From IMG/VR virus record IMGVR_UViG_3300048592_000259, positions 1 through 62,961 of that record: a stretch of DNA of 62,961 nt; one strand, written 5' to 3'. The stretch comes from a virus. How positions within the stretch are numbered: the stretch's first letter is position 1; the number at the start of each line of letters is the position of its first letter. Shown one piece after another: positions 1 to 62,961 of this stretch. The translations under genes and the position numbers were made by a program. The notes below the pieces were generated by a model. That model was given only the letters and a program-made list of their open reading frames with translations, ran no database searches and was not told the DNA's origin.

Positions 1-127
1 TCGCGGACGATCTGCGCGGCCTCGATCATCGCCGGCCGGATGTCGAGTTCGCCACCGAAGTCCACCTTCGCCCACGCGGGCGCGGCGGCGGTGAAGGCGT
101 GCAGGATGTTCTTGATGTCCGAGTCGT
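1..127. repeat. Terminal direct repeat, left copy
   Basis: These 127 bases are identical to the last 127 bases of the window (62835-62961). An exact overlap of odd length at the two ends of a phage contig is what an assembler leaves when it closes a circular or circularly permuted genome. It is much more likely an assembly overlap than a physical terminal repeat, because it lies inside the coding sequence of the giant virion gene, whose reading frame continues through it. Confidence 0.95.
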
Positions 128-2396
128 TTTCCTCGGTCGCGAGGCTCACCAGGTCCGCGTTGCCGTACGCCTTCGCGAACAGCGCGGCGCGGTAGCGGTC
201 GACGAACTGCTTGGTGAATTTTCCCTCTTTCGTGACCAGGTTGTTGCGCTCGTCGGGCGGCACGGCGCGCAGGAACGACCGCAGCGCCGCGTCGTTGTCC
301 GGCGTGTCGATCGCACCGTTGTCCGAGACGTTCAGCCCCTCCGGATCCAGCGCGCGCGCGTCGTTCTGCGCTTGCTCGGGCGACGACAGGTTCAGGTGGC
401 TCTGCGGGTTCGACAGCGCGCCGATGTTCGGCCGCGCGTTCTCGGCGTCGTCGTAGACGCGCACCAGGATCGGGTTCTTGACCGCGGCAATCGCCTCGGG
501 CGGGATGCCGTGTTCCTTCGCGTTCTCGATCAGCGCTGCGCGGTACGTCTCCGCGCTCCCGCGCCGGTACGCCTCTTGGAGGCCCGCGACGCGGCCGTTG
601 TTGAGCGCGCGGATCGTGCCCGGCGCCGGCTTGGTGAAGTAGTCGCCGTTCACCGAGCCGTCGGCGTTGTTCGAGGCCAGCACGTCGTCGGCCTCGACGA
701 CCGCGTAGCGCACGCCGATCTTCGACCCGTCGCCCATGACGACGCGCGACGTGTGCCCGAAGTTCGTGTCCGGGATGGCCGAGGCGTTGGCGGCCACCGA
801 CACCATCGGCGCCGCCTCGTTCGGGGACTTGCCGGTGCCGAGACGATCGTAGTCGGGGTTGTTCGCGATCGCGTTCATCTGCGCGACCGACGCGGGCCGC
901 GAGCGGTCCCGCGGCTGCATCTGGAGGTCCGGCGGGCTCGTCACGTCGGCGCGCAGGGGCGCATTCGGCGGCGCGCCGGCAGGCTCGTACGGATCCGCCG
1001 CCGCGCCCGACTGGACGGCGGCGCCCGCGGCGCGCGCGACCGGGCCGGCATCGGGCTTCTCCCACGGCTTGGGCACCGAGAAGTCGCGCAGGGCCGAGTT
1101 GTCGGCGCGCGAGGCGGTCGCCATGCGGTCGAGCGCGGCGTTCGCGTCATCGTCGGACAGCGGGGGCAGGTCGGGCAGCGTGGAAGAGCCGCCCCCTTCC
1201 TCTCCCTGGGCGGCGGACGCGGGGCTCTTCTCCGCGGGGGCGACAGGCGCGGCGCCCGTCGCCGGCGCGGGCTCGCCGCGCAGCGCCGCGAGGCGGGCGT
1301 CCTCGGCCGCGCGCGCCGCGTATACCTCGTCGGCGTTCCGGTCGGCGTCCAGGCCCGGCGTCGGGTCGGGCGTGCCTTGGGGCGGCGGCACGATCGGCGG
1401 GCGCGTGACCGTCTCGGGCGACGGCAGGAGCCCGGTCGGGGCCGCGGCCGGCGCGGGGACCGCCTCGGGCTGGCGCCGCAGCCGTTCGATGCCGTGGCCG
1501 ATGCTGCCCGCGACGCCGCCGCCGAGTCCGCCGAGGATGCCCGCGTTCAGGATGTCCGACACGCCCTCGGGCGAGAAGGTCTTGATCGACGGGTCGACGT
1601 GTTCGACCGCCTTGCGCTCCAGGACGGTCTGCGCGCCTTCGGTCGTCGCCTCGGCGCCCACCTGCTTCGCGATGTCGACGAGCGCGCCGCCGCGCGGCTT
1701 CGCCTTCCCGACGACCTTCCCGATCAGCCGGGCCTCGGGCAGCACGTCGAGCAGGCCCGCCGGCACGCCGTAGCCGATCGCCGCGAGCGGGTCGGTCTTC
1801 CCGGTCTGCTCGTAGGTGTCGCCCTGGATCAGGCCCGCCTCGGTGCCGATCGACGTGGCGCCCGCGCCCGCGATCGCGCCGCGCTGGACCGCCTTGCCGG
1901 CGACCTTCGCGCCCGCCACCCCCGCCGCCTCGCGCGCCGCCTCCATGCCCGCGCCGCGCGCGATCGCCTGCCCGCCGGCCGCGCGCGCAGCTGCGGCGAC
2001 CGCGCCGCGGCCCGCGAGGTTCGCCGCGAAGCCGCCGACGCCGCCGCCCAGCGCCGACGTGACGGCGAACGGGGCGAGCTCGCCCAGGCCCCCGGCGACG
2101 TACTTCGCGGCGTCACCGACCGAGGCGATGTCCTCGAAGCGCGAGACGGCGCCCGCGTCCTTCTCGGCCGCGGCGCTCGCGCGCAGCGCGCCCTGCCGGC
2201 CGTAGTCCTTGAGCCCGTCGATGCCCGTCAGGTCGCCCGCGATCGACGTGAGGCCGTAGACCGCGCCCTTCGTCGCCTCGATGCCGCGCTTGACGCCCTT
2301 CTTGAACTCGCCGCCGAGGGTCGGGGGCTCGAAGCCGGACGTGAGCGGATCGAAGAACTCGGGCTGCTTCGCGAGCGGGTCGACGAACTCGGCCAT
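1..2396 (-). CDS. Giant polyvalent virion protein, N-terminal part (residues 1-799 of about 4,494)
   Basis: The minus-strand frame opens at ATG 2396, has no stop down to base 1, and continues in frame at 62834 when the circle is closed, ending at 51746. The full product is about 4,494 residues. The start follows an AGGAGA Shine-Dalgarno sequence and lies 3 nt after the stop of the upstream virion gene. Residues about 60-230 are Gly/Ala-rich and hydrophobic, as in phage internal proteins that enter membranes. A Pro-rich linker follows. Residues about 540-710 look like the ddrB-ParB domain of polyvalent proteins, with the pattern VRYAVVEADD, then GTIRALNNGRVAGLQEAYRR. Polyvalent proteins are packaged with phage DNA and delivered to protect or prepare the host cell. 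The family and the role are inferred from motifs, but the continuity of the frame is direct observation. Confidence 0.9.
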   Translation of the reverse strand, partial: MAEFVDPLAKQPEFFDPLTSGFEPPTLGGEFKKGVKRGIEATKGAVYGLTSIAGDLTGIDGLKDYGRQGALRASAAAEKDAGAVSRFEDIASVGDAAKYVAGGLGELAPFAVTSALGGGVGGFAANLAGRGAVAAAARAAGGQAIARGAGMEAAREAAGVAGAKVAGKAVQRGAIAGAGATSIGTEAGLIQGDTYEQTGKTDPLAAIGYGVPAGLLDVLPEARLIGKVVGKAKPRGGALVDIAKQVGAEATTEGAQTVLERKAVEHVDPSIKTFSPEGVSDILNAGILGGLGGGVAGSIGHGIERLRRQPEAVPAPAAAPTGLLPSPETVTRPPIVPPPQGTPDPTPGLDADRNADEVYAARAAEDARLAALRGEPAPATGAAPVAPAEKSPASAAQGEEGGGSSTLPDLPPLSDDDANAALDRMATASRADNSALRDFSVPKPWEKPDAGPVARAAGAAVQSGAAADPYEPAGAPPNAPLRADVTSPPDLQMQPRDRSRPASVAQMNAIANNPDYDRLGTGKSPNEAAPMVSVAANASAIPDTNFGHTSRVVMGDGSKIGVRYAVVEADDVLASNNADGSVNGDYFTKPAPGTIRALNNGRVAGLQEAYRRGSAETYRAALIENAKEHGIPPEAIAAVKNPILVRVYDDAENARPNIGALSNPQSHLNLSSPEQAQNDARALDPEGLNVSDNGAIDTPDNDAALRSFLRAVPPDERNNLVTKEGKFTKQFVDRYRAALFAKAYGNADLVSLATEENDSDIKNILHAFTAAAPAWAKVDFGGELDIRPAMIEAAQIVR

Positions 2397-2399
2397 CGG

Positions 2400-3992
2400 T
2401 CACTTCTCCTGGGCGTAGCGAGCGCGGTACTGCTTGCGGAGGTAGTCGTCGTCGAAGCTCTTGTTCCGCGGATCGGCGCGCGCGAGCTTGAGGTAGTCGT
2501 CCTCGCTCGGGATGGTAGCGGGCTTCGCAGCGCCGCCGCCGGCCGGCAGCGAAACTTGGCGCGCCTGGCCGGTCGTCTCGTCGATGACGTACACCTGGTC
2601 GGGCAGCGTCGACAGCGGGTTGTTCGGGTCGCTGCCGCCCTTCGCGTGGATCGCCGAGTACTTCGGCGCCTTGGACTTCCCCTGCGCGGCCAGGATCGTG
2701 TCGACGAGCCGCGTGCGCTTGTCGGGGTCCGTCTCCGTCTCCAGCGCCGCGAGGTTGTCCGAGAGGCGCTTCCGATCGGCGAGGCCCATCGACGCGAGGT
2801 TCTGCGCGATCGCCTGCGACTGGACCTGCCCCGACAGGAGCGCGGCCTTCGCGGGCGCGTTGTCGCGCTGCTCGGCCAGGTTCTCGGCGCCCTGCGCGAG
2901 CGCGGCTTCCGCCACCGCGTCGCGGTTCGCGTCGACGCCCACCGCCGGGCGCGGCCCGAGCGGGATCTGGTTGTCGCGCACCTGGCCGGCGTACAGAGCG
3001 GCCGCGCGCATCGCGTTCTCGCGCTCCCCGCGGCTGTAGATGTTCGACCCGCCGATGTGCGTCAGCGTGCGCACCTGGTCGTTCGCCACCTTGGCCGCGT
3101 CCTTGCGCTCGGCCGCGTCGGCGTCGTACCGGGCGTTCGCCGCGGCCTGCTGGTTGCGCTGCCCGTACGCCGCCGCGACCATGCCCTTCTGCGCGCCGGT
3201 CACGGCCAGCGCGTTCGCGCGCTCCAGGTCCCCGCCGCGGACGTAGCCCGAGACGAGGGCGTCGACGTTCGCGAGGTCCTTCGAGTAGGTCGACGGCACC
3301 ACGTTCGTCGCGCCGGCACCCGCGTCCGCGCGCACGACGCCGCCGGAGTACTCGGTGCCGCCCGGACGCCCGCCGGGACCCGCGAGCGGGCCGGTACCGG
3401 GCGTCATCGTCACGCCGGCCGGAAGCGTGGCAATGCCTTGATCCTGCGCGGCCACGCCACCCGGCCGACCCGGCCAATCCGTCTGGCCTTGCGTCGGCGA
3501 CCCGGTGGCGGGGGGGGTGACGAGCGGCGAGGGAGCCGCAGGAGCCCCGGCAGGTTGCGGGGCGACCGGCTTGAAGTTGGCATCGAGGGCGGTCTTGATC
3601 GGCGCGACGGCCGCGGACGCGCCCTCTCGCATGAACTGGTCGGTGGGCCGCGTGAAGCGGTCGGGATCGTTCGGCTGGTAGCCCAGCGTCGTCAGGGCGG
3701 CGTTGCCCGCGGCGTCGAGGCCGGCCGCGAACGGGAGCGCGAAGGCGCCCGCCACGGCCTTCGCCGCGCCGCGGATCGGCGCCTGCGCGGCGTCGATCCC
3801 GTCGAGCAGACCGCCCGAGGGGTTCGAGGGGCCGCGCTCGTCGTCGATTTCCGGCGCGTTCGGCGTGCCCCCGCGCCGCGCGGACGCGCGCGCGACGGCC
3901 TGCGGCAGCTGACCGGTGATCGAACCGGCGACCTGGCGGGTGCCGAGGCCGGTGGGGCGTTGATCGTCCAACGTGTTGGGGTAGGGCATCAT
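2400..3992 (-). CDS. Putative internal virion / ejection protein, 530 aa
   Basis: Unrecognised phage protein encoded directly upstream of the giant virion protein. The first 150 residues are Gly/Ala-rich with a hydrophobic stretch (AVAGAFALPFAAGLDAAGNAALTT style). A Pro/Gly linker follows, then a helical, Gln/Ala/Arg-rich region (residues about 240-450) and a charged tail. The ATGATG start overlaps the stop of the preceding gene, and the GGGAG sequence fits the second ATG (3989) slightly better. Composition and position between the coiled-coil virion protein and the polyvalent protein suggest an internal head protein ejected with the DNA. This is inference from context. Confidence 0.85.
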   Translation of the reverse strand: MMPYPNTLDDQRPTGLGTRQVAGSITGQLPQAVARASARRGGTPNAPEIDDERGPSNPSGGLLDGIDAAQAPIRGAAKAVAGAFALPFAAGLDAAGNAALTTLGYQPNDPDRFTRPTDQFMREGASAAVAPIKTALDANFKPVAPQPAGAPAAPSPLVTPPATGSPTQGQTDWPGRPGGVAAQDQGIATLPAGVTMTPGTGPLAGPGGRPGGTEYSGGVVRADAGAGATNVVPSTYSKDLANVDALVSGYVRGGDLERANALAVTGAQKGMVAAAYGQRNQQAAANARYDADAAERKDAAKVANDQVRTLTHIGGSNIYSRGERENAMRAAALYAGQVRDNQIPLGPRPAVGVDANRDAVAEAALAQGAENLAEQRDNAPAKAALLSGQVQSQAIAQNLASMGLADRKRLSDNLAALETETDPDKRTRLVDTILAAQGKSKAPKYSAIHAKGGSDPNNPLSTLPDQVYVIDETTGQARQVSLPAGGGAAKPATIPSEDDYLKLARADPRNKSFDDDYLRKQYRARYAQEK

Positions 3993-5869
3993 GCGCTCCC
4001 GTCAAAGCGGTACTGGTCGACGCGCTGATAGGCGTCCGTGACGCCTGCGGATCCGGACATGCCGGCCGAGACGTGCATCGCCGCGAACGCGCCCGCCGCA
4101 AGCTGCGACGTGCTGGCCGCGATCGTCTTCAGGGCCTCCACGCGCACCTTCATTTCTTCCAGCAGGCGCGCGAGAGACGAATCGAACTCCTTCACCTGGA
4201 TCTCGTAGTACGCCAGGTTGTTCCGCAGACGCGACTCCACGCGCGTCACGTCGACGCGGCGCTGTTCGGTCACGTCGGAAAGCTCGGCCCGATACTTGTC
4301 GATGTCCGCGGAGTACTCGGCCACCTGGGCGCGCACGATGTCGGTCCCGGACCCCACGCGGTCGCGCTCAGCGGCGATCAGCGCGGCGAACTCGGCGACG
4401 GCGGCGCGCAGACCCTCCGCGCGGGCGTTCACGATCGACACCTTCACGTCGGACTTCGCCTTGTAGCCCTCGATCGTCGCGGCGAACGCGCGCGCCGAGG
4501 CTTCCAGGAGTCCGACCTTCGCCGCCTCGCCCTCGACCTGGCTCTTGAAGGCGTCGAAGCGCGACTTCTCCGCGCCGACGCGCTCGGCGTACGCCTGGAC
4601 GCGCGCGCGGTACCCGTCGATCTTCGTCTTCTCCACGTCCGCGAACGCCTGCACGCCCGCGACCTGGCCCTTGTAGATTTCGATTTGCGTCGACACGGCC
4701 TGCACGCGCGCGGTGAAAATCTTCACCGTCTGCTCGTTCAGCTGCCCGATGGCCTGCTGCGCCTCGACCTGGGCCTTGAACCCTTCGATTTCGGCGAGCG
4801 CGGCGCGGATGCGCGTCTCGAACACGCGCGCCTTCGCCTCGTAGGCGCCGACCATCGCGTTGAAGACGGTCGCCTTCGCGTTGTACAGCGCGATGTCCGC
4901 CTCGACGCGGTACCGCGCGGCCTGGAACATCCGGTCGGCGAGCGCCAGGTACCGCTGGGTCAACTGCGCTTCGAGCGCGATGCCGTTCGTGACGGCGAAG
5001 CGAAGGTTTTCGATTTCCCACGTCGCCGCCTGGACCAGGATGTCCCGCGCGATCGTGCCGGCGGCGAGCCGCGCCGTCTCTCGTGCGCTGTTCACCTGCT
5101 CGACGAGCATCCCCGGCGGCATCTCGAAGCCGCGCGCCGCCCAATCGCTGAACGCCTGGTCGACGGCGCGCTCGCCGTCCTGGTCGACGCGCACGCGCGC
5201 GCGATCGAACAGGGCGCTCTCGACGGCCGGCGTCAGGCCGGTCCCGCCGCCCAGCATGGTCGTCACGCGCGCCTTGAGCGTGTCGAACAGGTCGCTCTCG
5301 TACGGCGTCTCGGTCCAGTTCAACTCGACCGACGGCGCGACCTCGGCCCACACGGGCGCCGTGTCGCCGAAGGTCGGCATCGTCGGCGCGACGAACGTGG
5401 GGATGCTCACGGCGAGCATCGCCCCGACCTCGGGCAGCGTGATCGTCGGCGCGTCCGGGACGGTCGGCAGGTTGACCGGCGGCGCCTCGGGCACGCCCGA
5501 CGTGTCGATCGCGGCCGGCGAGTCCGGGATGTTGACCTGGGTGATCGGCGGCACGAACGTCGGCACGTCGTCGACCGTGAGCGCGAGCCCTTCCAGAAGC
5601 TCGGACCCATCGCCCATGACCGGGATCGACATGGGCGCCGGCAGCGACAGGATCGGCTTGTCGGGCGCGTCCAGGTCTTGCCGGTTCGGCAGCGTGTCGT
5701 CGGGCAGCGTGAACTGCGGCGGGAGGACGCCCCCGAGCGGCGACGGGAGATCCGCGAGCGCCGCGGTCGCCTCCTTGGCCTGCTGGAGCGCGTCGTCCGC
5801 GCGCGCGGCCATCGACGAAATCTGGTCCTTGACCAGGTTGTACGGGCGGTCGTAGTACTCGGAACCCAT
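3989..5869 (-). CDS. Long coiled-coil virion structural protein, 626 aa
   Basis: The N-terminal 200 residues are rich in Pro and Asp with repeated short hydrophobic segments (PTITLPEVG, PTFVAPTMPTFG). Residues about 230-600 are almost entirely helical with heptad-like spacing (for example GFKAQVEAQQAIGQLNEQ, RARVQAYAERVGAEKSRFDA). This architecture is common in phage proteins that line the tail or the ejection conduit. The ATG at 5869 overlaps the TGA of the upstream gene (ATGA), so the two are translationally coupled. No catalytic motif is visible. A role as internal or tail-conduit protein is inferred from the coiled coil and from neighbours. Confidence 0.88.
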   Translation of the reverse strand: MGSEYYDRPYNLVKDQISSMAARADDALQQAKEATAALADLPSPLGGVLPPQFTLPDDTLPNRQDLDAPDKPILSLPAPMSIPVMGDGSELLEGLALTVDDVPTFVPPITQVNIPDSPAAIDTSGVPEAPPVNLPTVPDAPTITLPEVGAMLAVSIPTFVAPTMPTFGDTAPVWAEVAPSVELNWTETPYESDLFDTLKARVTTMLGGGTGLTPAVESALFDRARVRVDQDGERAVDQAFSDWAARGFEMPPGMLVEQVNSARETARLAAGTIARDILVQAATWEIENLRFAVTNGIALEAQLTQRYLALADRMFQAARYRVEADIALYNAKATVFNAMVGAYEAKARVFETRIRAALAEIEGFKAQVEAQQAIGQLNEQTVKIFTARVQAVSTQIEIYKGQVAGVQAFADVEKTKIDGYRARVQAYAERVGAEKSRFDAFKSQVEGEAAKVGLLEASARAFAATIEGYKAKSDVKVSIVNARAEGLRAAVAEFAALIAAERDRVGSGTDIVRAQVAEYSADIDKYRAELSDVTEQRRVDVTRVESRLRNNLAYYEIQVKEFDSSLARLLEEMKVRVEALKTIAASTSQLAAGAFAAMHVSAGMSGSAGVTDAYQRVDQYRFDGSA

Positions 5870-7065
5870 CAGATCCTCCGCGAGGACGGGTCGAGGGGCA
5901 CGCGCGCGTCGGTCACGCGGATCATGTCGCCTTCGACGTTGCCGATCAGGAAGCGCCAGAAGCGCGACCGTGCGCCGCGCCCGATGCGGGTGCGGTTGAC
6001 GGTCGGCGCGGTCGCCGTGCGCTCGGGGAAGTCGTAGAAGTAGCGCTCCTCCACGCCGTTGCCGGTGATGCCGATGCCGAAGCGCATGCGGCCGCCCGAG
6101 TACGCGACGTAGGCGTAGCTCGCGTGGCGCAGCGACGTGTCCGCGCGCGCCTTCTCGGTCGCGGGCGTCGCGGTGTCCTGCATGCCGGTGGTCGCGAGCG
6201 CGTCGATCGGCTCGCCCTCGTCGTCGTCGCCGGTCATCGCGAAGATGCCGTCGGCCGTCGCCGCGAAGATGATCCCGCCGATCACGGCGATCGCCTCGAT
6301 CCGCTTGTGCGTGTAGCGGGACATCGCGAAGGTGTCGGTCGACGCCGCCCATGCGCCGCCCACGTCCTGACTGTCGCCCGCGTCGTCCGCCAGGAACACG
6401 GCCTCGCGCGCGGTGTTCGACCCCTCCGCGACGTGCGACGCGGCGTCGTTCAGGCGGAACGACTCGTCCGCCTCGTTCACGAACGTCCCGCGCGACTGCC
6501 CAGCGTCGTTCAGGACGAACGCCTCGAAGGCGTGCTGGTGGATGGTCTGGCGGTCGATCGCCGTGCTGTGCAGCGTCAGGGCCTCCGACAGCATCCGGAA
6601 TGCCTGCTGGTGGGTCGCGGCCGACACCAGCACCGACTCGGCGGCGTGGTTGACCAGGCGGGCGCCGAAGCCGGCCCGATCGTCGAACACGAACGACTCG
6701 CGCACGCGCTGGGCCGGGATCTTCGCCGCCGCGCCGTCGTTGAAGACCAGGGCCTCCGCGACCAGGTTGCGCTGGGTCGACCGCAGGCGATCGCCGATGA
6801 CGACATGCTCGACCGCCTCGTTCATGCCCTCGACGACGTTCTTCGTCGCGTCGCCCAGGGCCAGCGCCTCGCGCGCGAAGGCGATGACGGTGCGCATGCT
6901 CGCGCCGTCGTCCAGCACCATGACCTCGACGACCTTCTGCGCCACCTTGCTCGCGCCCTGGCCGTCGCCCAGCGCGACCGCCTCCACCGCACGCGAGACG
7001 GTGGCGGCGCGCAGGTGGTCGTTCAGCGCGAAGGATTCCTCGGCTACGTCGCAGGGCTCGGCCAT
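5869..7065 (-). CDS. Virion protein with about twelve 20-residue repeats, 398 aa
   Basis: Residues about 5-235 are made of a degenerate repeat of roughly 20 residues with the core E-x3-L-x-D or E-x2-V-x-N-D (for example EESFALNDH, EALALGDA, EAFVLNDA, ESFRLNDA). The remaining 160 residues contain a hydrophobic beta-rich domain (AIAVIGGIIFAATADGIFAM; RMRFGIGITGNGVEERYFYD). The gene overlaps both neighbours by one to four bases. Repeated short beta motifs and the position in the tail block suggest a fibrous or propeller-like tail component. I do not recognise a named family. Confidence 0.85.
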   Translation of the reverse strand: MAEPCDVAEESFALNDHLRAATVSRAVEAVALGDGQGASKVAQKVVEVMVLDDGASMRTVIAFAREALALGDATKNVVEGMNEAVEHVVIGDRLRSTQRNLVAEALVFNDGAAAKIPAQRVRESFVFDDRAGFGARLVNHAAESVLVSAATHQQAFRMLSEALTLHSTAIDRQTIHQHAFEAFVLNDAGQSRGTFVNEADESFRLNDAASHVAEGSNTAREAVFLADDAGDSQDVGGAWAASTDTFAMSRYTHKRIEAIAVIGGIIFAATADGIFAMTGDDDEGEPIDALATTGMQDTATPATEKARADTSLRHASYAYVAYSGGRMRFGIGITGNGVEERYFYDFPERTATAPTVNRTRIGRGARSRFWRFLIGNVEGDMIRVTDARVPLDPSSRRI

Positions 7066-9635
7066 CAGAACACTCCCACGATGCAGAAGTTGCCGCCGAG
7101 AAGCTCGGGCAGGGTCGAGGCGCCCAGCACCGCGCTGTCGGTGGACGCGAACGGATTCAGGACCTTATCGTATGCGAGAACATCGGTCGGCCCGAGGCAG
7201 TTCGAGTTAATTTGGATGAACTGCGTAAGCTGTGTCTCATCGTCGGGCGACTTGATGAACCACAGCGGGCGCCAGCCGGCGTTCACGCGCGTCTCGTTCC
7301 AGACCTTGACCAGCGGGAAGGCCGAATCCGAGGCCAGCCACACGTCGAGGACCTGGGTGAAGTCCCCGAAGGTCGTCGTCGAGAAGGTGTACCAGCCCAG
7401 GCTGAACGACTCCTTCGTCACGATCGACGCGACGGGCGCCCCGATCGACAGCCAGTTGCCGCTGTCGGCCATGTCGATGCGGGTCTGGTGATTCGGCCAG
7501 AGCTGGCTCCCGATCGAGAACGTGTGGCTGAACCCCTGCACCGTGTTGTCGCCGAAGCCCGTCGGGCTGTTGTAGTAGCCGATGTTCGGGTCGCCGACCG
7601 CCTCGTAGTGGAACAGGTGGAAGTGCGATACCTCGCGCTTTTCGCGGAGCAGGGCGTAGTAGTAGGCGCACCGATCGTTGAACGGCACGGCGATCGCCGA
7701 ATGCAGGCCAAGCTGCGAGTAGCTGTCGCGCCACTCGTCCCACCCGAACTTCTTCATGCGCCAGACCGAGCGCGGCTGGTCGAGCATGTTCGACCACGGG
7801 ATCGGCGGATCGAATCCGCGGTCGATGTAGTCTGACGTGCGATCGCCCGACCCCATCGTGGTCGCCAGCGTCTCGTAGTAGCCGGCGTCGACGCGCTTGA
7901 ACGTCTCGATGTAGACCGCCTCGCCAAGCTCCGCGCGATCGTCGAATACCGACGTGTAGAACATGCCGGGGATGCCGAAGGGCCCGGTGTGCGTCTCGCG
8001 CGTGAAGTTGCCGATCGGGATGTCCTCGTTCCCGGTGTAGCTGTCGTTCGTGACGTAGGTGGGCGCCGTCCGCGGGTCGAAGAAGTACTTCACGACGTGC
8101 AGGTCGTTGCCCTGGAACATGACCATCATCGTCGTGTCGCACTTCGGCGGCGGCGCCGACGTGGACCCGTCCGACCGCATGTCGTGGGACATCAGGTAGC
8201 CCAGCATGGGCTCGGGGAACTTGATCTGCTGGTAGGGCGCGGTCCCGCCGTGGAAGATGCGCCCCTCGCCGGCCTTCCCGAAGCCCGACGCGCCCGGCGA
8301 CGCGAGCGGCGTCGCGACGATTTCGTCGAGCGCCTGGTAGCACGCCTCGCGGCCGTCCTGATTCAGGATGCCGAACAGCGCGTCAATCTGGCCCTGCCCG
8401 AGACGGTCGATCTTCCACAGGTTCGCGTCCATCGTGTCCGGGTGATCGTTCCGGAGCTCGACCATGCGCTGCTTGAGCGTGGTGGCGCCCTTCGGCGGGT
8501 CGACCGCCACCGGGATCAACTGGATCTTCGCGCGGTAGTGCACGCCGCGCTGGTAGCGGTCCGTCGGGTCGTAGGTCCAGGCGGTGTTGTGCGCCTCGCT
8601 GCCGCGCTCGTTGAAGGCCCACCCCATCGTCGTGCCGTACGCCTCGAAGTCGTTGTAGAACGCGGCGACGGGTTCCTTCGGGACCAGCTGCACGATCTTG
8701 CCGGCGCGCACCCAGGCGTCGAAGATCGTCTCCAGCGCGGGGAACGTCTCGCCGGTCGGGTACCCGCCGAACAGCGACAGGGCTTCCTCGCCGGCCGTGT
8801 CGCCCATCTTCTCGACGAGCGTCGCGAAGTCCTCGGTCGTCGTCTCGGGGAACAGCGGGAGCGGCATCGCGATGATGCCGCGCGTCGCGCTGATTTCGAC
8901 CAGCCACCACCCGCCGTCGTTGTCCTTGGTGAGGCCGTGGGTCCGGTAGAACCGGAAGTCGTAGCGAAGCTGCCGGCCGTCGACCAGCACGGTGCGCTCG
9001 TAGAGGCTGATCGTCTCGTCGAGCGAGTCCACGTCTTCCTCGTCGTCGAAGAACTCGACGGCGTTCGCGTAGATGGACTTCTTCGCCTGGCGCCCGAAGC
9101 CCAGGAGGATCTGTACGAGCTTGCGCATCGACCCGCTGAACAGCGACGCGCGCAGCCGCGAGTACTGCGTCCATCGGAAGTTGCCCGACTCCGGCCCCTG
9201 GTACTCCTGGAACTCCTGCCACGGGCGGACGGCCAGCTTGCGCATGCGCTGGACGCTGGCCTTGAGCTTGAACAGGCGCGCGCAGTCGGCCGTCGGGCGG
9301 AAGGCGCGAAGGTACTGCTCGCCGTCGATCGTTTCCAGCGTGCCGTTCGAGACGACGCCCGACACGAAATCGGGGCGCTTCGTCTCGACGACCTCGAACG
9401 ACGTGTCCTCGGGCTCGGGATCCGCGACGATCTGGACGATGTTGACCCCGCCCGCGCTGATCGCGTAGGCGTAGGCCGATGGCGAAAGGGGGATGTACCC
9501 CTTCAGCATCGTCAGGCCGCCGGCCGATCGCCGCTGGATCACGCGGTCGAGCAGCTGCATCGCCTGCGGGAGGTACCTGCGCCCGGAAGTGCCCGAGCGG
9601 ACACTTACCGGGGGCAGGTCGAACCGCGTCGTCAC
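7065..9635 (-). CDS. Large phage structural protein, 856 aa, unknown function
   Basis: Long aromatic-rich protein without transmembrane segments or coiled coil, with many Trp and Tyr (for example DGGWWLVEISATRG, HYEAVGDPNIGYYNSPTG), typical of beta-rich tail or baseplate proteins. It starts with GTG at 9635, two bases after the stop of the upstream gene, and its stop overlaps the ATG of the repeat protein downstream. I do not recognise the family. Its size and its place between two tail-like genes make it a candidate tail-hub, receptor-binding or stabilising component. Confidence 0.85.
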   Translation of the reverse strand: MTTRFDLPPVSVRSGTSGRRYLPQAMQLLDRVIQRRSAGGLTMLKGYIPLSPSAYAYAISAGGVNIVQIVADPEPEDTSFEVVETKRPDFVSGVVSNGTLETIDGEQYLRAFRPTADCARLFKLKASVQRMRKLAVRPWQEFQEYQGPESGNFRWTQYSRLRASLFSGSMRKLVQILLGFGRQAKKSIYANAVEFFDDEEDVDSLDETISLYERTVLVDGRQLRYDFRFYRTHGLTKDNDGGWWLVEISATRGIIAMPLPLFPETTTEDFATLVEKMGDTAGEEALSLFGGYPTGETFPALETIFDAWVRAGKIVQLVPKEPVAAFYNDFEAYGTTMGWAFNERGSEAHNTAWTYDPTDRYQRGVHYRAKIQLIPVAVDPPKGATTLKQRMVELRNDHPDTMDANLWKIDRLGQGQIDALFGILNQDGREACYQALDEIVATPLASPGASGFGKAGEGRIFHGGTAPYQQIKFPEPMLGYLMSHDMRSDGSTSAPPPKCDTTMMVMFQGNDLHVVKYFFDPRTAPTYVTNDSYTGNEDIPIGNFTRETHTGPFGIPGMFYTSVFDDRAELGEAVYIETFKRVDAGYYETLATTMGSGDRTSDYIDRGFDPPIPWSNMLDQPRSVWRMKKFGWDEWRDSYSQLGLHSAIAVPFNDRCAYYYALLREKREVSHFHLFHYEAVGDPNIGYYNSPTGFGDNTVQGFSHTFSIGSQLWPNHQTRIDMADSGNWLSIGAPVASIVTKESFSLGWYTFSTTTFGDFTQVLDVWLASDSAFPLVKVWNETRVNAGWRPLWFIKSPDDETQLTQFIQINSNCLGPTDVLAYDKVLNPFASTDSAVLGASTLPELLGGNFCIVGVF

Positions 9636-9636
9636 A

Positions 9637-10242
9637 TCAGCTGTCCGACGCGCTCACTTCGTAGCCGCACAGCCAGGTGTCGTCATCGTTCGCGATGCGC
9701 ACCGTGCCGAATTTCACGGCCGAGATGAGAACGCCGGTCGTGCCCGCGCGCGTGTTCACCGACAGCAGGCCGGCGCCGTAGATGTTCAGCGTCGTCGTGC
9801 AGTTGATGGTGAACGCGGCCATGCTCGCGGCGTTGGTGATCTTCCCCGCCGCGGCGCTCGCCGGGACGAACTGCTGGCGCGTCGACTCGACGTAGCCCTC
9901 GGTGCCCGAGTTGATTTCGCCGCTGTTCGCCGCGAAGTTCGCCGCCGTCCAGTTGGCCGCGGGCGTCGCGTTGTTGCCGTAGGGCGCGATGTACCAGGCC
10001 GCGTTCTTCGCGGTGCCGCCCAGCACCACGTCGAGGATGTGCAGGATGCCGGCGTCCGGGACCAGGTTCTTGTGCCGGCGGAAACTGGCGGGCAGGCCCT
10101 TGATGCCCTCGACGTAGTGATTGTCGAAGCGGAGCGAGCCGCCGAAGACCAGCACGCCGCCGTCGACCGTGCGCTCGAAGTTCTCGCGACGGACCGCGCG
10201 CAGGATGTCGGCGCCGAAGCGTTGGATCAGGTTGCGGGACAT
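9637..10242 (-). CDS. Phage structural protein, 201 aa, unknown
   Basis: The ATG at 10242 follows a good Shine-Dalgarno sequence (AAGGAGATAGCC). The N-terminal 60 residues are charged and mixed (NLIQRFGADILRAVRRENFE). The rest is Ala/Thr/Gly/Asn-rich and probably beta (FTINCTTTLNIYGAGLLS), as in small virion proteins. No enzyme motif is seen. It lies between the 395-residue and 856-residue virion proteins and is likely part of the same tail assembly. Function inferred from neighbours only. Confidence 0.83.
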   Translation of the reverse strand: MSRNLIQRFGADILRAVRRENFERTVDGGVLVFGGSLRFDNHYVEGIKGLPASFRRHKNLVPDAGILHILDVVLGGTAKNAAWYIAPYGNNATPAANWTAANFAANSGEINSGTEGYVESTRQQFVPASAAAGKITNAASMAAFTINCTTTLNIYGAGLLSVNTRAGTTGVLISAVKFGTVRIANDDDTWLCGYEVSASDS

Positions 10243-10261
10243 GGCTATCTCCTTGGGGTGG

Positions 10262-11449
10262 TTACGACACGGCCGCTACGACTTTGCGGTTGTTCAGCGC
10301 GATCGCCCCGCCGCCCGCCGTGAGGCGGATGCGCTGCGACTGCGGTTGCAGGAGGCTTCCGTCGGGCATGCCGACGACGAAGCCGTTCTCGGCGAGCCAG
10401 ATGGCGACGCGCTTGTCCGACGCGCCCAGGTCGCCACCGAAGTCGCTCGCGAGGGCGGCGCCACTCGCGAACGGGATGGGCCGCGCGCCGTTCGTGCGCA
10501 CGCGCTCCAGGTTCTTGGGCTCGGTGCCGCGGTAGAAAACGACGCCCTTCGCCGTTCCGACGAAGAACCCGCTGTCGACCGGTTCCAGCAGCACGATGCG
10601 CTCCGACTCCTGCACGAATCCGTGGCGCGGATCGTACAGGCCATAGCGCAGCGGGGGCGACACCAGGACCACATTTCCCCGCGCGACGAGCAGGCGCCCG
10701 CGCCAGGTGCGCACGATGTTGCCGCCGGGCATCCGCGCGAGGCCCTGGGTCGACGCGATGCGCCCCGGCGCGCGCTGCCCGAGCATGTACGACGGCAGGC
10801 CGACCGGCGCCACTTCGCGCAGGTGAAGGACCTCGCCGTTGGGCTGGGTCGCGTAGACCGCGATCGCGGTCACGTCGCCCTCGGCCGGCTGGGGCAGCGC
10901 GAGCAGGATGCCGCCTCCCTCGACCACCTGGACGAACGACAGGGCCGAGAGCGCCCCTTCCTCGTCGCCGCGCAGGTAGGCGATCGCCACGGCGTACTGA
11001 CCGGCGTACATGCCGCCCGACCCGGCCGGCGTGGCTCCGGGGGCGTTCGCGTCCTCGACGCCGATGCCCCGCGTCGTGCCGTCGGGCAGGATCCGCCCGA
11101 TCGTGGTCCGGTTCGCGAAGGCGTACCCCTGCGGCAGGTCGCAGAAGGACGCCCGGTCGTCGCTCGCGAGCGTCGCGCGCGCGGCCAGGGTCAGGTCCGT
11201 CTCGTCCCAGGTCGCCTCGCTGATCGCCGTGCCGACCTGGGCGAGCGATACGCCGGTCGCGGGCGACTGCCACAGCGCCTTGCGGCCGGCGGCCGCCACC
11301 TTGGCCGTCCCGAGGCCCGGCCGGCGCTCCAGAACGCCGTCGCGGTCGAAGTCGATGTTCACCGCGTCGACGACGGCGCCAGGCGCGAGCCCGGTGTCCT
11401 TCGACACGTTGTCGATGCCTACGGTGAACGGTCCGATCACGAGTTCCAT
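10262..11449 (-). CDS. Putative beta-propeller-like tail protein, 395 aa
   Basis: Begins MELVIGPFTVGIDNVSKDT and then GAVVDAVNIDFDRDGVLERRPG. This opening, 'the property is set, N is defined with parameters, R-R-P-G', is familiar from phage proteins built of repeated beta blades. Later blades include RTWRGRLLVARGNVVLVSPP and FFVGTAKGVVFYRG. ATG 11449 overlaps the TGA of the upstream gene; a GTG at 11452 is an alternative. It is probably a tail or connector component. The beta-propeller idea rests on repeated blade-like strands, not on a database match. Confidence 0.83.
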   Translation of the reverse strand: MELVIGPFTVGIDNVSKDTGLAPGAVVDAVNIDFDRDGVLERRPGLGTAKVAAAGRKALWQSPATGVSLAQVGTAISEATWDETDLTLAARATLASDDRASFCDLPQGYAFANRTTIGRILPDGTTRGIGVEDANAPGATPAGSGGMYAGQYAVAIAYLRGDEEGALSALSFVQVVEGGGILLALPQPAEGDVTAIAVYATQPNGEVLHLREVAPVGLPSYMLGQRAPGRIASTQGLARMPGGNIVRTWRGRLLVARGNVVLVSPPLRYGLYDPRHGFVQESERIVLLEPVDSGFFVGTAKGVVFYRGTEPKNLERVRTNGARPIPFASGAALASDFGGDLGASDKRVAIWLAENGFVVGMPDGSLLQPQSQRIRLTAGGGAIALNNRKVVAAVS

Positions 11450-14400
11450 CACGCCACCGTCGGGTTGCCGATCGCGCTACCGCCGATCGGGGTCATGGGG
11501 AGCCCGCGGGGGAACGATCCGCAGACGAAGCTGTTGTCGGCGTGCGTCAGGGTCGCCGCACCGATCGCGCTGGCGTCGAAGCCCTGCGGCCGCGCGCCAG
11601 GACCGGCCACGGGGGCGCCCAGGACCGCCGCGAGGAAGCCGGACGCTGCCACGGTCCGCTTGAGGCGCGGAACGCCCCATTCGGTCATTTCCGGGCCGTA
11701 CGGGGCAACCGGGTCGCCCTCCTGCCACTTCGCGGGCGTCCCCATCGCGGTCGCCTCGAAGCCGGCGCCGCCGAGCGCGACGATCTGGAAGCCCGAGACG
11801 CGCGGGGCGCCGAACGGCGTGGCGGTCTTGAGCGAGTCCACGATCAGGTTGCGGGTCTTGAGCTCGACCTTGGGCGCTCCGAAGGCCCCACCGACGATCG
11901 ACGCCGGCGTCACCCCCGCGCGGCGCCGCACGCGCATCCGATCGCGGAACGCCCCGAAGCCCGCCTCCATGTCCAGGTAGTCGGCGCCAGGGACCGCGAT
12001 CGAGCGGATGCGGAACTCGACTCGGGCGGTCCCGAACAGCGTCTGGACGCCCATCTTCGGGATGACGGGCTCGGGCGGGTGCACGCGCGCGGTCCCCATC
12101 GCGAGGGACGACCAGCCGGCGACCTGGATCTCGCGGTTGAACAGGTCGACGCTCGCCTGCCCGAAGACGTTGACCATGCCGGCCGGCGCGAGCGTCCGCG
12201 GGAGCCAGACCGGCCACGGGTTCGTCACCACAGGCTCGCTGAAGGCGGTGCCGGCGATGCCGAAGCCGCCCACGTTGATCGTCTGCGGGTAGTTGAGGCG
12301 CGGGACGCCGAAGGCCCCGCGCATCCCGAGCGGCGCGACCTTCCGGTTCTTCAGGTCGACCGAGGGCACGCCCAGCACGTCGTCCTGGTGCCCGGCAGTC
12401 GTCACGCGACGGGTCCCGAGGCTCACGAACGCGGTGCCGAACACCGGCCGCTCGGGGTGGTCGGACGTGTGGATGTTCTCGTCGATCTGGACCCAGCGGC
12501 CGCCGTTGTTGAGCACGGCCTGCGTCGTCACGTCGAAGGTGCAGTAGATCGTGTGCGGCGAGATCCGCGGCTTCGAGGTCGTCGGGTCGACCTGCCACGG
12601 GTCCTTGATGCCGACGGGGAACAGCGATCGCGGCTTGTTCGAGCGCACGTCGCCGAAGCGGTCTTCCTCGGACGAAAAGAAGATGCCGTGCGGGAAGATG
12701 CTATTCGCGCGGACCGTGTGCGCGCCGAACAGCGTCGTCAGGCTCGACGAGCTCGGATAGATGACGTTCGTGCGCACGCTCGCCGTGCCGTAGAGCGACG
12801 CCGCGAAGCCGGTCGTCGCGATCGGCTGCGGGGCCGGCGGGTCCGGCGTCGTCTTCGCCGCGCGCGCGAAGGGCGACACGTTCCCGGCGTTGATGCCGGC
12901 GGTGCGGATCGTCTTCGTGCGGTACTCGACCGCGGCCGCGCCGAACACGGTCGACGCGAGCGTGGGCGGCTCGACGTACTTGTTCCGGTTGTCGACGATC
13001 GGGCGGCCGAACTCGCTCATGTCGTAGCCGTACGGCATGGGCGTGAAGTTGCGGTTGTGCACGAACGGCTCGCCGACGCGCTCGACCCAGGTGAAGCGCG
13101 GCGCGACGAGGTTGAAGTGCTCGTACACGATCGTCGTGCCCCACGTCTCGGCGCCGATCGACGCGGGCTCCACATAGCGACGCGAGAGCCACACCAGCGG
13201 CTCGGACACGCTCGCGGTGTCCGGGTTGAAGTAGGGCGCGACCGTGCGCACGCGGAACGCGGTGAAGGCGTCGCCGAAGGCGCTCTGGTCGCCCGCGCCG
13301 ATGTTGCCGAAGTAGCGGCGCGTGTTCTCGACGCCCGCGGTGCCGAACAGCGTCGCGACAAAGCCTTGCGCCGGCGCGAGGCGCGCGTTGTTGTACACGA
13401 CGAGCCAGTTTCCGACGTAGCCAGCCTCGAAGCCCTGCGCCGGCAGGTCGCGGATGCGGAAGGCGACCATGTTGGCGCCCCACGCCGTTGCCTCGAGCCC
13501 CGGCACGTCGACCGCGCGCGCGGTGTTCTCGACGCTCGCGTAGCGCGACACGACGGCGCTGTCCCACGAGTCCGGCTTGACGTTCCGGTTCCGGTTCTCG
13601 ACCGTCATCCAGATCGGGGAGCCGAACACGCCTCCGTCGCTCGGCGTGACGCTGAAAATCTGCGTCACGTACCGGCGCATGTTCACGACCTCCGGCAGGC
13701 CCCAGCGCTCCGAGGGCAGCGTCTCCGCGAGGACGTAGCCCTGCGGCGTGACGACCTGCGGCGATCGCGAGACGCGCGGATCCCCGAAGGCCGTCTCCTT
13801 GAAGCCGAAGCCGAGCAGGTCGACGAACTGCGTGTTGTCGTGGACCCATTGGACGCCGAAGGCGCTCGCCTCGAACCCGGTCGGGTCGACGAAGTGCGTC
13901 CGGTCGACGGCCGCGAGCCCGAACACCGTGGCCGGCACGAAGAACGGGAACACCGTGCGCGTCTTGAACTCGACCTTCGCGGTGCCGAACGCCGTGGGCA
14001 GGATCGGCGGCGGGTCGACGTAGCGGATCGACGACTCGAGCCGCGCGGTGCCGTACGTGGTGCCCGCGATGCCCGCCGGGGCGACCGTGCGGTTCAGGTG
14101 CGAGGTCCAGGCGGTGCCGAAGCCCGCGAAGGCGTTGAAACCGACGGGGCGGACCTCCTGGTTGTAGTTGATGACCGTCGCGGTACCGAAGCCGGCTCCG
14201 GTCGGCACGCTCGCGGGCGCGACGAAGCGCGTGTAGAGGCTCACCCACGCGACGCCGAAGCCCCCCGCGGGGATGCCGGTCGGGAAGACCTCGGGCGTCT
14301 TCGTGACGACGGCGGTGCCGATCGCGCCGGCCGCGAGGCCACTTGGCAGCAGGTAGCGCGAGCCGAACGTCAGAACCGCGGTACCGAAACTGGCCCAATG

Positions 14401-14763
14401 CTCGCCGCGCGGGCGAACTTCTCCGTCTTCGGCCGCGAGATCGAACCAGACCGCATCGCCCGCGGGCGGCGTGTACGGGCGGTTGAAGTTGAAGTCCGCC
14501 CGAGCGAGTTTGATGATCGTGACCGACGGCACGAACGACGAGTCGAATCCGATCGGTCCAACGTATTGGCGCCACGACGCGGTGAGAGCGCCGATCGCGC
14601 CAGCCGCGAATCCGACCGGCAGGACGATCTGGTTCCAAGTGACGAGCGGATCGCCGAGAGCGCCGTAGTTGTCGCCGCCAGCGACGACGTACTGCGCAGA
14701 GGAACTGGATGCTGCCTCGGTCCCAGCGATCGGGGCGCCAGCGATTGGGGCGTGGCCGAGCAT
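11449..14763 (-). CDS. Giant repeat virion protein, about 36-40 copies of a 22-residue FGTAxV repeat, 1104 aa
   Basis: Almost the whole protein is a tandem repeat of about 22 residues with the consensus V-x-P-x-G-F-x-A-x2-F-G-T-A-x-V followed by a spacer ending in Arg and an aromatic or Thr. Examples are VRPVGFNAFAGFGTAWT, VDPTGFEASAFGVQWV and LAPAQGFVATLFGTAGV. Such regular beta repeats usually form a solenoid or a string of small beta units. The gene starts a few bases after the stop of a tail-fibre-like gene (TAG then ATG 14763). A long fibrous or spike-like virion component is the most likely role. I do not know a characterised homologue. Confidence 0.87.
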   Translation of the reverse strand: MLGHAPIAGAPIAGTEAASSSSAQYVVAGGDNYGALGDPLVTWNQIVLPVGFAAGAIGALTASWRQYVGPIGFDSSFVPSVTIIKLARADFNFNRPYTPPAGDAVWFDLAAEDGEVRPRGEHWASFGTAVLTFGSRYLLPSGLAAGAIGTAVVTKTPEVFPTGIPAGGFGVAWVSLYTRFVAPASVPTGAGFGTATVINYNQEVRPVGFNAFAGFGTAWTSHLNRTVAPAGIAGTTYGTARLESSIRYVDPPPILPTAFGTAKVEFKTRTVFPFFVPATVFGLAAVDRTHFVDPTGFEASAFGVQWVHDNTQFVDLLGFGFKETAFGDPRVSRSPQVVTPQGYVLAETLPSERWGLPEVVNMRRYVTQIFSVTPSDGGVFGSPIWMTVENRNRNVKPDSWDSAVVSRYASVENTARAVDVPGLEATAWGANMVAFRIRDLPAQGFEAGYVGNWLVVYNNARLAPAQGFVATLFGTAGVENTRRYFGNIGAGDQSAFGDAFTAFRVRTVAPYFNPDTASVSEPLVWLSRRYVEPASIGAETWGTTIVYEHFNLVAPRFTWVERVGEPFVHNRNFTPMPYGYDMSEFGRPIVDNRNKYVEPPTLASTVFGAAAVEYRTKTIRTAGINAGNVSPFARAAKTTPDPPAPQPIATTGFAASLYGTASVRTNVIYPSSSSLTTLFGAHTVRANSIFPHGIFFSSEEDRFGDVRSNKPRSLFPVGIKDPWQVDPTTSKPRISPHTIYCTFDVTTQAVLNNGGRWVQIDENIHTSDHPERPVFGTAFVSLGTRRVTTAGHQDDVLGVPSVDLKNRKVAPLGMRGAFGVPRLNYPQTINVGGFGIAGTAFSEPVVTNPWPVWLPRTLAPAGMVNVFGQASVDLFNREIQVAGWSSLAMGTARVHPPEPVIPKMGVQTLFGTARVEFRIRSIAVPGADYLDMEAGFGAFRDRMRVRRRAGVTPASIVGGAFGAPKVELKTRNLIVDSLKTATPFGAPRVSGFQIVALGGAGFEATAMGTPAKWQEGDPVAPYGPEMTEWGVPRLKRTVAASGFLAAVLGAPVAGPGARPQGFDASAIGAATLTHADNSFVCGSFPRGLPMTPIGGSAIGNPTVA

Positions 14764-14766
14764 GGT

Positions 14767-15867
14767 CTACGGATCCCAATAAGTGATGCGCGTGCGGCTG
14801 ACGATATGCCATTGGCTTCCGGTGTTGCTTCCGCTGCCGCCGGCGCCCTGCCGCCATTTGCCCGGATCGCGATAGCGTCTCGTCGACTCTGGCGTGTAGT
14901 AGTTGACCCCGTGAGGATCGAAGCGACCGCCGAACGTCATAGATTCCATCGTCGGCCAGCCGCTCGACCAGTTTCCGTAGTAGTAGTCGATGGTGTACAG
15001 ATCGCGGTAGTACATCAGCACGACGTCGTCGGTGCCGTTGTGCACTGTATCCGGCGGGGAATCGGCAAGCGAAATGTTCCCCGGCATGAGGCCGACGCCT
15101 TGATCCCGCCCCAGCTGCGCCGACCATGCCGAAAACCCGCCGGTCGCGTTGTTCGCGGTGCCGTAGGCGTTGCGGGATCGCCGCGTCGCCGTGTAGCTAT
15201 AGTTGTACGAGACGCCGACAGGCCCGCAGGCGTAGTACCACCCGCCGGAAGTCGGCAGGTTGTACGAATGAGCTCGCGTCCAGATGCCGAACGGCGCGCG
15301 CAGCAGACGCGATCGACCCAGGCAGTACTGCAAGAGGCTGATGCCGTTATTCCCCGACGTGTTGAAATCGGCCCACAGGAAGCACTCGGCGGTGCCCGAG
15401 TCGAACCTTAGACCGCTGCCGTTCACGATCGACACGCCGCCCGTGCCGCTGATGGCCGCGTTCCACACATAGCCGTCGTGCGTGAGGGTGTTGCCGTTGC
15501 TGAATGTCACGCTCGATTTCGCCGACCAGTCGACCTCGTAGGCCGTGACACAGCTATCGGCACCCGAATCGAGGTTCCGCGCCGACTTCGTGACGTGGAC
15601 GGTCTTCGCGCCCGCCGAGAAATTCACCAGCGCGCCAGCGTTGCTCGAAGCGATGACCGTCGTGCGCGAGAGCGTCGTGCCGGACGAGGTGTACGTGCCG
15701 ACACCGACCTCCCACTCCGCGCCACCGTCGATGCAGTACACGCACTGGTTGCCGTCGCCGATCGCGGCGAACGACTGAAAGCCGGTCATCGCCCCGCCGA
15801 GCGTGAGCGTCCCCGTCCCGGTCGTGGTCGAGGTTTCCTTGACGCGATCGGCGTACTTGAGTGCCAT
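14767..15867 (-). CDS. Putative tail fibre / receptor-binding protein, 366 aa
   Basis: The first 80 residues (DRVKETSTTTGTGTLTLGG, then AAIGDGNQCVYCIDGGAEWE and GTTLSRTTVIASS) are the conserved N-terminal module found at the start of many phage tail-fibre and tail-tip proteins, which anchors the fibre to the particle. The remainder is rich in Tyr, Trp, Gly and Asn, as expected for a receptor-facing domain. ATG 15867 overlaps the TGA of the upstream gene (ATGA). The module identity is from memory of the motif. The receptor cannot be predicted. Confidence 0.85.
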   Translation of the reverse strand: MALKYADRVKETSTTTGTGTLTLGGAMTGFQSFAAIGDGNQCVYCIDGGAEWEVGVGTYTSSGTTLSRTTVIASSNAGALVNFSAGAKTVHVTKSARNLDSGADSCVTAYEVDWSAKSSVTFSNGNTLTHDGYVWNAAISGTGGVSIVNGSGLRFDSGTAECFLWADFNTSGNNGISLLQYCLGRSRLLRAPFGIWTRAHSYNLPTSGGWYYACGPVGVSYNYSYTATRRSRNAYGTANNATGGFSAWSAQLGRDQGVGLMPGNISLADSPPDTVHNGTDDVVLMYYRDLYTIDYYYGNWSSGWPTMESMTFGGRFDPHGVNYYTPESTRRYRDPGKWRQGAGGSGSNTGSQWHIVSRTRITYWDP

Positions 15868-16205
15868 CAGACGGGGACCGCGAGCGCGCGGATCTGGTCG
15901 TTGTACTGGACGCCACCATCGGGGTCCTGCACAACAGCAACGTACTGGTTGGTGTCCGTGTCGATGCCATCGAATCGGTAGTCGCCGTTCTTGTCGGTGA
16001 AGGTGCGCCCGACCCGCGCCATCGTCTTGCGCCAGAACAGGAACACGGCGCAATTCACGATCGGCGTGCTGTTGTTCTCGACGACGTGACCGACGAGCGA
16101 CCCGTCCTTGTTGAGGCGGTGCGCGATGTCGGCGCGCGCATAGAACGGGAACTCGATCACGCTGAACGAGCTGACCGACTTGCCGATGGCGCCGAGGTTT
16201 GCCAT
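15867..16205 (-). CDS. Small structural protein with Ig-like/carboxypeptidase-regulatory-like fold, 112 aa
   Basis: Short protein whose middle reads VVENNSTPIVNCAVFLFWRK, then GRTFTDKNGDYRFDGI. The pattern 'T-D-x-N-G-x-Y-x-F-x-G' is typical of small beta-sandwich domains of the carboxypeptidase regulatory (CarboxypepD_reg) kind, which phages place on tails and fibres. ATG 16205 shares a base with the upstream TAA; a TTG at 16211 would add two residues. It is coupled by overlap to the tail-fibre-like gene downstream. Fold assignment is by motif resemblance. Confidence 0.8.
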   Translation of the reverse strand: MANLGAIGKSVSSFSVIEFPFYARADIAHRLNKDGSLVGHVVENNSTPIVNCAVFLFWRKTMARVGRTFTDKNGDYRFDGIDTDTNQYVAVVQDPDGGVQYNDQIRALAVPV

Positions 16206-17389
16206 TACCAAGCCCCGCCGATTTGGAAGACGAGGCAGGTGTTAGAAGATTGGAACGTGAGCATGAATTTCTTGCCCGCATAGCGAGTGCCGGCGGCCCC
16301 ATCAACGATATCGAGATTACTGCCCGGAAGCGTGTGTCCCGTGGCGTACATGCCGCGATGGCACCCGCGCGGGCCGGAGGAAATCGACTCGTCGATGAGC
16401 AGGTCGCACATGATGAGCCCGCCGGCAGCCGGCGCCGGATACGTCACGCCGCCGCCCATTGCGCCAACGGTGTTGCCGCTTACGCAGATCGCGAGCGGGT
16501 AGAGGCGATTCAACATCACCGATCCGCCGGTCTGAAGATACGACCGCGCCGCGAACCCGTAATTCGGGGCGGACGTGTTGAACGTCGATCCGATCCTCGC
16601 CGTCATGCTCGGAGAGAGCGTCCAGCTGGTGGAACCGCTCGTGTCGGAGAAGATCATCGTGTTGTAGATGTCCCCCGGCGTGAACGAAGCGAAGTCCCCG
16701 AAGAAAACGCCGCCAGCCGAGCCGCCGCCCGTGTCCGGATAGCTGGTGTTGCCCACGGTCGAAATGATGTAGAACGTCCGCTCGTCTCCGAACGCGATCC
16801 AGTAGCGCGCCGCCGTGCTGGCCGCGCCGCTTTTGCGCCAGTAGTACCCGCCCGACTGCTGCACGTCGGTCGGAAACGGGCCGCTGCCGCTCGCGACAGC
16901 CACGCCAGCCGCGGACATGCTCTCGAAGCCCCGCACGCGACAAGACGTGGTGCCCGTGTCGTCGAGCCCCATGATGAAGCCGTTGCTGCCGGGCCCCTGC
17001 TGATACGAGCGCAGGTTCGTGCTGGTCTGCGCGATCGTCCAGTCGCACGGAGCGACTTTCGCCGTCGCCGAGGAACTCGTGGTGCCGGGCGTCGCAGGTG
17101 TGCCGCCTACGGTGATGTCGTAGGTGTTCGCTGTGACGTTGAAGATGAAGAAGTCGCCGTTGTACTCGGCTTGGTCCCAGCCGGCGTGCCGGATAACGCG
17201 GTCCGAACTGAAGCCGTGCGCGGTCTTCGTGACGGTCGCCACGGAACCGACGCGCGCGATCGACGTGACCGTCTGCGAGTTGTACCCGTTGACGAGCAGC
17301 GCATCGAGCAGCGCCGCGGCATCCCCGGCCGTGCCGGAGAGTCGCGGCGCACCCGTATCGCCGAAGTAGAAGACACGCGCCAGTCCCAT
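16205..17389 (-). CDS. Phage virion protein, 394 aa, unknown
   Basis: Starts MGLARVFYFGDTGAPRLSGT and is beta-rich, with many Ser, Thr and Gly and segments such as ATVTKTAHGFSSDRVIRHAG. That segment is a short module often seen in phage tail proteins (ubiquitin-activating-like fold 'GT-x-T-x3-HG'). It ends in an Ala/Gly-rich region and a hydrophobic C-terminus. The stop overlaps the start of the downstream gene. No enzyme motif. Likely a tail or capsid-surface protein. Confidence 0.82.
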   Translation of the reverse strand: MGLARVFYFGDTGAPRLSGTAGDAAALLDALLVNGYNSQTVTSIARVGSVATVTKTAHGFSSDRVIRHAGWDQAEYNGDFFIFNVTANTYDITVGGTPATPGTTSSSATAKVAPCDWTIAQTSTNLRSYQQGPGSNGFIMGLDDTGTTSCRVRGFESMSAAGVAVASGSGPFPTDVQQSGGYYWRKSGAASTAARYWIAFGDERTFYIISTVGNTSYPDTGGGSAGGVFFGDFASFTPGDIYNTMIFSDTSGSTSWTLSPSMTARIGSTFNTSAPNYGFAARSYLQTGGSVMLNRLYPLAICVSGNTVGAMGGGVTYPAPAAGGLIMCDLLIDESISSGPRGCHRGMYATGHTLPGSNLDIVDGAAGTRYAGKKFMLTFQSSNTCLVFQIGGAW

Positions 17390-17401
17390 CGCTGCGACCA
17401 G

Positions 17402-17809
17402 TTACAGCTTGAAGATCCGGTTCGGGCCGTTGTCCCAGGTGATGATGATGTCGCCGCCGTTCGGCGTGATCGGCAGGCCCGTGGCCGTGTCGATGTACGC
17501 GATGAGCGGGGACGTGCCGGCGACGCCCGTGTCCTTGTAGATCAGGATGAACTCGATCGACGTGCCGCTGACGCTCGTGAACGTCACGTCCGCGCCGTCG
17601 ACCGCGCCTCCGGTCGTGGTCTTCGAGCCCAGCGTGGCCGGCGTCGTGATGATCGCCGAGCCGGAAACGTCGCTGTAGAACTCGTGCGTGCTCGCGTTGA
17701 CCGAGTAGGCGCCCGAGTCGCCCATCGTCACCTTGATGGTGTCGGTGAGCCAGTTGAACGCGCCCTCGGCGAAACGCTGACGGCCCTTGTCGAAAAGCGT
17801 GTTGGACAT
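17402..17809 (-). CDS. Small structural protein, 135 aa (decoration or tail type)
   Basis: ATG 17809 follows an AGGAGAG sequence. The sequence (DTIKVTMGDSGAYSVNASTH, then TTGGAVDGADVTFTSVSG) matches the general form of small phage proteins with a conserved 'L-x-D-T-x-K-V-x-L' opening and later 'DG-x-D' turn, often described as head- or tail-completion or decoration proteins. It sits directly downstream of the head-tail connector candidate. Function inferred. Confidence 0.83.
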   Translation of the reverse strand: MSNTLFDKGRQRFAEGAFNWLTDTIKVTMGDSGAYSVNASTHEFYSDVSGSAIITTPATLGSKTTTGGAVDGADVTFTSVSGTSIEFILIYKDTGVAGTSPLIAYIDTATGLPITPNGGDIIITWDNGPNRIFKL

Positions 17810-17818
17810 TGCTCTCTC

Positions 17819-18529
17819 CTACCAGTCGGGGTTGAACGTCGTGTGCTTCTTGCGGCGATCCAGCTGGCGGCGGTTCACGTCCGCCGACGGGCGCGGGCCG
17901 AAGCTCGCGGTGAACATGCCCTCGTGCATCAGGGCCTTCTTCTCGTCCTGGGTGTCGCTGTCGCGGCGCAGGTACGCGAGGCGCAGCGCCCAATCGACGA
18001 GCAGCGGGTGGTACTTCTCCGGGATCTCGGGCGACGTGGCCGGCACCAGCACGGTCGGCGGATCCGCGTCGGGGTTCGCCGGCACTTCCAGCGCGATCGC
18101 GACGAGCGCGCGCCGGTAGACCGACAGCTTGATGGCCGCGTCGCGCGTCGGGCGGCGGACCAGGTGCAGGTAGACCTGCTGCGGGTCGAGGAACCATTGC
18201 GGGTCGCCTTCGAGCGTCCGCCAGTCGGTTCCCTGCGAGAAGCGATCGTCGAGCGTCTCGGGGGCGATGCCGGTCAGCAGCTTGCCCGCCCAGCGGGCCG
18301 TGCGGACCTGGATGATCTTCGGGTGCAGCGCGTAGCGCGCCTCGCCGGCGGTCCCGGCGATTTCGACGACCTCGGGCGTCGAGTCGTCTTCCAGGAGGCG
18401 CGCACGGATGCACGCCTCGTCCTGGGCGAGGTTGAAGTACGACAGGATCTCGTCGTCCGTCCACAGGGGCGGAACGGCGATGTCGTCCGCCCGGCGGCGG
18501 AACTGGACGACGAGCTCCTGGGCGTTCAC
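17819..18529 (-). CDS. Putative head-tail connector / adaptor, 236 aa
   Basis: Reads NAQELVVQFRRRADDIAVPP, then WTDDEILSYFNLAQDEACIR and later PEKYHPLLVDWALRLAYLRR. The pattern 'W-T-D-x-E-I-x2-Y-x-N-x-A-Q-x-E' followed by 'Y-H-x-x-L-v-x-W-A-L-x-x-A-Y' is that of phage proteins encoded after the capsid gene and thought to act like P22 gp4 or tail tubular A adaptors. It starts with GTG 18529, inside the TGA of the upstream gene (GTGA). Connector function is inferred from gene order and pattern. Confidence 0.84.
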   Translation of the reverse strand: MNAQELVVQFRRRADDIAVPPLWTDDEILSYFNLAQDEACIRARLLEDDSTPEVVEIAGTAGEARYALHPKIIQVRTARWAGKLLTGIAPETLDDRFSQGTDWRTLEGDPQWFLDPQQVYLHLVRRPTRDAAIKLSVYRRALVAIALEVPANPDADPPTVLVPATSPEIPEKYHPLLVDWALRLAYLRRDSDTQDEKKALMHEGMFTASFGPRPSADVNRRQLDRRKKHTTFNPDW

Positions 18530-19020
18530 TTCGCGCCGTCCTTCGTCGTCGTCTCGGCCTTGACGGTGCGGCCCTTCGGCGCGGCGGGAGCCCCACCGGT
18601 CGAACCGGACGGCGGGCCGTCCAGATCGTTCTCCAGTTCCTCCCACAGCGAATCGCGCTCGTGACGCTCGACCGTGAAGCCGGCGAGCGCCGACACCTTC
18701 ACGAGGTTGGGCTTGCCGTCCGGATCGAAGGCGTCCGCGTCGTCGGTCGATTCGAGCATCTTCCGCATGACGCCCTTGATGTGCGCGTTGCGGTCGAAGC
18801 CCTTGGACTTCTCGTCGTCCAGATCCTCGGGGGACATGCCCACGGGGATGCAGCCGCGCGCGATCGCCTCGCGGCGGAACATGCGCGGGATTTCGGTGCC
18901 CGTCGGCAGGCCGCTGACGACGATCGTGTGCCCGCTGGTGAGCCCGATCTGGCAGTCGCCTTCCGGGTGCCACATCTTCACGGCGCCCGGCTGCTTGGCC
19001 GGGGTGGTCTTCGCGTTCAT
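18526..19020 (-). CDS. Hypothetical protein of the head module, 164 aa
   Basis: Hydrophilic protein with an N-terminal small beta part (QIGLTSGHTIVVSGLPTGTE) and an acidic, flexible C-terminal part with Lys/Ala/Thr at the end. The start has an AGGA sequence eight bases upstream. It sits between a small capsid-associated protein and the connector candidate, so a role in head completion is possible, but I recognise no family. Confidence 0.8.
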   Translation of the reverse strand: MNAKTTPAKQPGAVKMWHPEGDCQIGLTSGHTIVVSGLPTGTEIPRMFRREAIARGCIPVGMSPEDLDDEKSKGFDRNAHIKGVMRKMLESTDDADAFDPDGKPNLVKVSALAGFTVERHERDSLWEELENDLDGPPSGSTGGAPAAPKGRTVKAETTTKDGAK

Positions 19021-19124
19021 GTCGTTATGTCCTGTCCTGGTGGAGAAAAAGGCGGGCGCGATGCTCCGCGCCCGAAATGTTCCGTGCTGGCGGAACTCCT
19101 TGAACCTCGGCCGACCCTGGGGGA
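19021..19124. other. Short intergenic gap in the head module
   Basis: About 100 bases without a gene. I see no promoter on the transcribed strand and no clear hairpin; it holds the Shine-Dalgarno sequence of the gene starting at 19020. Confidence 0.5.
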
Positions 19125-19523
19125 TCAGCCTTGGTTGAACTGGCTGCGGTTCTCGACGTAGTAGCGCACGCGCAGGCGGACCTTGCCCGAGCCCGCGGCC
19201 GGCGTCGACGTGCCGACCCAGCGCACCGTCAGCGCTGTGGCGACCGCGTGGACGTAGCCCGTCGGCACGAGCGCGACGATGCCGAGCGCGTGGACGTTCG
19301 CGTCGTTCTTGTAGCGGTTCTGCGACCCCGAGTCGCCAACATCGAGAACGTCGGCCGTGTCCGATCCGAAGACCGTCTTGACCACGATGTCGCCGTCGGT
19401 GATGACCGCGCCCGCCGGCAGGTCGAGGACCGGAACGTCCACGCCGCTGGTGAGATCCGACGCGAGGATGTCGACGTACGCTTCGATCGGCTGTTGCCGA
19501 CCCGAATTCTTCTGGTGTGCCAT
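19125..19523 (-). CDS. Capsid-associated small protein (decoration candidate), 132 aa
   Basis: The gene directly downstream of the major capsid gene in transcription order. The sequence (EAYVDILASDLTSGVDVPV, then LDLPAGAVITDGDIVVKTVF and later GSGKVRLRVRYYVENRSQF) is beta-rich with no charged core, as in head-decoration proteins. It has an AGGAGAAA Shine-Dalgarno sequence. Position after the capsid gene and composition support a decoration or cement role, but homology is not established here. Confidence 0.83.
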   Translation of the reverse strand: MAHQKNSGRQQPIEAYVDILASDLTSGVDVPVLDLPAGAVITDGDIVVKTVFGSDTADVLDVGDSGSQNRYKNDANVHALGIVALVPTGYVHAVATALTVRWVGTSTPAAGSGKVRLRVRYYVENRSQFNQG

Positions 19524-19630
19524 GTGCGATTTCTCCTGACGTGCGAAGGCGACCTGGCGGGAGTGCCCGCCGCGGTCGCCTTCAGGGTTCGGCTAGAGGG
19601 GTGTCCTCCGCGCCGTGGTGCCGGGTTGGA

Positions 19631-20728
19631 CTACTGGAGGTAGTGGTCGCAGGTGACGATGCCGAAGTCCTCGGTCGAGGCATCGTAGATGCTGTAGAAC
19701 TTCGGCTTCAGCAGGCCGAACATCTTGTCGATGTTGATGCCTTGCTGCGAGTTGTACTGGAACGTCTTCTCGTCCCACTCGGGCGGGCCCAGGTCCGCCA
19801 TGCCGAGCGACTGCGCACCGCACAGGAGCGACCGCGTGCCGTTGACCGCGTTGCCGGAGCCCCACTTCGTCGCCGTGCCCTTGGTGTTGTAGACCAGGCG
19901 ATGCTCGTGGATCACCGCGCCGTCGATCGTCACCGTCGCGCCCGTGAACCACGGCGAGTCGGTGCCCTTCGCGGCGGCGACGCTCGTGACCGCGCGCTGG
20001 TAGTCCGCGTCCTTCTTCAGCGCGGCCAGCGTTTGCGGGTGCACGAACAGGATGTAGTACTCCTTGCCGCCCGACATCAGCGGCTTGACGTAGTGCTCCT
20101 TCGCGTACGCGATCAGGTCCACGATCATCGTGTACTTCGGCACGAAGCCCGTGGTGATCGTCGACGTGTCGGACGCGAGCAGCGACGTGCCGTTGAACAT
20201 CAGCGCACGCTTGCTCGACGGCGCCGACACGTCGCTGGCGAAGGCCAGGTTCGCGAAGGCGGACGAGACGCGCGCGGCGCCGTTGTTCTTGTAGGCGTAG
20301 CTGATGCCCGACATCGTGAGCAGCACCAGCTGGTCGACGCGGTTCGCGAGCCAGTAGGCCAGGCGGTCCTTGCCCGTCTCGCGGAACTTGATGACCGTCT
20401 TCTGGTCCGCGAGCTTGCCCTTGTTCTTGACGCCGTGCGAGATCAGGTCGATGTTCACGACCTGGCTGTACGACTGCATCGCTTCCTCGTTGCCTTCGCG
20501 TTCGTTGTCGCCCTGAACGCCGTCTTCCACGAGGTCCGCGACCAGGTGCATGATGACCTGTTCGCCCTTCTCGGTCTTCGTGAGTTCCGTGATCCGCTGG
20601 ATCACGTTGTTCTCGCCGGTACCGGTGAAACGCTTCGTGAACATCTGGTCGCGTGCGGCTTCCCACACGTCGCGGGACCAGACGATCTTCTGCTTGGGGG
20701 TGAGTGCTGCGAAATTCGTGGCGGCCAT
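19631..20728 (-). CDS. Major capsid protein, N4-gp56 family, 365 aa
   Basis: The opening (TNFAALTPKQKIVWSRDVWE, then ARDQMFTKRFTGTGENNVIQ and TKTEKGEQVIMHLVADL) is the signature of the N4-gp56 major capsid family, an HK97-fold group. The C-terminal half contains the usual YYILFVHPQT segment and a typical 'G-x-x-I-x-E-H-R-L-V-Y' turn (DGAVIHEHRLVY). Length is normal for the family. Scaffold-like and portal genes lie upstream. Strong Shine-Dalgarno AGGAGA. A large hairpin (20891-20925) lies upstream in the same transcript. Confidence 0.95.
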   Translation of the reverse strand: MAATNFAALTPKQKIVWSRDVWEAARDQMFTKRFTGTGENNVIQRITELTKTEKGEQVIMHLVADLVEDGVQGDNEREGNEEAMQSYSQVVNIDLISHGVKNKGKLADQKTVIKFRETGKDRLAYWLANRVDQLVLLTMSGISYAYKNNGAARVSSAFANLAFASDVSAPSSKRALMFNGTSLLASDTSTITTGFVPKYTMIVDLIAYAKEHYVKPLMSGGKEYYILFVHPQTLAALKKDADYQRAVTSVAAAKGTDSPWFTGATVTIDGAVIHEHRLVYNTKGTATKWGSGNAVNGTRSLLCGAQSLGMADLGPPEWDEKTFQYNSQQGINIDKMFGLLKPKFYSIYDASTEDFGIVTCDHYLQ

Positions 20729-20890
20729 CGTGGCTCTCCTGGAAAAGGTCGTGTCTTCGGGTCACGCTGTTACGCCGCGTGCGCGGAAACACGGACTTTC
20801 CGGTGCCGAGGGACCGCCTCACTCACGCAGGGGGGGGCGCGGCCGCTGTTTTACGCCTGGCGGCAGGGCTGGATCGTCCGGGACGCTGAA

Positions 20891-20925
20891 CCGACCAACC
20901 GGGGGGACGGGGCCCGGCTGGTCGG
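20891..20925 (-). other. Strong hairpin in the leader of the major capsid gene
   Basis: Inverted repeat: CCGACCA / TGGTCGG (7 pairs), one mismatch, then CCGGG / CCCGG (5 pairs) around a 9-base loop. It lies in a 213-base gap (20729-20941) between the scaffold-like gene and the capsid gene, the largest gap inside the head module. No T-run follows on the transcribed strand, so it is not a standard terminator. A partial terminator, RNA-stabilising or processing element is possible. Confidence 0.7.
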
Positions 20926-20941
20926 ATGATGCACGAATCAG

Positions 20942-21961
20942 CTACCCGCTGACAACATCCCCGCGCTCTTTCCGCTTGTCTTCCTCGCTCATGTTGCGGA
21001 AAGCGTTCTCGGACATGCCGGCCACGTCCACTTCGGTCGTGCGCGTGGTGCGCCCGCCGCCGGCCGTGGGGGTGCGCGGGGCCTGGGCGCCGGCAGCGAC
21101 CGCGGCCTTCTTCGCCGAGTTCGCCGTGCGCTGGGCGTTCGGATCCGGCCTGCCGTCGCCGTCGTCGTCGCCCTTGCCATTCGGCGCGTACAGCGGGCCG
21201 ACCTTCTTCGCGGCCTTGCGCAGCGCCACGTCCGGGGCCTCGCCCTTCGCCATGTAGAAATCGCGCCACTCGACGACCTCGGCGACCGCCGCCTTGTTCA
21301 GCGTCTTCGCGTTCTTGCTGTCGAGGAATGGGAACTCGGCGACGACCTCGCTGGCGGCGACGTTCAGCAACCGCGCGTTCTCCCGCGCGATGGCCCGCTG
21401 GTCCGCCGCGTCGGTGGCTCGCGCCAACGTCTCGGCCTGGATCTGGTCCATGATGGCGTCGGCGGCGTCCTCGTCGCCCTCCATCAGCTTCGTGCGGTAC
21501 TGCCGGTTGAGCTCCTTCAGGTCGACCGGCTTCGCTGCCCCGCCACCTTCGCCGCCCTCTCCCTCGCCTCCCGCGATCGCGCGCCGTTCCGCGAGGGCAC
21601 CTTCGGCGCGCAGACGTGCTTCGCGCTCGGCTTGAAGCTCGGTGTTGACCTCGTTGAAGCGCGCGCGGGGAATGGTGTCGCCGCCCTCGGCGACCGAACG
21701 TAGCGCGTCAGGGTCGAGCGCATCGCCCTGTCCACCGCCGCCATCACCATCGCCGCCAGCTGCACCGCCCTCGCCTCCGGCTCCGTCGCCGCCGGCCGCA
21801 TCGGGGTCGACCACATCGCCGCGGTCCTCGCCCTGCGTCGTATTGGAGGCGCCGCCATCATCGCCCCCACCGTCACCGCCACCGCCATCATCACCGCCGC
21901 TGACGCGCGTTTCGATCGCGCCGCCATCGTCGTCGTCCGGATCCAGCACGGGCTTGCCCAT
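20942..21961 (-). CDS. Putative scaffolding protein, 339 aa
   Basis: Very acidic, Gly- and Asp-rich N-terminal 110 residues (KPVLDPDDDDGGAIE, then runs of GGDDGG type), a charged helical centre (residues about 130-250, with EVNTELQAEREARLRAEGAL), and a basic/mixed C-terminus. Acidic helical proteins encoded between portal and capsid are typically scaffolds that bind the capsid protein during assembly and leave later. ATG 21961 was chosen because of its AGGAG sequence. Sequence identity to a known scaffold is not visible; the call rests on place and composition. Confidence 0.83.
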   Translation of the reverse strand: MGKPVLDPDDDDGGAIETRVSGGDDGGGGDGGGDDGGASNTTQGEDRGDVVDPDAAGGDGAGGEGGAAGGDGDGGGGQGDALDPDALRSVAEGGDTIPRARFNEVNTELQAEREARLRAEGALAERRAIAGGEGEGGEGGGAAKPVDLKELNRQYRTKLMEGDEDAADAIMDQIQAETLARATDAADQRAIARENARLLNVAASEVVAEFPFLDSKNAKTLNKAAVAEVVEWRDFYMAKGEAPDVALRKAAKKVGPLYAPNGKGDDDGDGRPDPNAQRTANSAKKAAVAAGAQAPRTPTAGGGRTTRTTEVDVAGMSENAFRNMSEEDKRKERGDVVSG

Positions 21962-21999
21962 CGCATGCTCCTGTCTGAGTTTTATGAGAACTGCTGGGA

Positions 22000-22191
22000 C
22001 TACTTCGTCTTGCCAGCGCCCTGGCTCATCGCGTCGAGCGCCGCGGCCTTCTCCTTCGCCAACTTCCGCACCGCCTTCAGGCGGGCGGGGTCCTTCTGGA
22101 TCTCGTACGCGCGCGTGAGGATGCGCAGGTCGTCTTCGATTTCCCACGAGCGATCCACGCTGGGGACCGCACCGCTTGCCTTCTTCGTCAT
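22000..22191 (-). CDS. Small helical protein between portal and scaffold, 63 aa
   Basis: Short charged protein (TKKASGAVPSVDRSWEIEDD, then LRILTRAYEIQKDPARLKAV). ATG 22191 has an ideal AGGAGG sequence at the right distance, which separates it from a longer overlapping frame. Its place between portal and scaffold suggests a morphogenesis accessory factor. The DRSWEIEDDLRTL-like core is a pattern I have seen in small phage hypotheticals of this place. Confidence 0.8.
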   Translation of the reverse strand: MTKKASGAVPSVDRSWEIEDDLRILTRAYEIQKDPARLKAVRKLAKEKAAALDAMSQGAGKTK

Positions 22192-22210
22192 GACAGCCTC
22201 CTGGTGGGTG

Positions 22211-24358
22211 CTACGCGGGCGGCGCCGGGGGCGGCGGCGTGCCGCCACCTTCGATGCCGCTGGTGATGCCGACGTTCGCGCTCTCGGGCTTCGCCGGGAC
22301 GAGCGGGGACGTGTTCTGTTCGATGACCTGGGGCTCGGCCGGCGCCGGCAGGAGGCCCGCGGGCGCAGCCGGGATGATCGGCGCGGCGTCCTGGTCCTCG
22401 AAGCCCGCGCTCTTGAGCAGGCCATCGGCGATGCCCGACACGGCAGGCATGCTCGCGATCGTGGCGCCGGTCTGCGCCGCGGCGAACATCGACGTGACGC
22501 GCTCGTTGACCGTCTCGGCCTTGATCTTGTCCGCCGTGACCTGGGCGAGCGCGCCCTGGGCCTGCGCGAGCGCCGCCTTCGCCTGGGTGAGCGGGTCGAC
22601 CTGCGTGGGCGACGCGGCCATCTGCTCGATGATGTCCGACTTCTCCAGCAGGTTCGAGTGCCGGATCATCACGTTGTCCGGGACGCGCACGCCGACCTTG
22701 CGCATTTCGAGCGCCTGTTGGAACTGGCTGTTCTCGAACGTCACCTGCATCGGCTGTTCCGTGACCACGGTGTCGTAGTCGCCGGCCGTCAGGTCGTTCT
22801 TCCAGCGGCCTTCCTCGGGGGAGTACTCGTTCACCGTGTAGGTCTTGTCGACCTTCTTGCCGGTGCGCGGGTCGGTTTCGGTGATGCGGAACACGCGCTT
22901 GTTGTCCATGAAGCGCGTCATCAGGTAGTGGAAGAAGTCCGCGACCATGCGGCGCGTGCGCGACAGGTTGTCGAGCGGCACGGCAAGCTGCTGTTGCGAC
23001 GCGAACTGCTTCGACTGGATCGCGATGCCCGAGACTTCGCGCCCCTGGGTGCCGCGCATCGCGTCGGGGACCGTTACCTCCTTGAGCGCGTTGAAGGCGT
23101 GTTCGATGAGACGGTCCATGCCTTGCGGGGCCTGGTTCGCCATGATCTTCTCGGGCTTCTGCGCGCCCTGCTTGTAGACGATGACGATGCCGGTCTTCGA
23201 GCCCACGTCCTCCAGGTCCTCGACGGTGTGCGACACCAGCGAGTTTTCCTCGACCGTCCACCCGCTGTTCGCCGTCGTGTTGACGATGTGCACGAACTGG
23301 CTGATGGCCTTGTTCAGGACCTCCTGCGGGCTGATGGCGTTGTCGACCATGCCGCGCGTCTCGCCGCGGCGAAAGTAGCAGAAGAACGGGACGACCGTGA
23401 AGCGATCGTAGGGCGACGTTTGATCGAACAGCGTCGCCCAGCGCGACGTGATGCACCATTGGACCACGCGGCGCATGCGCACCGACGGCGTGGCGCCCTG
23501 CGTGACCCACTCCTGGATCTGGTCGGGCGTGGCGTAGTCGACGGGCTCGACCTCGCCGGTCGGGAACACGACGACCTTCGTGCGCTGGTACTTCCAGTAC
23601 TGCCGCATGATGAGGCGATAGCGGCGCGTGCCTTCCTCGTCGGTCCAGCGGTCCCAAAACTGCGTCGACGTGCGCGATCCGAACTTCGCGCGCTTGCCCT
23701 CGTCGTCATCGTCTCCGAAGTCCGCCTCGCTGTCGTAGGCGTGGGCCTCCATGAGCTTCTGGCGCGCTTCCTCGCCCAGGTATTCGGCCACCTGGTCGGC
23801 GGTGAACCACAGAGTCACCGTCACGTCGTACCAGGACGACGGGTCGTAGCCCTTCGCGTCCGGGTCCGGGATCACGTCGCGCGGGTCGAGCGTTTCGACG
23901 CTGATGTCGCCGAACACGTTCTGGTCGAAGTCCATGCGGATGTCGAAGTACCCGCGCTGTTCGATCAGCCCGTCCGCGAAGACCTGCGTTTCCTTCCAAT
24001 GGAAGTGGGTGTGGTCGCACACCTGCATCGCGATCTTCGAGCGCAGCGCCGCCTGGAGCTCGTCGCCCTCCTGGCCGCGCGGCCGGAAGGTGATGTCCAT
24101 GCGGTTGTGGATCTGGTAGCCGATCGCGCTGTTGACGCCCGGCATGACCAGGTTCAACTCGTACCAGGGGCGGTTCCCCGAGTCCTTCAGCCGTTGCTTG
24201 TCCTCGTCCGACCATTGCTTGCCGGCGCCGAGGTAGAAGTCGTTGCACCGCTGCGCGCGGCGGATGTAGTCGCGATGGCCGCGGTCGAGGCAGTACTGGT
24301 AGCGCGACCAGTTGATGTCGGCCAGCTGCGTGGCGGTGGGCTGCGTGGTCGTCGTCAT
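22211..24358 (-). CDS. Portal protein, P22-like, 715 aa
   Basis: Length and sequence match the P22-type portal: CLDRGHRDYIRRAQRCNDFY, then GKQWSDEDKQRLKDSGNRP, LNLVMPGVNSAIGYQIHNR, and VFGDISVETLDPRDVIPDP. The dodecameric portal sits at one capsid vertex, docks the terminase and lets DNA in and out. The C-terminal 200 residues are Ala/Gln-rich helices and then a Pro-rich tail, comparable to the long C-terminal barrel of P22 portal. ATG 24358 overlaps the stop of a 37-residue microgene (ATGA). Confidence 0.93.
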   Translation of the reverse strand: MTTTTQPTATQLADINWSRYQYCLDRGHRDYIRRAQRCNDFYLGAGKQWSDEDKQRLKDSGNRPWYELNLVMPGVNSAIGYQIHNRMDITFRPRGQEGDELQAALRSKIAMQVCDHTHFHWKETQVFADGLIEQRGYFDIRMDFDQNVFGDISVETLDPRDVIPDPDAKGYDPSSWYDVTVTLWFTADQVAEYLGEEARQKLMEAHAYDSEADFGDDDDEGKRAKFGSRTSTQFWDRWTDEEGTRRYRLIMRQYWKYQRTKVVVFPTGEVEPVDYATPDQIQEWVTQGATPSVRMRRVVQWCITSRWATLFDQTSPYDRFTVVPFFCYFRRGETRGMVDNAISPQEVLNKAISQFVHIVNTTANSGWTVEENSLVSHTVEDLEDVGSKTGIVIVYKQGAQKPEKIMANQAPQGMDRLIEHAFNALKEVTVPDAMRGTQGREVSGIAIQSKQFASQQQLAVPLDNLSRTRRMVADFFHYLMTRFMDNKRVFRITETDPRTGKKVDKTYTVNEYSPEEGRWKNDLTAGDYDTVVTEQPMQVTFENSQFQQALEMRKVGVRVPDNVMIRHSNLLEKSDIIEQMAASPTQVDPLTQAKAALAQAQGALAQVTADKIKAETVNERVTSMFAAAQTGATIASMPAVSGIADGLLKSAGFEDQDAAPIIPAAPAGLLPAPAEPQVIEQNTSPLVPAKPESANVGITSGIEGGGTPPPPAPPA

Positions 24359-24468
24359 CGCTCACTCCGCGCGGGGTCGCGCTTCGATGTCGCCGCCAGC
24401 GAATAGGAAGGCGCCAGGTCTGAGCCCGGCTGCTGGACGGCGAGGGTACGCGGAATCGGCATGGGCAT
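24355..24468 (-). CDS. Microgene between large terminase and portal, 37 aa
   Basis: An open frame that starts with ATG in the TGA stop of the large terminase (overlap at 24468) and ends with TGA inside the ATG of the portal. It encodes a basic, Pro-rich 37-residue peptide beginning MPMPIPRTLAVQQPGSD. Four-base or one-base couplings at both ends are the normal arrangement in this operon, and this frame fills the only gap between two essential genes. It may instead be a translational bridge that passes ribosomes from terminase to portal. Confidence 0.6.
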   Translation of the reverse strand: MPMPIPRTLAVQQPGSDLAPSYSLAATSKRDPARSER

Positions 24469-25988
24469 CAAGCCGACTGGTGGGATTCGTCTTCGCCACG
24501 GGCCTTGGCGCGCATCTTGGCGAGCTTCATCATGGTCGTCTCCTGGACCGTCTTGCGGGGCTCGACCGACGACGCGAAGGTGATCGCCAGGGAGTCGCCG
24601 CTGTCCGGCGATGCCAAGCCCCGCTCCTTCATGTCCTCCTTGCGCTCCAGCTGCATCTTCTCCGTCGTGGCGAAGCCGTACTCGGGGCCGGTGAGATCCG
24701 CCGCGATTTCCTCGTCCACCTGGCCGTCGATCGTCGCCGGCAGCGTGCCGCCCTCGCGAAGCCACTCGCGCATGCGGTACCAGAGTTCCATCCGGCGGTT
24801 GAAGAAGCGCCGCGGGTCGATCGCCGCCTCGCCCACCTGGACCGCGTACAGCCGATCCTTGATCTTCGGCCGGCGCCGCAGGTTGTCGTAGACGCCCCAG
24901 CCCATGCCGGTCACGTCGATAAACACGCCGTCGGGGTCGAACGCCGCGATTTCCTCGGCCGCCACGTCGGCGAGCAGCATCAAGTCCTGGATGCGGTGGC
25001 GCTTGAACGGCCAGGTCTTCAACTGCTGGCGGAAGCAGAAGACGGACTGGTCGTCGCCGTGCCGCGCCACGTCGATGCCCATGACCTTCGCGTACGTCTC
25101 GAAGCCGCGCGCGGTGCGCTGCTGGGCCTGGGTGACTTCCTCGAAGCTGATGAACTGGAGCGTCGAGGCCCGCGGGAACACGCCGCGCACGCGCACGCGG
25201 AAGAAGTCGCTGTCCTCGCCGTAGTCGTCCTTCCATTGCTGGATCTTGCGCTGGTCGGCCTTCCGGGCGTTGCGCGCGTCGACCTGGTAGTGGTGCCACC
25301 GATGCTTGAACTTCCCGAAGCAGGCGTGAAAGCGCCCGCTGTTCTTCGTCGGGTTGCCGAACACGAACCACATGGCGCCGGCGGTGGTCATCGCGCCCTC
25401 GGTGACCTCCCAAATCTTGTCGTCGATCAGCGATGCCTCGTCGAACAGCACCAGGACGAACTTCTCGTGCGTGCCGGCGAACGCTTCCGAGGCGTGGGCC
25501 GACCAGGGGATCGCCGACGCGAACCACGTCTCGGGGTAGATGACGTGCTTGAACGACGTGGCGGTCCAGTCGAACAGGTCGCGCACCATCGACATGCGGT
25601 GCCACTTCGCGAGCTCGCGCCAGGTCTTCGTGAGCAGCTGGGTCCGCGTGTTCGCGGTGACGACGACCTGCGGATGCTCGCGCGTCGACGTGAACCACTC
25701 GATGATCCAGGCGACGAACGCGGTCTTGCCGACGCCGTGGCCGGACGACACGGCGAACTGGAGCGCCTCGGGCAGCGTCGAGACGACGCCTTCCTCCAGC
25801 GCGGTCTTCAGGTCGCTCAGTAGCTCGGCCTGCCACTTGTCCGGGCCGGGGTCGTCGCGTAGCGGGCCGGTCCCCCACGGGTAGGCCCACATGACGAAGC
25901 CCATCGGGTCGTAGGCGAACCGGCCGGCATCGTCCGCCAGGGCGTGCGCCTGGGCCGCGGTCAGCGGGGTGCGCCCGCCGAGGCTCAT
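24468..25988 (-). CDS. Terminase large subunit, 506 aa
   Basis: ATPase and nuclease that drives DNA into the prohead. Walker A is SGHGVGKTAFVAW (residues about 70-82). Walker B with catalytic acid is VLVLFDEASLI. The C-terminal RNase H-like nuclease shows VMGIDVARHGDDQSVFC (first Asp) and VFIDVTGMGWGVYD (second Asp cluster). Length is normal. The start overlaps the end of the small terminase gene by four bases. Together with a P22-like portal it suggests headful packaging, consistent with the circular assembly. Confidence 0.95.
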   Translation of the reverse strand: MSLGGRTPLTAAQAHALADDAGRFAYDPMGFVMWAYPWGTGPLRDDPGPDKWQAELLSDLKTALEEGVVSTLPEALQFAVSSGHGVGKTAFVAWIIEWFTSTREHPQVVVTANTRTQLLTKTWRELAKWHRMSMVRDLFDWTATSFKHVIYPETWFASAIPWSAHASEAFAGTHEKFVLVLFDEASLIDDKIWEVTEGAMTTAGAMWFVFGNPTKNSGRFHACFGKFKHRWHHYQVDARNARKADQRKIQQWKDDYGEDSDFFRVRVRGVFPRASTLQFISFEEVTQAQQRTARGFETYAKVMGIDVARHGDDQSVFCFRQQLKTWPFKRHRIQDLMLLADVAAEEIAAFDPDGVFIDVTGMGWGVYDNLRRRPKIKDRLYAVQVGEAAIDPRRFFNRRMELWYRMREWLREGGTLPATIDGQVDEEIAADLTGPEYGFATTEKMQLERKEDMKERGLASPDSGDSLAITFASSVEPRKTVQETTMMKLAKMRAKARGEDESHQSA

Positions 25989-26668
25989 GGGTCGATCCGC
26001 TCGGCGGTGCCGGCGTAGGTCTTCCCGTGGCGATCGCGGATGGCCTTCTCGGCGCGCTCGCGCGACTGGCGCAGGCGTTCGTCGAAGTCCCCGGCGCCCC
26101 CGACCTCGACCTTCGCGACCAGGCTCCCCTCGTTCGTCGCGAGCAGCTTCAAGGCGTCGAGCTTCGAGTGCATCCTGACCTTGTGGGTGTGCCCGATCAC
26201 CCGCGTCTCGCCGGTCGACGGATCCGTGGCCTTCAATTCGGCCCGCTCGAAGGACGCGACCATCGCCGAGACGTGCCGCGGCAGGTCCTTGAACGCCTTC
26301 AGGTCCCCGTTCTCGTCGAGCAGGTCGGCGACGTTCCCGAAGGCGACCAGGGCAATCTCGTCCAGGGTCTTCTCGGCCGACCGCTTGTACCGGGAGCGTA
26401 GTGCGCGCTCACCACGGGCAATTTCCGAGGAAATCCGAGGGTCTTTCGTCAGGCGCGGCCCCTCGGTGTCGGCGGTCGCCAGGGACGCCTCGGGGTACGC
26501 CTCGCGGTAGGCGCGCGTGGCGTTGAAGTGGACCAGGTAGCGGGAGACGAACAGCCGTTGCTGGATCGTCAGCGGGGCGGCGAGGGCCCGGCCCTTCGCG
26601 ACCTTGGGCTTCGCGGGGCGACCACGACGCTTGGTCGGGTCAGAGCCCTTGGGCTTGGCGCTCGGCAC
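25985..26668 (-). CDS. Terminase small subunit, 227 aa
   Basis: A basic N-terminal tail (KPKGSDPTKRRGRPAKPKV), then LTIQQRLFVSRYLVHFNATR and YREAYPEASLATADTEGPRL, the helix-turn-helix signature of the Terminase_2 small-subunit family, which recognises the packaging site. The centre (EKTLDEIALVAFGNVADLLD) is also typical of this family. It is encoded directly before the large subunit. The first 29 bases overlap the end of the upstream gene. Confidence 0.93.
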   Translation of the reverse strand: MPSAKPKGSDPTKRRGRPAKPKVAKGRALAAPLTIQQRLFVSRYLVHFNATRAYREAYPEASLATADTEGPRLTKDPRISSEIARGERALRSRYKRSAEKTLDEIALVAFGNVADLLDENGDLKAFKDLPRHVSAMVASFERAELKATDPSTGETRVIGHTHKVRMHSKLDALKLLATNEGSLVAKVEVGGAGDFDERLRQSRERAEKAIRDRHGKTYAGTAERIDP

Positions 26669-27122
26669 GGGTCTGGAAGGTGCGCACCACGTCGTTCACG
26701 GCCTTGGTCAGGGCGTGCACGATTTCAAGCTCGCGGAACCGCTCGGTCGGGCCGGGGCGCTTCATCGGGACCAGCGAGTAGACCGGCGGGACGTGCCGCG
26801 GGATCTTGACCGCCCGGGCGATCACCACGATGCCGTCGTCGGTCCGGTAGTGCGTCAGGGCCGGGTCGTCCAGGGCCGGCGCCGCGCGCCGGATGACGCT
26901 CGCGCACGCCTCCAGGAAGGGCTCGGCGATCGCGTTGAAGCCCTGATGGTCCCGCGTCTGGTTGATGGCGCCCACGCCGAACATCAGGTCGTTGGTCCGG
27001 AACCGCTGGGCCGGCGACGCGCAGGTCGGTGAAGCGGCCACGCCGACCGCGTACCAGGCGGCGCATTCGATGAAGGCGCCCCGGAGGCGGAATCGGGCGA
27101 AGGCTCCCGCGTCGAGCGTCAC
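26640..27122 (-). CDS. Conserved-type hypothetical phage protein upstream of terminase, 160 aa
   Basis: Starts with GTG 27122, which shares bases with the upstream TGA (GTGA). It holds two Cys near residues 19 and 30, a mixed alpha/beta body (TNDLMFGVGAINQTRDHQGF; TDDGIVVIARAVKIPRHVPP) and a charged C-terminus. No known motif. It is translationally coupled at both ends and lies before the terminase genes, so a packaging-related or regulatory role is possible. Confidence 0.75.
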   Translation of the reverse strand: MTLDAGAFARFRLRGAFIECAAWYAVGVAASPTCASPAQRFRTNDLMFGVGAINQTRDHQGFNAIAEPFLEACASVIRRAAPALDDPALTHYRTDDGIVVIARAVKIPRHVPPVYSLVPMKRPGPTERFRELEIVHALTKAVNDVVRTFQTRAERQAQGL

Positions 27123-27514
27123 CGCTGCCCCTTCGGGGGCACCCAACGGCAGTCGGGCAGCGACAGTTCGCACGACGAGCAGCGGATGAGCCCGGACCGG
27201 TGGAGGCGGAAGTCCTTGCCGTTGCAGCGCGGGCACCCGGCGATGTCGACCTCGATCATGCCGGGGCCGACGACCTTGGCGTTGCGCATCTCGCGCTGCC
27301 GCACCTGGGCCTGGGCCGAGACGTGCGCCACCGCGGTCCGCAGCTGCCGCATGCTGAACGGGCGCACGTTGTCGATCGGGGCGGTGGGCTTCGCGGCGCC
27401 CATCGGCTCCGGGACCCCATCCGAATGGGGTTGGAATGCCTCTGGAATGGGATTCGGAAGGGATACGGCGGACGGCGGCGCGTCGCTGGTGCGGTCGCCG
27501 GGCTGGTCGGTCAT
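27119..27514 (-). CDS. Zinc-ribbon protein, 131 aa
   Basis: The C-terminal third carries CPRCNGKDFRLHRSGLIRCS plus one more Cys (C-x2-C-x16-C-x2-C), a zinc ribbon. The N-terminal part is low-complexity and Pro-rich. ATG 27514 is preceded by AGGGGG at a good distance; the frame is open for 45 more codons upstream, but that part looks non-coding. It may bind nucleic acid or act as a small transcription-related factor. The DNA of its linker contains the ATGGGG/CCCCAT motifs also found in the O-like gene. Confidence 0.75.
   Translation of the reverse strand: MTDQPGDRTSDAPPSAVSLPNPIPEAFQPHSDGVPEPMGAAKPTAPIDNVRPFSMRQLRTAVAHVSAQAQVRQREMRNAKVVGPGMIEVDIAGCPRCNGKDFRLHRSGLIRCSSCELSLPDCRWVPPKGQR
27414..27458. 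repeat. Copy of the origin-type ATGGGG/CCCCAT motif cluster
   Basis: ACCCCATCCGAATGGGGT at 27414-27431 is an inverted repeat with seven-base arms. GGAATGGGATTCGGA at 27444-27458 is identical over 15 bases to 40833-40847 inside the O-like initiator gene. It lies inside the linker part of the zinc-ribbon gene. Confidence 0.7.
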
Positions 27515-27671
27515 GGATGGGCCCCCTGTGGGGCTCGCGCCCCTCGTCGAGCATCCTGGGGAGGACCGCAGCCGGGGGGATGGCCGGAGCGTTGCGCGAC
27601 GAGGGGGTTCGCCAGCCGCGATGCTAACCGGCGCCCACGCGCGCCGCAATGGCTGTCGGCTGACGCCGCAC
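27515..27671. other. Gap without an assigned gene
   Basis: 157 bases between the 84-residue exported protein and the zinc-ribbon gene. It is GC-rich and carries the Shine-Dalgarno sequence of the gene at 27514. I see no promoter or convincing terminator. Confidence 0.4.
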
Positions 27672-27926
27672 CTATTCGTCGGACGGGATGCCGGCGATGT
27701 CGGCGAACGTGGCGAGCGCCAGCTGGTCGATGCGGTTCCCCAGCCACGCCGCGAGTTCCGCCCGAGCCTTCGCGCGGATTTCGAGATAGCTCGCGCCGAC
27801 CAGCGGCCAGGTCACGTCGGCCGCGACGACGACCTCGGGCACCAGCGGCGCTGGCAGCGGGATCTTCGCGAGCGCGGGCGCGGCGAAGACGGCGGCGAGG
27901 CTCCCGAGGAGCCCGCGGCGGTTCAT
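27672..27926 (-). CDS. Small protein with signal-peptide-like start and a capsid-like segment, 84 aa
   Basis: Begins NRRGLLGSLAAVFAAPALAK, which has twin arginines, a hydrophobic core and an A-x-A site, like a short Tat- or Sec-type signal. The rest is a helical domain ending AAWLGNRIDQLALATFADIA. That segment resembles AYWLANRVDQLVLLTMSGIS in the phage's own major capsid protein. ATG 27926 overlaps the stop of the upstream gene (ATGA). Function unknown. It may be an exported or membrane-associated peptide, or a small head-associated protein in which the signal likeness is accidental. Confidence 0.7.
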   Translation of the reverse strand: MNRRGLLGSLAAVFAAPALAKIPLPAPLVPEVVVAADVTWPLVGASYLEIRAKARAELAAWLGNRIDQLALATFADIAGIPSDE

Positions 27927-28171
27927 GGCGCGAGCCCGCACACGCGGGCGTATCGGCGCAGCAGGGAGCGCGAGCGCGGGACGCGCATGAACGTCATCAC
28001 GATCCGGTTGATGCCGTAGTCGCAGGCGGCGCACACGCCCAGGAAGCGCCGGCCGTTCGCGCAGACCTGCCACTGGTGGACCGACGGGGCGCCGCATCGG
28101 CAGCACGGCACGCGCGAGATCCCGCGCGTCGTGTACGGCTTCACCCGGCCGGCGTAGCGGACCCTCCCCAT
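27923..28171 (-). CDS. Zinc-finger-type conserved phage protein, first gene of the late leftward operon, 82 aa
   Basis: Contains VPCCRCGAPSVHQWQVCANG followed by RFLGVCAACDYGINRIVMTF, two C-x2-C pairs that form a probable zinc site. From memory this is a recurrent phage protein of Burkholderia- and Ralstonia-type phages, usually near terminase. ATG 28171 was chosen; a TTG at 28201 would extend the frame. A TACAAT box ends only seven bases upstream of the ATG, so the mRNA may be leaderless. It is the first gene of the morphogenesis transcript and could be a regulator. Confidence 0.8.
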   Translation of the reverse strand: MGRVRYAGRVKPYTTRGISRVPCCRCGAPSVHQWQVCANGRRFLGVCAACDYGINRIVMTFMRVPRSRSLLRRYARVCGLAP

Positions 28172-28184
28172 GCTCGGAATTGTA
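28171..28184 (-). promoter_or_regulatory. Candidate leftward promoter -10 box for the morphogenesis operon
   Basis: Minus strand reads TACAAT-TCCGAGC-ATG. The same arrangement, TACGAT-CCGAGC-ATG, precedes the Cro-like gene at 41537. I find no good -35 box at 16-18 bases, which would fit an activator-dependent late promoter. Confidence 0.5.
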
Positions 28185-28233
28185 TGCCAATTGGGGTGCA
28201 ATTGACCCCCAAGCGGGGGCTCGCGCGAGGGTC

Positions 28234-28273
28234 TATCCAGACCCTATCCAGACCCTATTTAGACCCTAAATAG
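28234..28273. repeat. Three and a half 11-bp iterons
   Basis: Direct repeats TATCCAGACCC (28234-28244), TATCCAGACCC (28245-28255), TATTTAGACCC (28256-28266) and a partial TAAATAG (28267-28273), with no spacing. One 11-bp unit is about one helical turn, so a protein could bind all units on the same face. Lies in the non-coding divergent region (28202-28441). May be a replication- or transcription-control site. Confidence 0.8.
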
Positions 28274-28302
28274 GCACCAACCGGTGAGTCCCGCGCCCGT
28301 GA

Positions 28303-28318
28303 TGTTCCACATGAAACA
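28303..28318. promoter_or_regulatory. parS-like ParB-binding site
   Basis: TGTTCCACATGAAACA matches the bacterial chromosomal parS consensus TGTTNCACGTGAAACA at 14 of the 15 fixed positions (CACATG instead of CACGTG). It lies in the non-coding divergent region. I find no ParA or ParB gene in the genome, so any use would rely on host ParB. It could also be an inverted repeat for another protein. Confidence 0.6.
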
Positions 28319-28363
28319 TCGCGCCGCGGCCGGTGTTGCACGCGCGCAACTGGCCGACGAACG

Positions 28364-28383
28364 GTATCAACCTAGATTGATAC
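28364..28383. promoter_or_regulatory. Operator palindrome O1
   Basis: GTATCAACCTAGATTGATAC is an 18-of-20 palindrome around CTAG. Its right half contains the TTGATA -35 box of the rightward promoter at 28377. Sites of the same design lie at 41567, 41582 and 46522. Confidence 0.8.
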
Positions 28384-28405
28384 TGCGCAGGATATGCGCT
28401 ACGAT
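28377..28405 (+). promoter_or_regulatory. Rightward sigma70-type promoter of the accessory operon
   Basis: TTGATA (28377-28382), 17-base spacer, TACGAT (28400-28405). The first gene of the rightward operon begins 36 bases downstream. The -35 box overlaps operator O1, so the bound regulator would exclude RNA polymerase. Confidence 0.75.
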
Positions 28406-28441
28406 GGGGTTGTGCCCTCGGTTCCCTCCCTCGGAGTCCCC

Positions 28442-28567
28442 ATGATCCCCCATCCCCGCCCCTACGCCTGCGCCTGCGGTCACCACGCCTTCTGGATCAA
28501 CGGCAAGGGCTGGGTGTGCGTCTGCGGGTCGCCCCGCCCCTTCTACCTCGAAAGGAAAGCAGCGTGA
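28442..28567 (+). CDS. Tiny Cys-rich (zinc-knuckle-like) peptide, first gene of the accessory operon, 41 aa
   Basis: Open frame PHPRPYACACGHHAFWINGK then GWVCVCGSPRPFYLERKAA, after a GGAG sequence. It has four Cys in two C-x-C pairs and two His, consistent with a single zinc-bound fold. It is the first open frame after the promoter at 28377, and its stop overlaps the next start (GTGA). No family recognised. Confidence 0.65.
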   Translation: MIPHPRPYACACGHHAFWINGKGWVCVCGSPRPFYLERKAA

Positions 28568-28929
28568 CCATGCCCCTCGGAAGCACCGGCAGCCTCACCA
28601 ACTACCTGATGTCCGGCACCAAGGGCCAGCCCGTGCCCGCGGTCGGGATGGGCGCCACCCTCCTGGGCTGGACCGACCGGCACCCCGCGACCATCGTGGC
28701 CGTCGGCCCGAACGCGCGCTGGGTCGACGCCCAGGACGACGACTACAAGCGGATCGACAAGAACGGGATGAGCGAGTCGCAGGAGTACGAGTTCTCCCCG
28801 AACCCGAAGGCGCCGATCGTCCGCTACTCGCTGCGCAAGGACGGCGGCTACGTCCGGGTCGGCGACTCCATGAGCGGCGCGCGCCTGCGGATCGGCGACC
28901 GCGACTGCTACTACGACTTCTCGTTCTGA
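28564..28929 (+). CDS. Hypothetical phage protein, 121 aa
   Basis: Starts at GTG 28564 (overlap with the upstream TGA, AAAGGA sequence seven bases away) or at ATG 28570 (MPLGSTGSLTNYLMSGTKGQ). The remainder holds beta-strand-like segments (ATLLGWTDRHPATIVAVGP; YEFSPNPKAPIVRYSLRKDG). No enzyme motif. Conserved-looking early or accessory protein of unknown role. Confidence 0.8.
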   Translation: MTMPLGSTGSLTNYLMSGTKGQPVPAVGMGATLLGWTDRHPATIVAVGPNARWVDAQDDDYKRIDKNGMSESQEYEFSPNPKAPIVRYSLRKDGGYVRVGDSMSGARLRIGDRDCYYDFSF

Positions 28930-28941
28930 CCGGAGCCCACG

Positions 28942-29157
28942 ATGATCGACACCAAGCGCCAAGAGCATGACGACTTCGTGGCCGGCGGCGACGACCGCTT
29001 CGACGGGTTCGACCGCGGCGATCTGGACCGCGACCACGAGGCCGACCAGAACGCCATGAACGAGGCGGAGGCGGCTGACGAGCGCCGCGCCCGCCGCATC
29101 GCCGACAGGATCGACGGCTACGACCGCGACGACATCGGCGAGTCGCCCGACTACTGA
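28942..29157 (+). CDS. Very acidic, Asp/Arg-rich small protein, 71 aa
   Basis: Consists mostly of Asp, Glu, Arg and Ala (DDFVAGGDDRFDGFDRGDLD). Likely disordered or a charged helix. Such small acidic proteins can act as DNA mimics that inhibit host DNA-binding enzymes, but nothing here proves that. Within the accessory operon, 12 bases after the previous gene. Confidence 0.75.
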   Translation: MIDTKRQEHDDFVAGGDDRFDGFDRGDLDRDHEADQNAMNEAEAADERRARRIADRIDGYDRDDIGESPDY

Positions 29158-29171
29158 CCAGGAGCCCCACC

Positions 29172-29459
29172 ATGCCCCGCACCGTCCAGTTCTTCGCGAA
29201 GCACGTCTACGGCAAGCGCGAGCTGTACCCCTTCAACGCGGACGCGAAGAAGTTCGCCGAAATCGCCGGGACCAAGACCCTGCTCCCGCGCCACATCGAC
29301 GCGATGCGCGACCTGGGCTTCGCGGTCGAGGAAGTGGCCCCGTGCGCCGACGGCTCGTGCGTCACCGTCGCGAAGTTCGACCCGAGCGGCATCGCCGCCA
29401 ACTGGCGCCTGCCGATGACCCGCGCCGAGGAAGCGGCCGAGGCCGGGAGGCGCGGATGA
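29172..29459 (+). CDS. Hypothetical phage protein, 95 aa
   Basis: Mixed alpha/beta protein beginning PRTVQFFAKHVYGKRELYPF with two Cys at PCADGSC. Preceded by AGGAG. The stop overlaps the next start (ATGA). Family unknown. Confidence 0.78.
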   Translation: MPRTVQFFAKHVYGKRELYPFNADAKKFAEIAGTKTLLPRHIDAMRDLGFAVEEVAPCADGSCVTVAKFDPSGIAANWRLPMTRAEEAAEAGRRG

Positions 29460-29830
29460 GACACCACTACGCCGCGATGCTCGCCGCCCCCTGCATGGGC
29501 CTGCTCCAGGGCACCGAGCGCAGCGACCGCGGGAGCGCCGCCACCCTGCTCGCCGACCGCATCGCGAACGGCGAAGCCTTCCCCGGCGAGCGCGTCGTCC
29601 GCGTGCTGCCCGACGGCCGCATCTGCGGGCTGCTCAAGATGATGTTCACGACGGGGCTGTGCGTCGACCTGGACGAAGACGCTTACGCTTACCGCTACTG
29701 CTACGCGACGACGCGCGAGGCGTCCGTGGCGCTCGCCGCGTGGGACGGCACGGGAGATCCGCCCGGCCCGTGGATCAAGCGCAAGGGCCTGGGCGGTGAC
29801 GTGCGCGGCCCTGGCTCGCCGGAGGTATGA
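29456..29830 (+). CDS. Hypothetical phage protein with WIKRKG end motif, 124 aa
   Basis: Alpha/beta protein. Its C-terminal part contains YRYCYATTREASVALAAWDG then DPPGPWIKRKGLGGDVRGPG, a short conserved end seen in small phage proteins of unknown function. Starts inside the stop of the upstream gene. Nothing indicates an enzyme. Confidence 0.8.
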   Translation: MRHHYAAMLAAPCMGLLQGTERSDRGSAATLLADRIANGEAFPGERVVRVLPDGRICGLLKMMFTTGLCVDLDEDAYAYRYCYATTREASVALAAWDGTGDPPGPWIKRKGLGGDVRGPGSPEV

Positions 29831-29832
29831 CC

Positions 29833-30081
29833 ATGAAGGTAATCCCGATCACCTTCGAGGACGTGAGCCGCGCGTTCGCCTCGGGCGACTGCCCGGACGA
29901 CTGCGAACACCTTCACCGCTGGGACGAGAAGCACGGGCCCGGCATGTACGAGCCGTTGTGCGAGTGCCGGCTGTCGGCCGACGGCGGCGACGCCGAGGAC
30001 TGCCCGATCGTGGATAAGTTCGTCGACGAGAACGACGCCGACGACGACCAGGAGGAACCGCCGTGCGCATCGCCTTCTTGA
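29833..30081 (+). CDS. Acidic small protein, 82 aa
   Basis: KVIPITFEDVSRAFASGDCP followed by His/Cys-rich EHLHRWDEKHG and a very acidic end. ATG 29833 was preferred over ATG 29827 because the GGAGG sequence (29821-29825) is seven bases from 29833 but only one base from 29827. Five Cys in the middle may bind metal. Unknown role. Confidence 0.75.
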   Translation: MKVIPITFEDVSRAFASGDCPDDCEHLHRWDEKHGPGMYEPLCECRLSADGGDAEDCPIVDKFVDENDADDDQEEPPCASPS

Positions 30082-30221
30082 TGCTCTGCCCGTTGGTCCT
30101 CGCCAACGTGGTGCTGTGGTGGGCCGTCGCGAAGATGCCGTTCGTGTCGATCGCGTGGCTCGTGGCTTTGTGGGTCTGCTGGCGCATCGTGCGCGCCGAT
30201 TGGGAGAGTCGATCATGGTGA
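30063..30221 (+). CDS. Small membrane protein, 52 aa
   Basis: GTG 30063 behind a perfect AGGAGG sequence opens a frame that reads RIAFLMLCPLVLANVVLWWA then KMPFVSIAWLVALWVCWRIV: two hydrophobic segments with a short turn. Overlaps both neighbours. A small two-helix membrane peptide of unknown role, possibly superinfection- or lysis-related. Confidence 0.7.
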   Translation: MRIAFLMLCPLVLANVVLWWAVAKMPFVSIAWLVALWVCWRIVRADWESRSW

Positions 30222-30421
30222 ACCCGGAAGCGAAGAAACGCGCCGCCAACTTCATGGCCGGCCTGTGCCTGGGCCTGACCATCGGCCTGTTCGCGGGCGG
30301 CATGGCCCTCGCGATGGTCGGCGAGAACGGCGCCGCGAGTTGCATCCTGCTCGTCGCGGCCGGGTCGTGCATCAGCGGCGTCGCCCTGGGTTCGATGTAC
30401 GCCGATTCGCTGGAGCGTTGA
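30215..30421 (+). CDS. Small membrane protein, 68 aa
   Basis: A basic start (VNPEAKKRAAN), then two hydrophobic stretches (FMAGLCLGLTIGLFAGGMAL; SCILLVAAGSCISGVALG) and a short polar end. Likely a two-helix inner-membrane protein. ATG 30215 lies inside the end of the preceding membrane-peptide gene, so the two are probably coupled and may work together. Confidence 0.72.
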   Translation: MVNPEAKKRAANFMAGLCLGLTIGLFAGGMALAMVGENGAASCILLVAAGSCISGVALGSMYADSLER

Positions 30422-30422
30422 C

Positions 30423-31091
30423 ATGGACGACACGACGGAAGGCGCGCGCCTGCGCGACGAGGGCATGGCGACGGCGATCGCCCACGCCGAGCGCGACGCG
30501 CCCGGCTGGGGCAGGGCCGCGCTCCTGATGGTCGAGGCGTTCTGCAAGAACCTCGGCCAGCTGCCGTTCATGAACGAGGACGTGCGCGTCTACGCCTACG
30601 CGCGCGGCCTGCCGCTGCCGCCGGACGATCGCGCCTGGGGCGGCGTCATGCGCACCGCGCTCCTGCACAAGGTCGTGCGCCAGATCGGCACGCGCCCCGT
30701 GAAGGCGGCGAGCGGGCACCGCGGGCCGCGCGCGCTGTGGATCGCCTACGACGCACCGATGCAGCCGGAGCTTCCCGAGCATCCGCGCATCGGCGCCCTG
30801 GTCGCCGAGGTCGAGCGGTTGCGCGAGCGGATCCGCGTCGAGCGCGGCAATCACCTGGGGACGCTGACGCTCCTGCGCGTGCAGAAGCGCGTCAACCGGA
30901 CGCTGCGCCGGCAGCTCGCGCGCGCCATGAGCCAGCGGATCACGCACCTGGGCGCGGCGAAAGACGACCGGGGCAACATCATCGAACACCTGGCGTCGCC
31001 GGCCTGCTGGTGCCGCCCCACGCTGGATTACGTCGACCCGCTGACCGGCAACGGCGTGTGGGTCCACAAGGAGAAGGCCGATGCCTCGTAA
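30423..31091 (+). CDS. Hypothetical phage protein, 222 aa
   Basis: The N-terminal half (residues 20-110) is helical with a conserved-looking winged-helix-like layout: GWGRAALLMVEAFCKNLGQL, then PDDRAWGGVMRTALLHKVVR and IGTRPVKAASGHRG. The C-terminal half is a coiled coil (ALVAEVERLRERIRVERGNH) followed by a Cys/His tail with ACWCRP. The N-terminal pattern is common in phage early genes and may bind DNA. Function unknown. Confidence 0.8.
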   Translation: MDDTTEGARLRDEGMATAIAHAERDAPGWGRAALLMVEAFCKNLGQLPFMNEDVRVYAYARGLPLPPDDRAWGGVMRTALLHKVVRQIGTRPVKAASGHRGPRALWIAYDAPMQPELPEHPRIGALVAEVERLRERIRVERGNHLGTLTLLRVQKRVNRTLRRQLARAMSQRITHLGAAKDDRGNIIEHLASPACWCRPTLDYVDPLTGNGVWVHKEKADAS

Positions 31092-31299
31092 CCCGAAGAC
31101 CGTGGACGTACTCGCCGCCACCCAACGACGCAGGCTCGCGACGATCGGCAAGCAGCTCGCGGCCGTCTACGCGCGCATCGCGAAGGAGCGCGACAAGATC
31201 GACGACCTGATTTCCGAAGCCGAGGCGATCCGGGAGAACTGCGACAGCGCGCTCACGAGCATGGTCGAGGCGCGCGACGCCCTGTCGCAATACCTATGA
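31081..31299 (+). CDS. Coiled-coil small protein, 72 aa
   Basis: Residues 15-70 form a continuous amphipathic helix (AATQRRRLATIGKQLAAVYA; KERDKIDDLISEAEAIREN). Overlaps both neighbours by a few bases. Function unknown. Confidence 0.75.
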   Translation: MPRNPKTVDVLAATQRRRLATIGKQLAAVYARIAKERDKIDDLISEAEAIRENCDSALTSMVEARDALSQYL

Positions 31300-31553
31300 C
31301 CGGCCCCGTCCTGATCCCGTACCCGCACGTCAGCCTGGCGGCGGTCGCGGACCACCTGCGCAAGGTCGCCGACAAGATCGACAAGGGCGACTTCGGCGCG
31401 GTCGGATGCTGCTCGGTCGTGGTCCTCGGGAACAAGCTGAACGTGTTCGGCTTTGGCTCCGACGCCGCCGGCCCGTCGTGCGCCGCGGTGCTGATGGCCG
31501 GCGCGCACCAGTTGATTGAAACGATCGTCCACCACGGGGAAAGCAATGGGTGA
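31296..31553 (+). CDS. Hypothetical phage protein, 85 aa
   Basis: LIPYPHVSLAAVADHLRKVA, a helix, then a beta hairpin (CCSVVVLGNKLNVFGFGSD) and a second helix ending IETIVHHGE. Small alpha/beta protein without a known motif. Overlaps the DUF5131 gene downstream by eight bases. Confidence 0.78.
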   Translation: MTGPVLIPYPHVSLAAVADHLRKVADKIDKGDFGAVGCCSVVVLGNKLNVFGFGSDAAGPSCAAVLMAGAHQLIETIVHHGESNG

Positions 31554-32571
31554 CAAGACCGGCATCGAATGGACCGACGCGACGTGGAACCCGGTCACGG
31601 GCTGCTCGAAGGTGTCGGCCGGCTGCAAGAACTGCTATGCGAAGTACCAGGCATGGCCGCGCCTCGCGAACGCGCGCGGCACCGTCTACTTCGGGCGCCA
31701 CTTCGAGGACGTGAAGTACCACGTCGACCGCCTCGACGATCCGCTGCGCTGGACCAAGCCGCGCCGCATCTTCGTGAACAGCATGTCGGACCTGTTCCAC
31801 GAGAAGGTCCCGTTCGACTTCATCGACAAGGTGTTCGCCGTGATGGCGCTCGCGCCGCGGCACACCTTCCAGATCCTCACGAAGCGGCCGGAGCGGATGC
31901 GCGAGTACATGGCCCGCGACGAGACGCGCGCCAACGCCATCGGGCACGCATGGATGATGCTGGGCCGGATGCCGAGGTACAGGCACGAAGACGTGCTGCA
32001 TCGCGTGTGGCCGCTGCCGAACGTCTGGCTGGGCGTGAGCGTCGAGGACCAGGCCAACGCGGACCTGCGGATCCCGATGCTGCTACGCACGATCGCGGCT
32101 ATCCGATGGATCAGCGCGGAGCCGCTGCTCGGGCCGGTCGACCTCAAGATGATGGAGTACGAGACGTGCGCCGAACGTGACGGCAAGGGCCTCGTGCTCG
32201 GGACGCGCGAGCGGATGCTCGATTGGGTCGTCGTCGGCGGCGAGAGCGGGGCGGGAGCCCGGCCGATGCACGTGGCATGGGCGCGCGACATCGTCGCCCA
32301 ATGCCGGCAGGCCGACATTCCGGTGCTGGTGAAGCAGCTCGGCGCCGACCCGCGCGGCTGGTGCGCGTCGAACGTGCCCGAGAACATCGGCGACGACGAG
32401 CATCGGCAGCTGATGCGCGACGACCCGGAGCTCTGCGACAACTACGAGGCGCACGAGCAGGCCGGGCATTGCAACAGCTACGGCAAGCGGTGCGTGATGA
32501 TGACCGACCGCAAGGGCGGCGACATGACCGAATGGCCGGCCGACCTTCGGGTGAGGGAGTATCCGCGATGA
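31546..32571 (+). CDS. Gp37/Gp68-like (DUF5131) protein, 341 aa
   Basis: TGIEWTDATWNPVTGCSKVS, then AGCKNCYAKYQAWPRLANAR, FVNSMSDLFHEKVPFDFIDK and ILTKRPERM: the signature of the DUF5131 phage Gp37/Gp68 family. The CxxxxxxCxxC cluster near the N-terminus resembles the iron-sulfur ligands of radical-SAM enzymes. The middle (WVVVGGESGAGARPMHVAWA, DIVAQCRQADIPVLVKQLG) is also diagnostic. The biochemical role is not known to me. Starts inside the previous gene. Confidence 0.9.
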   Translation: MGDKTGIEWTDATWNPVTGCSKVSAGCKNCYAKYQAWPRLANARGTVYFGRHFEDVKYHVDRLDDPLRWTKPRRIFVNSMSDLFHEKVPFDFIDKVFAVMALAPRHTFQILTKRPERMREYMARDETRANAIGHAWMMLGRMPRYRHEDVLHRVWPLPNVWLGVSVEDQANADLRIPMLLRTIAAIRWISAEPLLGPVDLKMMEYETCAERDGKGLVLGTRERMLDWVVVGGESGAGARPMHVAWARDIVAQCRQADIPVLVKQLGADPRGWCASNVPENIGDDEHRQLMRDDPELCDNYEAHEQAGHCNSYGKRCVMMTDRKGGDMTEWPADLRVREYPR

Positions 32572-33401
32572 CCGACGAGCTACGAGAAATACTCATGCAC
32601 GCGACCATCTACGACCAGATCGACGCGCTCGTGAGGGCGCTGCGAATCCAACGGCAGATTGACGAGAACGGCGTCGAGGTCGCCGTGTCGCGGGAGTCTG
32701 TCGACATGGCGATCAAGGAGCTGCTGAAGCTCCGTGCCGATCGCGACGAGGCGCGCGACGGCCGAGCCCAAAACTGGCAGAACATGTACCAGTGGATGGT
32801 CGTGGCGACGAGAATGCGCAACGAACTGAACGGCGCTCGCCTGGCCCTGAACGCGGCCGAGGCCATGCTCGCGGCGGCGGTGGACGAGCGCGACGCCGCT
32901 CGCGCGCGGGCAGAGGCGGCCGAGGCGAAGCTCAACGCGCCCGAGCTCATCGACTTCCGCGAGGCCGTCGTCGCCGAGGCCGCGCACCAGCGCGAGCGTT
33001 GGGGAACCGACCACGACGCCGGCAAGACGCCAGCCGACTGGTTCTGGCTCGTCGGCTATCTCGCGGGCAAGGCCCTCGCGGCGACGAAGGGCGAAGCTCT
33101 TCCTCGCTACCGGCACGTCAAGTACGGCACGACCTACGAAGTGATCGCGGTCGTCGAGAACGAGAACAACCGCGGGCAGAGCATCGTCGTCTATCGCGGC
33201 GAGAGCGACGGGAAGCGATGGGCTCGCCCGGCCGAGCAATTCTTCGACGGGCGCTTCGAGGAACTGCCGGCGCAGCTGCCCGACAAGCTGCTCCACCACA
33301 TCATCACGACCGCAGCCGCGTGCGCGAACTGGCATGCGCACGTCCTCGGCAAGACGAACTTGCGGCCGGGCATCGCGCCGCCGCCGGGGGAGGCGCCGTG
33401 A
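32568..33401 (+). CDS. Phage protein with a DUF1653-like domain inserted, 277 aa
   Basis: Layout: short N-terminal helices, coiled coil (residues about 90-125), then FREAVVAEAAHQRERWGTDH and DWFWLVGYLAGKALAATKGE, then a beta domain YRHVKYGTTYEVIAVVENEN, SIVVYRGESDGKRWARPAEQ, FFDGRF (DUF1653-like), then LLHHIITTAAACANWHAHVL. The parts before and after the beta domain normally form one continuous phage domain, from memory. The beta domain thus looks inserted. Starts inside the DUF5131 stop (ATGA). Confidence 0.85.
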   Translation: MTDELREILMHATIYDQIDALVRALRIQRQIDENGVEVAVSRESVDMAIKELLKLRADRDEARDGRAQNWQNMYQWMVVATRMRNELNGARLALNAAEAMLAAAVDERDAARARAEAAEAKLNAPELIDFREAVVAEAAHQRERWGTDHDAGKTPADWFWLVGYLAGKALAATKGEALPRYRHVKYGTTYEVIAVVENENNRGQSIVVYRGESDGKRWARPAEQFFDGRFEELPAQLPDKLLHHIITTAAACANWHAHVLGKTNLRPGIAPPPGEAP

Positions 33402-34024
33402 CGCCAAAGCCATTCGTGACGCTCGTGTGCGGCTTCGGCCGCTGCGGATCCTCGCTCGTCATGCAGATGCTCGATGCCGGCGGCATCCCGGGCACCGGGA
33501 AGTACCCGGCCTTCGAGCCCGAGGAAACCGCCGTTGTGCTGCACGGCGAGACGCTGGACAAGGCGTGGCTCGCCGCGCAGGTCGGCAAGGCGGTGAAGGT
33601 GCTGGACCCGCAGCGCGGGCGCCTGCCGGCCGGCGTGCCGATCCGGGCCATCTGGATGTCGCGCAACCCGGACCAGCAGGCCGCGTCGCAAGCGAAGCTC
33701 ATGGGGTCGATGTTCGCCGGCTTCGGCATCCCGCTGCCGCGCGAGGACCGACGCGCGCTGATCCGCGGATACAAGGCCGACATGCCGCGCGTGCGTCGCG
33801 TGTTGAAAAACGCCGGAGCGCCCGATCCGATGTACGCCAGCTTCGAACACGCGCTGGCGTGCCCCGGCGGCTTCGCCTATGCGGTCGACAAGCACCTGGG
33901 CGGCGGACTCGACACGGCGGCGATGGAGGCGGTCGTCGTGCGGCGCGGCCCCGAGTGTCAGCCCGACATGGCGCTCGAACTGCGGCTGATTCGCGAGCGC
34001 GAGGCGCGCGGGGTGCAGGCATGA
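33398..34024 (+). CDS. Sulfotransferase-like P-loop protein, 208 aa
   Basis: TLVCGFGRCGSSLVMQMLDA is the 5'-phosphosulfate-binding loop seen in sulfotransferase-fold proteins (G-x-x-R-x-G-S/T-S). Further on, VPIRAIWMSRNPDQQAASQA corresponds to the 'R-x-P' phosphate-contact region. Substrate unknown. GTG 33398 is inside the upstream TGA. A small-molecule or nucleic-acid sulfation role cannot be told from the sequence. It could be a non-catalytic relative. Confidence 0.8.
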   Translation: MTPKPFVTLVCGFGRCGSSLVMQMLDAGGIPGTGKYPAFEPEETAVVLHGETLDKAWLAAQVGKAVKVLDPQRGRLPAGVPIRAIWMSRNPDQQAASQAKLMGSMFAGFGIPLPREDRRALIRGYKADMPRVRRVLKNAGAPDPMYASFEHALACPGGFAYAVDKHLGGGLDTAAMEAVVVRRGPECQPDMALELRLIREREARGVQA

Positions 34025-34485
34025 TCCTCTGGCAGCGCACCACGAAGTTCGACGAGCGCGGCGCGCGCCTGGCCGATCGCCACTACTCGCGCCGCAAGGT
34101 CGGGTCGCCGCAGTTCATGCCGCCCGGGCAGACCATCATCCTGGTCACGCCCGCGGCCGATGCCGTCTTCGGCTGGTGGCGCCCGCATCCGGGTTCCGGG
34201 CTCCAGTCGATGAACGGCCTGGACGGCTGGACGTGCACGATCTTCCGCAACGAGTCGTCGACGCGATCGAGCGACCTGATCCTCGATGCCGAGCTCGCCA
34301 TCGCCGAGGCCGGCCACGGATGCGGGCCGGACGGCATGCTGACCTACGTTTTCGATCGGAAGGTGCGATCGACCAACCCCGGCTTCTGCTTCAAGTGCGC
34401 GGGCTGGGACCCGCGCGGTCGCAGCGCCGATCGGCGCAAGACGCTGCTCGCGAAGCCGTTCGATCGCGCTGGAGTCCAACGATGA
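34021..34485 (+). CDS. Phage protein with HYSR motif, possible GNAT-type (Mom-like) fold, 154 aa
   Basis: LADRHYSRRKVGSPQFMPPG, then ILVTPAADAVFGWWRPHPGS, and MLTYVFDRKVRSTNPGFCFK / CAGWDPRGRS. 'N/R-HYS' near the start and a C-terminal 'G-x-C-F-x2-AG-W' pattern recur in phage proteins I associate with acyltransferase-like (GNAT, Mom-related) folds, but this is weak. Encoded between a sulfotransferase-like protein and an HNH nuclease. Coupled by overlaps. Confidence 0.78.
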   Translation: MILWQRTTKFDERGARLADRHYSRRKVGSPQFMPPGQTIILVTPAADAVFGWWRPHPGSGLQSMNGLDGWTCTIFRNESSTRSSDLILDAELAIAEAGHGCGPDGMLTYVFDRKVRSTNPGFCFKCAGWDPRGRSADRRKTLLAKPFDRAGVQR

Positions 34486-34973
34486 TCTTCTACAGCCAGA
34501 TCCGCCGGAAGGTACCGAAGTTCGAGGTGTTCCTGACGGCGAACGGCGCCCAGGTGCTTCGCCCGACGAACGAGTGGGAGGTCGCGCGCTTCATCGCGGG
34601 CGGCGAGACGGGCATTGTCTACCGGAACAAGCGCGACGAAGTGTCGTTCGTCGGCCCCGCGGAGGGCGCCTTCTCGGCCTTCCGCAGCGGCCAGCCGTGG
34701 CGCGTCGACCAGAAGAACGGGAAGGCGCTGCGCAGCAAGCCGGTGGCCGCGACGATCCGCGCGCGCGACGGCGACGAGTGCTTCTACTGCGCCCTCGCGG
34801 TGTCGATCGAGGACGAGTCGGTCGAGCATCTGGTCGCGCGCGCGCACGACGGCCCGAACCACATCAGCAACCTGTTCCTGGCGCATCGGCTGTGCAACGC
34901 GAAGGCTGGGCACCTGTCCGCGCCCGAGAAGATCCGCCTGCACGTCGCCGCGCGCCTCGCGAGGGCAGCATGA
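34482..34973 (+). CDS. HNH endonuclease, 163 aa
   Basis: The C-terminal half shows ATIRARDGDECFYCALAVSI, then VEHLVARAHDGPNHISNLFL and HRLCNAKAGHL. That is C-x2-C, then E-H, then N-H/N and a C-terminal His, the beta-beta-alpha-metal HNH nuclease core with a zinc site. It starts at ATG 34482, overlapping the upstream stop (ATGA). In phages such proteins can be homing nucleases or help packaging. It is far from the terminase here, so its role is open. Confidence 0.85.
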   Translation: MIFYSQIRRKVPKFEVFLTANGAQVLRPTNEWEVARFIAGGETGIVYRNKRDEVSFVGPAEGAFSAFRSGQPWRVDQKNGKALRSKPVAATIRARDGDECFYCALAVSIEDESVEHLVARAHDGPNHISNLFLAHRLCNAKAGHLSAPEKIRLHVAARLARAA

Positions 34974-35164
34974 CGCCGCCGACCGCTGACGAGATCCGCG
35001 CGTGGCGCGAGGCGCGCAGCCTGACCACGAAGGAGGCCGCCGATCGCGTCTACGTCTCGCGGCGCACGTGGCAGGCGTGGGAGAAGGGCACGAACATCAT
35101 GCCGGCCGGCCTGTGGGAACTCGCGCAGTTGAAGGACCAGGGAGCGCCGGTCGGGACTGCATAA
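34970..35164 (+). CDS. Short helix-turn-helix (Xre-type) protein, 64 aa
   Basis: PTADEIRAWREARSLTTKEA and ADRVYVSRRTWQAWEKGTNI form the classic Xre helix-turn-helix of about 55 residues. It is the last gene of the rightward accessory operon and is followed by a terminator. Too short for a CI-type C-terminal oligomerisation domain. It may act on host or phage operators. Confidence 0.85.
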   Translation: MTPPTADEIRAWREARSLTTKEAADRVYVSRRTWQAWEKGTNIMPAGLWELAQLKDQGAPVGTA

Positions 35165-35190
35165 AAAAGGGGCACCCGAGGGCGCCCCTT
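35163..35190 (-). terminator. Intrinsic terminator of the leftward replication-lysis operon
   Basis: Stem AAGGGGC (35167-35173) / GCCCCTT (35184-35190) with a small inner stem and CGAG loop. On the minus strand it is followed by six U (AAAAAA at 35163-35168 on the plus strand). It closes the leftward operon and lies just at the end of the rightward operon, for which it lacks a U-run. Confidence 0.85.
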
Positions 35191-35215
35191 CTCCCGCCTG
35201 GGTCCGCGGTTCTGT

Positions 35216-35680
35216 TTACGGCGCGGGACTCGTGGTGAAGTCGATGCGCCCGCCGACCGCCTCGCCCGCGATGACTTCCACGTCGCCGAGCAGCGTGAGC
35301 GGCTTGACGCCCTCGCCCGTGTCCACGTCCGCTTCGCAGGTGACCTGCGCGGTGCCGAGCGTGCCGGTCGGCGTGATCGTCGCCGTGCCGTCGCCGTTGT
35401 CCTGCACCGTCAGCACGTCGGGGTTGCTCGAACCCCACACGGGATTGCCGTCGATCGCCGCAGCGTTGCCCTTGCTGTCGACGAAGACGGCCGCCGCGAG
35501 GGCGATGAAGCCGATTGCGAGTTTCATGTCGAAGTCTCCTTGGAAGGTGAGGGTGTTTCGCCCGATCCGCACCGTCACCTGGGGCTTCGGCGCGGGGACA
35601 GGTTCCTTGCAGTCGGGCGCGCAACCGCAGAACGTCCGACAGAACAGGTACCGCATGAACTTGAAGAAAGTGTCGGGCAT
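35216..35680 (-). CDS. Membrane-anchored Ig-like protein with two possible starts, 154 aa
   Basis: The C-terminal part (DVLTVQDNGDGTATITPTG; GTAQVTCEADVDTGEG) is a small Ig-like (Big_2-type) domain common in phages. The long form begins at ATG 35680 after TAGGAG and has a Cys-rich, basic N-terminus (DTFFKFMRYLFCRTFCGCAP). An internal ATG 35527 has an even better AAGGAGA sequence and opens with a hydrophobic segment (KLAIGFIALAAAVFVDSKGN), giving 103 residues. Both products may be made. Found at the end of the lysis block; role unknown. Confidence 0.75.
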   Translation of the reverse strand: MPDTFFKFMRYLFCRTFCGCAPDCKEPVPAPKPQVTVRIGRNTLTFQGDFDMKLAIGFIALAAAVFVDSKGNAAAIDGNPVWGSSNPDVLTVQDNGDGTATITPTGTLGTAQVTCEADVDTGEGVKPLTLLGDVEVIAGEAVGGRIDFTTSPAP

Positions 35681-35688
35681 CGCGGCTC

Positions 35689-36072
35689 CTACGACGGGTT
35701 GCGCACCTTGGCGGCCATGATGAGGGCGAGGTAAGCGACGAGAACGAAGTCGATCACCAGCCCCATGAACGCCTGCATCGGACCCTGGAACACGTAGGCG
35801 GTCGTCGCCAGCGCGAGGAAGTTGCACAGCGCCAGCCCGATGCCGAAAGCGCGCCACCGTGTTCCGTGCGAGTACGCGCCGATCGTACACGTCGCGAAGC
35901 CCATCAGCAACGCGCCGACCATGATTTGCTCGAACCCCAGGCTGTAGACCGCGCTCATCACGTTGCCGCGCACGCGCGGGAAGAAGAAGCCCGAACACCA
36001 TGTCAGCTGCCGGATGCCGGCGAGCAGCAGGACGAAGTTGAACAGGCCGAGGGCGAGGGGGTTGAGGATCAT
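35689..36072 (-). CDS. Integral membrane protein of the lysis block, 127 aa
   Basis: Three to four hydrophobic segments (LALGLFNFVLLLAGI; FEQIMVGALLMGFATCTIGA; GIGLALCNFLALATTAY; FMGLVIDFVLVAYLALIMAA) and short basic loops. Candidate holin or antiholin by size and place, but no family is recognised. Preceded by the 206-residue gene. Confidence 0.78.
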   Translation of the reverse strand: MILNPLALGLFNFVLLLAGIRQLTWCSGFFFPRVRGNVMSAVYSLGFEQIMVGALLMGFATCTIGAYSHGTRWRAFGIGLALCNFLALATTAYVFQGPMQAFMGLVIDFVLVAYLALIMAAKVRNPS

Positions 36073-36088
36073 GGTCGGCGTCGACGGG

Positions 36089-36709
36089 TCAGCGGTTGCG
36101 TCCGCGGTTCTTCTTCCCGGCGCCCGGGAAGCCCGGCTGGTCCAGGTCGCGCTCGCTCGGGTGCTTCCAGGTTTCCTCGACGTAGGCTTGCGGCAGGCCG
36201 CCGTTCGCCCACTTGCCGAGCGCGTTCACCTTCGGCGCGCCGGCCGCGATCCACGCCGCGTAGTTGTCGCTGGCCGACAGCTGGTTGTTGTAGGCGTAGG
36301 ACGCGCCGAGCGGATTCCAGCCGATCGTGCCCGGGCTCGTCATCACTTCGTTCCACGGCAGGCCCTCGACATCGGGGCCGACGACGGCGAGCTCGCGCGG
36401 CTTCGTCCCGCCGAGCATGCCGAGGATGATGTTCGCCTGGTTGTAGTCGGCGACGCTCGCGCCGACCATCGCGCCCAGCAGGCCCTTCATCCAGAAGTCG
36501 CGCGCGAAGTACTTGCCATCGCCCGACAGGTACGGCGCCAGCACGTCGCCCAGGAGGCGCGCGCGCTGGTCCGCGGGCAACGACTGGTCGCTGAAGCGCG
36601 GGTCCTGCGGCAGCAGGGTGGGAACCGTCGGCGCCGGCGCGGGGCCTTGCATCGCGCGCAGGGACGCCAGCAGGGCCTCGGTCGAGGCGATCGCTTGTGC
36701 CAGATCCAT
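36089..36709 (-). CDS. Hypothetical protein of the lysis block, 206 aa
   Basis: Starts with DLAQAIASTEALLASLRAMQ after an AGGAGA sequence. A Pro-rich stretch follows, then a helical region with a moderately hydrophobic stretch (FWMKGLLGAMVGASVADYNQ) and a C-terminus rich in Trp and Pro (GKWANGGLPQAYVEETWKHP) ending in Lys/Arg/Gly. No known lysis family. It sits between endolysin and membrane protein genes, so a virion-associated or lysis-linked function is possible. Confidence 0.78.
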   Translation of the reverse strand: MDLAQAIASTEALLASLRAMQGPAPAPTVPTLLPQDPRFSDQSLPADQRARLLGDVLAPYLSGDGKYFARDFWMKGLLGAMVGASVADYNQANIILGMLGGTKPRELAVVGPDVEGLPWNEVMTSPGTIGWNPLGASYAYNNQLSASDNYAAWIAAGAPKVNALGKWANGGLPQAYVEETWKHPSERDLDQPGFPGAGKKNRGRNR

Positions 36710-36738
36710 GATGCTCTCCTGTCCTTGTTGTGGGTGGG

Positions 36739-37956
36739 CTACTGCTTCGCGGGCGGATCCGTCGCGCGTTGGGCCGGACGCTGTTGCAGGCTCAACCCGT
36801 AGAAGAAGCCCGTGATCGACCCCAGCACGCCGGAAATGACCGCCGTGATGACGACGTTCTGCATGTCGGCCGAGAAGCTGAACGACGCGGCGACCAGGCC
36901 GATGGTTTCGAGCGTCACGCGCTCCGCGCCGAGCGCCGCCACCAGCGTCAGGAAGAAGGTCGAGAAGCCGCGCCCGGCCAGCACGATCGTCACCACGAAG
37001 ATGACCATGAGCAGCAGCGGAATCGTGACGAGCAGGGCCGGGTTGCGCAGCACGGAGCCGGGCGCGTTCTGCACGTCCGTCGACCACTTCCGCGCCTCGG
37101 CGATGCCCCCGCCGACTTCGGTGAGCGTCGCGACGTACTGCACGATCGCGTTGTCGGCGGCCTGGGCCACGGTCTTGTCATCGGCGACCTTCTCGACCGC
37201 CTCTTGCAGGTTGATCGCGCCGACCGTCTTCGTCAGCACGTCGGCGAGGATCGGCGCGGCTTCCTCGATCTTGCGGCCCTTCACGCCGCCATCGCTGATG
37301 ATCTTCGCGATGCTCGGAAGGTACTGCGCTGCGATCGACAGCAGGGGGAGGACGATCGGGGCCATTTTGGGTGCGTCCTGTTCGGGGTTGAAGATCCTGC
37401 CGTCGTCGGTCGACGCCGGCTCGTAGATCGTGCCGCGGTCCTCGATCGGCGCGGGCGCCTGCTCGGCGGCCGTCGCGAGGGTGCCGCCGTAGCGGATGAA
37501 GACCTGCCGCGCGGCGGACATCGTGTACCGCGGGTTGTTCTCGTTCGCGCCCGGCAGGCTCGTCCACTCCTGTTCGAGCTTCGCGACCGCATCCTCGAAG
37601 CGGCCGGCGATCACGTCGCCGAGGGCACCGCGGTCCGCCAGGCCCACCACGAAGGCGAAGTCCTGCTCGGGCGGCGTGAAGCCGCGCAGGTCGTCCGGGT
37701 AGCGCTTCCGGATGCCGGCCCAGGTCGTGCCAAGGTGCTGGTACGCGCCGCTCGCGCGCGCGCCGTTCGTCGTCGTGATGCCGTCGTAGGGGTGCTTCGA
37801 CAGGTCGGTGAGATCCGGCCGGCCGTTGACGCGGTAGTACGCGCGGTCGGTCTGGTCCGTCTCGCCTTCGCGCACGACGCGGCCCATCGCCTTGACGTTC
37901 GCGTTCGCCATCGCGGCGCGCACGTCGGCGGACGTGAAGTAGCGCGGATCTACCAC
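36739..37956 (-). CDS. Endolysin (lambda R-like lytic transglycosylase) fused to a C-terminal membrane domain, about 405 aa
   Basis: The N-terminal 150 residues match lambda gpR (GH104): KAMGRVVREGETDQTD with the likely catalytic Glu in REGE, GAYQHLGTTWAGIRKRYPDD, and VAKLEQEWTSLPGANENNP. The C-terminal 200 residues (from MAPIVLPLLSIAAQYLPSIA) include two hydrophobic helices (ALLVTIPLLLMVIFVVTIVL; NVVITAVISGVLGSITGFFY) and resemble membrane proteins normally encoded by separate phage genes. Start uncertain: GTG 37956 or ATG 37911. It cleaves peptidoglycan. The membrane part may tether or release it. Confidence 0.88.
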   Translation of the reverse strand: MVDPRYFTSADVRAAMANANVKAMGRVVREGETDQTDRAYYRVNGRPDLTDLSKHPYDGITTTNGARASGAYQHLGTTWAGIRKRYPDDLRGFTPPEQDFAFVVGLADRGALGDVIAGRFEDAVAKLEQEWTSLPGANENNPRYTMSAARQVFIRYGGTLATAAEQAPAPIEDRGTIYEPASTDDGRIFNPEQDAPKMAPIVLPLLSIAAQYLPSIAKIISDGGVKGRKIEEAAPILADVLTKTVGAINLQEAVEKVADDKTVAQAADNAIVQYVATLTEVGGGIAEARKWSTDVQNAPGSVLRNPALLVTIPLLLMVIFVVTIVLAGRGFSTFFLTLVAALGAERVTLETIGLVAASFSFSADMQNVVITAVISGVLGSITGFFYGLSLQQRPAQRATDPPAKQ

Positions 37957-37996
37957 GTCGATCCCCGGAGGGGTCCCGCCAGCATGGACAGGAGGA

Positions 37997-38368
37997 TCAT
38001 GCGGTGCGCGCCGCCGGCCGGAAATCGTCGCTGTGATAGCGCACGAGCATGGCAATCCGCACGCGCGCGAACATCGTGGCGACCAGGTGCCCGAACATCA
38101 CGCACACCAGCGCGACGATGTTCGAGTACTCCGACCAGATGACGACCCCGGAAATGACGCACCAGAACAGCCCCACGCGGATCGCCGCGAGCGTGAGGAC
38201 CTGCGCCTGCACCCGCTGCGAGTCCTCGCACAATCCGAAGATCGCGCACATGACACGCAGGCGGCTGAACTCCATGAAGTAGAGGTTCACCATCGTCCAC
38301 AGGGAAATGAGGACGACGGCGGAAGCGGCGAGAGCGACGATCGTGTTCAAGAACGCGGCGCTAATCAT
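37997..38368 (-). CDS. Membrane protein of the lysis block, 123 aa
   Basis: Three hydrophobic segments (AAFLNTIVALAASAVVLISL; AIRVGLFWCVISGVVIWSEY; NIVALVCVMFGHLVATMFAR), Cys residues and a polar, basic C-terminal tail. Overlaps the upstream holin candidate by eight bases. Likely part of a holin/antiholin pair. No family recognised. Confidence 0.8.
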   Translation of the reverse strand: MISAAFLNTIVALAASAVVLISLWTMVNLYFMEFSRLRVMCAIFGLCEDSQRVQAQVLTLAAIRVGLFWCVISGVVIWSEYSNIVALVCVMFGHLVATMFARVRIAMLVRYHSDDFRPAARTA

Positions 38369-38708
38369 CGGATTTGCCCCCTTTCGAGAGAACGGCCCGA
38401 ATGATGCGAACCAGGAAACCGGCCGGGTCTGACCGCAGCGCCTCGAAGATGGAGCGCCCCGCGAGAAGGATGTCCTCTGCGATGAATGCCGACCCCGCGA
38501 TGATCGCGATGCGAAGGCTCGGCGACGCGGCGATTTCCTGGAGCCCGTAGTACAGCACGATGGCGATGGTCCCGGCGGCCGACAGGCTCCGGAGAAGCCC
38601 CGGGCATCCGCCGTGCCGGTCGATCAACAGCCATCGCGACAACGCCCCCATGAAGACAGCACCCGCGATAATCAGCAGGGAGGCCCATTCCAGGAAAAAC
38701 GACTGCAT
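38361..38708 (-). CDS. Holin candidate, 115 aa
   Basis: QSFFLEWASLLIIAGAVFMG, then AGTIAIVLYYGLQEIAASP and LRIAIIAGSAFIAEDILLAG, with a C-terminal amphipathic, basic part (FLVRIIRAVLSKGGKSDD). Three hydrophobic segments with a charged tail are typical of class I holins, and the pattern recalls LydA/phage holin-3 type proteins. ATG 38708 has AAGGGG eight bases upstream. It would time lysis by forming inner-membrane holes for the endolysin encoded downstream. Confidence 0.78.
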   Translation of the reverse strand: MQSFFLEWASLLIIAGAVFMGALSRWLLIDRHGGCPGLLRSLSAAGTIAIVLYYGLQEIAASPSLRIAIIAGSAFIAEDILLAGRSIFEALRSDPAGFLVRIIRAVLSKGGKSDD

Positions 38709-38791
38709 CCCTACGGCCCCTTGCGCCAGCACGCGCTATTGGCGCCGGCCTCTGCGGGACCGTGCGACCGGGGAACGCTTCCGCGCGGAGA

Positions 38792-39337
38792 TTACCCGGA
38801 AGGGGCGGGGGGATCAACCGGGCTGGATTTCGGCTTCGTGTAGGAGGCGATGAGGGCGTCGATTCGGTGGTACTCCGACTCGGGGAGTTCCATCGGGTTC
38901 GCGGTGCCGAGCTCGCGGCACACGAATTCGCTCGCGAACATCACGGCGTCGGCCGGCATGCCCTTGCCCTCGCGCTCGATCGCCCACGCCTGGAACTGCG
39001 GGTCGCGGACCAGGTGGATCAGCTGCGCGACCTTCGGCGACATCTTCGTCGTCCCGAGCTTGCCGACGAGCAGCCCGTCGACGTTCACGATCTGCGTCGG
39101 CGGCTTGTTCGGATCCTGCGGCGCGGCCGGCGCGGGCGCCTCGACCGGGGCCTCGCCGGGCGCGAGCTCGCGCGCCGCGTGCGACGGCGCCTCGCGCGCC
39201 CGCTGGGTCGGCACGTCGACGACGCGCCCCGACGACGGGAGCAGCGCCAGGAAGTCGGCGATGTCCTCGGTGGCGATCGACAGCGTGCAGCGGAAGACCG
39301 CGCCGTCTTCGGTGAGGATGCTTCGCGCGAGCTTCAC
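38792..39337 (-). CDS. Hypothetical phage protein, 181 aa
   Basis: Starts at GTG 39337 within the upstream TGA. A small alpha/beta N-terminus (KLARSILTEDGAVFRCTLSI), an Ala/Pro-rich linker, and a C-terminal helical domain (KVAQLIHLVRDPQFQAWAIE; AVMFASEFVCRELGTANPME). The C-terminal pattern is conserved-looking in phage early operons. Function unknown. Confidence 0.78.
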   Translation of the reverse strand: MKLARSILTEDGAVFRCTLSIATEDIADFLALLPSSGRVVDVPTQRAREAPSHAARELAPGEAPVEAPAPAAPQDPNKPPTQIVNVDGLLVGKLGTTKMSPKVAQLIHLVRDPQFQAWAIEREGKGMPADAVMFASEFVCRELGTANPMELPESEYHRIDALIASYTKPKSSPVDPPAPSG

Positions 39338-39657
39338 GGCGTCACCTGGATCAGGCCTTCGCGCCACAGGTAGAGCAGCGTGCGGTCCATCGCGCGGCGC
39401 ATCGCGTCGCGTCGCTCGTCGCGGGACATTTTCGATCCCTGGTCGATCGCGCTGTGGCACGACGAGCAGCCGATGGCGCCGAAGCAGTCGTCAGCCTTCC
39501 GGTGCGCGCCCTTGCCGTGTTCGCTCGCGTTGCTGTGGCACCAGACCGACGTGGCGTTGTCGCGGTTGCAAATGCCATCCAGCTGAATCTGGCACGGGCG
39601 ATCGCGCGCGAGGCGGCGCAATTTCTCGTTCTCGTAGCGCGTCGTCTTCGGGAACAT
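39334..39657 (-). CDS. YbcO-like nuclease (DUF1364), 107 aa
   Basis: CQIQLDGICNRDNATSVWCH, then GKGAHRKADDCFGAIGCSSC and HSAIDQGSKMSRDERRDAMR: the Cys/His pattern of the DUF1364/YbcO family of small phage nucleases of lambdoid early regions. Probably binds zinc and acts in recombination or DNA processing. ATG 39657 overlaps the upstream stop. Normal length for the family. Confidence 0.88.
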   Translation of the reverse strand: MFPKTTRYENEKLRRLARDRPCQIQLDGICNRDNATSVWCHSNASEHGKGAHRKADDCFGAIGCSSCHSAIDQGSKMSRDERRDAMRRAMDRTLLYLWREGLIQVTP

Positions 39658-40124
39658 CAGAAGCCCTCGTTGAACACGGCGTCGGACAGGCGTTGCGCTT
39701 CGGCGACCGTGAGGCCCGGCATGATGCCGGCGCACAGCACGGCGACGACGCTCTCGTAGATTTGCTCGAACTCGGCCTGGTCCATGTTGCCGAAGGCGAT
39801 GCTCTTTGCCTCCAGCCGCGCCTCGCCGTCGATGCCCAGGACGATTTCGTAGTAGCCGGCCTGGATCACCAGGTCCTTGCGGAATCGCTCGAACGACTTC
39901 ATGGCCGGCGCGCCAGCGATCGACTTCCCCTCGGGGTTCCATTGCTCGAACGCCATGTGCGCGAGCGCGAAGAACTTCCGGTGGAACTGCGGATTGCGCA
40001 TCCGCTTCACGGTCGCGAGGACCGCGCGCCCCTCTTGCAGCTTCGCGACCAGCGATTGCGAGTAGCGATCGCCGGGCGCGAGCGTGCCCTTGTCGGTCTT
40101 CACCAGCATCATCGGCTCGGACAC
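39657..40124 (-). CDS. DUF1367-like phage protein, 155 aa
   Basis: LATVKRMRNPQFHRKFFALA, then HMAFEQWNPEGKSIAGAPAM and KDLVIQAGYYEIVLGIDGEA fit the DUF1367 family, found next to NinB/YbcO-type genes in lambdoid phages. Function unknown, probably recombination- or replication-linked. The stop overlaps the nuclease gene start. Confidence 0.85.
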   Translation of the reverse strand: MSEPMMLVKTDKGTLAPGDRYSQSLVAKLQEGRAVLATVKRMRNPQFHRKFFALAHMAFEQWNPEGKSIAGAPAMKSFERFRKDLVIQAGYYEIVLGIDGEARLEAKSIAFGNMDQAEFEQIYESVVAVLCAGIMPGLTVAEAQRLSDAVFNEGF

Positions 40125-40137
40125 GCTCGCTGCTCCC

Positions 40138-40281
40138 CTACGCGCCGCCGAACGTCCGACGCGGCACGATCTTCGGGATCGCGGGCGCCGGCGTCTTGCC
40201 TGCCGGCTTCGGCACCGCGCCCTTCGGCGCTGCCTTGCCCTTCACGATGTTTGCTACCTTCGCTGCCTTCGCTTTCGCCAT
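40138..40281 (-). CDS. Small Lys/Ala/Pro-rich basic peptide, 47 aa
   Basis: AKAKAAKVANIVKGKAAPKG then AVPKPAGKTPAPAIPKIVPR: histone-H1-like composition. ATG 40281 has a GGGGAGG sequence eight bases upstream; ATG 40287 is too close to it. It lies between the O-like initiator and the DUF1367 gene, so DNA binding near the origin is possible. Confidence 0.65.
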   Translation of the reverse strand: MAKAKAAKVANIVKGKAAPKGAVPKPAGKTPAPAIPKIVPRRTFGGA

Positions 40282-40286
40282 GTTCA

Positions 40287-41309
40287 TCACCTCCCCTCTG
40301 CGGTCTTGATCCGCTCCACGAAATGCTCTTGTGACTCGCCAGGTCGCGGTGTGATTCCGAGTTCGCGTCCGCGCTTCGCCGCACCCTCTGGCGTCTTCCA
40401 CCAGGCGGGCCCGCCGCTGTCGAGAACCGGCGGTCCCTTCCCGGTCATCCATTCGGTGTGCAACTTCTCGCAGTCGGCGAGCAGCATGCCGAGCGTGTGC
40501 CCCTTCTGGACGTAGAAGCGTTCGTCGCTCGTGACGTAGTGCGCCGCCACGTCCGGCGCCGCAGCGCCCAGGCGCTTCACGAGTTGCGCGATCTGCGCGT
40601 TCACCGTCGCGTTGCGCACGGGATCGGCGCCGTACCGCTTCCGGTAGGCCGCGCTGTAGCGTTCCCATACCTCGACCGTGATCGGCACCCTGCCGGGCGC
40701 CTCGGGCGGGGGTGGGGCCTTTCGTTTCTGACCTGTCGGGCCTGTCGACGACCGCGAAGCGGCGTCGGCAGTCCGGGGTTTTACCGGTACCGGTACCTGT
40801 ACCTGTGTATCGGATGGGGTTCGGACCCCATCGGAATGGGATTCGGATGGGGTCCGTTTTTCGACCGTTCGTCGGCTGTCAAACCGGGCGATCAGGGCGT
40901 CCCGGCGCGCGGCCGGAAGGTCCCCTCCGTATTCGCGGAGCGCGTCCGCGGCGGCGCCCAGGACGGTCGCCTCATCGGGCAAGGACTCGAACGACCCGAA
41001 GATGTGGGTCGCGTACTTGGCACTGATCTTGCCGATGTGCTTGAGGGACTTGTGGATAACTACGAAGCCAGTCCCATTGCAATGGGATGCGAACCCCATT
41101 CGAGTGAGGTCCGAAAGGGATTCGGATGCCTGTTCCTGGGTGAGCCCGAGGTCGGCGACCAGGTAGGCAATCGGCAGGTGGAAGGCGCCCGCCGCGTTCC
41201 CGTGCCGGCAGGTCACCAGGTACAGGGCGACGAGCTTGGACAGGGGCGCGAGCCGGGCGATCGACGGCGAGGTCCAGAAACCGCTGGAGACGGTGGCGAA
41301 CTTCCTCAA
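40287..41309 (-). CDS. Lambda O-like replication initiator, 340 aa
   Basis: The N-terminal 110 residues look like a replisome-organiser winged helix (SSGFWTSPSIARLAPLSKLV; LVADLGLTQEQASESLSDLT; FVVIHKSLKHIGKISAKYAT). A low-complexity linker with DNA repeats follows, then a C-terminal helical domain (VWERYSAAYRKRYGADPVRN). TTG 41309 is the only start after an in-frame TAG and has GGGAGGGG just upstream. As in lambda, the protein likely binds iterons inside its own gene and recruits host helicase. No P- or DnaC-like loader is recognisable next to it. Confidence 0.83.
   Translation of the reverse strand: MRKFATVSSGFWTSPSIARLAPLSKLVALYLVTCRHGNAAGAFHLPIAYLVADLGLTQEQASESLSDLTRMGFASHCNGTGFVVIHKSLKHIGKISAKYATHIFGSFESLPDEATVLGAAADALREYGGDLPAARRDALIARFDSRRTVEKRTPSESHSDGVRTPSDTQVQVPVPVKPRTADAASRSSTGPTGQKRKAPPPPEAPGRVPITVEVWERYSAAYRKRYGADPVRNATVNAQIAQLVKRLGAAAPDVAAHYVTSDERFYVQKGHTLGMLLADCEKLHTEWMTGKGPPVLDSGGPAWWKTPEGAAKRGRELGITPRPGESQEHFVERIKTAEGR
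40814..41128. other. Predicted replication origin region inside the O-like gene
   Basis: Repeated elements: ATGGGGTTCGGACCCCAT (40814-40831, seven-base arms), GGAATGGGATTCGGA (40833-40847), a DnaA-box match TGTGGATAA (41051-41059, complement TTATCCACA), palindrome TCCCATTGCAATGGGA (41072-41087), and GGGATTCGGATG (41117-41128). The first cluster falls around codon 155 of the initiator, the same relative place as ori in lambda O. Origin function is inference. Confidence 0.6.
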
Positions 41310-41324
41310 GATCCCCTCCCGGGG

Positions 41325-41537
41325 CTACTTGCCGCGTTTCTTGGGGCGGGCCCGAGCCGGCGTCGCGAGGCGCGGCCAGAGATAGAGGACCTGGTAGACG
41401 CGCCCCTCGGGAATCGTCTCGCCCCACGACGACACGGCCTGCGCGCTCACGCCAAGACGCGCGGCGAACTTGCGCTTGGACATCTTGAGTCGACTGAGGC
41501 AGTCGGCCAGGGAGAGTGTTGGGGTTGGTTTGTCCAT
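41325..41537 (-). CDS. Cro-like repressor, 70 aa
   Basis: SLADCLSRLKMSKRKFAARL and GVSAQAVSSWGETIPEGRVY form a Cro/CI helix-turn-helix in a protein of Cro size. It is the first leftward gene next to a divergent promoter pair with two overlapping operators, so it very likely binds them. The -10 box of its promoter ends six bases before the ATG, so the mRNA may begin at the start codon. No separate CI-type repressor with a cleavable C-terminal domain was found. Confidence 0.85.
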   Translation of the reverse strand: MDKPTPTLSLADCLSRLKMSKRKFAARLGVSAQAVSSWGETIPEGRVYQVLYLWPRLATPARARPKKRGK

Positions 41538-41543
41538 GCTCGG

Positions 41544-41573
41544 ATCGTAACGGTTCGCCTCGGATGGTGTCAA
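41544..41573 (-). promoter_or_regulatory. Leftward promoter of the replication-lysis operon
   Basis: Minus strand: TTGACA (41573-41568), 18-base spacer, TACGAT (41549-41544), then CCGAGC and ATG 41537. The expected start point is at or next to the ATG (leaderless). The -35 box is inside operator O2. Confidence 0.75.
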
Positions 41574-41601
41574 CCTAGCTTGTATCAAAGTGAGTTGACA
41601 T
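41567..41601. promoter_or_regulatory. Operators O2 and O3, overlapping
   Basis: O2 is GTGTCAACCTAGCTTGTATC (41567-41586). O3 is GTATCAAAGTGAGTTGACAT (41582-41601). They share GTATC. O2 overlaps the leftward -35 box and O3 overlaps the rightward -35 box, as in a bistable or autoregulated divergent switch. Confidence 0.78.
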
Positions 41602-41624
41602 TGCATCGGCGCGAAGGATAACAT
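41595..41624 (+). promoter_or_regulatory. Rightward promoter of the recombination operon
   Basis: TTGACA (41595-41600), 18-base spacer, TAACAT (41619-41624). The first gene starts at ATG 41653. The -35 box is the right half of operator O3. Confidence 0.75.
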
Positions 41625-41652
41625 TGCGTGTCGTTTCGTGAAAGGGGACCCC

Positions 41653-41928
41653 ATGAGTCGAGAGCTTCGCCGCCGTTCGCGCGAGTTGTTCCCGTCGATG
41701 CCGAGAGAGCGCCGCGCGGTATGGGTGCGCGCGCAGCTGATCGCCGCGAGCGCGCAGACGCGCCGCTTCGCGCCGATCGGCACGAAGTACATGCACCCGA
41801 CCACCGACGAAGTGCCGCTGTTCCTCGCCCGCACGCTCGGTCCGCGCGCCACCGTCACCGTCATCCCTGACTTCCAGGAGCGCGTCCGATCGATCGGCCG
41901 CGCCGTCGCCCGCCGCCTCTCCCGATGA
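41653..41928 (+). CDS. Basic hypothetical protein, first gene of the rightward recombination operon, 91 aa
   Basis: Arg-rich (SRELRRRSRELFPSMPRERR), with a short conserved-looking centre (IGTKYMHPTTDEVPLFLART). AAAGGGGA lies upstream of ATG 41653. Position as first gene after the divergent switch suggests an early regulatory function. No HTH is clear. Confidence 0.75.
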   Translation: MSRELRRRSRELFPSMPRERRAVWVRAQLIAASAQTRRFAPIGTKYMHPTTDEVPLFLARTLGPRATVTVIPDFQERVRSIGRAVARRLSR

Positions 41929-42176
41929 GCCTGCTGAACTTCATGGACCGGCTGTGGCATGGTCCGATCGTCGCCGCGACCGATCGCCGGCACGGCTACC
42001 AATGCCGGCTGGTGTCGCAAGGCGCGCGCTTCGGCTGCGTCGACGTGACAGCGCGGCCGCGCATGTTCGGATCGTGGACGATCCTCGACGTTCGGTGGCG
42101 CGGCGTGTCGATCATGCGCGCGCTGTCCGTCGAGGACCTTCTGTACCTTCACCGTGAACTGGAGAAGCAACGATGA
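41925..42176 (+). CDS. Hypothetical phage protein, 83 aa
   Basis: Short alpha/beta protein (LLNFMDRLWHGPIVAATDRR; FGSWTILDVRWRGVSIMRAL) that overlaps the neighbours on both sides by four bases. No motif recognised. Conserved operon position before the exonuclease. Confidence 0.75.
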   Translation: MSLLNFMDRLWHGPIVAATDRRHGYQCRLVSQGARFGCVDVTARPRMFGSWTILDVRWRGVSIMRALSVEDLLYLHRELEKQR

Positions 42177-42988
42177 GCCAACCGATCGCCACCGTCCGAG
42201 CGTCGTCCTGGGGCGACCTGTTCGACTGCTCGTACCGCTGGTACTGGAAGAACGTGATGGGGATGCGCCTGCCCTACCGCGGCGCGGCCGTGGTCGGCAC
42301 CGCGATCCACAAGGGGAGCGCCGTGTACGACCAGGCGCGCCTGAACAAGCAGAAGCCATCGGTCGAAGAAGCGGCGCAGGTCGCCGCCGACGCGATCAAC
42401 AAACCGGACGACGAGGACAAGCAGCCGCCCGAGTTCGACGAGGAAATGACGAAGGGCGAAGCCGTCGATTTCGCGGTGAAGCTCACGACGAAGTACTGCA
42501 CGACGCTCGCCGACGACCTGGAATACTCGTCGGTCGAGGTCAAGTGCAAGGGCCTCGACGTGCAGACCGACAACGGCGTGATCCGGCTGACCGGCACGAC
42601 CGATCGCGTCCGCGTGTTCCCGAACAGGACCAAGGGCATCCTCGACTTCAAGAGCGGCGGCAAGGCGGTCGGCACCGATGGCGTCGCCGACGTGTACGGG
42701 CACGGCGTCCAGCTGGGCGTCTACACGCTGATGGTCGAGCAGGAGACGAAGCAAGCGCTGGAAGGCCCCGCGTCGATCGTGGGGCTCCAGACGAACAGCA
42801 AGCTGCGCGTCGGGCTGGGCGAAGTCGCCCAGCCGAAGCGGCCTCTGGTCGGCACGGCGAAGGTGCCGGGGCTGATCGAAATTGCGGCGGGTTACATGAA
42901 GTCGGGCATCTTCCCGCCGAACCCGAAGTCGGTGCTGTGCAGCAAGAAATGGTGCCCGGCATACGACGTGTGCATCTACCACGAGTGA
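42173..42988 (+). CDS. PD-(D/E)XK nuclease with Fe-S cluster (RecB/Cas4-type exonuclease), 271 aa
   Basis: RASSWGDLFDCSYRWYWKNV (first Cys), VVGTAIHKGSA (His), LTGTTDRVRVF (Asp), ILDFKSGGKA (Asp/Lys of the D-x-K core) and a C-terminal VLCSKKWCPAYDVC with three Cys. One Cys near the N-terminus plus three near the C-terminus around a PD-(D/E)XK core is the plan of Cas4/AddB-type Fe-S nucleases. Encoded next to a putative annealing protein, an SMC-like ATPase and SSB, so it probably resects DNA ends for recombination. Confidence 0.88.
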   Translation: MSQPIATVRASSWGDLFDCSYRWYWKNVMGMRLPYRGAAVVGTAIHKGSAVYDQARLNKQKPSVEEAAQVAADAINKPDDEDKQPPEFDEEMTKGEAVDFAVKLTTKYCTTLADDLEYSSVEVKCKGLDVQTDNGVIRLTGTTDRVRVFPNRTKGILDFKSGGKAVGTDGVADVYGHGVQLGVYTLMVEQETKQALEGPASIVGLQTNSKLRVGLGEVAQPKRPLVGTAKVPGLIEIAAGYMKSGIFPPNPKSVLCSKKWCPAYDVCIYHE

Positions 42989-42992
42989 GCCC

Positions 42993-44081
42993 ATGAACCA
43001 GACCACGAACGAAGCGAATATCAAGGACCTTAAGGACGTGTCGTCGGACACGGCCAGCGCGCTGGTCGTGCCCCCGCAGATGGGGAGCATGGTCGCGCGC
43101 GAGGAAATCGACATGCAGATCGCGACCGCCCACAAGTACCCGCGCAACATCGGCGCGTTCCGCAATCTCGCCATGTCGATCGCAACGCTGAACGAGGGCG
43201 TCGCGGCCGAGTGCCTGTTCGCTTTGCCGCGCGACGGCAAGGTGATCGAAGGCCCGAGCATCCGTCTCGCGGAAATCATCGTCTCGTCATGGCGCAACGC
43301 TCGCGTCGGATCCCGCACGATCCACGAGTCGCAGGATTCGATCGTCGCCCAGGGCATCTTTCACGACCTGGAGACGAACGTCGCGATTTCGTCGGAGGTC
43401 GAGCGCCGCATCGTCGACAAGGATGGCAAGCGGTACAAGACCGACATGATCCTGACGACGAAGAACGCGGCGCAGTCGATTGCGCTGCGCAACGCGATCA
43501 CGCGCGGCGTCCCGCGAGCTATCTGGTGGGACGTGTACCAGGCGGCGCGGCGCGTCGCGGCCGGCGACCAGAAAAGCCTCGCGACGAAGCGGGCCGACGC
43601 GATCGCTGCCTTCGCCATCTTCGGCGTCGACCTGTCGCAGATCCTCGAAATGCTGGGGCGCGAGAGCGAACACGACATGACGCGCGAGGACCTGGTGCAG
43701 CTGTTCGGCGTGCACAGCGCGATCAAGGACGGCGAGTCGACGCCCGAGGACGCCTTCCCGCCGAAGAAGGACCTGCGCCGCAAGACCGTCGACAAGGGCG
43801 GCGAGGCGGGCGCCGGCCAGGACGCGGCGAAGGTCGACGCCGAGAAGAAGCCGGCCGAGGAAAAGGCGCCCGTCGTCGACGTGGCCCAGGAGACGGTCAA
43901 GGTCGCGAGCGCGGAGGCGAAGCCGAAACCGCCGACGCAGGGCGTCGCGCCGGCCGGCATCCCGCCGCCGGAGGACCAGGTGCCCGCGCCGAAGGTGGCA
44001 CTCGCGACGCCCGACCGCAGCCCGGATCCCGACCCGGCCCCCGCCCGCCCTGCGCGCCGCTCGCGCGGGAACATGGAGTAG
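42993..44081 (+). CDS. Putative single-strand annealing-type recombination protein, 362 aa
   Basis: Residues about 40-220 (KYPRNIGAFRNLAMSIATLN; AECLFALPRDGKVIEGPSIR; LAEIIVSSWRNARVGSRTIH; LTTKNAAQSIALRNAITRGV) form a conserved phage domain found beside exonucleases. The C-terminal 110 residues are Pro/Ala/Lys-rich and disordered. Context (exonuclease, SMC-like ATPase, SSB) suggests a recombinase of the annealing kind, but I cannot prove relation to Erf, RecT or Red-beta. Confidence 0.83.
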   Translation: MNQTTNEANIKDLKDVSSDTASALVVPPQMGSMVAREEIDMQIATAHKYPRNIGAFRNLAMSIATLNEGVAAECLFALPRDGKVIEGPSIRLAEIIVSSWRNARVGSRTIHESQDSIVAQGIFHDLETNVAISSEVERRIVDKDGKRYKTDMILTTKNAAQSIALRNAITRGVPRAIWWDVYQAARRVAAGDQKSLATKRADAIAAFAIFGVDLSQILEMLGRESEHDMTREDLVQLFGVHSAIKDGESTPEDAFPPKKDLRRKTVDKGGEAGAGQDAAKVDAEKKPAEEKAPVVDVAQETVKVASAEAKPKPPTQGVAPAGIPPPEDQVPAPKVALATPDRSPDPDPAPARPARRSRGNME

Positions 44082-44084
44082 GCC

Positions 44085-45707
44085 ATGCACATCGAAACGA
44101 TGGAGGTCAGCAACTTCCTGGGGGTGTCGCACGTCGCGATCACCCCGAAGGCGAAGGTCGTCCTGGTGGCCGGGGCGAACGGCGCGGGCAAGACGAGCGT
44201 GTACCAGGCCATCCGGCTGGCGTGGCTCGACGAGCTCCCCCGGATCGAACTGAAGCGCGACGCCGCGGCCCTGCTGCGCGGCGGCGCGGCGAAGGGGTCG
44301 GTGATGGTCAAGTCCGACCGGGGGACCACGGCGATCACGCTGCCCTCGCGCACGCGGGCGGGGAGCGCGATGCTGGGCACGAACACGACGATCGCCCTGG
44401 CGCCGTCCGAGTTCACCGGCTGGGCGCCCGAGGACCGCAAGCGGTTCGTCCTCGCGATGTCCGGCACCGCCCTCAACCGGGACGCCATCGCCAAGCGGCT
44501 GGAGGCGCGCGGCATCCCGGCCGAACTGATTGCGGAGATCCGGCCGCTGCTCGCCGCCGGGTTCGACAGCGCGATGGGGTCGGCGCGCGACCGGGCGGCG
44601 CAGGCGCGCGGCGCGTGGCGCGCGGTGACGGGAGAGGTCTACGGGTCGAAGAAGGCCGAGGGCTGGCGCCCGGACGACGTGCCGGCCCTGCCCGAGCCCC
44701 CCGTCGGCATGGACGAGGCGATCGCCAACCACGACGCCGCGGTGCGCGCGCACTCCGCGCTGGTGGAGCGCGCGGCAGCTGCGGCGAAGGCGGTCGAGCA
44801 GCGGAAGGTGGACCGCACGCTGGTCGCCACCAAGCCGGAAGTGCTGGCCGCGATCGAGGCGAACCGCGAGAACGCGGGCGCCGAGGAAGAACGCGAGACG
44901 CTGGCCTGCCCGGACTGCGGGTGCGCCCTGCTGCTCGTGAACGGCAAGCTGGAGAAGTACACGCCGCCGGCCACGGGCAAGCGGGTGAAGGCGTCGGTGC
45001 GCGCCGCGGCGAAGCGCGCGTTCGAGGCGGCGATCATCAACCAGAACGCGATTGCGCAGGCCGAGGCGCGCCTGGCCGGCCCCATGCCCGAGCCGCCGGC
45101 CGAGGGCGAGGTCGCCGCCGCGCTGGAGGCGAAGGCCGAGCGCGCCGACGTGCTGCGCACGCTCCAGGGGCAGCACGAGAAGTACGCCGAGGCGAAGCGC
45201 GCGGCCGACACGCAGTCCGACCGCATGGCGTCGGCGCGCAAGCACCACGAGAACGTCGGCGCGTGGGAGAAGGCCGAGGAAGCCCTGTCGCCCAACGGCA
45301 TCCCGTCGGAACTGATCGGGGAGGCCCTGGCGCCGCTGCGCGCCGCGATCGGCGCCGTGACGACCGACGCCATCCGCGACTGGCCGCTGCCGGTGATCGG
45401 CGACGACTGCAACGTCACGGCATGGGGCCGGCCGTACGGGCTCCTGTCCGAGTCGGAGCAATGGCGCGTCGACGCGGTGCTGGGCGCGGCGGTGGCGAAC
45501 GTCACGGGCATGCGCTTCCTCGCGCTCGACCGCGCCGACATTCTGGAGCCGGCGCAGCGCGGGCCGCTGATGGACTGGCTGCTCGCGACGACCGACGCCG
45601 GCACGCTCGACCAGGCGTGGATCTTCGCGACGCTCAAGGGCGACCCGAAGATGCTCGCCGAGGATGGCGTCGAGTCGCATTGGATCGTCAACGGGTCCGA
45701 GGCATGA
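44085..45707 (+). CDS. SMC/RecF-like ATPase with a zinc-hook motif, 540 aa
   Basis: HIETMEVSNFLGVSHVAITP and VLVAGANGAGKTSVYQAIRL (Walker A) give the RecF/SbcC-type N-terminal lobe. The centre is Ala/Glu-rich coiled coil with one CPDCGC zinc-hook-like motif near residue 280. The C-terminal lobe has LLSESEQWRVDAVLGAAVAN (ABC signature region) and FLALDRADIL (Walker B). Shorter than cellular SbcC. It likely works with the upstream nuclease as an SbcCD/Gp46-47-like module. Confidence 0.9.
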   Translation: MHIETMEVSNFLGVSHVAITPKAKVVLVAGANGAGKTSVYQAIRLAWLDELPRIELKRDAAALLRGGAAKGSVMVKSDRGTTAITLPSRTRAGSAMLGTNTTIALAPSEFTGWAPEDRKRFVLAMSGTALNRDAIAKRLEARGIPAELIAEIRPLLAAGFDSAMGSARDRAAQARGAWRAVTGEVYGSKKAEGWRPDDVPALPEPPVGMDEAIANHDAAVRAHSALVERAAAAAKAVEQRKVDRTLVATKPEVLAAIEANRENAGAEEERETLACPDCGCALLLVNGKLEKYTPPATGKRVKASVRAAAKRAFEAAIINQNAIAQAEARLAGPMPEPPAEGEVAAALEAKAERADVLRTLQGQHEKYAEAKRAADTQSDRMASARKHHENVGAWEKAEEALSPNGIPSELIGEALAPLRAAIGAVTTDAIRDWPLPVIGDDCNVTAWGRPYGLLSESEQWRVDAVLGAAVANVTGMRFLALDRADILEPAQRGPLMDWLLATTDAGTLDQAWIFATLKGDPKMLAEDGVESHWIVNGSEA

Positions 45708-46054
45708 CGACCGACAAGCGCCCGCCCGAGTCGATCGCGCTGGAGAAGCTCGTCAACACGGCGATCGAGCAGTACGGCGACCAGGCGGTTCTGTGGGCGT
45801 GGAGCCACCTGTTCGCCGCCTTCATCCCGCTGGCCGCGTCGATGCTGCACGAGCAGCGCATGTTCGAGGCGGCGAAGAAGGCGGGCCTGGGGGCGGACGA
45901 CGTGGAGCAGGCGTTCGTCCTGCTCGCGTCGTTGCGCGGCGAGCCCTCCGACCATAACGCCTGGGTCGCGGCCGACGTGATCCAGAAATACGCGAAGGAT
46001 CCGGCGCGGCTGCTGGTCGCGATCCAGTCCGTCACGAAGAAGGAAACGCACTGA
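45704..46054 (+). CDS. Hypothetical phage protein upstream of ssb, 116 aa
   Basis: Helical, Ala-rich ([40 protein letters not shown]). Overlaps the ATPase gene by four bases and ssb by one. No motif known. Its position indicates a role in recombination or replication. Confidence 0.75.
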
Positions 46055-46521
46055 TGGCCGCTGTTAATCTGGTGATCCTGCTGGGGAATCTCGGCGCCGA
46101 CCCCGAGGTCCGCTACATGCCGAACGGCGAGGCGACATGCTCGTTCCGCATGGCGACGACGGAGAAGTGGAAGGACAAGAGCGGCGAGCAGAAGGAGCGG
46201 ACCGAGTGGCATCGCGTCGTGCTGTTCGGTCGCACGGCCGAGGTCGCCGGGGAGTACTTGAAGAAGGGGCGCTCGGTCTACATCGAAGGGCGCAACCAGA
46301 CGCGCGAGTACGAGAAGGACGGCGTGAAGCAGTACATCCACGAGGTCGTCGCCACGCGCATGCAGATGATCGGCGACGGCGGCGATCGCCGCGATGGCGC
46401 GCCGGCCCGCAGCCAGAGCGGAGGCGACTACCGCGCAGCCCGCGACGGATCGAAGGCGCCCGCGGCGGGCGGCACGACGCGCAAGTCGGGCGCCGACTTC
46501 GACGACGACATCCCATTCTAG
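46054..46521 (+). CDS. ssb: Single-stranded DNA-binding protein, 155 aa
   Basis: OB-fold start [20 protein letters not shown], with [20 protein letters not shown] and [20 protein letters not shown], then a Gly/Ser/Arg-rich linker and the acidic tip DDDIPF that binds partner proteins. Normal length and all family marks. The last gene before an operator-like palindrome and hairpin at 46522-46554. Confidence 0.96.
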
Positions 46522-46563
46522 GTATCAACCGGGGTTGACACGTCGGCCCCGGTTCGTCACCAT
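46522..46563 (+). promoter_or_regulatory. Operator O4 with a weak internal rightward promoter
   Basis: GTATCAACCGGGGTTGACAC (46522-46541) has the same design as O1-O3. Its right half holds TTGACA (46535-46540), followed after 17 bases by a weak -10 CACCAT (46558-46563). It would allow regulated transcription of the downstream genes from 46590. Confidence 0.65.
46527..46554 (+). other. Hairpin after ssb
   Basis: AACCGGGG (46527-46534) pairs with CCCCGGTT (46547-46554): eight perfect pairs, 12-base loop. No U-run follows. It may reduce read-through from the ssb block, or simply belong to the operator. Confidence 0.6.
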
Positions 46564-46589
46564 TCCGATTCACCTGGGGAGGTCGGGCC

Positions 46590-47027
46590 ATGCTGCCCTA
46601 CGAAGGCGCTACCAGCGGCGAAAAAGCCGCCGCTGACATGCAGAAGATTCTGGCGAAGTTCGGCTGCACCCGGTTCGGGACGATGATGGACTACGCCGAC
46701 GGCTTCCTTCTGGTCCAGTTCGGCTATCGCGGGCGCGACGTGAGCCTCAAGGCGAGCGTGCACGGCTACGCCGCGGCGTGGCTGAAGGAGCATCCGTACA
46801 GCTATCGCTCGCGCGTCAGCAAGGCGGACCACGAGCAGAAGGCGAAGCAGGTCGCGGCGATCGCGGTCTACTCCATCCTGCGCGACTGGATCAAAGGCCA
46901 GATCACCGCGATCGAAACCGGCGTTCTGTCGTTCGAGGGCGCGTTCTTCGGCCAGATCATGCTTCCCAACGGCCGCACGGTCCTCGAAGAATGCGCGGCG
47001 ACCAACCTGCTTCCGGCGCCGAAGTGA
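46590..47027 (+). CDS. Hypothetical phage protein, 145 aa
   Basis: Alpha/beta protein with a surface-helix pattern (SGEKAAADMQKILAKFGCTR; LVQFGYRGRDVSLKASVHGY; RVSKADHEQKAKQVAAIAVY) and a C-terminal part EGAFFGQIMLPNGRTVLEE. It has a GGGGAGG sequence. Conserved-looking phage protein beside DUF1643. Function unknown. Confidence 0.8.
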   Translation: MLPYEGATSGEKAAADMQKILAKFGCTRFGTMMDYADGFLLVQFGYRGRDVSLKASVHGYAAAWLKEHPYSYRSRVSKADHEQKAKQVAAIAVYSILRDWIKGQITAIETGVLSFEGAFFGQIMLPNGRTVLEECAATNLLPAPK

Positions 47028-47290
47028 TGGCCGGCACGATCCACGGCGAGCCCGGCGCCGGCACCCTGACCGGCACGCGCATCCTCGGCATCATCGACTA
47101 CGCGCGTGCGCACGCCATCCACCCCGACGCCGACGGCAACTACTGGCTGTCGGTGAGCGCGCAGGCGTGGCACCGGCTGCGCGTCGCGGAAGCCCGCGCG
47201 GCGTGGCAGGCGCTTTACCGCGGCGTGCGCCTGGCGCGCAAGGCGGGCGCTCGCGTGCGCGTGCTGCTGGACGACCAGGAGGTCGCGTGA
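47027..47290 (+). CDS. Hypothetical phage protein, 87 aa
   Basis: AGTIHGEPGAGTLTGTRILG, then helical, Ala/Arg-rich (WHRLRVAEARAAWQALYRGV) end. ATG 47027 overlaps the upstream TGA (TGATG) and the gene ends inside the GTG of the DUF1643 gene. No family recognised. Confidence 0.72.
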   Translation: MAGTIHGEPGAGTLTGTRILGIIDYARAHAIHPDADGNYWLSVSAQAWHRLRVAEARAAWQALYRGVRLARKAGARVRVLLDDQEVA

Positions 47291-47817
47291 TAATCGCCGA
47301 GGCCCCTGACGGCCGGAAGGCGGTGTTCTCGGACGACCGCCACTACCGCTACCACCTGCACATCCCGATCGACCAGGGGTTGCTGGGTGGGTGCAACGGC
47401 GCGATCGCCTTCCTGATGCTGAACCCGTCGACGGCGACGGAGCTCGTCAACGACCCGACGATCGACCGGTGCTACGCGCGCGCGAAGGCGTGGCACTTCG
47501 CCGCGCTCCAGATCATCAACCTGTTCGCCCTGCGGTCGACGGACCCCGCCGCCCTGTACGCGCACGCCGCCGGCAAAGGGCCGGAGCCGACCGGCGGGCG
47601 GATGAACGACGAGGCGATCGTCAAGGTCGCGACCGGATGCCAGATGCTCGTCTGCGGCTGGGGCCGGCATGGCAGCTATCTCGGGCGCGCGGCCGGCGTA
47701 CTGTCGATGCTGCGCACGGCCGGCGCGAAGCCACACTACCTGCGCATCAACGACGACGGGACGCCGGCACACCCGCTGTACCTCCCCTACGAGCTTTCCC
47801 CCCTCCCCCTTTGGTGA
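47287..47817 (+). CDS. DUF1643 family protein, 176 aa
   Basis: AFLMLNPSTATELVNDPTID, then RCYARAKAWHFAALQIINLF, ALRSTDPAAL and LVCGWGRHGSYLGRAA are the hallmarks of the DUF1643 family, whose function I do not know. GTG 47287 sits in the upstream TGA. Length is normal. Confidence 0.9.
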   Translation: MIIAEAPDGRKAVFSDDRHYRYHLHIPIDQGLLGGCNGAIAFLMLNPSTATELVNDPTIDRCYARAKAWHFAALQIINLFALRSTDPAALYAHAAGKGPEPTGGRMNDEAIVKVATGCQMLVCGWGRHGSYLGRAAGVLSMLRTAGAKPHYLRINDDGTPAHPLYLPYELSPLPLW

Positions 47818-47821
47818 CGAC

Positions 47822-48190
47822 ATGCTGGCTATCCCGGTAATCGAAGGCGAGCCGCCCGAGGAAACGACCGCGCGCGTGAAGGCGGCAATCGCCGCGTTCG
47901 ACGCCGCCGTCGACAAGATCATCGACGGGCTCGACCCGGCAGATGCGAGCGTCGTGCGGGCGCTCGTGGCGCGCGGCATGGCCGAACACATCCCCTCCTT
48001 CGACGCGCGACTCTGGCACTTGGAGGCGGCGTTCTCCATGCTGTTCTTCGCGGTGCAGCAGCTTCGCCCGGAGCGCGTCGAGGAATGGTCGAAGCGGAAT
48101 CAGCAGATCGCCGAAATGACGATGGCGATGACCACCGAAGCAATCAAACAGCACGGAGACAAATCACATGGCAGCAAAGCCGTTCATTGA
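47822..48190 (+). CDS. Hypothetical phage protein, 122 aa
   Basis: Helical protein (IEGEPPEETTARVKAAIAAF; AAFSMLFFAVQQLRPERVEE) with a His/Lys-rich end. Weak Shine-Dalgarno sequence. Overlaps the next gene by 23 bases. Confidence 0.75.
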   Translation: MLAIPVIEGEPPEETTARVKAAIAAFDAAVDKIIDGLDPADASVVRALVARGMAEHIPSFDARLWHLEAAFSMLFFAVQQLRPERVEEWSKRNQQIAEMTMAMTTEAIKQHGDKSHGSKAVH

Positions 48191-48518
48191 CACGCTGCGC
48201 GCGCTGCGCGACGGCCAGACCGAGGACGACCTGGCGAACGAGTTGAACGCCCTGGTCGAGGCCGTCGCGACGACCGGGAAGAAGGGCACGCTGACGCTCA
48301 CCATCACCGTGCAGAAGATTTCCAAGAACAGCGAACAGCTGGTCCTGGTCGACGACGTGAAGACGAAGCTCCCGAAGGCCGACCGTGGCGCGTCGATCTT
48401 CTGGCCCACCCCCGAGAACAACCTGGTGCGCCACGATCCGCGCCAGGGCAAGCTCGAACTGAAGCGCGTGCCGGTGGTCGAGGAACCGCCGCGCGTCGCA
48501 GGAGACGGCAATGCCTGA
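48168..48518 (+). CDS. Conserved-type phage protein, partner of DUF2303, 116 aa
   Basis: Alpha/beta protein (RDGQTEDDLANELNALVEAV; GTLTLTITVQKISKNSEQLV; RGASIFWPTPENNLVRHDPR). Genes of this type stand directly before DUF2303 genes in phages, from memory. Overlaps both neighbours. Function unknown. Confidence 0.82.
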   Translation: MAAKPFIDTLRALRDGQTEDDLANELNALVEAVATTGKKGTLTLTITVQKISKNSEQLVLVDDVKTKLPKADRGASIFWPTPENNLVRHDPRQGKLELKRVPVVEEPPRVAGDGNA

Positions 48519-49305
48519 CGAAGTGAAGGTCGAACTGACCAAGCCCGGCAACGACAACCTGATCCCGTACCAGCGGGCGAACGGCGCGCCGTTCGTGGTC
48601 CGGCCGAACGACCACGCGGTCCAGGCGGTCGAACACCTGCTGCCGTCGCCGCACCGCCGCCGCGGTCACACGGCGATCGGCGACGTGGCGTCGCTCATCG
48701 CCGCGTGCAAGGCGCGGGACCCGAGCGGCGTGGCGCCGATCTACTGGACGCGCGACGGTGACATCGACATCGTGCTGAACGATGACGGGTGGCGCGACGA
48801 GCGCCTGGGCTTCGCCCTGGTGCCGACGCCGGAGTGGAAGCAATGGGCGGCGCTCGACGGCTTCTGGCACGGGCACGGGTCGATCCTGGAAGCGTTCGAG
48901 GATCGCCAACAGGACTTCCAGGACCCGTCGCCGGCCAAGATGCTCGAACTGCTGCGCGCCGTGAAGATCACCACGAACGGCCGCGTCGTGTCGGCGAAGT
49001 CGATCGACACGGGTTCGATCACGCTGGAGTACGAGGCGACGAACTCGGTCGCGCAGGGCACGACGTTCCCGGCCGACTTCAAGCTCGGGCTCCGGCTGTT
49101 CGAGGGCACGCCGCCCTACGAACTGGTGTGCCGGCTGCGCTACCGCACCATCGACTCGAAGCTCCAGCTGTCGGTGCGCATCGTGAACCGGCAACCGGTC
49201 GAGGAGGCTGTCGTGAAGGACATGATGACCGCGATCGCGACCGGCCTGCCGAACAACCCGCGCTACCGCGTGCGCGAGCTTCCCCGATCGGTCGCGGCGT
49301 TCTGA
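48511..49305 (+). CDS. DUF2303 family protein, 264 aa
   Basis: AVQAVEHLLPSPHRRRGHTA, VAPIYWTRDGDIDIVLNDDG, LGFALVPTPEWKQWAALDGF and a C-terminal beta part fit the DUF2303 family of phage early proteins. Role unknown, often near recombination genes. The stop overlaps the methyltransferase start. Confidence 0.88.
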   Translation: MPDEVKVELTKPGNDNLIPYQRANGAPFVVRPNDHAVQAVEHLLPSPHRRRGHTAIGDVASLIAACKARDPSGVAPIYWTRDGDIDIVLNDDGWRDERLGFALVPTPEWKQWAALDGFWHGHGSILEAFEDRQQDFQDPSPAKMLELLRAVKITTNGRVVSAKSIDTGSITLEYEATNSVAQGTTFPADFKLGLRLFEGTPPYELVCRLRYRTIDSKLQLSVRIVNRQPVEEAVVKDMMTAIATGLPNNPRYRVRELPRSVAAF

Positions 49306-50450
49306 TGCAGGCCGACATCCGGGAGGGCGACGCGCTCGCCCGGCTACGCGAAATGCCGCATGGGTCCGTCCGCACCATCGTCACGTCGCCCCCGTATTGG
49401 GGGTTGCGGGACTATGGTGTGGCGGGCCAACTCGGCCTGGAGAAAACGCCCGGCGAGTTCATCGCGAACATGGTGGAGGTCTTCCGCGCTGCGCGCGATG
49501 TGCTTGCAGACGACGGCACGCTCTGGCTGAACATGGGCGACACCTACGCATCGACCGGGGGCGGTGGCGCGGCGCCCGGCGCAACGGCGCAGGTAGGGAA
49601 CACGCGCGCCGGGGCCGTCGGCGACCGCGCCCCACGCACGCCGCCGACGGGCCTCAAGCCGAAGGATCTGTGCATGATGCCGGCGCGCCTCGCGATCGCG
49701 CTCCAGGACGACGGCTGGTATCTCCGCCAGGACATCATCTGGAACAAGCCCAATCCAATGCCCGAGAGCGTCACCGATCGGTGCACGAAGGCCCACGAGT
49801 ACCTGTTCCTGCTGTCGAAGCGCGAGCGGTACTACTTCAACGCCGACGCCATCCGTGAGCCGATCGCCGAAGACACGATGGCGCGGTACGAGCGCGGGAG
49901 ATCCGACGACCACAAGTGGGCGGACGGCGGGCCGGGCGGGCAGACGATCGCCCGGAGCTTCGACCACATGAAGAAGCCGGTCGCCGGCTGGGCGAACGAC
50001 GGCGGATCCCACAGCGCGATCGACCACGCCCAGGAGCGCGATGGGCGCGACGGGAAGCTGCTGACGCCACCCACGCGCCGGTCGGGCAACAAGGAGCGCA
50101 AGCCGGCGAGCGTCCGCGGCGTGCCCGAGGGGAGCGGGAAGAACCAGGCCGGATCGGTGCCCTGGGAGGGCAGTACGCGCAACAAGCGATCGGTCTGGAC
50201 GATCCCGACCGAGGCGTACGCCGAGGCCCGCTTCGCGACGTTCCCGCGCGCGCTGGTGCGCCCGTGCATCCTGGCGGGGTCCGAGGTCGGCGACACGGTG
50301 CTGGACCCCTTCGGCGGCTCCGGAACGACGGTCGAGGTTGCCCTGGCGTTCGGCCGGCGCGGCGTGATGATCGAATTGAACCCGAAGTACGCCGAGCTCG
50401 CGCGGCGCCGGCTGTCCGGCGTGACGCTCGGGCTCGCCCTGGAGGCATGA
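49305..50450 (+). CDS. Site-specific DNA methyltransferase (N4-C or N6-A), 381 aa
   Basis: IREGDALARLREMPHGSVRT, then IVTSPPYWGLRDYG (catalytic motif IV), QDIIWNKPNPMPESVTDR, a variable target-recognition region, and DTVLDPFGGSGTTVEVALAF (motif I, AdoMet binding). The order IV-TRD-I is the beta class; SPPYW is typical of N4-cytosine or some N6-adenine enzymes. No partner restriction enzyme is adjacent, so it is probably a self-protecting phage modification gene. Confidence 0.93.
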   Translation: MQADIREGDALARLREMPHGSVRTIVTSPPYWGLRDYGVAGQLGLEKTPGEFIANMVEVFRAARDVLADDGTLWLNMGDTYASTGGGGAAPGATAQVGNTRAGAVGDRAPRTPPTGLKPKDLCMMPARLAIALQDDGWYLRQDIIWNKPNPMPESVTDRCTKAHEYLFLLSKRERYYFNADAIREPIAEDTMARYERGRSDDHKWADGGPGGQTIARSFDHMKKPVAGWANDGGSHSAIDHAQERDGRDGKLLTPPTRRSGNKERKPASVRGVPEGSGKNQAGSVPWEGSTRNKRSVWTIPTEAYAEARFATFPRALVRPCILAGSEVGDTVLDPFGGSGTTVEVALAFGRRGVMIELNPKYAELARRRLSGVTLGLALEA

Positions 50451-50452
50451 CC

Positions 50453-50671
50453 ATGCGCGCACGCGCGATGCTCGAAGACCCGGAACGAGCGCCCCTCACG
50501 ATCAAGCTGACGGCGACGGTCGCGGAGTGGGTTGCCCTGCGCGGCGACATCCTGCGCTTGCGCGAGTCGTCGACGATTTCGCCGGGCGCGGACGACCTGC
50601 TGCGCCTCATCAACGAAGGCGTCGCGCTCGCGCGCCAAGCGTTCTATCCGAAGGAGCGGGACGATGGCTGA
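50453..50671 (+). CDS. Hypothetical protein, 72 aa
   Basis: Helical protein (PLTIKLTATVAEWVALRGDI; ISPGADDLLRLINEGVALAR). ATG 50453 fits the GGAGG at 50441-50445; ATG 50447 is too close. No family recognised. Confidence 0.72.
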   Translation: MRARAMLEDPERAPLTIKLTATVAEWVALRGDILRLRESSTISPGADDLLRLINEGVALARQAFYPKERDDG

Positions 50672-51149
50672 ACAAGAAGTAACGATCCCCTGGTGCCCGT
50701 TCTGCGCGGGCAAGCCGGAGGTCCTGAAGCTCCCCGGCGCGCGCGCCGTGTGCTGTACGTCGTGCGGCGCGCTCGGGCCGGCGGCGCACGAGAGCGACTT
50801 CCCCGGCCGGACCGAAGCGGAGGCCCTGAACCTGTGGAAGAAGCGCGGCGGCGTCGGCAACACGCGCATCGCCGCGGTGCAGGCCGGCGTCACGCCCGAC
50901 ACCTGCATCGTCGCCGAGAACTTGCAGAAGGCGATCGAGAAGGTCATGGCGAACGAGTACGGCAACGTCGACGTGTCGGTGCTGCTGCTTCTCGACACGA
51001 AGACGAAGCGGCTCGGCATCATCAAGCACCGCCTCGACGACCTGGGCTTCCAGCAGGTCCTTCAGGCGATCCTGTCGGGGCTGGTCGGGCCCGGCGGGCC
51101 ACTCGCGCCGCAGCGGCAGCACGGCGGGCTCATCATCCCAGGGAGGTAG
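50664..51149 (+). CDS. Lar-like restriction-alleviation zinc-ribbon protein, 161 aa
   Basis: The N-terminal 60 residues, WCPFCAGKPEVLKLPGARAV, CCTSCGALGPAAHE and TEAEALNLWKKR, have the C-x2-C...C-x2-C and final A-x-x-x-W-x-x-R of Lar family proteins, which protect phage DNA from type I restriction in related systems. The C-terminal 100 residues form an extra alpha/beta domain. It lies next to the methyltransferase. Confidence 0.82.
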   Translation: MAEQEVTIPWCPFCAGKPEVLKLPGARAVCCTSCGALGPAAHESDFPGRTEAEALNLWKKRGGVGNTRIAAVQAGVTPDTCIVAENLQKAIEKVMANEYGNVDVSVLLLLDTKTKRLGIIKHRLDDLGFQQVLQAILSGLVGPGGPLAPQRQHGGLIIPGR

Positions 51150-51151
51150 TG

Positions 51152-51385
51152 ATGGCGCGTGTTCGAGTACTGCGACGGGTCCTGGACGAGATTGCGGCCC
51201 AAACCGCCGACGCGGCGGACATCGACCCGTCGTCGTTCGGCTACGGCTACGCCGAGGTCGACGACGCGCCGCGCGTCCAGGTCGACGGCGCGCTCACCCT
51301 CTCCCAACTGCTCGTCGTGGCCGCTGGCCTCGCGCGCGTCGTGGAGATCCAGCAGCAGGACCAACCCCAGGAGAAGACGCCATGA
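51152..51385 (+). CDS. Hypothetical protein, 77 aa
   Basis: VRVLRRVLDEIAAQTADAAD, then VQVDGALTLSQLLVVAAGLA. Small helical protein with a GGGAGG ribosome site. Unknown function. Confidence 0.75.
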   Translation: MARVRVLRRVLDEIAAQTADAADIDPSSFGYGYAEVDDAPRVQVDGALTLSQLLVVAAGLARVVEIQQQDQPQEKTP

Positions 51386-51633
51386 AGGTCGTGATAGGCA
51401 GGGTCGTGCACGTCTGCGCAGCAACCATCCACCCGCAACGCGCGGACGAACCGATGGCGGCGATCGTCACGGCGGTCCGCAGCGGCTTCGCCACCGACAC
51501 GGCGAACGGTGACGCCTACGTCGATGTCACCGTTTTCCCGCCCGGCGAGCCGCCGGTCCCGCTGTCGAACGTGTGCCTGTCGGAGTACCGGCGCTCGGGG
51601 CTTTCGGCCTACCCCCCTCAGCACGCAGGCTGA
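51382..51633 (+). CDS. Hypothetical protein, last gene of the rightward operon, 83 aa
   Basis: KVVIGRVVHVCAATIHPQRA, with EYVDVTVFPPGEPPVPL-type beta segments (VDVTVFPPGEPPVPLSNVCL). Starts in the stop of the preceding gene. Its 3' end overlaps the convergent membrane-protein gene by about 107 bases. Confidence 0.75.
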   Translation: MKVVIGRVVHVCAATIHPQRADEPMAAIVTAVRSGFATDTANGDAYVDVTVFPPGEPPVPLSNVCLSEYRRSGLSAYPPQHAG

Positions 51634-51742
51634 CGATCGCCGCGGGGACGTAGAACACGCCCCACAGCGCGATCGCGACCCACCCGATCGGCGTCGCCAG
51701 CAGCCCGACGACGCCGATCGCGGTCAGCAGGTACCACCCCAC
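51527..51742 (-). CDS. Small membrane protein after the giant gene, 71 aa
   Basis: GTG 51742 begins three bases after the stop of the giant gene. Residues 2-40 (GWYLLTAIGVVGLLATPIGW; VAIALWGVFYVPAAIVSLRA) are one or two membrane helices; the basic rest ends at 51527, inside the convergent rightward gene. It is the last gene of the leftward morphogenesis operon. Overlapping convergent ends make it less certain than its neighbours. Confidence 0.55.
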   Translation of the reverse strand: MGWYLLTAIGVVGLLATPIGWVAIALWGVFYVPAAIVSLRAEGGRPKAPSAGTPTGTRSTAGPAARRAGKR

Positions 51743-51745
51743 GAT

Positions 51746-54700
51746 CTACTGCGCCAGGCGTTCGCGCAGGTCGTTGCGCATGCCGGCGGGCGCCGCCTTC
51801 ACGAAGCGTTCGCTGCGCGTGGTCTGCATTTCCTTCACGCGGCGCGCGATGTCGCTCGGGCGAATCTGGATCTTCGCTTCGGGGTTCTTCTCGTTCCAGT
51901 CGCGCAGCTGCGCGAGCGCGTCGTTCACCTTCGCCTTGTCCTTCTCGAAGATGCCGGTCGCCCAGCGGTCGGCCACTTCGCCCTGCACCGCGCGCACCAG
52001 GTTCGCGGTCTGCTGGCCTTCGCTGATGATGCGCGACTCGGCGGCCACCTTCGACGGGTTGAACCCCGTGGCGCGGGCGATCGCGTCGGTCGTGTCGGTC
52101 GCGATGACGCGCCGGCCGCGGCTGTCGAGCGCGTAGCCGCCCTGGATCATGTCGACGGCCTTCGCCGCGTCCTGGAGCGCCTTCGGCGCGAACTGGCGCG
52201 CCGCGGCGCCGAACTCGCCCGACTGCGCGCTCGTGACGGCATCCGCGACGCTGCGCGCGAGCCCGCCGGCCGGCCCCAGCACGTCCACGATGTCGCGGCC
52301 CTTGTCGACGTTCGACTTCTTCGCGAGGCCCGTGCCGGGGATCAGGTTGCCCATCCCCATGCGGCCCTGCACGTCGAGCGGGAAGCCGGGCATCGTCGAC
52401 GCGCCGTGCAGCACGAACGCGCCCAGGTCCTTCCCGAGGGTCGAGACGATGAACGCGCGCTTCTGCTCCTTCGTGTTCCAGTTGTACCCGAGGGACTGCG
52501 CGATCGTGTCGATCAGGTCGTCCAGGTCGTCCGAGAACGGGAGCCCGGAGATCCCGGACGCCAGCATCAGCAGGCCCAGCGCGTACGCGCGCTCGCGCGG
52601 GGGCAGGCGCTTCAGGAACTCCAGGTAGGCGATCGAGTACTGCTTGAACGTCATCACCGTCGCGCCGATCGGGCCGCGCGCCCAATTCGGCCGGTTCGCC
52701 TTGTTGTAGACGCCCTGCGTCTCCGCGATCGCGTTGACCGCGAAGTCGTAGGCGCTCTTGGCGCCGGCGTCGGCAAGCTGCTCGGCGTTCCAGTCCTTCG
52801 CCATCCCGAAGGCGGCGAGGAAGGTGGACCGGCGGTTGAACTGCTCGGCGACGGCGAACATCGACCCCCACACCTTGAGGCCCTTCCGGAGGTAGATGTT
52901 CGACCCGAGCCCGCGGATCGACTCGGCGTACAGCTGGTGGATTTCGTGCGGCGAGACGGTGCCCTCGCGCTCGGCGCGCGCGAGCGCCGCGGCCGTGGCG
53001 GGATCCGTCGGCCGCGTCACCGCCTCCTTCATGCCTCGCGCGAGCGCGCCCGCGGCCTTGGTCGCGCCGAACTGCGACAGGTAGGGCAGCGTCATCATGA
53101 ACGGCTGGGTCGTGTTCACGACCGCCGACGCGACCGACCCGCCGAGGTACTGGACGAACAGGAAGCCGCGCAGCGACGCCGCTTCCTCCTTCGGGTCCTG
53201 GAGGTAGGTGACGAGCTTGACCGCCTCGTCCTTCACGTCGCCCATGCGCTTCGGGATCGCCTCGACCGCATCGTTCATGTCGGCGTTGTTGAGGTTCCCC
53301 GACGCCGCGCGCGCGTTGCTCGTGATGAAGGCCGACAGCACGCGCTGGGCGTCCTGGTCGAAGCCGGCGATGCCCTGGCGTTGCAGCAGGCGCTTGAGCG
53401 CGCTGCGGTTGTTCAGGGCCATGCGGATGAACTCGTGGAACGCCTCGCGCTGGTCGGCGCCGGTCGCCTTCGCGAACAACTCCAGCGTGTCCGGCGTCAT
53501 CCCGCGGAACATCTTGTGGGCTTCCTTCGACAGCGTGCCCTGGGTGACTTGGGCGTTCGGGAACTCGGCGCGCAGCGACCGCGCCATTGCGTTCGCGTCC
53601 GCCTGGCGCTCGAACATGCCGAAGTAGACGCGGTTGTCGCCCTGCACCGCGTCGACGGTGTACTGGCCGAAGCGCATCAGCGGCGCGTAGCCCTCGCGGA
53701 TCAACTCGCGCACGCGGCCGTACCGGTTCAGGATCTCGCCGGCCGTCGCGGAAAGCTCCGCGCGCGCCGCCTCGGTCGTCGCGGCCTGCGACAGGCGGAT
53801 CAACTCGCCAGAGAGGGCCTGGGACGCGCCGTGGTGCGTCAGGAGCATGGCCTGGTCGATGAACGCCTTGTCGACCTTCCCGCGCGCCAGGCGAGCCATT
53901 TCCGACTGCGAGAGCGTTTCCAGCGACCGTTCGATCGCCGCGCGCGACTCCTGGTAGAGGCCGACCTGGCGCGGCGTCAGGTGGAAGCGATCGCGCAACT
54001 CGGCTTCGGTGTACTCGCGCTCGTCGATCAGCGTGCCGTGGAACAGCGGCACCGACACGGCGCGCACGTCCTTCGACGACGGGCCGATCTTGAGGACGCC
54101 CGAGAGCCCTTCGAGCTTCGGCAGGAGGTCCTTCGCCCGGTCGGCCGCGTCGTTCGCGATGCGCGACACGTCGTTGACGTACCGCTGCGCCTGGTCGTAG
54201 ACCCGCTTGAACTCGGGCACGACGGTCGCCTTGTGGAACTGCGTGCCGACGGTCTTGTGCCAGGGGTTGAAGACGCGCTGGGTCGTCAGGTGGTCCTGGA
54301 TGCGATCGGTGATCCTCGACACGGTGCCGCGGGACACCCCGAACGGCAGGCCGGGCTCGGCGACGATCCATTGCGGGTCAGCCTCGCCGACTTCCGGCTG
54401 GGCGGCATCGCCGGCCGTGTAGCGGCGCAGCGGTTCGGCCGCGACCGGCTTGGCCTCGTCGTCCGCTTCCTCCCCGCCCTCGGGCGCCGCGGCGGCGCCG
54501 TTGTCCTCCACCCCGATCCCGAGGGCCTTGTCGAGTTCGCGCTGGCGCTCCAGTAGCTCCTGGACCTTCGCGGCCTGCGGGTAGGGCTTCTCCGACTCGG
54601 CGCGCGCGACGGCCGCGTTGGCCGCGTTCTTCTCGGCCACGGCCGTCATCCGGGCCGCTTCCTCCGTCACGTCGCGCACCAGCCCTTCGAGGCGCTGGAT

Positions 54701-57700
54701 GTTGCCGTCGGCCGACTCGCCGGCCGTGGTCGCGTAGCTGTTCGCGCCCTGGAGCGCGAGGCGCACGGTCACATGGTCGCCGTAGCTCGCCTTCTCCTTC
54801 GTCACGGCGACCGGGAAGCCGCCCAGGTGCCCGACGACGATCGGCGGCTGGTTCATGCCGACTTCGCTGACGGCGCGCGCGAAGGCGCCCGCCGCCTCCA
54901 CGCGGTCGGCGTAGCGGCGATCGCCCACGGTCATCAGGAAGGCGTCCCCGCGCGTCGACACCACGCGGCCCGCGTCGAGCTTCGCGCGCTCGGCGTAGGC
55001 ACGCTGGTTCGTCGCGTACTGTTCGAGCTTCGTTGCCTCCAGCCGGAGCCGGTAGGCGTTCTCGTTGTGGCGGGCCTGGGACGACGTGAGGCGCGACAAC
55101 TCGCCGTCGACGTTGGCCTTTTCGAGGATGAGCGGGTTCCCCGAGGCGAACGCCTTCAACTCGGCGTAGGTCAGGGCGCGGTCGCTGACTTCCTCGATTT
55201 CGCGCACCGACGGATCCGCGCGCATCACCTGGTCGATGAAGGCCGACTTGCGCTCGACCGCCGACCACATGAAGGCGTCGAAGGACCCCTCGGTGATGTA
55301 GTGCCAGAGTTCGACTTCCTCGTTCTCGTTGCCCTGCCGCACCATGCGGCCGTTGCGCTGTTCAACGTCGGCGGGACGCCACGGCACGTCCAGATGGTGC
55401 AGGGCCTTCAGGAGGCGCTGGACGTTCGTGCCGGCGCCCATCTTGTCGGTCGAACCCAGCAGGATGCGCACGCGGCCGGCGCGCACGTCCTCGAACAGCC
55501 GATCCTTCTTGAGGTCGGTGTCCGCGTCCTGGATGAAGGCGACTTCGTTCGCCGGCACGCCCGCCTTCACGAGCTTGTCGCGGATGTCCTGGTAGACGCT
55601 GAACTTGCCCTTGTGGGGCGTCGAGAGGTCCGAGAAGATCAACTGCGACGACTTCGCCGCGCGCGTCTCGGTCCAGATCCGCAGGACGTTGGCGACCGCC
55701 TTGTTCACCTTCGACTCGGGGTCGTCCGCCGCCTTCGGGTCGACCAGGCGCATGTCGAGCGCGGCCTTGCGACCCTCGCTCGTGATCTTGAGCATGTTGT
55801 CCTGCCGCGGGTCGACCGTGCCGGTCTTGATCGCCTCGGCGCGCGCCACGAGATCCGCGACGAACGCTTCCATTTCGGCGGTCTTCGGCGAGGTCATCGA
55901 CTGCGGCTTGCCGCCGCGCAGCTTCGGCACCGGCAGCTTGAGCATGTCCGCCGTCTTCACGTCGGCGAACTCCCCGAACATCTGCGCGAGCTCGCCCACG
56001 TTGACGAACTTCGCGAACCGGGTCTTCGGAGCGTACCCGCCGCCGTCGGCGCGCATCTCGTACTGCGTGACCGCCTCGCCGAACTGAGCGGCCCAATTGT
56101 CGAATTGGTCGAGCCCCGCGGCCTGGAGGGACTTCATGCCCAGGTACCGCTGCATCGTGAACATTTCCGTCACGCTGTTCGCGATCGGGGTGCCGGTCAT
56201 GAAGACCACGGCGCCGCGGCCGTTCGCCTGGTCGTTCAACCACGCCGTCTTCAACAGCATGTCGGTCGACCGCTGCGAGTCCGCCGTGCCGATACCCGGC
56301 ATGCGGTCCATTTTCGTCTCGAAGCCGAGGTTCTTGAAGTAGTGGGCTTCGTCGACGAACAGGCGATCGACGCCGAGTTCCTCGAAGCGCACCACGTCGT
56401 CCTTCGCCGCCATCGCCAGTTGCCGGTCGAGGCGCGCCTTCAGGTCCTTCTTGCGCTTCTCCAGGCGCTTCTGGAGACGGCTGTTCTTCCCGCCGCCCTG
56501 GGTCTGAGCCTGTTCGAGGATGGCTTCCTCGACCTGCCGGATGCGCTCCTGGATGAAGTTGGCGACGTACTCGTCCGACATCGCGAGCTTCTGGAACGAC
56601 GAGTGCGTGATGACGATGCCGTCCCAATTCCCGGTCGCGATGCGCGAGGCGAGCTCCTTCCGCTTTTCGGCGACCAGATCCTCCTTGCGCGCCAGCAGCA
56701 GGTTCGCGTTCGGGTACAGCTGGAGCCATTCCCGCGAGTACTGTTCCAGCATGTGATTCGGAACGACGTGCATCGGCTTGCGCGCCGCGCCGATCCGCTT
56801 CAACTCCATGCTGCCGGCGATCGCCGTGAAGGTCTTGCCGGCGCCGACCGCGTGCGCGAGCAGGGTGTTCCCGCCCGTGACGATCCGCCACGCACCGTCC
56901 TTCACGTTCTGGCGCAGCTTGATGAGCGGGTTCGTGCCCGGCAGCGTCAGGTGCGACCCGTCGTACTTCCGCAGCTGGGTCGTGTTGAACTCGTCGTTGT
57001 AGAGGCGAGCGAGCGCGTCGCGCACGTCGTCGGTGCGCATCCACCACGCCTCGAACTCGGCGCGGATCGCGTCGATCTTCTCGGCCGCGGCCAGCGTCGC
57101 GGCGGTGTTGACCGTCGTGGTGCCGTCCGAATGGTGAATCAGGATCTTCGGCTTCTGCTGGTTCAGGGCCGACTCGAACAGCGACAGCGCGTGCAGTTCG
57201 GGCGTGCCCCATACCCCGCGCATCTGCGGCGTGTCCGTGTTCACCGAGCGCGGCGTGACGCGCCAGTCCGATGTGGTGGGCGAGAAGTGGATGTCGAAGG
57301 CGTTGCGCTGCGGGGTGCCGAACGTCTCCTGCGCGAAGCGCGCCAGCACGTCGGTCGGAATCCACCGCTGGCCCAGGCGGGCGCGGATGGCCGACGGCAC
57401 CAGGTCTTGCGGGATGACGGCGCGCAGCGCCTTGGCGTTCGCCTCGAAGGCCGGATCGGTCAGGGCGGCCGCCTCCGCTTCCCGGAGCTTCGCGCGCACG
57501 TTGCCCGACAGGTACGCCTCGGACTGCTGCCACGAACGTTCCACCGGGTCGAGGTAGATGCGCCCGTCGAGCCCGCCGATCAACTCGGCCTCGGAGAAGC
57601 CCGTCAGCCGGCTCATGTGCGCCAGGTCGACGCGCCCGAGCTCGTTCAGGGAGGCGGTCAGCGCGTCGATCGCGTTGTCGGCCGACGTGATCGGCACCGA

Positions 57701-60700
57701 CCGCTGGACCGTGCGCTGGGTGAACACGTCGGCCTTCGCCGCCGTCTTCTTCTCGGGGTTCCACTTCTCCAGGGCGAGCAGGAGCGGCGCGTCCGAGTCT
57801 TCGATGATGGTCGCGCGGTTCGCCTTCTCGTTCAGGTAGCCGTGCTTCTTGACGAAGGCGTCGTAGGCGTCGTTCAGGGCCGCGGCGGTGGCGTCGAAGC
57901 GCGCCTGGTCGTCCGTCTCGACCTGGGTGCGCAGGTGCGCGCGCGCGGCGTCGCGAATGGCGATCGCCGCCGTCACCTTCGCCGCGTCCAGGTGGCTCAT
58001 GGGCTGGAGCAGCCCGCGGCCCTTCTGGAAGACCTTGCCGTTCTTCACGACCAGCGCGCCCGGCTTGATGTCGTCCGGCGCCGGGATCGGCTCGTCGAAC
58101 ACCTTCGAGGTCGCGATCGGCTTCACCCCGTCGGCGGGGAGCTTGGCGATCGCGTCGCGGATGCTCGCCGGCAGGTCGCGGCCGTCCGACTTGAGCGCTG
58201 CGTCGCCGCGGCCGTACATCGTGCCCTCGCGCGTCATCCGCCCCATCATCATTTCGGGATGGGCGACGAAGTACTCGTTGACGCGCAGGTCGCCGTCCGC
58301 CGATTTGATCGTGTCCAGGTTCAGCCACTTCGCCTCGCCGGGCGCGGGATCCGCCTCGCGCTCGCGCTTGCGCAGGAAGATGATGTCCGTCGTGACTTCG
58401 GTGTTCGCGTTCGCCTTGAAGGCGTCGTTCGGCAGGCGGATCGCGCCCAGGAATTCGCCCTTGCGCGCGATCAGCGCGCGGGCCGCGCTGTTCATCTTGT
58501 CCATCGTGCCGTCGCTCGTGACGAACGCGACGACGCCGCCAGGGCGCACGCGGTCGAGCGCCTTGGCGAAGAAGTAGTCGTGGATGAACAGCTTGTGCTT
58601 GTTGTACTTCGGGTCGCTGACGGTGTAGTCGCCGAACGGGACGTTCGAGATTGCCACGTCGAAGAAGCCGTCCGGGAACTGCGCCTGCTCGAAGCCCTGC
58701 ACCCGCACGTCGGCGGTCTGGTACAGCTGCTTGGAGATCCGGCCGGACAGGCTGTCGAGTTCCACCCCGGCGAGCGTCGACGCGCTGCGCGCGGCGTCCG
58801 GCATCAGGCCGAAGAAGTGGCCGACGCCCATCGCGGGCTCCAGGACGCGACCGCCCTTGAAGCCCATGTGCGCGAGCGCGTCCCACATCGACGTGATGAT
58901 CTGCGGCGCGGTGTAGTGGGCGTTCGGCGTCGACCCGCGCGCGAGTTCGTATTCCTCCTTCGTCAGGAGGTCGAATAGCTCGCGGCGCTCCTTCGCCCAC
59001 TCGGGGGACTGGCCGCGTTCCATCGACATCGGGCCGTAGCCCGACCGGTTCGTCTCCTTCAGCCAGCCGTCGAAGTAGTCGTAGTGGCCGAGGTAGAAGG
59101 CGTTCTTCATGCCGCCCCACCCGACGTAGCGCGAAAGCGTCTCCTGCTCGGCCGGCGTCGCGGCGCGGCCCTCGGATTCGAGCGTCTTCAGGACGCGGAT
59201 CGCTTCGAGGTTGCCGGCGTACTTCTGCTTCAACCCGCCGGTCCCGATCGTCTCGGGCCGCGTGATGCGGAAATTTACGCCCGTGCGCGTGGGCGGCTTG
59301 TACGCGATGGGGCGTCGTACCCGTTCGCGTCCGCCTCCCTTGTCTCCGCGTCCTTGGTCAGCAGCAGGTCCGGAATCACCGCCGCTTCCGCCTCGACGAG
59401 AGCGGTCCCCGGATCCGCCCCCTTCGCGATCAGGCTGTCCATCATCGCGTCGACCGCGTTGAACGTTTCCTCGGCCTTCGCCGCCACCGTCGCGTTGAGC
59501 GTCCCGTCCGCCTGCATCTGCTCGAACGCTTCCGGGTCCGCCTCCTTGAGGCTTCGCCGCGCCATCGTTTCGTACTTCTTGGGTGCCACCTTGGCCTCCT
59601 TGCGAGAACAGGTCGTCGAACAGGTCCGCGATCGCGCCGGGCGACTCCTTCTTCGCGCGCGCGACGACGGCCTTACGCTCCGGAACCGGGTCGCCGAACA
59701 GGTCGAGCGTTTCGCGCGCGTGGTATTCGCGCGCCTCTTTGCGACCACCGAGCCGGAAGTCGTGGCGCGGGAAGATGCCGGCGGCCTGAATCGAACCCGT
59801 GATCGGGTAGGAATTCGGGTCCGCCGTCACGGGCGCATCGACGATGGCGTCGCGCAGGAATCCGTTGGACACGGCCACCGAGGCTACGCGCCCGAGATTG
59901 TTCGGAACGCCGACCGCGAAGATGCCGTTGCCGCTTCCGGACGCCCGCGCGAGGCGGGACAGCATCGCGCCGGTCCGCAGGTTCTCCTTGAATCGTTCGT
60001 GCGGGATTTCTGCGAGCAGGGTGATCTTGTTGTCGGCCCCCACGCCGATGAGCGCGATCATGCCCGGCTTCTGGATCTTCTTGCCGATCCGCGCTACGTC
60101 GTATTCGTTTTCGACGCGATCGTAGCCGAGATCCTTCGCCGGGGCGGGCGCGTTCGCCGCGAGGGTGCGGACTTCCGCCACGAACCTTTTCCGCTTCCGG
60201 TCAATCCGGATCAGCCCGAACTTGTTCGTGTCGAGGATGACGTGCCCGCCGTATAGCTTCGCGAGCGCCTTATTTCCGAGAATGTAGTCGGTCAGGTTGA
60301 CATCGGAGCTCGATGCCTCGGGGCGCCCGGACGGGTGGTTGTGCATCAGGTAGAACTTGTCCGCGTCGAGCGACTTCGCGATGTACTCCAGGCGCAGCAG
60401 GAACATCTTCGGCGAGCCGACGAACGCCGCGGTTACTGACGGCAGGCGCGAGGTCACCGCTTCCTCGTGGATGACCTTACCGCCCTTGGTGAAGACGTAG
60501 CGCATCGTCTCGTAGCGCGGGTCGCGGTAGACCTGTGCGACCGCCGCCAGGTCGGCGTAGCTCGTGACCGGCTTCCCGAGCAGCGTCGATTCCCCGTCGC
60601 GGATCATGTCGAGATTGATCGCCGCGGCGAGGACCGACACGCGGCCGGCCTGGGTGAGTTCGCGCATGGCGCCGTCGCGCGCGGCCTTCGCCTTCGCGTT

Positions 60701-62961
60701 CTCGTCGGCGCGCTTCGGCAGCGCGTCCACGGCCTTGAGCGCGGCCGTCTGCGCCGCCGCCACCAGGTCGTCGGTGCGCTTCGCCGTCTCGGCGCGCTGG
60801 GCCTTCGTCATGGACGCGCCGGGCTCGAACAGCGCCTTCTGGCCGGCCGCGGCGCCCACGTCGGCGTCGCGATCGCTGCCGGTCAGGGCGAAGCCCTTCG
60901 GGTCGGGCGCACGATCGCGCTTCGCCGCGTCGGCCTCGCGCTTGGCGGCGATCGCCGCGTCGACCTTCGCGGCCTGTTCCGTCTGCGCAACAAGCGAGAA
61001 ACCGCCGGTCGCCGCATTGTCGCTATCCCCTTGACTTGGGGGTACAATTGGGGTTGTGGACCTTCCCGATTCCTTCCCCTCCGGCGCCTCCTTCCTCGAC
61101 GTGGAAGGCGTGCCCGTGTCGCTCGGCGCGGGCGTCAAGGGGCTGTACTGCGCCGCTTGGGACGGCAAGGCGCCGCGACCCTTCCCGGTCGACTCGGCGC
61201 GGTCCAACGGCGCCCCGGTGAGCGAAGACGGCTTCCGCGCCTTGGTCGCCTCCTTCCACGCCGCGTCGTAGATCGCCTTCATCTTCGCGTTCAGGGTCGC
61301 GATGATGCGGGCCTCGAACGGTGTCGGGTCGCGCTTCTCCGCCTCCAGCTTGCGTTCCAGCTTCGCGCGGCGCTCGTACAGCGGGTGCGCGATTTTCTTG
61401 GCGCCGAGCATCGCCGGCAGGTTCACCTGCACTTCGGCGACGATGCCGCCGACGTTCACGTTGAACTTGGCGTCCCGGTAGCCGTCGACGGGATCCGCCG
61501 AATCGTCCAGGAGATTGCGCCGGCCGTTCGGCAGCACGTCGAACGCCGCGAGGATCTGTGCGACCGCCTCGCGCGCCTCGGCCGGCGTGTCGGCGACGAT
61601 CGTGCCGCGCAGCACGTCCTTGATCCTGGCCGCGTCGCCCGCGTAGTCGGCCTGGATCTTCTCGACGGCGCGCGCGGTGCCCTTGAGCGGCGCCAGCTTG
61701 GCCTTGCCGCCGATCGCCGCGGCGATCGTCTCCAGGGCGGCGTCGAAGTCGGGCTTCGCCGCCTCGGCCGCGGAGTAGATCATGGACAGCGTTTCCCGCG
61801 CGTCGGGCGGGAGCTTCTCGGCGTGCGCATCGCCCTTGAGCGGGTCGTCCAGGATGTCGACCTGCTTCTCGTCGAACACCTTGAACTCGACCGCCTCGGA
61901 CGTGTCGCCGTTGCTCGCGTGGATCGCGCCGTCGAAGCCCGCGGCCTTGAGCTTCGCGACTTCGGCGGGGTCGTCGAGGAACTGGTAGGCGTCGAAGTAG
62001 AGGTCGCCCAGCTTCGATGGGTCGCGCTTGAGAAGGTCCGCGACGTTCGAGTACTCGGCCGAGAAGCCCTCGTCCCAATTGTTCGTGCCTTCGATCGCGT
62101 GGGCGAACTTGAGCGCGATGCGCTTCGCCTCTGCCGCGCCGAGCTCGCGCTGGATCGCGTCGAGCCCGATGAACGGGTCGTCCGGCTGGTCGATGAACGG
62201 GTTGTCGAGCGTCAGGCGCGCGCGCAGGACGCGCGGGTCGACGGCGTACTTGTCTTGAATCCGGTCGTTCGGCTCGTCGGCGTAGGTCTGCGCGGCCTCG
62301 CGCTTGTCGACGAACGTGATGGACGGGTTGCGCGTCTGGACCTTGCGGCCGTCGCGCTTGCCGTGTTCGCCGCGGTAGACGACCGCGGGCAGCTTGGAAC
62401 GCTTCAGCCCTTGGGCGGGCTTGGCCGCTTGAGCGGCGGTTCCTTGCTGTTGATCCGGTTCCCCGCGGCGACGATCAGGTGCGTCAGGCTCTCGACCTGC
62501 GCCGTCCTCGCCTCGTTGCGGGGCTGCGCGGCTGGGGCCATTTTCGGCGGCGATCCGGGGTGCTTCGCTGCCATACGAGTCCTCCAGGAACCGGTTGACG
62601 CGGGCCGTCAGGTCCGCGGTCGTGGCCGGCGCGCGCCCGAACATATCGCCCGAGGTCGCCGCCTGCTTCTCATCGTACAGGAAGCGCGCGGCCTCGGAAA
62701 AGCCCGCCGCCAGGCGCTTCGGCGACCGCGTGTTCTGGAGCATCAGCCCCGTCATCGCGACCGTCATCGGGTCGCGGCCCAGGAGATCCGGCTGGCGCAG
62801 CACTTCCTCGCCCTTGAGCCCCCGCGACTTCGCCTCGCGGACGATCTGCGCGGCCTCGATCATCGCCGGCCGGATGTCGAGTTCGCCACCGAAGTCCACC
62901 TTCGCCCACGCGGGCGCGGCGGCGGTGAAGGCGTGCAGGATGTTCTTGATGTCCGAGTCGT
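51746..62961 (-). CDS. Giant polyvalent virion protein, C-terminal part (ART-, RelA-like, JAB, MTase, SNF2 helicase, PLxRFG)
   Basis: This continues the gene that starts at 2396; bases 62835-62961 repeat 1-127. Approximate domains in whole-protein numbering: ADP-ribosyltransferase-like module 945-1130 (VVYRG; ITF; AVEFKVFDEKQVDIL); RelA/SpoT-like module 1145-1340 (IKDVLRGTIV; GYRDAKFNVNV; AEVQVNLP); JAB/RadC metalloprotease fold near 1630 (HNHPSG, then SSSDV); DarB-type DNA methyltransferase 2000-2300 (YVGWGG; LEPAMGVGHFFG; NVPFG); SNF2-type helicase 2750-3330 (Walker A AVGAGKT; DEAHY; MTGTPIANS; RNGRMVRQG); and a PLxRFG domain (PLMRFGQY) near 3850, followed by an Ala-rich helical tail. Related DarB-like proteins protect injected DNA from restriction. 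It is probably a virion protein ejected into the host. The domain names are recognition by motif only. Confidence 0.93.
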   Translation of the reverse strand, partial: DSDIKNILHAFTAAAPAWAKVDFGGELDIRPAMIEAAQIVREAKSRGLKGEEVLRQPDLLGRDPMTVAMTGLMLQNTRSPKRLAAGFSEAARFLYDEKQAATSGDMFGRAPATTADLTARVNRFLEDSYGSEAPRIAAENGPSRAAPQRGEDGAGREPDAPDRRRGEPDQQQGTAAQAAKPAQGLKRSKLPAVVYRGEHGKRDGRKVQTRNPSITFVDKREAAQTYADEPNDRIQDKYAVDPRVLRARLTLDNPFIDQPDDPFIGLDAIQRELGAAEAKRIALKFAHAIEGTNNWDEGFSAEYSNVADLLKRDPSKLGDLYFDAYQFLDDPAEVAKLKAAGFDGAIHASNGDTSEAVEFKVFDEKQVDILDDPLKGDAHAEKLPPDARETLSMIYSAAEAAKPDFDAALETIAAAIGGKAKLAPLKGTARAVEKIQADYAGDAARIKDVLRGTIVADTPAEAREAVAQILAAFDVLPNGRRNLLDDSADPVDGYRDAKFNVNVGGIVAEVQVNLPAMLGAKKIAHPLYERRAKLERKLEAEKRDPTPFEARIIATLNAKMKAIYDAAWKEATKARKPSSLTGAPLDRAESTGKGRGALPSQAAQYSPLTPAPSDTGTPSTSRKEAPEGKESGRSTTPIVPPSQGDSDNAATGGFSLVAQTEQAAKVDAAIAAKREADAAKRDRAPDPKGFALTGSDRDADVGAAAGQKALFEPGASMTKAQRAETAKRTDDLVAAAQTAALKAVDALPKRADENAKAKAARDGAMRELTQAGRVSVLAAAINLDMIRDGESTLLGKPVTSYADLAAVAQVYRDPRYETMRYVFTKGGKVIHEEAVTSRLPSVTAAFVGSPKMFLLRLEYIAKSLDADKFYLMHNHPSGRPEASSSDVNLTDYILGNKALAKLYGGHVILDTNKFGLIRIDRKRKRFVAEVRTLAANAPAPAKDLGYDRVENEYDVARIGKKIQKPGMIALIGVGADNKITLLAEIPHERFKENLRTGAMLSRLARASGSGNGIFAVGVPNNLGRVASVAVSNGFLRDAIVDAPVTADPNSYPITGSIQAAGIFPRHDFRLGGRKEAREYHARETLDLFGDPVPERKAVVARAKKESPGAIADLFDDLFSQGGQGGTQEVRNDGAAKPQGGGPGSVRADAGGRDAQRDGGGEGRGNVQRGRRDDGQPDREGGGSGDRSRRGGSGGDSGPAADQGRGDKGGGRERVRRPIAYKPPTRTGVNFRITRPETIGTGGLKQKYAGNLEAIRVLKTLESEGRAATPAEQETLSRYVGWGGMKNAFYLGHYDYFDGWLKETNRSGYGPMSMERGQSPEWAKERRELFDLLTKEEYELARGSTPNAHYTAPQIITSMWDALAHMGFKGGRVLEPAMGVGHFFGLMPDAARSASTLAGVELDSLSGRISKQLYQTADVRVQGFEQAQFPDGFFDVAISNVPFGDYTVSDPKYNKHKLFIHDYFFAKALDRVRPGGVVAFVTSDGTMDKMNSAARALIARKGEFLGAIRLPNDAFKANANTEVTTDIIFLRKREREADPAPGEAKWLNLDTIKSADGDLRVNEYFVAHPEMMMGRMTREGTMYGRGDAALKSDGRDLPASIRDAIAKLPADGVKPIATSKVFDEPIPAPDDIKPGALVVKNGKVFQKGRGLLQPMSHLDAAKVTAAIAIRDAARAHLRTQVETDDQARFDATAAALNDAYDAFVKKHGYLNEKANRATIIEDSDAPLLLALEKWNPEKKTAAKADVFTQRTVQRSVPITSADNAIDALTASLNELGRVDLAHMSRLTGFSEAELIGGLDGRIYLDPVERSWQQSEAYLSGNVRAKLREAEAAALTDPAFEANAKALRAVIPQDLVPSAIRARLGQRWIPTDVLARFAQETFGTPQRNAFDIHFSPTTSDWRVTPRSVNTDTPQMRGVWGTPELHALSLFESALNQQKPKILIHHSDGTTTVNTAATLAAAEKIDAIRAEFEAWWMRTDDVRDALARLYNDEFNTTQLRKYDGSHLTLPGTNPLIKLRQNVKDGAWRIVTGGNTLLAHAVGAGKTFTAIAGSMELKRIGAARKPMHVVPNHMLEQYSREWLQLYPNANLLLARKEDLVAEKRKELASRIATGNWDGIVITHSSFQKLAMSDEYVANFIQERIRQVEEAILEQAQTQGGGKNSRLQKRLEKRKKDLKARLDRQLAMAAKDDVVRFEELGVDRLFVDEAHYFKNLGFETKMDRMPGIGTADSQRSTDMLLKTAWLNDQANGRGAVVFMTGTPIANSVTEMFTMQRYLGMKSLQAAGLDQFDNWAAQFGEAVTQYEMRADGGGYAPKTRFAKFVNVGELAQMFGEFADVKTADMLKLPVPKLRGGKPQSMTSPKTAEMEAFVADLVARAEAIKTGTVDPRQDNMLKITSEGRKAALDMRLVDPKAADDPESKVNKAVANVLRIWTETRAAKSSQLIFSDLSTPHKGKFSVYQDIRDKLVKAGVPANEVAFIQDADTDLKKDRLFEDVRAGRVRILLGSTDKMGAGTNVQRLLKALHHLDVPWRPADVEQRNGRMVRQGNENEEVELWHYITEGSFDAFMWSAVERKSAFIDQVMRADPSVREIEEVSDRALTYAELKAFASGNPLILEKANVDGELSRLTSSQARHNENAYRLRLEATKLEQYATNQRAYAERAKLDAGRVVSTRGDAFLMTVGDRRYADRVEAAGAFARAVSEVGMNQPPIVVGHLGGFPVAVTKEKASYGDHVTVRLALQGANSYATTAGESADGNIQRLEGLVRDVTEEAARMTAVAEKNAANAAVARAESEKPYPQAAKVQELLERQRELDKALGIGVEDNGAAAAPEGGEEADDEAKPVAAEPLRRYTAGDAAQPEVGEADPQWIVAEPGLPFGVSRGTVSRITDRIQDHLTTQRVFNPWHKTVGTQFHKATVVPEFKRVYDQAQRYVNDVSRIANDAADRAKDLLPKLEGLSGVLKIGPSSKDVRAVSVPLFHGTLIDEREYTEAELRDRFHLTPRQVGLYQESRAAIERSLETLSQSEMARLARGKVDKAFIDQAMLLTHHGASQALSGELIRLSQAATTEAARAELSATAGEILNRYGRVRELIREGYAPLMRFGQYTVDAVQGDNRVYFGMFERQADANAMARSLRAEFPNAQVTQGTLSKEAHKMFRGMTPDTLELFAKATGADQREAFHEFIRMALNNRSALKRLLQRQGIAGFDQDAQRVLSAFITSNARAASGNLNNADMNDAVEAIPKRMGDVKDEAVKLVTYLQDPKEEAASLRGFLFVQYLGGSVASAVVNTTQPFMMTLPYLSQFGATKAAGALARGMKEAVTRPTDPATAAALARAEREGTVSPHEIHQLYAESIRGLGSNIYLRKGLKVWGSMFAVAEQFNRRSTFLAAFGMAKDWNAEQLADAGAKSAYDFAVNAIAETQGVYNKANRPNWARGPIGATVMTFKQYSIAYLEFLKRLPPRERAYALGLLMLASGISGLPFSDDLDDLIDTIAQSLGYNWNTKEQKRAFIVSTLGKDLGAFVLHGASTMPGFPLDVQGRMGMGNLIPGTGLAKKSNVDKGRDIVDVLGPAGGLARSVADAVTSAQSGEFGAAARQFAPKALQDAAKAVDMIQGGYALDSRGRRVIATDTTDAIARATGFNPSKVAAESRIISEGQQTANLVRAVQGEVADRWATGIFEKDKAKVNDALAQLRDWNEKNPEAKIQIRPSDIARRVKEMQTTRSERFVKAAPAGMRNDLRERLAQ
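62835..62961. repeat. Terminal direct repeat, right copy
   Basis: Exact second copy of bases 1-127. Removing one copy gives a 62,834-bp circle and joins the two parts of the giant minus-strand gene in the same reading frame. Confidence 0.95.

What the first reader, a model, noticed from the sequence alone, without database searches (positions are those of the whole stretch)
28303..28318. A bacterial parS-like site in a phage without ParA/ParB
TGTTCCACATGAAACA matches the parS consensus TGTTNCACGTGAAACA at 14 of 15 fixed positions, in the non-coding divergent control region beside iterons and an operator. By my own arithmetic with uniform base frequencies, a site this good is expected about 0.005 times in a genome of this size. 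The phage has no visible integrase or partition genes. Host ParB could load on this site to segregate a plasmid-like prophage, to silence or activate the nearby promoters, or to act as a ParB sink.
Basis: partly seen in the sequence, partly recalled or inferred. Interest (0 to 1): 0.78.

Follow-up and report, generated by a model that had tools for sequence, protein, structure and literature searches.

The report
Phage with host centromere-like DNA site
A phage in which no chromosome-partition genes were found carries one near-copy of the DNA site by which bacteria recognise and segregate their own chromosomes; the site is unlikely to be chance and may let the phage borrow the host's ParB protein, but no binding has been shown and the relatives examined lack it.

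Summary
TGTTCCACATGAAACA lies at 28303-28318 in a non-coding region between divergent operons, matching TGTTNCACGTGAAACA at 14 of 15 fixed positions. About 0.0005-0.0014 such sites are expected in this 63-kb phage. Searches found no ParB, ParA, tyrosine integrase or serine recombinase. The dyad is a singleton.

For a host-ParB reading: the exact 16-mer sits in a genuine parS array beside parB in a genome of the order of Comamonas; it is in at least 120 viral contigs against 13 for a scramble, 31 of 121 sites intergenic against 0 of 13; exact host-type parS occurs in four KPP25-group Pseudomonas phages and in 41 viral contigs without a ParB above cut-off.

Against: the mismatch breaks the CACGTG core; 0 of 50 portal relatives have a site within one mismatch; one copy; in GC-rich viral contigs the 16-mer is rarely intergenic (1 of 10); contigs with it are not richer in canonical parS than controls; host unknown; binding untested.

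I do not file it as a proven parS. Best reading: a parS-like site recruiting host ParB, slightly under even odds. The wider pattern of phages with host-type parS is the better lead.

The parts
28303..28318 (+). parS-like 16-mer TGTTCCACATGAAACA; left arm TGTTCCAC intact, right arm (read on the other strand) TGTTTCAT
   Evidence: same 16-mer in a chromosomal parS array, L515:5584
28301..28320 (.). extended 20-bp dyad GATGTTCCACATGAAACATC
   Evidence: its 18-bp form is the only match in the window at up to 3 mismatches
28334..28351 (+). second dyad TGTTGCACGCGCGCAACT, whose first 8 bases fit the parS arm TGTTNCAC; spacing of the arms 2 bp wider than in parS
28364..28383 (.). operator dyad GTATCAACCTAGATTGATAC overlapping the -35 box; recurs in the genome
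28377..28405 (+). sigma-70-type promoter-like site TTGATA-17-TACGAT of the rightward operon
   Evidence: 1 found, 0.1 expected from shuffles; a consensus match only
28233..28268 (+). three direct 14-nt repeats CTATCCAGACCCTA, 11 bp apart
28191..28212 (.). imperfect palindrome near the start of the leftward operon
27923..28171 (-). first gene of the leftward operon (no Pfam family; relative in L206 upstream of terminase and portal)
28564..28929 (+). early gene of the rightward operon; phrog_33370, relatives in Burkholderia phage CSP3, a Variovorax phage and others
41325..41483 (-). Cro-like regulator gene (P22_Cro, above cut-off), near a weaker copy of the operator
41582..41601 (.). operator copy, 3 mismatches
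46522..46541 (.). operator copy, upstream of the gene at 46590
40287..41309 (-). replication gene, DnaD-like helicase loader (phrog_1701); weak O-like match; no Pfam family

Best explanation
The dyad at 28301-28320 is a host-type parS-like site that recruits the host's chromosomal ParB to the phage genome. Inferred steps: after injection and circularisation host ParB nucleates at the intact arm and, more weakly, at the second arm; it then slides into the flanking DNA. This marks the phage genome as cargo for the host's ParA, helping positioning and inheritance of a non-integrated genome, and it would also dampen the promoter that begins about 58 bp away. Shown here: the site, its improbability, its presence in a genuine bacterial parS array, no ParA or ParB found in the phage, and other viral contigs, without a detected ParB, that carry exact host-type parS. 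Not shown: binding, loading, segregation, or an effect on transcription. Between the two outcomes I put segregation or positioning slightly ahead of promoter control.
For: Chance expectation 0.00045-0.0014. The exact 16-mer lies at L515:5584 among TGTTCCACGTGGAACA (5380), TGTTCCACGTGAAACA (5428, 5480) and TGTTTCACGTGAAACA (7414), beside mnmG/gidA, rsmG/gidB, parB (TIGR00180, above cut-off) and a ParA-family gene (matches below curated cut-offs). In 150 genomes of that order CACATG variants occur at 13 places in 11 genomes, the backwards control in none, and 3 of the 13 lie within 1.3 kb of a canonical site (about 5e-6 by chance under a rough estimate). 26 sites in 12 of 14 genomes that hold portal relatives; six of these genomes have TGTTCCACGTGAAACA, one base from the phage site. 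Exact 16-mer in at least 120 viral contigs (scan stopped at its limit) against 13 for a scrambled 16-mer of equal composition over the whole collection; 31 of 121 sites intergenic against 0 of 13. Canonical parS in at least 120 viral contigs (scan stopped) against 23 for a control palindrome; 57 of 147 sites intergenic against 3 of 23. Of 41 of those 120 contigs, chosen for length, none has ParB above cut-off and 4 have a sub-threshold match; KPP25 and AP1 have none. KPP25, R18, CRPAP1904 and YMC17/07/R4900a carry TGTTCCACGTGGAACA, identical to P. aeruginosa parS2/parS3 (PMC4368675 Table 1, passage); ParB was searched in KPP25 only. The dyad is a singleton, unlike the phage's own operator.
Against: The mismatch is in the CACGTG core, which PMC4368675 reports as important; PMC5098823 reports that sites with two mismatches are not bound in vivo in P. 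aeruginosa, and this site has two against that species' sequence; PMC10419367's introduction cites other work that did see such binding. 0 of 26 sites in the 14 candidate-host genomes have a CACATG core. Not conserved in 50 portal relatives. One copy only. Host unknown. The intergenic excess in viral contigs lies mostly in contigs below 60% GC: above it, 2 of 19 canonical sites and 1 of 10 of the exact 16-mer are intergenic, and this phage is 69% GC. Contigs chosen for an intergenic exact 16-mer have a canonical site in 1 of 30 records, control-pattern contigs in 2 of 36, so the two do not go together. Of the 121 viral sites of the exact 16-mer 41 share one coding frame, so part of its excess is a protein motif. 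The four KPP25-group sites lie in near-identical DNA and count as one event; in R18 a 120-bp annotated reading frame covers the site.
Confidence: 0.45

Rival explanations
1. The dyad is an operator for a DNA-binding regulator that is not ParB (phage-encoded or host). With the dyads centred near 28342 and 28373 it forms an array spaced 31-32 bp, three helical turns, upstream of the rightward promoter; the likeness to parS is coincidental or shallow.
For: Three dyads with centres at about 28310.5, 28342.5 and 28373.5 (from coordinates); a promoter-like site overlapping the third; the phage has a Cro-like and another HTH regulator. Among 30 loci with an intergenic exact 16-mer, L411 and L473 also hold TGTTTCACATGAAACA and L457 holds TGTTTCATATGAAACA, centres that ParB would not be expected to favour.
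Against: The dyad does not recur in the genome, unlike the operator at 28364/46522. The same 16-mer belongs to a real parS array. The three dyads differ in sequence, so one protein does not explain them.
Confidence: 0.31
2. Chance likeness, or a decaying former parS with no present function.
For: Imperfect palindromes of 18-20 bp are common in this GC-rich genome: 259 of 18 bp and 100 of 20 bp with at most two mismatched pairs. No conservation in relatives. The exact 20-mer also occurs inside a long reading frame of a genome of the order of Comamonas (L516) and in three viral loci (L011, L423, L452) that are not among the intergenic ones.
Against: Expected 0.00045-0.0014 per window, and about 9e-6 within the 271-bp control region; 18-bp form expected 0.02 times at up to 3 mismatches and found with none; position in the control region; a second arm 31 bp away (chance about 0.008 by a simple estimate).
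Confidence: 0.2
3. A ParB sink: the site titrates host ParB or delays host chromosome segregation during infection rather than serving the phage genome's own inheritance. This overlaps the best explanation, since it too needs host ParB to bind.
For: Works with one site per genome if phage copy number is high; needs no phage par genes. Exact parS in a group with a member described as lytic is hard to explain by prophage segregation.
Against: A site with a broken core is a poor sink; no test of host segregation.
Confidence: 0.1

Closest known systems
Chromosomal parS of bacteria, Pseudomonas aeruginosa and Burkholderiales types
   Same: 16-bp dyad, left arm identical, the exact 16-mer present in one parS array of the order of Comamonas
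   Different: core CACATG instead of CACGTG; single; on a phage; no parAB found
SGI1 'stolen' parS sites that use the IncC plasmid's ParABS (PMC10954446; outline, abstract and passages read)
   Same: a mobile element with parS mimics that borrows another replicon's ParB
   Different: SGI1 has two copies, binding and stabilisation were shown there, and the ParB is plasmid-borne; here the supposed ParB is the chromosome's and nothing is shown
Phage parABS of mycobacteriophage RedRock and kin (PMC7157519; passages read)
   Same: centromere-like sites on a phage without integrase
   Different: RedRock encodes ParA and ParB, and its parS are arrays of 8-bp direct repeats; neither gene was found in the window
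Half-parS sites of P. aeruginosa (PMC10419367; outline, abstract and passages read)
   Same: GTTCCAC, present here at 28304-28310, is a preferred single arm for ParB in that species
   Different: a few hundred to a thousand scattered in a chromosome; the terms 'phage' and 'prophage' do not occur in that paper's main text
KPP25-group Pseudomonas phages (Kochitakasuvirus)
   Same: distant kin by portal (about 36%), no ParB found in KPP25, a parS site
   Different: perfect P. aeruginosa parS, located between the gene after the portal and the capsid gene, not in the divergent control region

Membership tests
chromosomal parS | match to TGTTNCACGTGAAACA within one mismatch | tested here: met
   14 of 15 fixed positions
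chromosomal parS | intact CACGTG core (reported important for P. aeruginosa ParB, PMC4368675, passage) | tested here: not met
   core is CACATG; 0 of 26 sites in 14 candidate-host genomes have that core, though the same 16-mer is in a genuine array in G308
chromosomal parS | sequence used within parS arrays next to par genes | tested here: met
   L515:5584, in an array whose neighbours are parB (TIGR00180, 194 bits against a cut-off of 58), a ParA-family gene (below curated cut-offs), rsmG and mnmG
chromosomal parS | bound by ParB and starting point of spreading | not testable with these tools
   needs EMSA, biolayer interferometry or ChIP-seq
phage-encoded parABS | own parA and parB genes | tested here: not met
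   no TIGR00180, PF02195 or PF13614 match in the window
stolen-parS element (SGI1-like) | parS mimic without own par genes | tested here: met
stolen-parS element (SGI1-like) | the borrowed ParB's own site is the same sequence | tested here: inconclusive
   host unknown; betaproteobacterial hosts of related prophages have TGTTTCACGTGAAACA or TGTTCCACGTGAAACA
stolen-parS element (SGI1-like) | site kept in related elements | tested here: not met
   0 of 50 portal relatives within one mismatch; relatives of the control region itself were not found
stolen-parS element (SGI1-like) | binding and stabilisation of the element | not testable with these tools
   needs plasmid stability and binding assays

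The most novel reading that the evidence does not exclude
Many phages without any ParB carry host-type parS sites between their genes and recruit the host's chromosomal ParB, as a widespread stolen-centromere strategy of which this window is one, slightly degenerate, instance.
Probability: 0.4. Interest if true: 0.85.

Novelty: new variant of a known kind. Interest (0 to 1): 0.55.

Why it matters
If host ParB loads on phage DNA, then a core chromosome-segregation protein (and through it ParA and possibly SMC) is a phage host factor; I found no paper reporting this in eight term searches of open-licence papers, whose listings were capped. It would give a testable reason why some phages without integrase or partition genes might persist, and a simple sequence rule for finding them. 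The KPP25-group site, identical to P. aeruginosa parS2/parS3, makes the question directly testable in a laboratory strain.

Tried and rejected
Conservation in kin: a terminase query gave one locus and a single-protein portal query two distant ones; a portal alignment gave 80 loci, the best of 442. The site is not in them. The control region could be compared only loosely: L206 has a relative of the gene at 27923, and no match within two mismatches.

Lessievirus hypothesis (Bcep22-like): only the early gene at 28564 and a distant portal likeness (about 22%) support kinship; CSP3 has no site. JC1, a Bcep22-like phage, encodes an integrase (PMC9144972, passages).

An RNA hairpin at the site: fold energy of 28280-28360 is not unusual (z -0.94). 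Terminator: none found in 27900-28700.

A preference of the viral sites for divergent regions, which would have favoured a regulatory role, was not seen: 6 of 57 parS sites and 4 of 31 sites of the exact 16-mer, close to background.

Coding artefact: part of the viral matches to the exact 16-mer (41 of 121) share one reading frame, and one of two exact parS sites in control-selected records is coding (L498). The argument therefore rests on intergenic sites. With the small controls the intergenic contrasts are modest: p = 0.018 for parS and 0.039 for the exact 16-mer. For the looser pattern TGTTNCACATGAAACA 51 of 121 sites are intergenic against a background of 0.107, but no matched control was run.

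The exact 20-mer in G270 (L516) lies inside a long reading frame and is not evidence.

In 36 records brought in by the control patterns 2 hold an exact TGTTNCACGTGNAACA (13 records, 23), and in 30 records with an intergenic exact 16-mer 1 does; too few for a rate, and no support for co-occurrence. In one search the backwards control pattern, at up to two mismatches, matched 3 of 9 records, so only the exact matches there count.

Full report
What the window is. The window is a virus record of 62,961 bases whose first and last 127 bases are identical, so probably a complete genome. GC is about 69%. It has a P22-type portal (PF16510), a large-terminase gene whose phage relatives (230 records) are all under 60% identical, a leftward structural arm, a rightward early arm from about 28.4 kb, an endolysin-like gene, a DnaD-like replication gene at 40287-41309 with a weak O-like match (no Pfam family), a P22-Cro-like gene at 41325-41483 and one 3717-codon reading frame at 51746-62899. 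Closest by portal among named phages are Acidovorax phage AP1 (52.5%), an unassigned podovirus genome MW202615 (42%) and the KPP25 group of Pseudomonas phages (about 36%). Portal relatives, taken to be prophages, were found at 21 loci of bacterial genomes, among them Comamonas, Paracidovorax, Curvibacter, Ottowia, Azoarcus, Solimonas and Pseudomonas. The host of this phage is not known.

The observation. TGTTCCACATGAAACA is at 28303-28318. It differs from TGTTNCACGTGAAACA at one position, the G of the central CG. The dyad extends to 20 bp and matches the 20-bp duplex used for the Caulobacter ParB-parS crystal (GATGTTTCACGTGAAACATC, PMC7383237, passage) at 18 of 20 positions. Expected number of sites with at most one mismatch in the window is 0.00045-0.0014. 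It is the only match in the window to ATGTTYCAYRTGRAACAT at up to three mismatches, 0.02 expected.

The surroundings. Between the leftward gene (start 28171) and the rightward promoter-like site (28377-28405) lie an imperfect palindrome (28191-28212), three 14-nt direct repeats 11 bp apart (28233-28268), the parS-like dyad, a second dyad (28334-28351) that begins with the parS arm TGTTGCAC, and an operator dyad (28364-28383). The operator recurs at 46522 and, with 3 mismatches, at 41582 about 100 bp upstream of the Cro-like gene (the pattern was drawn from the first two copies). The parS-like dyad does not recur. That separates it from the phage's own operator. The arms TGTTNCAC number five in the whole window and two of them are 31 bp apart here; such nearness has a chance of about 0.008 by a simple estimate. 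The spacing of the second dyad's arms is 2 bp wider than in parS, so it is not itself a parS.

No partition genes found. ParB (TIGR00180, PF02195), the ParA-type AAA_31 (PF13614), tyrosine integrase (PF00589) and serine recombinase (PF00239) gave no match in the window. Other routes of integration or partition were not searched.

Conservation. In whole records of 50 of the 80 portal relatives, one has a match with two mismatches and none has a better one. In 24 of the other 30, no exact TGTTNCACGTGNAACA. In the stretches held of all 80, one match with two mismatches was found, and six control patterns gave 0 to 3 each. Of nine named records, four have an exact TGTTNCACGTGNAACA, all in the KPP25 group; the other five (phiA008, CSP3, AP1, MW202615, vir555) have none at up to two mismatches; the backwards control pattern, at up to two mismatches, matched three of the nine, so only the exact matches carry weight. 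The closest relatives by portal (57-60%) are short fragments (L132, L133), so absence from relatives is weaker evidence than it looks, but it is against conservation as far as it goes.

The host side. In 14 genomes that hold portal relatives, TGTTNCACRTGNAACA occurs at 26 places in 12 genomes, every one with a CACGTG core, one to three per genome and on one contig; the backwards control occurs nowhere. The betaproteobacterial ones have TGTTTCACGTGAAACA and, in six genomes, TGTTCCACGTGAAACA, one base from the phage site; the Pseudomonas-type ones and Solimonas have TGTTCCACGTGGAACA. In 150 genomes of the order of Comamonas, TGTTYCACATGRAACA occurs at 13 places in 11 genomes, the backwards control in none. 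Three of the 13 lie within 1.3 kb of a canonical site (L501, L502, L506). In one genome, G308, the exact phage 16-mer is the fourth of five sites: TGTTCCACGTGGAACA, TGTTCCACGTGAAACA twice, TGTTCCACATGAAACA, TGTTTCACGTGAAACA, over 2 kb, with mnmG, rsmG, a ParA-family gene (matches below curated cut-offs), parB and mnmE around them. So this very 16-mer is part of a natural centromere array. Two AT-rich genomes (G325, G239) have two TGTTTCACATGAAACA sites about 4 kb apart with no canonical site within the 16 kb read. The exact 20-mer in G270 lies in a long reading frame and I set it aside.

The phage side. Canonical TGTTYCACGTGRAACA is in at least 120 viral contigs (the scan stopped at its limit), and a control palindrome of equal composition in 23 of the whole collection. 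57 of 147 sites are intergenic against a background of 0.092 of bases; the control has 3 of 23 against 0.069 (a cruder rule gave 63 of 147 and 3 of 23). 17 of the 120 loci have more than one site, some in tandem (L271, L255). Nine of ten proteins next to such sites, from eight contigs, match phage protein families, among them major head, tail and portal proteins, so at least some are phage DNA and not host chromosome. Of 41 of the 120 contigs, chosen for length, none has a ParB above the cut-off and four have a sub-threshold match. The phage's exact 16-mer is in at least 120 contigs against 13 for a scramble of equal composition, with 31 of 121 sites intergenic against 0 of 13. Of the remaining sites 41 share one reading frame, which points to a protein motif, so I rely on the intergenic ones. 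Two results go against the reading. The intergenic excess is mostly in contigs below 60% GC: above it, 2 of 19 canonical sites and 1 of 10 of the exact 16-mer are intergenic, and this phage is 69% GC. And records with an intergenic exact 16-mer hold a canonical site in 1 of 30 cases, no more than control records (2 of 36). L063 has TGTTTCATGTGGAACA and TGTTCCACGTGAAACA 187 bp apart, the first between divergent reading frames as in the window, the second inside one; L479 has two 49 bp apart. The sites do not favour divergent regions.

KPP25 group. All four genomes examined (KPP25, R18, CRPAP1904, YMC17/07/R4900a) have TGTTCCACGTGGAACA directly after the gene that follows the portal gene, before a terminator-like stem (read from the sequence) and the capsid gene. 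In R18 an annotated 120-bp reading frame covers it; in the other three records no gene is annotated there. It is identical to parS2 and parS3 of P. aeruginosa PAO1 (PMC4368675, passages), and PMC5098823 (passages) gives TGTTCCACGTGGAACM as that species' parS. The DNA around the site is nearly identical in the four, so this is one event. These are isolated phages, so host contamination is not a likely cause. ParB was searched in KPP25 only, with no match.

What binds? For ParB: the above. Against: the core mismatch. PMC4368675 suggests that an intact CACGTG core is important, and PMC5098823 that sites with two mismatches are not bound in vivo; against the Pseudomonas sequence this site has two. 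PMC10419367 (outline, abstract, passages) cites work that did see binding to such sites, shows that P. aeruginosa ParB binds single arms GTTCCAC and GTTTCAC, one of which is intact here, and says that this ability differs between species. The rival that the three dyads at 31-32 bp spacing form an operator array for other proteins is real and I give it 0.31.

Mechanism and function. If ParB loads, a single site next to the early promoter could serve inheritance of a circular, non-integrated genome through host ParA, or silencing of the promoter by spreading, or titration. That ParB represses promoters next to strong parS sites is the title claim of PMC5521831 (seen in a search listing only). 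The phage has a Cro-like gene and a replication gene but no detected integrase, which fits, without showing, a plasmid-like state. CRPAP1904 of the KPP25 group is called lytic in an abstract seen in a search listing (PMC13340246), which suggests that segregation of a prophage is not the only use.

Known systems. The nearest precedent in function is SGI1, which carries copies of its helper plasmid's parS and uses that plasmid's ParABS (PMC10954446). Phages with their own parABS are known (PMC7157519). I found no paper describing host-type parS on ParB-less phages in searches; that library holds only open-licence PubMed Central papers, the listings were capped, and Livny et al. 2007, the survey of parS distribution, was seen only as a reference.

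Verdict. Observation confirmed. The site is parS-like by sequence and occurs as such in a real array, but the core test is not met and nothing shows binding, so I do not file it as a proven parS. Host-ParB recruitment is my best explanation at 0.45. The more interesting lead is the class of phages, without a detected ParB, that carry intergenic host-type parS, above all the KPP25 group.

Noticed in passing
L131:16588-16603 (KPP25) and L213, L214, L215: Four isolated Pseudomonas phages carry a perfect P. aeruginosa parS (TGTTCCACGTGGAACA) between the gene after the portal and the capsid gene.
   Followed up: partly
L271:6863-6894, L255:5525-5566, L317:3643-3814, L272, L325: Viral contigs with tandem or clustered canonical parS sites; of these, the records of L271, L255 and L317 were searched and gave no ParB match.
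   Followed up: partly
L513:5808 and 9783; L514:6498 and 10232: Two AT-rich genomes drawn from the order of Comamonas have pairs of TGTTTCACATGAAACA about 4 kb apart and no canonical parS within the 16 kb read; perhaps a lineage whose parS has a CACATG core.
   Followed up: no
27414-27431, 40825-40842, 41093-41110: A second recurring dyad, ACCCCATNCGNATGGGGT; two copies lie inside the replication gene, as origin repeats do in lambda (recalled), and one upstream of the gene at 27119-27403.
   Followed up: partly
51746-62899: One leftward reading frame of 3717 codons, about 18% of the genome; not annotated here.
   Followed up: no
L498:2543 and viral matches: parS-like 16-mers also arise inside genes in a preferred frame (reading I-V-P-R-G-T in L498), a source of false parS calls in phages.
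   Followed up: partly

What the first reader, a model, noticed from the sequence alone, without database searches (positions are those of the whole stretch)
40814..41128. Lambda-like origin inside the O-like gene, with a matching motif copy 13 kb away
The initiator gene contains inverted ATGGGG/CCCCAT elements around codon 155 and a perfect DnaA-box match (TTATCCACA on the complementary strand) plus a 16-base palindrome further upstream. The 15-mer GGAATGGGATTCGGA is shared exactly with 27444-27458 in the zinc-ribbon gene, next to another ATGGGG/CCCCAT hairpin. The initiator may bind both places, linking the origin to the late operon.
Basis: partly seen in the sequence, partly recalled or inferred. 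Interest (0 to 1): 0.6.

Follow-up and report, generated by a model that had tools for sequence, protein, structure and literature searches.

The report
Phage replication origin inside initiator gene
A phage gene for the protein that starts DNA copying also contains, within its own coding sequence, two evenly spaced arrays of what look like that protein's binding sites, and a third matching array lies 13,000 bases away; dozens of related phages share the in-gene layout, so this is very probably a replication origin hidden inside a gene.

Summary
The ATGGGG/CCCCAT elements are parts of an 11-bp unit (GAATGGGRTTC) repeated in exact 11-bp register in three arrays. Array A (40812-40855) and array B (41069-41123) lie inside the O/DnaD-like initiator gene (40287-41309, minus strand). 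Array C (27412-27466) lies 13.4 kb away. A matrix built from A and B alone picks out C as the only array outside the gene (62.9 bits; next best -1.5; maximum of 200 shuffles 13.8). The shared 15-mer is read in different frames in the two proteins, so shared peptide does not explain it. In relatives of the N-terminal domain (84 distinct genes with the window) the gene carries GAANGGGNTTC-type arrays at the same two places, with synonymous-codon excess in most of the 16 tested. A 6-bp tandem repeat follows at near-fixed spacing and is read in different frames, so its DNA is conserved. Best reading: a bipartite in-gene origin bound by its own initiator. Array C lacks the 6-bp repeat; I read it as an auxiliary initiator site, most like SPP1 oriR. 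The perfect DnaA box is probably incidental. Binding and origin activity are untested.

The parts
40287..41309 (-). Replication initiator gene (340 aa, TTG start): DnaD-like winged-helix N-terminal domain, disordered linker ~152-205, helical C-terminal domain 210-291
   Evidence: phrog_1701 E=1e-16 at residues 2-117, phrog_11527 E=6e-20 at 210-291, phrog_391 O-like E=0.003; start aligned with M1 of relatives; AlphaFold model
41069..41123 (.). Array B: five 11-bp units at 41069, 41080, 41091, 41102, 41113 (includes the 16-bp palindrome 41072-41087); encodes the recognition helix and wing
   Evidence: same position as set 1 in relatives
40812..40855 (.). Array A: four 11-bp units at 40812, 40823, 40834, 40845; encodes the start of the disordered linker
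   Evidence: same position as set 2 in relatives
40782..40806 (-). 6-bp tandem repeat ACAGGTACAGGTACCGGTACCGGTA (QVQVPVPV) directly after array A; candidate unwinding element, degenerate relative to the family's CAGGAA-type repeat
27412..27466 (.). Array C: five 11-bp units at 27412, 27423, 27434, 27445, 27456, in the 5' part of a zinc-ribbon ORF; no adjacent 6-bp repeat
   Evidence: 62.9 bits, shuffle maximum 13.8; next array outside the gene -1.5
27119..27514 (-). Small zinc-ribbon ORF that hosts array C; no relatives found in phage records or Pfam
41051..41059 (-). Perfect DnaA-box match TTATCCACA on VIHK codons; probably incidental
41325..41537 (-). Cro-like regulator just upstream of the initiator
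   Evidence: Pfam P22_Cro E=4e-8
39657..40124 (-). NinB/Orf recombination mediator, next recognised gene downstream (lambdoid order Cro-O-NinB)
   Evidence: phrog_319 E=9e-41

Best explanation
The initiator gene contains its own replication origin. The winged-helix N-terminal domain binds 11-bp units lying one helical turn apart on one face of the DNA, in two arrays (A and B) about 215 bp apart inside the gene. The linker-coding DNA next to array A carries a short tandem repeat that is the likely place of strand opening and helicase loading. Array C, 13.4 kb away near the packaging genes, binds the same protein but lacks that repeat; it most likely acts as an auxiliary site (fork-stalling or mode-switching like SPP1 oriR, or titrating/handcuffing like extra iteron clusters of plasmids). 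Shown: the arrays, their phasing, their uniqueness in the window, the conserved in-gene positions in relatives, and selection on DNA rather than peptide. Inferred: binding by this initiator, origin activity, the opening site, and any function of C.
For: Three arrays in exact 11-bp register; C recovered by a matrix from A and B only; family-derived motif gives runs only in A, B and C. Units are read in all frames (11 is not a multiple of 3). Self-similarity exceeds synonymous shuffles: window z=5.4, most of 16 family genes z=2 to 13, one 0.5. Relatives carry arrays at nt ~165-235 and ~385-450 followed by a 6-bp repeat, usually 14 nt after the last core or one turn further (25); window 16. That repeat is read in frame 0 in 64 genes, in frame 1 in 10-13, and lies on the other strand in 3, with frames scattered on the tree. 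In three complete relative genomes the own-unit arrays lie in or just upstream of the initiator gene. Proteins sharing only the C-terminal domain also have repeats in the linker. Experimentally known parallels: lambdoid O genes (PMC7466680), SPP1 gene 38 (PMC6316719), pSK41 rep (PMC5703833).
Against: No binding or replication-start data. The window gene is a divergent member (long branch), and its 6-bp repeat is degenerate: A in the middle of 2 of 8 trinucleotides, against 98% in the family. Cumulative GC skew shows no turn at 41 kb. No helicase loader was recognised in the scanned genes. No relative was found with an array like C, and no close relative of this phage was found in which to test its conservation.
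Confidence: 0.82

Rival explanations
1. The arrays are operators: the initiator, or the Cro-like or another regulator, binds A, B and C to control transcription, not to start replication.
For: Array C lies among packaging genes; A785.1 has one array just upstream of its initiator gene, where an operator would lie; by eye, a weak single unit overlaps the promoter-like site at 41573-41544.
Against: A and B lie deep inside the gene, far from a promoter; the conserved pairing of in-gene arrays with a tandem repeat at fixed spacing is origin-like; no array lies in the Cro/exonuclease intergenic region.
Confidence: 0.12
2. Array C is a second complete origin used alternately with the in-gene one.
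For: Five units, the same number as B, and locally low duplex stability (0.5th percentile); SPP1 has two origins about 13 kb apart (PMC6316719).
Against: No 6-bp tandem repeat next to C (sequence), whereas relatives have one beside the array.
Confidence: 0.15
3. The similarity comes from a shared low-complexity peptide (SHSDGV) or codon bias, without DNA function.
For: HSDGV occurs in both proteins in the same frame.
Against: The 15-mer is read as SESHS in one and PNPIP in the other; exact 11-bp register; excess over synonymous shuffles; matrix test.
Confidence: 0.02

Closest known systems
Lambdoid phage ori within gene O (lambda, Stx phages)
   Same: Initiator binding sites in the middle of the initiator gene beside an opening region; Cro-O-nin gene order
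   Different: Lambda has four (Stx six) iterons in one block next to an AT-rich tract; here 11-bp units in two in-gene arrays, a 6-bp repeat, a third distant array, and no Phage_rep_O Pfam match
SPP1 oriL (in gene 38) and oriR (~13 kb away)
   Same: Initiator sites inside the initiator gene plus a second site about 13 kb away among late genes
   Different: oriR has its own AT-rich unwinding element; array C has no 6-bp repeat. No sequence relation was shown
pSK41-type RepA_N plasmid origin
   Same: Origin centrally within rep, encoding a linker between a winged-helix N-domain and a C-domain; the model's N-domain matches 4pt7/4pql, which I recall as the RepA N-domain (Foldseek probability 0.98-0.99, but E about 0.4-0.6)
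   Different: Four Rep boxes within rep; plasmid; the relation rests on a weak fold match only
DnaA-trio of bacterial origins
   Same: In the relatives, A recurs every third base in a repeat at fixed distance from the initiator sites
   Different: Initiator is not DnaA; the window's own repeat does not keep the pattern

Membership tests
DnaD-like phage initiators (phrog_1701 N-domain) with in-gene arrays, as seen here | Homologous N-terminal domain | tested here: met
   E=1e-16 over residues 2-117; alignment
DnaD-like phage initiators (phrog_1701 N-domain) with in-gene arrays, as seen here | Two arrays of 11-bp GAAN(GGG/CCC)NTTC units at about codons 57-78 and 130-165 | tested here: met
DnaD-like phage initiators (phrog_1701 N-domain) with in-gene arrays, as seen here | 6-bp tandem repeat 14 (or 25) nt after the last unit, with A at every third base | tested here: inconclusive
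   Repeat present at 16 nt, but A-every-third not kept
Lambda O / ori lambda | Phage_rep_O N-terminal domain | tested here: not met
   No Pfam match at E 0.1
Lambda O / ori lambda | Single block of iterons beside an AT-rich tract | tested here: not met
   11-bp units in two blocks; opening region only modestly AT-rich
SPP1-type two-origin system | Second initiator site far from the first | tested here: met
   Array C as a sequence match; binding not tested
SPP1-type two-origin system | Unwinding element at the second site | tested here: inconclusive
   No 6-bp repeat; low duplex stability at 0.5th percentile
RepA_N (pSK41) initiators | RepA_N-type winged helix and DnaD-like C-domain | tested here: inconclusive
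   Foldseek hit to 4pt7/4pql with high probability but weak E-value; no Pfam match
DnaA-trio element | Repeated trinucleotides with A in the middle | tested here: not met
   2 of 8 trinucleotides in the window's repeat; met in the relatives (98.1% of 910)
All origin families above | Initiator binds the arrays and replication starts there | not testable with these tools
   needs gel shift/footprint and origin mapping

The most novel reading that the evidence does not exclude
A widespread phage initiator family carries a three-part origin written into its own gene (two helically phased arrays plus an A-every-third-base repeat resembling DnaA-trios, conserved as DNA across reading frames), and this phage has added a remote third array through which the same initiator controls forks or the switch to concatemer replication near the packaging genes.
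Probability: 0.35. Interest if true: 0.78.

Novelty: new variant of a known kind. Interest (0 to 1): 0.62.

Why it matters
It predicts origins from sequence for a common but barely characterised phage initiator family, and suggests that their QEQEQE-type linkers are a by-product of an origin element in the DNA. If the element works like a DnaA-trio, a non-DnaA initiator would have arrived at a similar strand-opening code. The remote array gives a specific test of how one initiator might act at two places on a phage genome.

Tried and rejected
Shared-peptide origin of the 15-mer: rejected (different frames; synonymous shuffles). DnaA box as a family feature: rejected (3 of 84 genes). The bare 15-mer as evidence: not significant alone. 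GC skew for origin position: uninformative. A first synonymous-shuffle test with the loose family motif was weak (for the window 11 of 1000 shuffles reached the observed number of units in runs, other genes mixed; the script stopped early), so I used gene self-similarity instead. Close relatives of the window by initiator, TerL or portal: none close, so conservation of array C could not be tested; the one TerL relative L008 has no array. Far arrays in 32 relative records by pattern and in three complete relative genomes by own unit: none like C. The related-looking 11-bp repeat at 28233 is not the same unit (score -1.0). Literature searches found no description of these QEQEQ-type repeats as origin parts, but the library is open-access only.

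Full report
Setting. The window is a single virus record of 62,961 bases whose first 127 bases repeat at its end, so it is probably a complete, circularly assembled tailed-phage genome. Gene content includes a major head protein, portal, terminase subunits, endolysin, NinB, exonuclease and SSB; the SSB's nearest phage DNA matches are Burkholderia and Pseudomonas phages. The order Cro-like gene (P22_Cro), initiator, NinB is lambdoid.

Checking the observation. The 15-mer identity alone is weak, because many 15-mers repeat in this GC-rich genome. What matters is the arrangement. The elements are parts of an 11-bp unit, consensus GAATGGGRTTC in either orientation, placed in exact 11-bp register: A at 40812, 40823, 40834, 40845; B at 41069, 41080, 41091, 41102, 41113; C at 27412, 27423, 27434, 27445, 27456. 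The middle unit of C (27434) is weak. A matrix trained only on A and B finds C as the single outstanding array elsewhere: 62.9 bits for five phased units, next best -1.5, maximum over 200 dinucleotide shuffles 13.8. With a motif derived from other phages and two mismatches allowed, the only four phased runs in the window fall in A, B and C; shuffles average 0.55 such runs with a maximum of 3.

Protein or DNA? The shared 15-mer is read as SESHS in the initiator and as PNPIP in the zinc-ribbon ORF; only HSDGV is in the same frame. Because 11 is not a multiple of three, successive units are read in different frames. Self-similarity of the array-bearing part of the window gene exceeds synonymous-codon shuffles (68 against a mean of 25.5, maximum 49 of 120; z=5.4). 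Of 16 family genes tested including the window, thirteen have z above 3, two about 2, and one shows no excess (L023, 0.5).

The initiator. PHROG matches give a DnaD-like N-terminal region and a C-terminal region shared with O-like proteins; Pfam gives nothing. AlphaFold (mean pLDDT 79, pTM 0.44) shows a winged helix, a disordered linker around 152-205 and a helical C-domain. Array B encodes the putative recognition helix and wing; array A and the 6-bp repeat encode the linker. Foldseek against PDB gave no match under E 0.001; high-probability hits include 4pt7 ('Structure of initiator') and 4pql, which from memory are the N-domain of a staphylococcal plasmid RepA.

The family. Relatives of the N-domain from isolated phages and viral contigs (84 distinct genes counting the window) carry arrays of GAAAGGGTTTC or GAAGGGGCTTC units at the same two places. 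Directly after the second comes a 6-bp tandem repeat, most often CAGGAA read as QEQEQE. Its start usually lies 14 nt after the last core (50 genes), or 25 nt, one 11-bp turn further (6 genes); the window has 16. The same repeat is read as GTGTGT, VAVAVA, VTVTVA, SESESE or SGSGSG in other genes, and lies on the opposite strand (PAPAPA, PIPIPI) in three. In the CAG register 98.1% of 910 trinucleotides have A in the middle. Frame changes are scattered over a weakly resolved tree; starred branches force at least three. This is strong evidence that the DNA repeat is selected. The resemblance to DnaA-trios (described in PMC10797057) is my inference. The window's copy, CAGGTACAGGTACCGGTACCGGTA, has the position and period but not the A-every-third pattern.

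Array C. In three complete relative genomes, own-unit arrays (two mismatches) occur only in the initiator gene or, in A785.1, 39 bp upstream of it; a pattern scan of 32 records found no convincing distant array (a few out-of-gene hits are unlike the phage's own unit). C is therefore a peculiarity of this phage as far as I could see. It lacks the 6-bp repeat. SPP1 offers the nearest precedent: oriL within gene 38 and oriR about 13 kb away in the late region, where a fork stalled at initiator-bound oriR is proposed to trigger the switch to concatemer synthesis (PMC6316719). The equal distance may be coincidence.

The DnaA box. TTATCCACA falls on VIHK codons and a DnaA-box-like sequence occurs in 3 of 84 family genes, twice at this same position. 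I treat it as incidental.

Limits. No binding, origin mapping or transcription data exist here. The novelty judgement rests on open-access papers only. Functional naming of C is the weakest step.

Noticed in passing
28233-28268: 11-bp tandem CTATCCAGACC x3.3 in an intergenic region, with dyads GGGTCT-ATCC-AGACCC and CTATTTAG-ACC-CTAAATAG; the least stable 40-bp stretch of the window. Probably an operator array for another regulator; not the initiator unit.
   Followed up: partly
41544-41624: Two back-to-back sigma70-like promoters between the Cro-like gene and the exonuclease operon.
   Followed up: no
1-127 and 62835-62961: Exact 127-bp terminal direct repeat, probably assembly overlap of a circular or terminally redundant genome.
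   Followed up: no
51746-62899: A single 3717-aa ORF on the minus strand taking up about 18% of the genome.
   Followed up: no
L037, L041, L073 (initiator genes with another N-terminal domain): These O-like genes carry short TGATTC-type tandem repeats of 7-8 bp in the linker, read in shifting frames; possibly a different in-gene origin type with the same C-domain.
   Followed up: no
L019:1962-1983 (A785.1 record 32804-32825): An extra pair of 11-bp units just upstream of the initiator gene start, possibly autoregulatory.
   Followed up: no

What the first reader, a model, noticed from the sequence alone, without database searches (positions are those of the whole stretch)
61210..61800. RelA/SpoT-like nucleotidyltransferase module inside the same virion protein
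LKGTARAVEKI, IKDVLRGTIV, GYRDAKFNVNV and AEVQVNLPAM follow the order of conserved elements in (p)ppGpp-synthetase-like domains (R-x-x-D-x-x-R/G, GY, E-x-Q). A phage particle carrying an alarmone-synthetase-like or toxSAS-like domain together with an ART-like domain would be a pre-packed set of host-attack enzymes.
Basis: inference. Interest (0 to 1): 0.62.

Follow-up and report, generated by a model that had tools for sequence, protein, structure and literature searches.

The report
Phage-carried alarmone-synthetase domain
A giant phage protein, probably packed in the virus particle, contains an apparently intact enzyme domain of the kind bacteria use to make the starvation alarm nucleotides (p)ppGpp/(p)ppApp, most likely used to disturb the host cell; such domains in phage proteins were already known, but this branch is undescribed as far as I could find.

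Summary
Window 61223-61813 (minus) encodes a RelA/SpoT-type synthetase (SYNTH) domain. Its best solved relative is Tas1/Apk1, a T6SS (p)ppApp synthetase (phmmer E=1.1e-15; profile E=2.2e-37). The AlphaFold2 model (pLDDT 95.5) finds Tas1 and the exported synthetase SaEAS as its best folds, and the catalytic Asp and Glu, the Arg and the Lys residues are kept. The window is a closed circular phage contig (127-bp end repeat). Across the join, the domain lies at residues ~1140-1335 of a 4494-aa polyvalent protein: DdrB-ParB, ART-like, SYNTH, RadC-like, DNA methylase/SNF2 (DarB-like), PLxRFG. P1 DarB and DdrB are head proteins, so virion delivery is likely but not shown. RelA/SpoT domains in phage polyvalent and MuF proteins are published, so this is a new member of a known kind. 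Apparently undescribed: a supported clade with an invariant syn3 motif GYRDAK and a conserved, predicted-disordered ~55-aa tail, carried by several unrelated phage proteins; related domains are fused to portal proteins. No HD_4 alarmone hydrolase was found in the window phage, unlike portal-type and some portal-adjacent relatives. Acceptor (ATP, GTP or tRNA) is undetermined.

The parts
61223..61813 (-). RelA/SpoT-type synthetase (SYNTH) domain, residues ~1140-1335 of the joined 4494-aa protein
   Evidence: Tas1 hit E=1.1e-15; profile E=2.2e-37; AF2 pLDDT 95.5; Foldseek best hits 6ox6, 8vx3
61616..61618 (-). catalytic Asp (IKD-VLR), D66 of the domain = Tas1 D327 / SaEAS D121 by alignment
   Evidence: invariant in 30 relatives; D121A inactivates SaEAS (PMC12691689)
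61433..61435 (-). Glu of syn4 (AE-VQV), E127 of the domain = Tas1 E382
   Evidence: invariant in 30 relatives; ATP-site residue in PMC12691689
61466..61483 (-). syn3 motif GYRDAK, invariant in the tail-bearing clade
61040..61240 (-). conserved C-terminal tail (SSLTGAPLDRAE..GRGALPSQAA..TGTPSTSR), predicted disordered
61814..62413 (-). ART-PolyVal-like domain just upstream of SYNTH
   Evidence: PF18760 E=0.017, sub-threshold; phrog_8642 E=2e-31; L022 homology across both domains
51746..62961 (-). main part of the giant polyvalent protein ORF (runs off the contig end)
1..2396 (-). N-terminal part of the same ORF, ATG at 2396
453..923 (-). DdrB-like ParB domain (PF18763)
   Evidence: E=3.4e-19
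60281..60370 (-). RadC-like JAB stretch (HNHPSG)
   Evidence: PF04002 E=8.8e-5
55331..58843 (-). DNA methylase + SNF2 helicase region, DarB-like
   Evidence: phrog_10089 DarB-like antirestriction, E=0; PF00176, PF00271
51788..53692 (-). PLxRFG C-terminal domain (NF032893)
   Evidence: E=3.5e-148
1..127 (.). direct terminal repeat, identical to 62835-62961: circularly closed contig

Best explanation
The segment is a catalytically intact RelA/SpoT-superfamily synthetase domain of the Apk/Tas1-like (toxic small alarmone synthetase) branch, built into a giant DarB/DdrB-type polyvalent protein. The phage makes the protein late, packs it in the head and ejects it with the DNA. Inside the new host the domain moves pyrophosphate from ATP to the 3'-OH of a purine nucleotide. 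This either raises a stringent-response-like signal or drains ATP/GTP, slowing host transcription, replication and translation while the neighbouring ART, methylase and helicase modules act on other targets. Shown: sequence homology, fold, conserved active site, purifying selection on relatives, domain order. Inferred: packaging, ejection, activity, product, benefit to the phage.
For: Tas1 hit E=1.1e-15; profile of 30 relatives finds Tas1 at 2.2e-37, then SaEAS, SAS and Rel enzymes. AF2 pLDDT 95.5, pTM 0.88; Foldseek best hits Tas1, then SaEAS, then RelP/SAS1. K44, K52, D66, E127, Q129, K139 and Y146 are invariant, R69 nearly so; D66, R69, E127 and Q129 match D121/R124/E182/Q184 of SaEAS. dN/dS 0.06-0.45 among relatives. 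Virion link: the giant gene starts 3 bases after the preceding gene of a same-strand block that includes portal, capsid and terminase. It fuses relatives of P1 DarB and DdrB, both head proteins in P1 (PMC9024508). Relatives of the domain are joined to a portal protein, an internal virion protein and a tail lysozyme.
Against: No biochemical or proteomic data. Syn3 is DxK, not the GxN of Apk enzymes or the SxH of RSH enzymes, so the acceptor cannot be read off. No HD_4 hydrolase in the phage and no obvious same-strand immunity gene downstream, so it is unclear how the producing cell is spared. In some carriers (L005, L007, L012, L043) the rest of the protein has no known virion domain.
Confidence: 0.62

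Rival explanations
1. The domain is a tRNA-CCA pyrophosphokinase (FaRel2/CapRel-type toxSAS) that stops translation, rather than a nucleotide alarmone synthetase.
For: Same fold superfamily; phages and toxin-antitoxin loci carry tRNA-modifying toxSAS (PMC11782079, PMC11559606). The acceptor motif is atypical.
Against: The closest solved relatives by sequence and fold are nucleotide synthetases, Tas1 and SaEAS. The basic tRNA-binding patches of FaRel2 were not examined.
Confidence: 0.12
2. The SYNTH domain is catalytically dead or only structural/regulatory in this protein.
For: It sits inside a 4494-aa chain; syn3 differs from characterised enzymes; no hydrolase or immunity gene is seen in the window phage.
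Against: Active-site residues are invariant, including positions not used to find the loci; dN/dS is low.
Confidence: 0.1
3. It is an active alarmone synthetase, but the giant protein acts in the producing cell or lysogen (for example against rival phages) rather than being injected from the virion.
For: Named phages with the closest giant proteins include temperate types with integrases (8P, F1Pa). Iyer et al. 2017 (PMC5512222) also suggest action against rival elements for cyclic-nucleotide enzymes in such proteins.
Against: Its gene lies in the structural gene block; the DarB and DdrB parts are head proteins in P1; other carriers are virion proteins.
Confidence: 0.14

Closest known systems
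Tas1/Apk1, T6SS (p)ppApp synthetase (PDB 6OX6)
   Same: SYNTH fold; D-x-x-R, GY, E-x-Q and Lys residues; best sequence and fold match
   Different: About 26% identity over the structural alignment; PAAR/T6SS carrier; syn3 GVN instead of DAK; cognate immunity protein; no conserved tail
Apk2, MuF-fused phage (p)ppApp synthetases (PMC12226406)
   Same: Synthetase domain attached to a phage head protein
   Different: Domain is C-terminal on MuF and followed by iapK and aph1 immunity genes; here it is internal in a DarB-type protein and no HD_4 hydrolase is found
RelA/SpoT domains in phage polyvalent proteins (Iyer et al. 2017, PMC5512222)
   Same: Same concept; the same paper describes the partner domain types (DdrB-ParB, ART, RadC, methylase, SNF2) of polyvalent proteins
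   Different: [quoted passage not shown] this clade, its tail and the portal fusions were not seen in the passages I read
Exported alarmone synthetases SaEAS/VpEAS (PMC12691689)
   Same: Same superfamily; toxic when in the cytoplasm; a Vibrionaceae relative (L004) shares GYRDLK
   Different: Secreted bacterial enzymes, single domain with signal peptide
Phage P1 DarB/DdrB (PMC9024508)
   Same: DarB-like methylase/helicase and DdrB-like ParB parts; in the P1 head
   Different: Separate proteins in P1, about 250 and 109 kDa; I saw no SYNTH domain reported

Membership tests
RelA/SpoT-superfamily SYNTH domain | SYNTH (Pol-beta NTase) fold | tested here: met
   AF2 pLDDT 95.5; Foldseek hits to Tas1, SaEAS, SAS1, RelP, Rel with probability 1.00
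RelA/SpoT-superfamily SYNTH domain | Catalytic Asp, Glu, ATP-site Arg and Lys residues | tested here: met
   with residue roles
RelA/SpoT-superfamily SYNTH domain | Pfam PF04607 above cut-off | tested here: not met
   No hit for the window domain; relative P0002 (Bordetella phage PHB04) passes, 30.6 vs 27 bits. A curated cut-off, not a biological defining feature; the model appears insensitive to this branch
Apk (adenosine 3'-pyrophosphokinase) | Syn3 GxN signature | tested here: not met
   GYRDAK in the window and invariant in its clade; signature from PMC12226406
Apk (adenosine 3'-pyrophosphokinase) | Makes (p)ppApp from ATP only | not testable with these tools
   Needs enzymology
Apk2 (MuF polymorphic toxin) | N-terminal MuF domain with iapK and aph1 downstream | tested here: not met
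   No MuF Pfam hit in the giant protein; no HD_4 in the phage; iapK not testable, no model at hand
Phage polyvalent protein | Several conflict-related domains in one chain with DdrB-ParB, ART, methylase or SNF2 | tested here: met
   ART and RadC parts are weak matches
Phage polyvalent protein | Carried in the virion and delivered at infection | not testable with these tools
   Supported only by homology to P1 head proteins and by gene position

The most novel reading that the evidence does not exclude
A mobile cassette, SYNTH domain plus its own conserved disordered tail, has spread through unrelated phage proteins (polyvalent DdrB/DarB type, internal virion protein, tail lysozyme). The tail (PLRRAE..RGG.SQA..TGMPSTSK) controls or releases the enzyme, replacing the separate immunity and hydrolase genes of the MuF and portal types, and the GYRDAK site gives a product different from (p)ppApp.
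Probability: 0.15. Interest if true: 0.65.

Novelty: new member of a known kind. Interest (0 to 1): 0.4.

Why it matters
It adds evidence that phages carry ready-made alarmone-type synthetases on several different, mostly virion, carriers, including the portal. It also gives a defined, testable clade whose substrate, control and role at the start of infection are open questions.

Tried and rejected
Pfam and NCBIfam gave no usable hit for the domain itself. A single-sequence scan of viral contigs found no relatives; the alignment-based scan found 38 loci. The genome-contig scan with the diverse alignment failed and worked with the closer set. Cis-inhibition by the tail was tested with AF2: the tail is predicted disordered (pLDDT ~40), so no support. 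A tail hit in Rhodobacter phage RcCWillis (E=0.6) is opposite to an annotated gene: chance. Acceptor specificity from the tree is unresolved because deep branches are long. A genus-wide search for Vibrio-type relatives was not possible.

Full report
Observation. The quoted peptides lie in frame on the minus strand at window 61223-61813. The contig is circularly closed: bases 1-127 equal 62835-62961. Joining the ends gives one ORF, 2396->1 then 62834->51746, 4494 aa with no internal stop.

Identity of the domain. phmmer against the PDB finds one sequence, Tas1 (6ox6), E=1.1e-15. A profile from 30 loci finds Tas1 at 2.2e-37, then SaEAS, SAS and Rel proteins. The AF2 model has pLDDT 95.5 and pTM 0.88. 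Foldseek ranks Tas1 first (TM 0.69), SaEAS second, then small alarmone synthetases and Rel. In the viral library the best match is a 'DdrB-like domain-containing protein' of an uncultured phage at 53% identity, so database entries of this kind already exist.

Active site. Aligned to Tas1 and SaEAS, the catalytic Asp (D66 of the domain), Arg (R69), Glu (E127) and Gln (E-x-Q) are present. K44, K52, D66, G111, E127, Q129, K139 and Y146 are invariant in 30 loci. The loci were found with patterns for the GY and E-x-Q motifs, so conservation there is partly built in; K44, K52, D66, R69, K139 and Y146 are free of that bias. dN/dS between relatives is 0.06-0.45 (the pairs above 0.3 are divergent, so those values are rough). 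Apk enzymes have GxN at syn3 and RSH enzymes SxH (PMC12226406). Here it is GYRDAK, invariant in the clade. A Vibrionaceae protein with a signal-like N-terminus (L004) has GYRDLK and resembles the VpEAS type, which makes (p)ppGpp only (PMC12691689); that it is an ortholog was not verified. I therefore do not assign the acceptor.

Carriers. Window protein: DdrB-ParB, ART-PolyVal-like, SYNTH, RadC-like, methylase, SNF2/DarB-like, PLxRFG end. L022: ART then SYNTH inside an internal virion protein with endolysin domain (phrog_342). L009: Phage_lysozyme2 protein. L013-L021: the scanned representative L016 is a portal protein with SYNTH at the C-terminus (PF06381, phrog_146). L029 and L044: DdrB-ParB-type proteins (for L029; L044 by eye). 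L037: SYNTH then RadC. PHB04 type (L002, L023-L038 apart from L029, L035 and L037): in PHB04 it is the gene directly after the portal gene, followed by an HD_4 hydrolase. The nearest named giant proteins are those of Pseudomonas phages 8P and Hollowayvirus F1Pa; tblastn of the domain against named phages returned only PHB04 and Helicobacter prophages, so the module is accessory.

Tail. Right after the domain a ~55-residue stretch is conserved in the window, L005, L006-L012, L022, L043, L044, L059, L062 and L065. A codon-pattern scan for TGMPSTSK over the viral contigs found the full tail only behind SYNTH domains; the pattern covers only some codings, so this is a sample. The tail rows in the tree form one clade (98/90 support). 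AF2 predicts the tail disordered. Its role is unknown: processing site, binding motif or control element.

Hydrolase. HD_4 was found in contigs of the portal type (5), the PHB04 type (3) and L039, but in none of the window-clade contigs tested nor in the window. Most of those contigs are fragments; the window is closed.

Literature. RelA/SpoT domains in MuF proteins were predicted in 2012 (PMC3482391) and in phage polyvalent proteins in 2017 (PMC5512222). Apk2 enzymology is published (PMC12226406). A search for portal proteins together with alarmone synthetase listed no paper that by title or abstract reports the portal fusion, in an open-access library only.

Verdict. A real, probably active alarmone-type synthetase domain in a probably virion-borne phage protein; a known concept with a distinct, apparently undescribed clade.

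Noticed in passing
window 61040-61240 (-); L005, L007, L009, L010, L011, L012, L022, L043, L044, L059, L062, L065: A conserved ~55-aa tail with PLRRAE, RGG.SQA and TG(M/T)PSTS motifs follows the SYNTH domain in one clade only; predicted disordered, function unknown.
   Followed up: partly
L013-L021 (for example L016:8309-10585 +): Portal protein with a SYNTH domain fused at its C-terminus; five of these contigs also encode an HD_4 hydrolase, on the one checked about 2.5 kb downstream of the SYNTH gene.
   Followed up: partly
window 1-127 and 62835-62961: Exact direct repeat: the record is a circularly closed contig although the giant gene is cut by its ends.
   Followed up: yes
L002:12743-13321 (+): Bordetella phage PHB04 gene annotated as bifunctional (p)ppGpp synthetase/hydrolase matches only the HD hydrolase domain; likely the partner hydrolase of the SYNTH-bearing gene next to the portal.
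   Followed up: partly
window 50532-51149 (+): Weak match to Lar-like restriction alleviation protein (E=2.7e-5), convergent with the giant gene.
   Followed up: no
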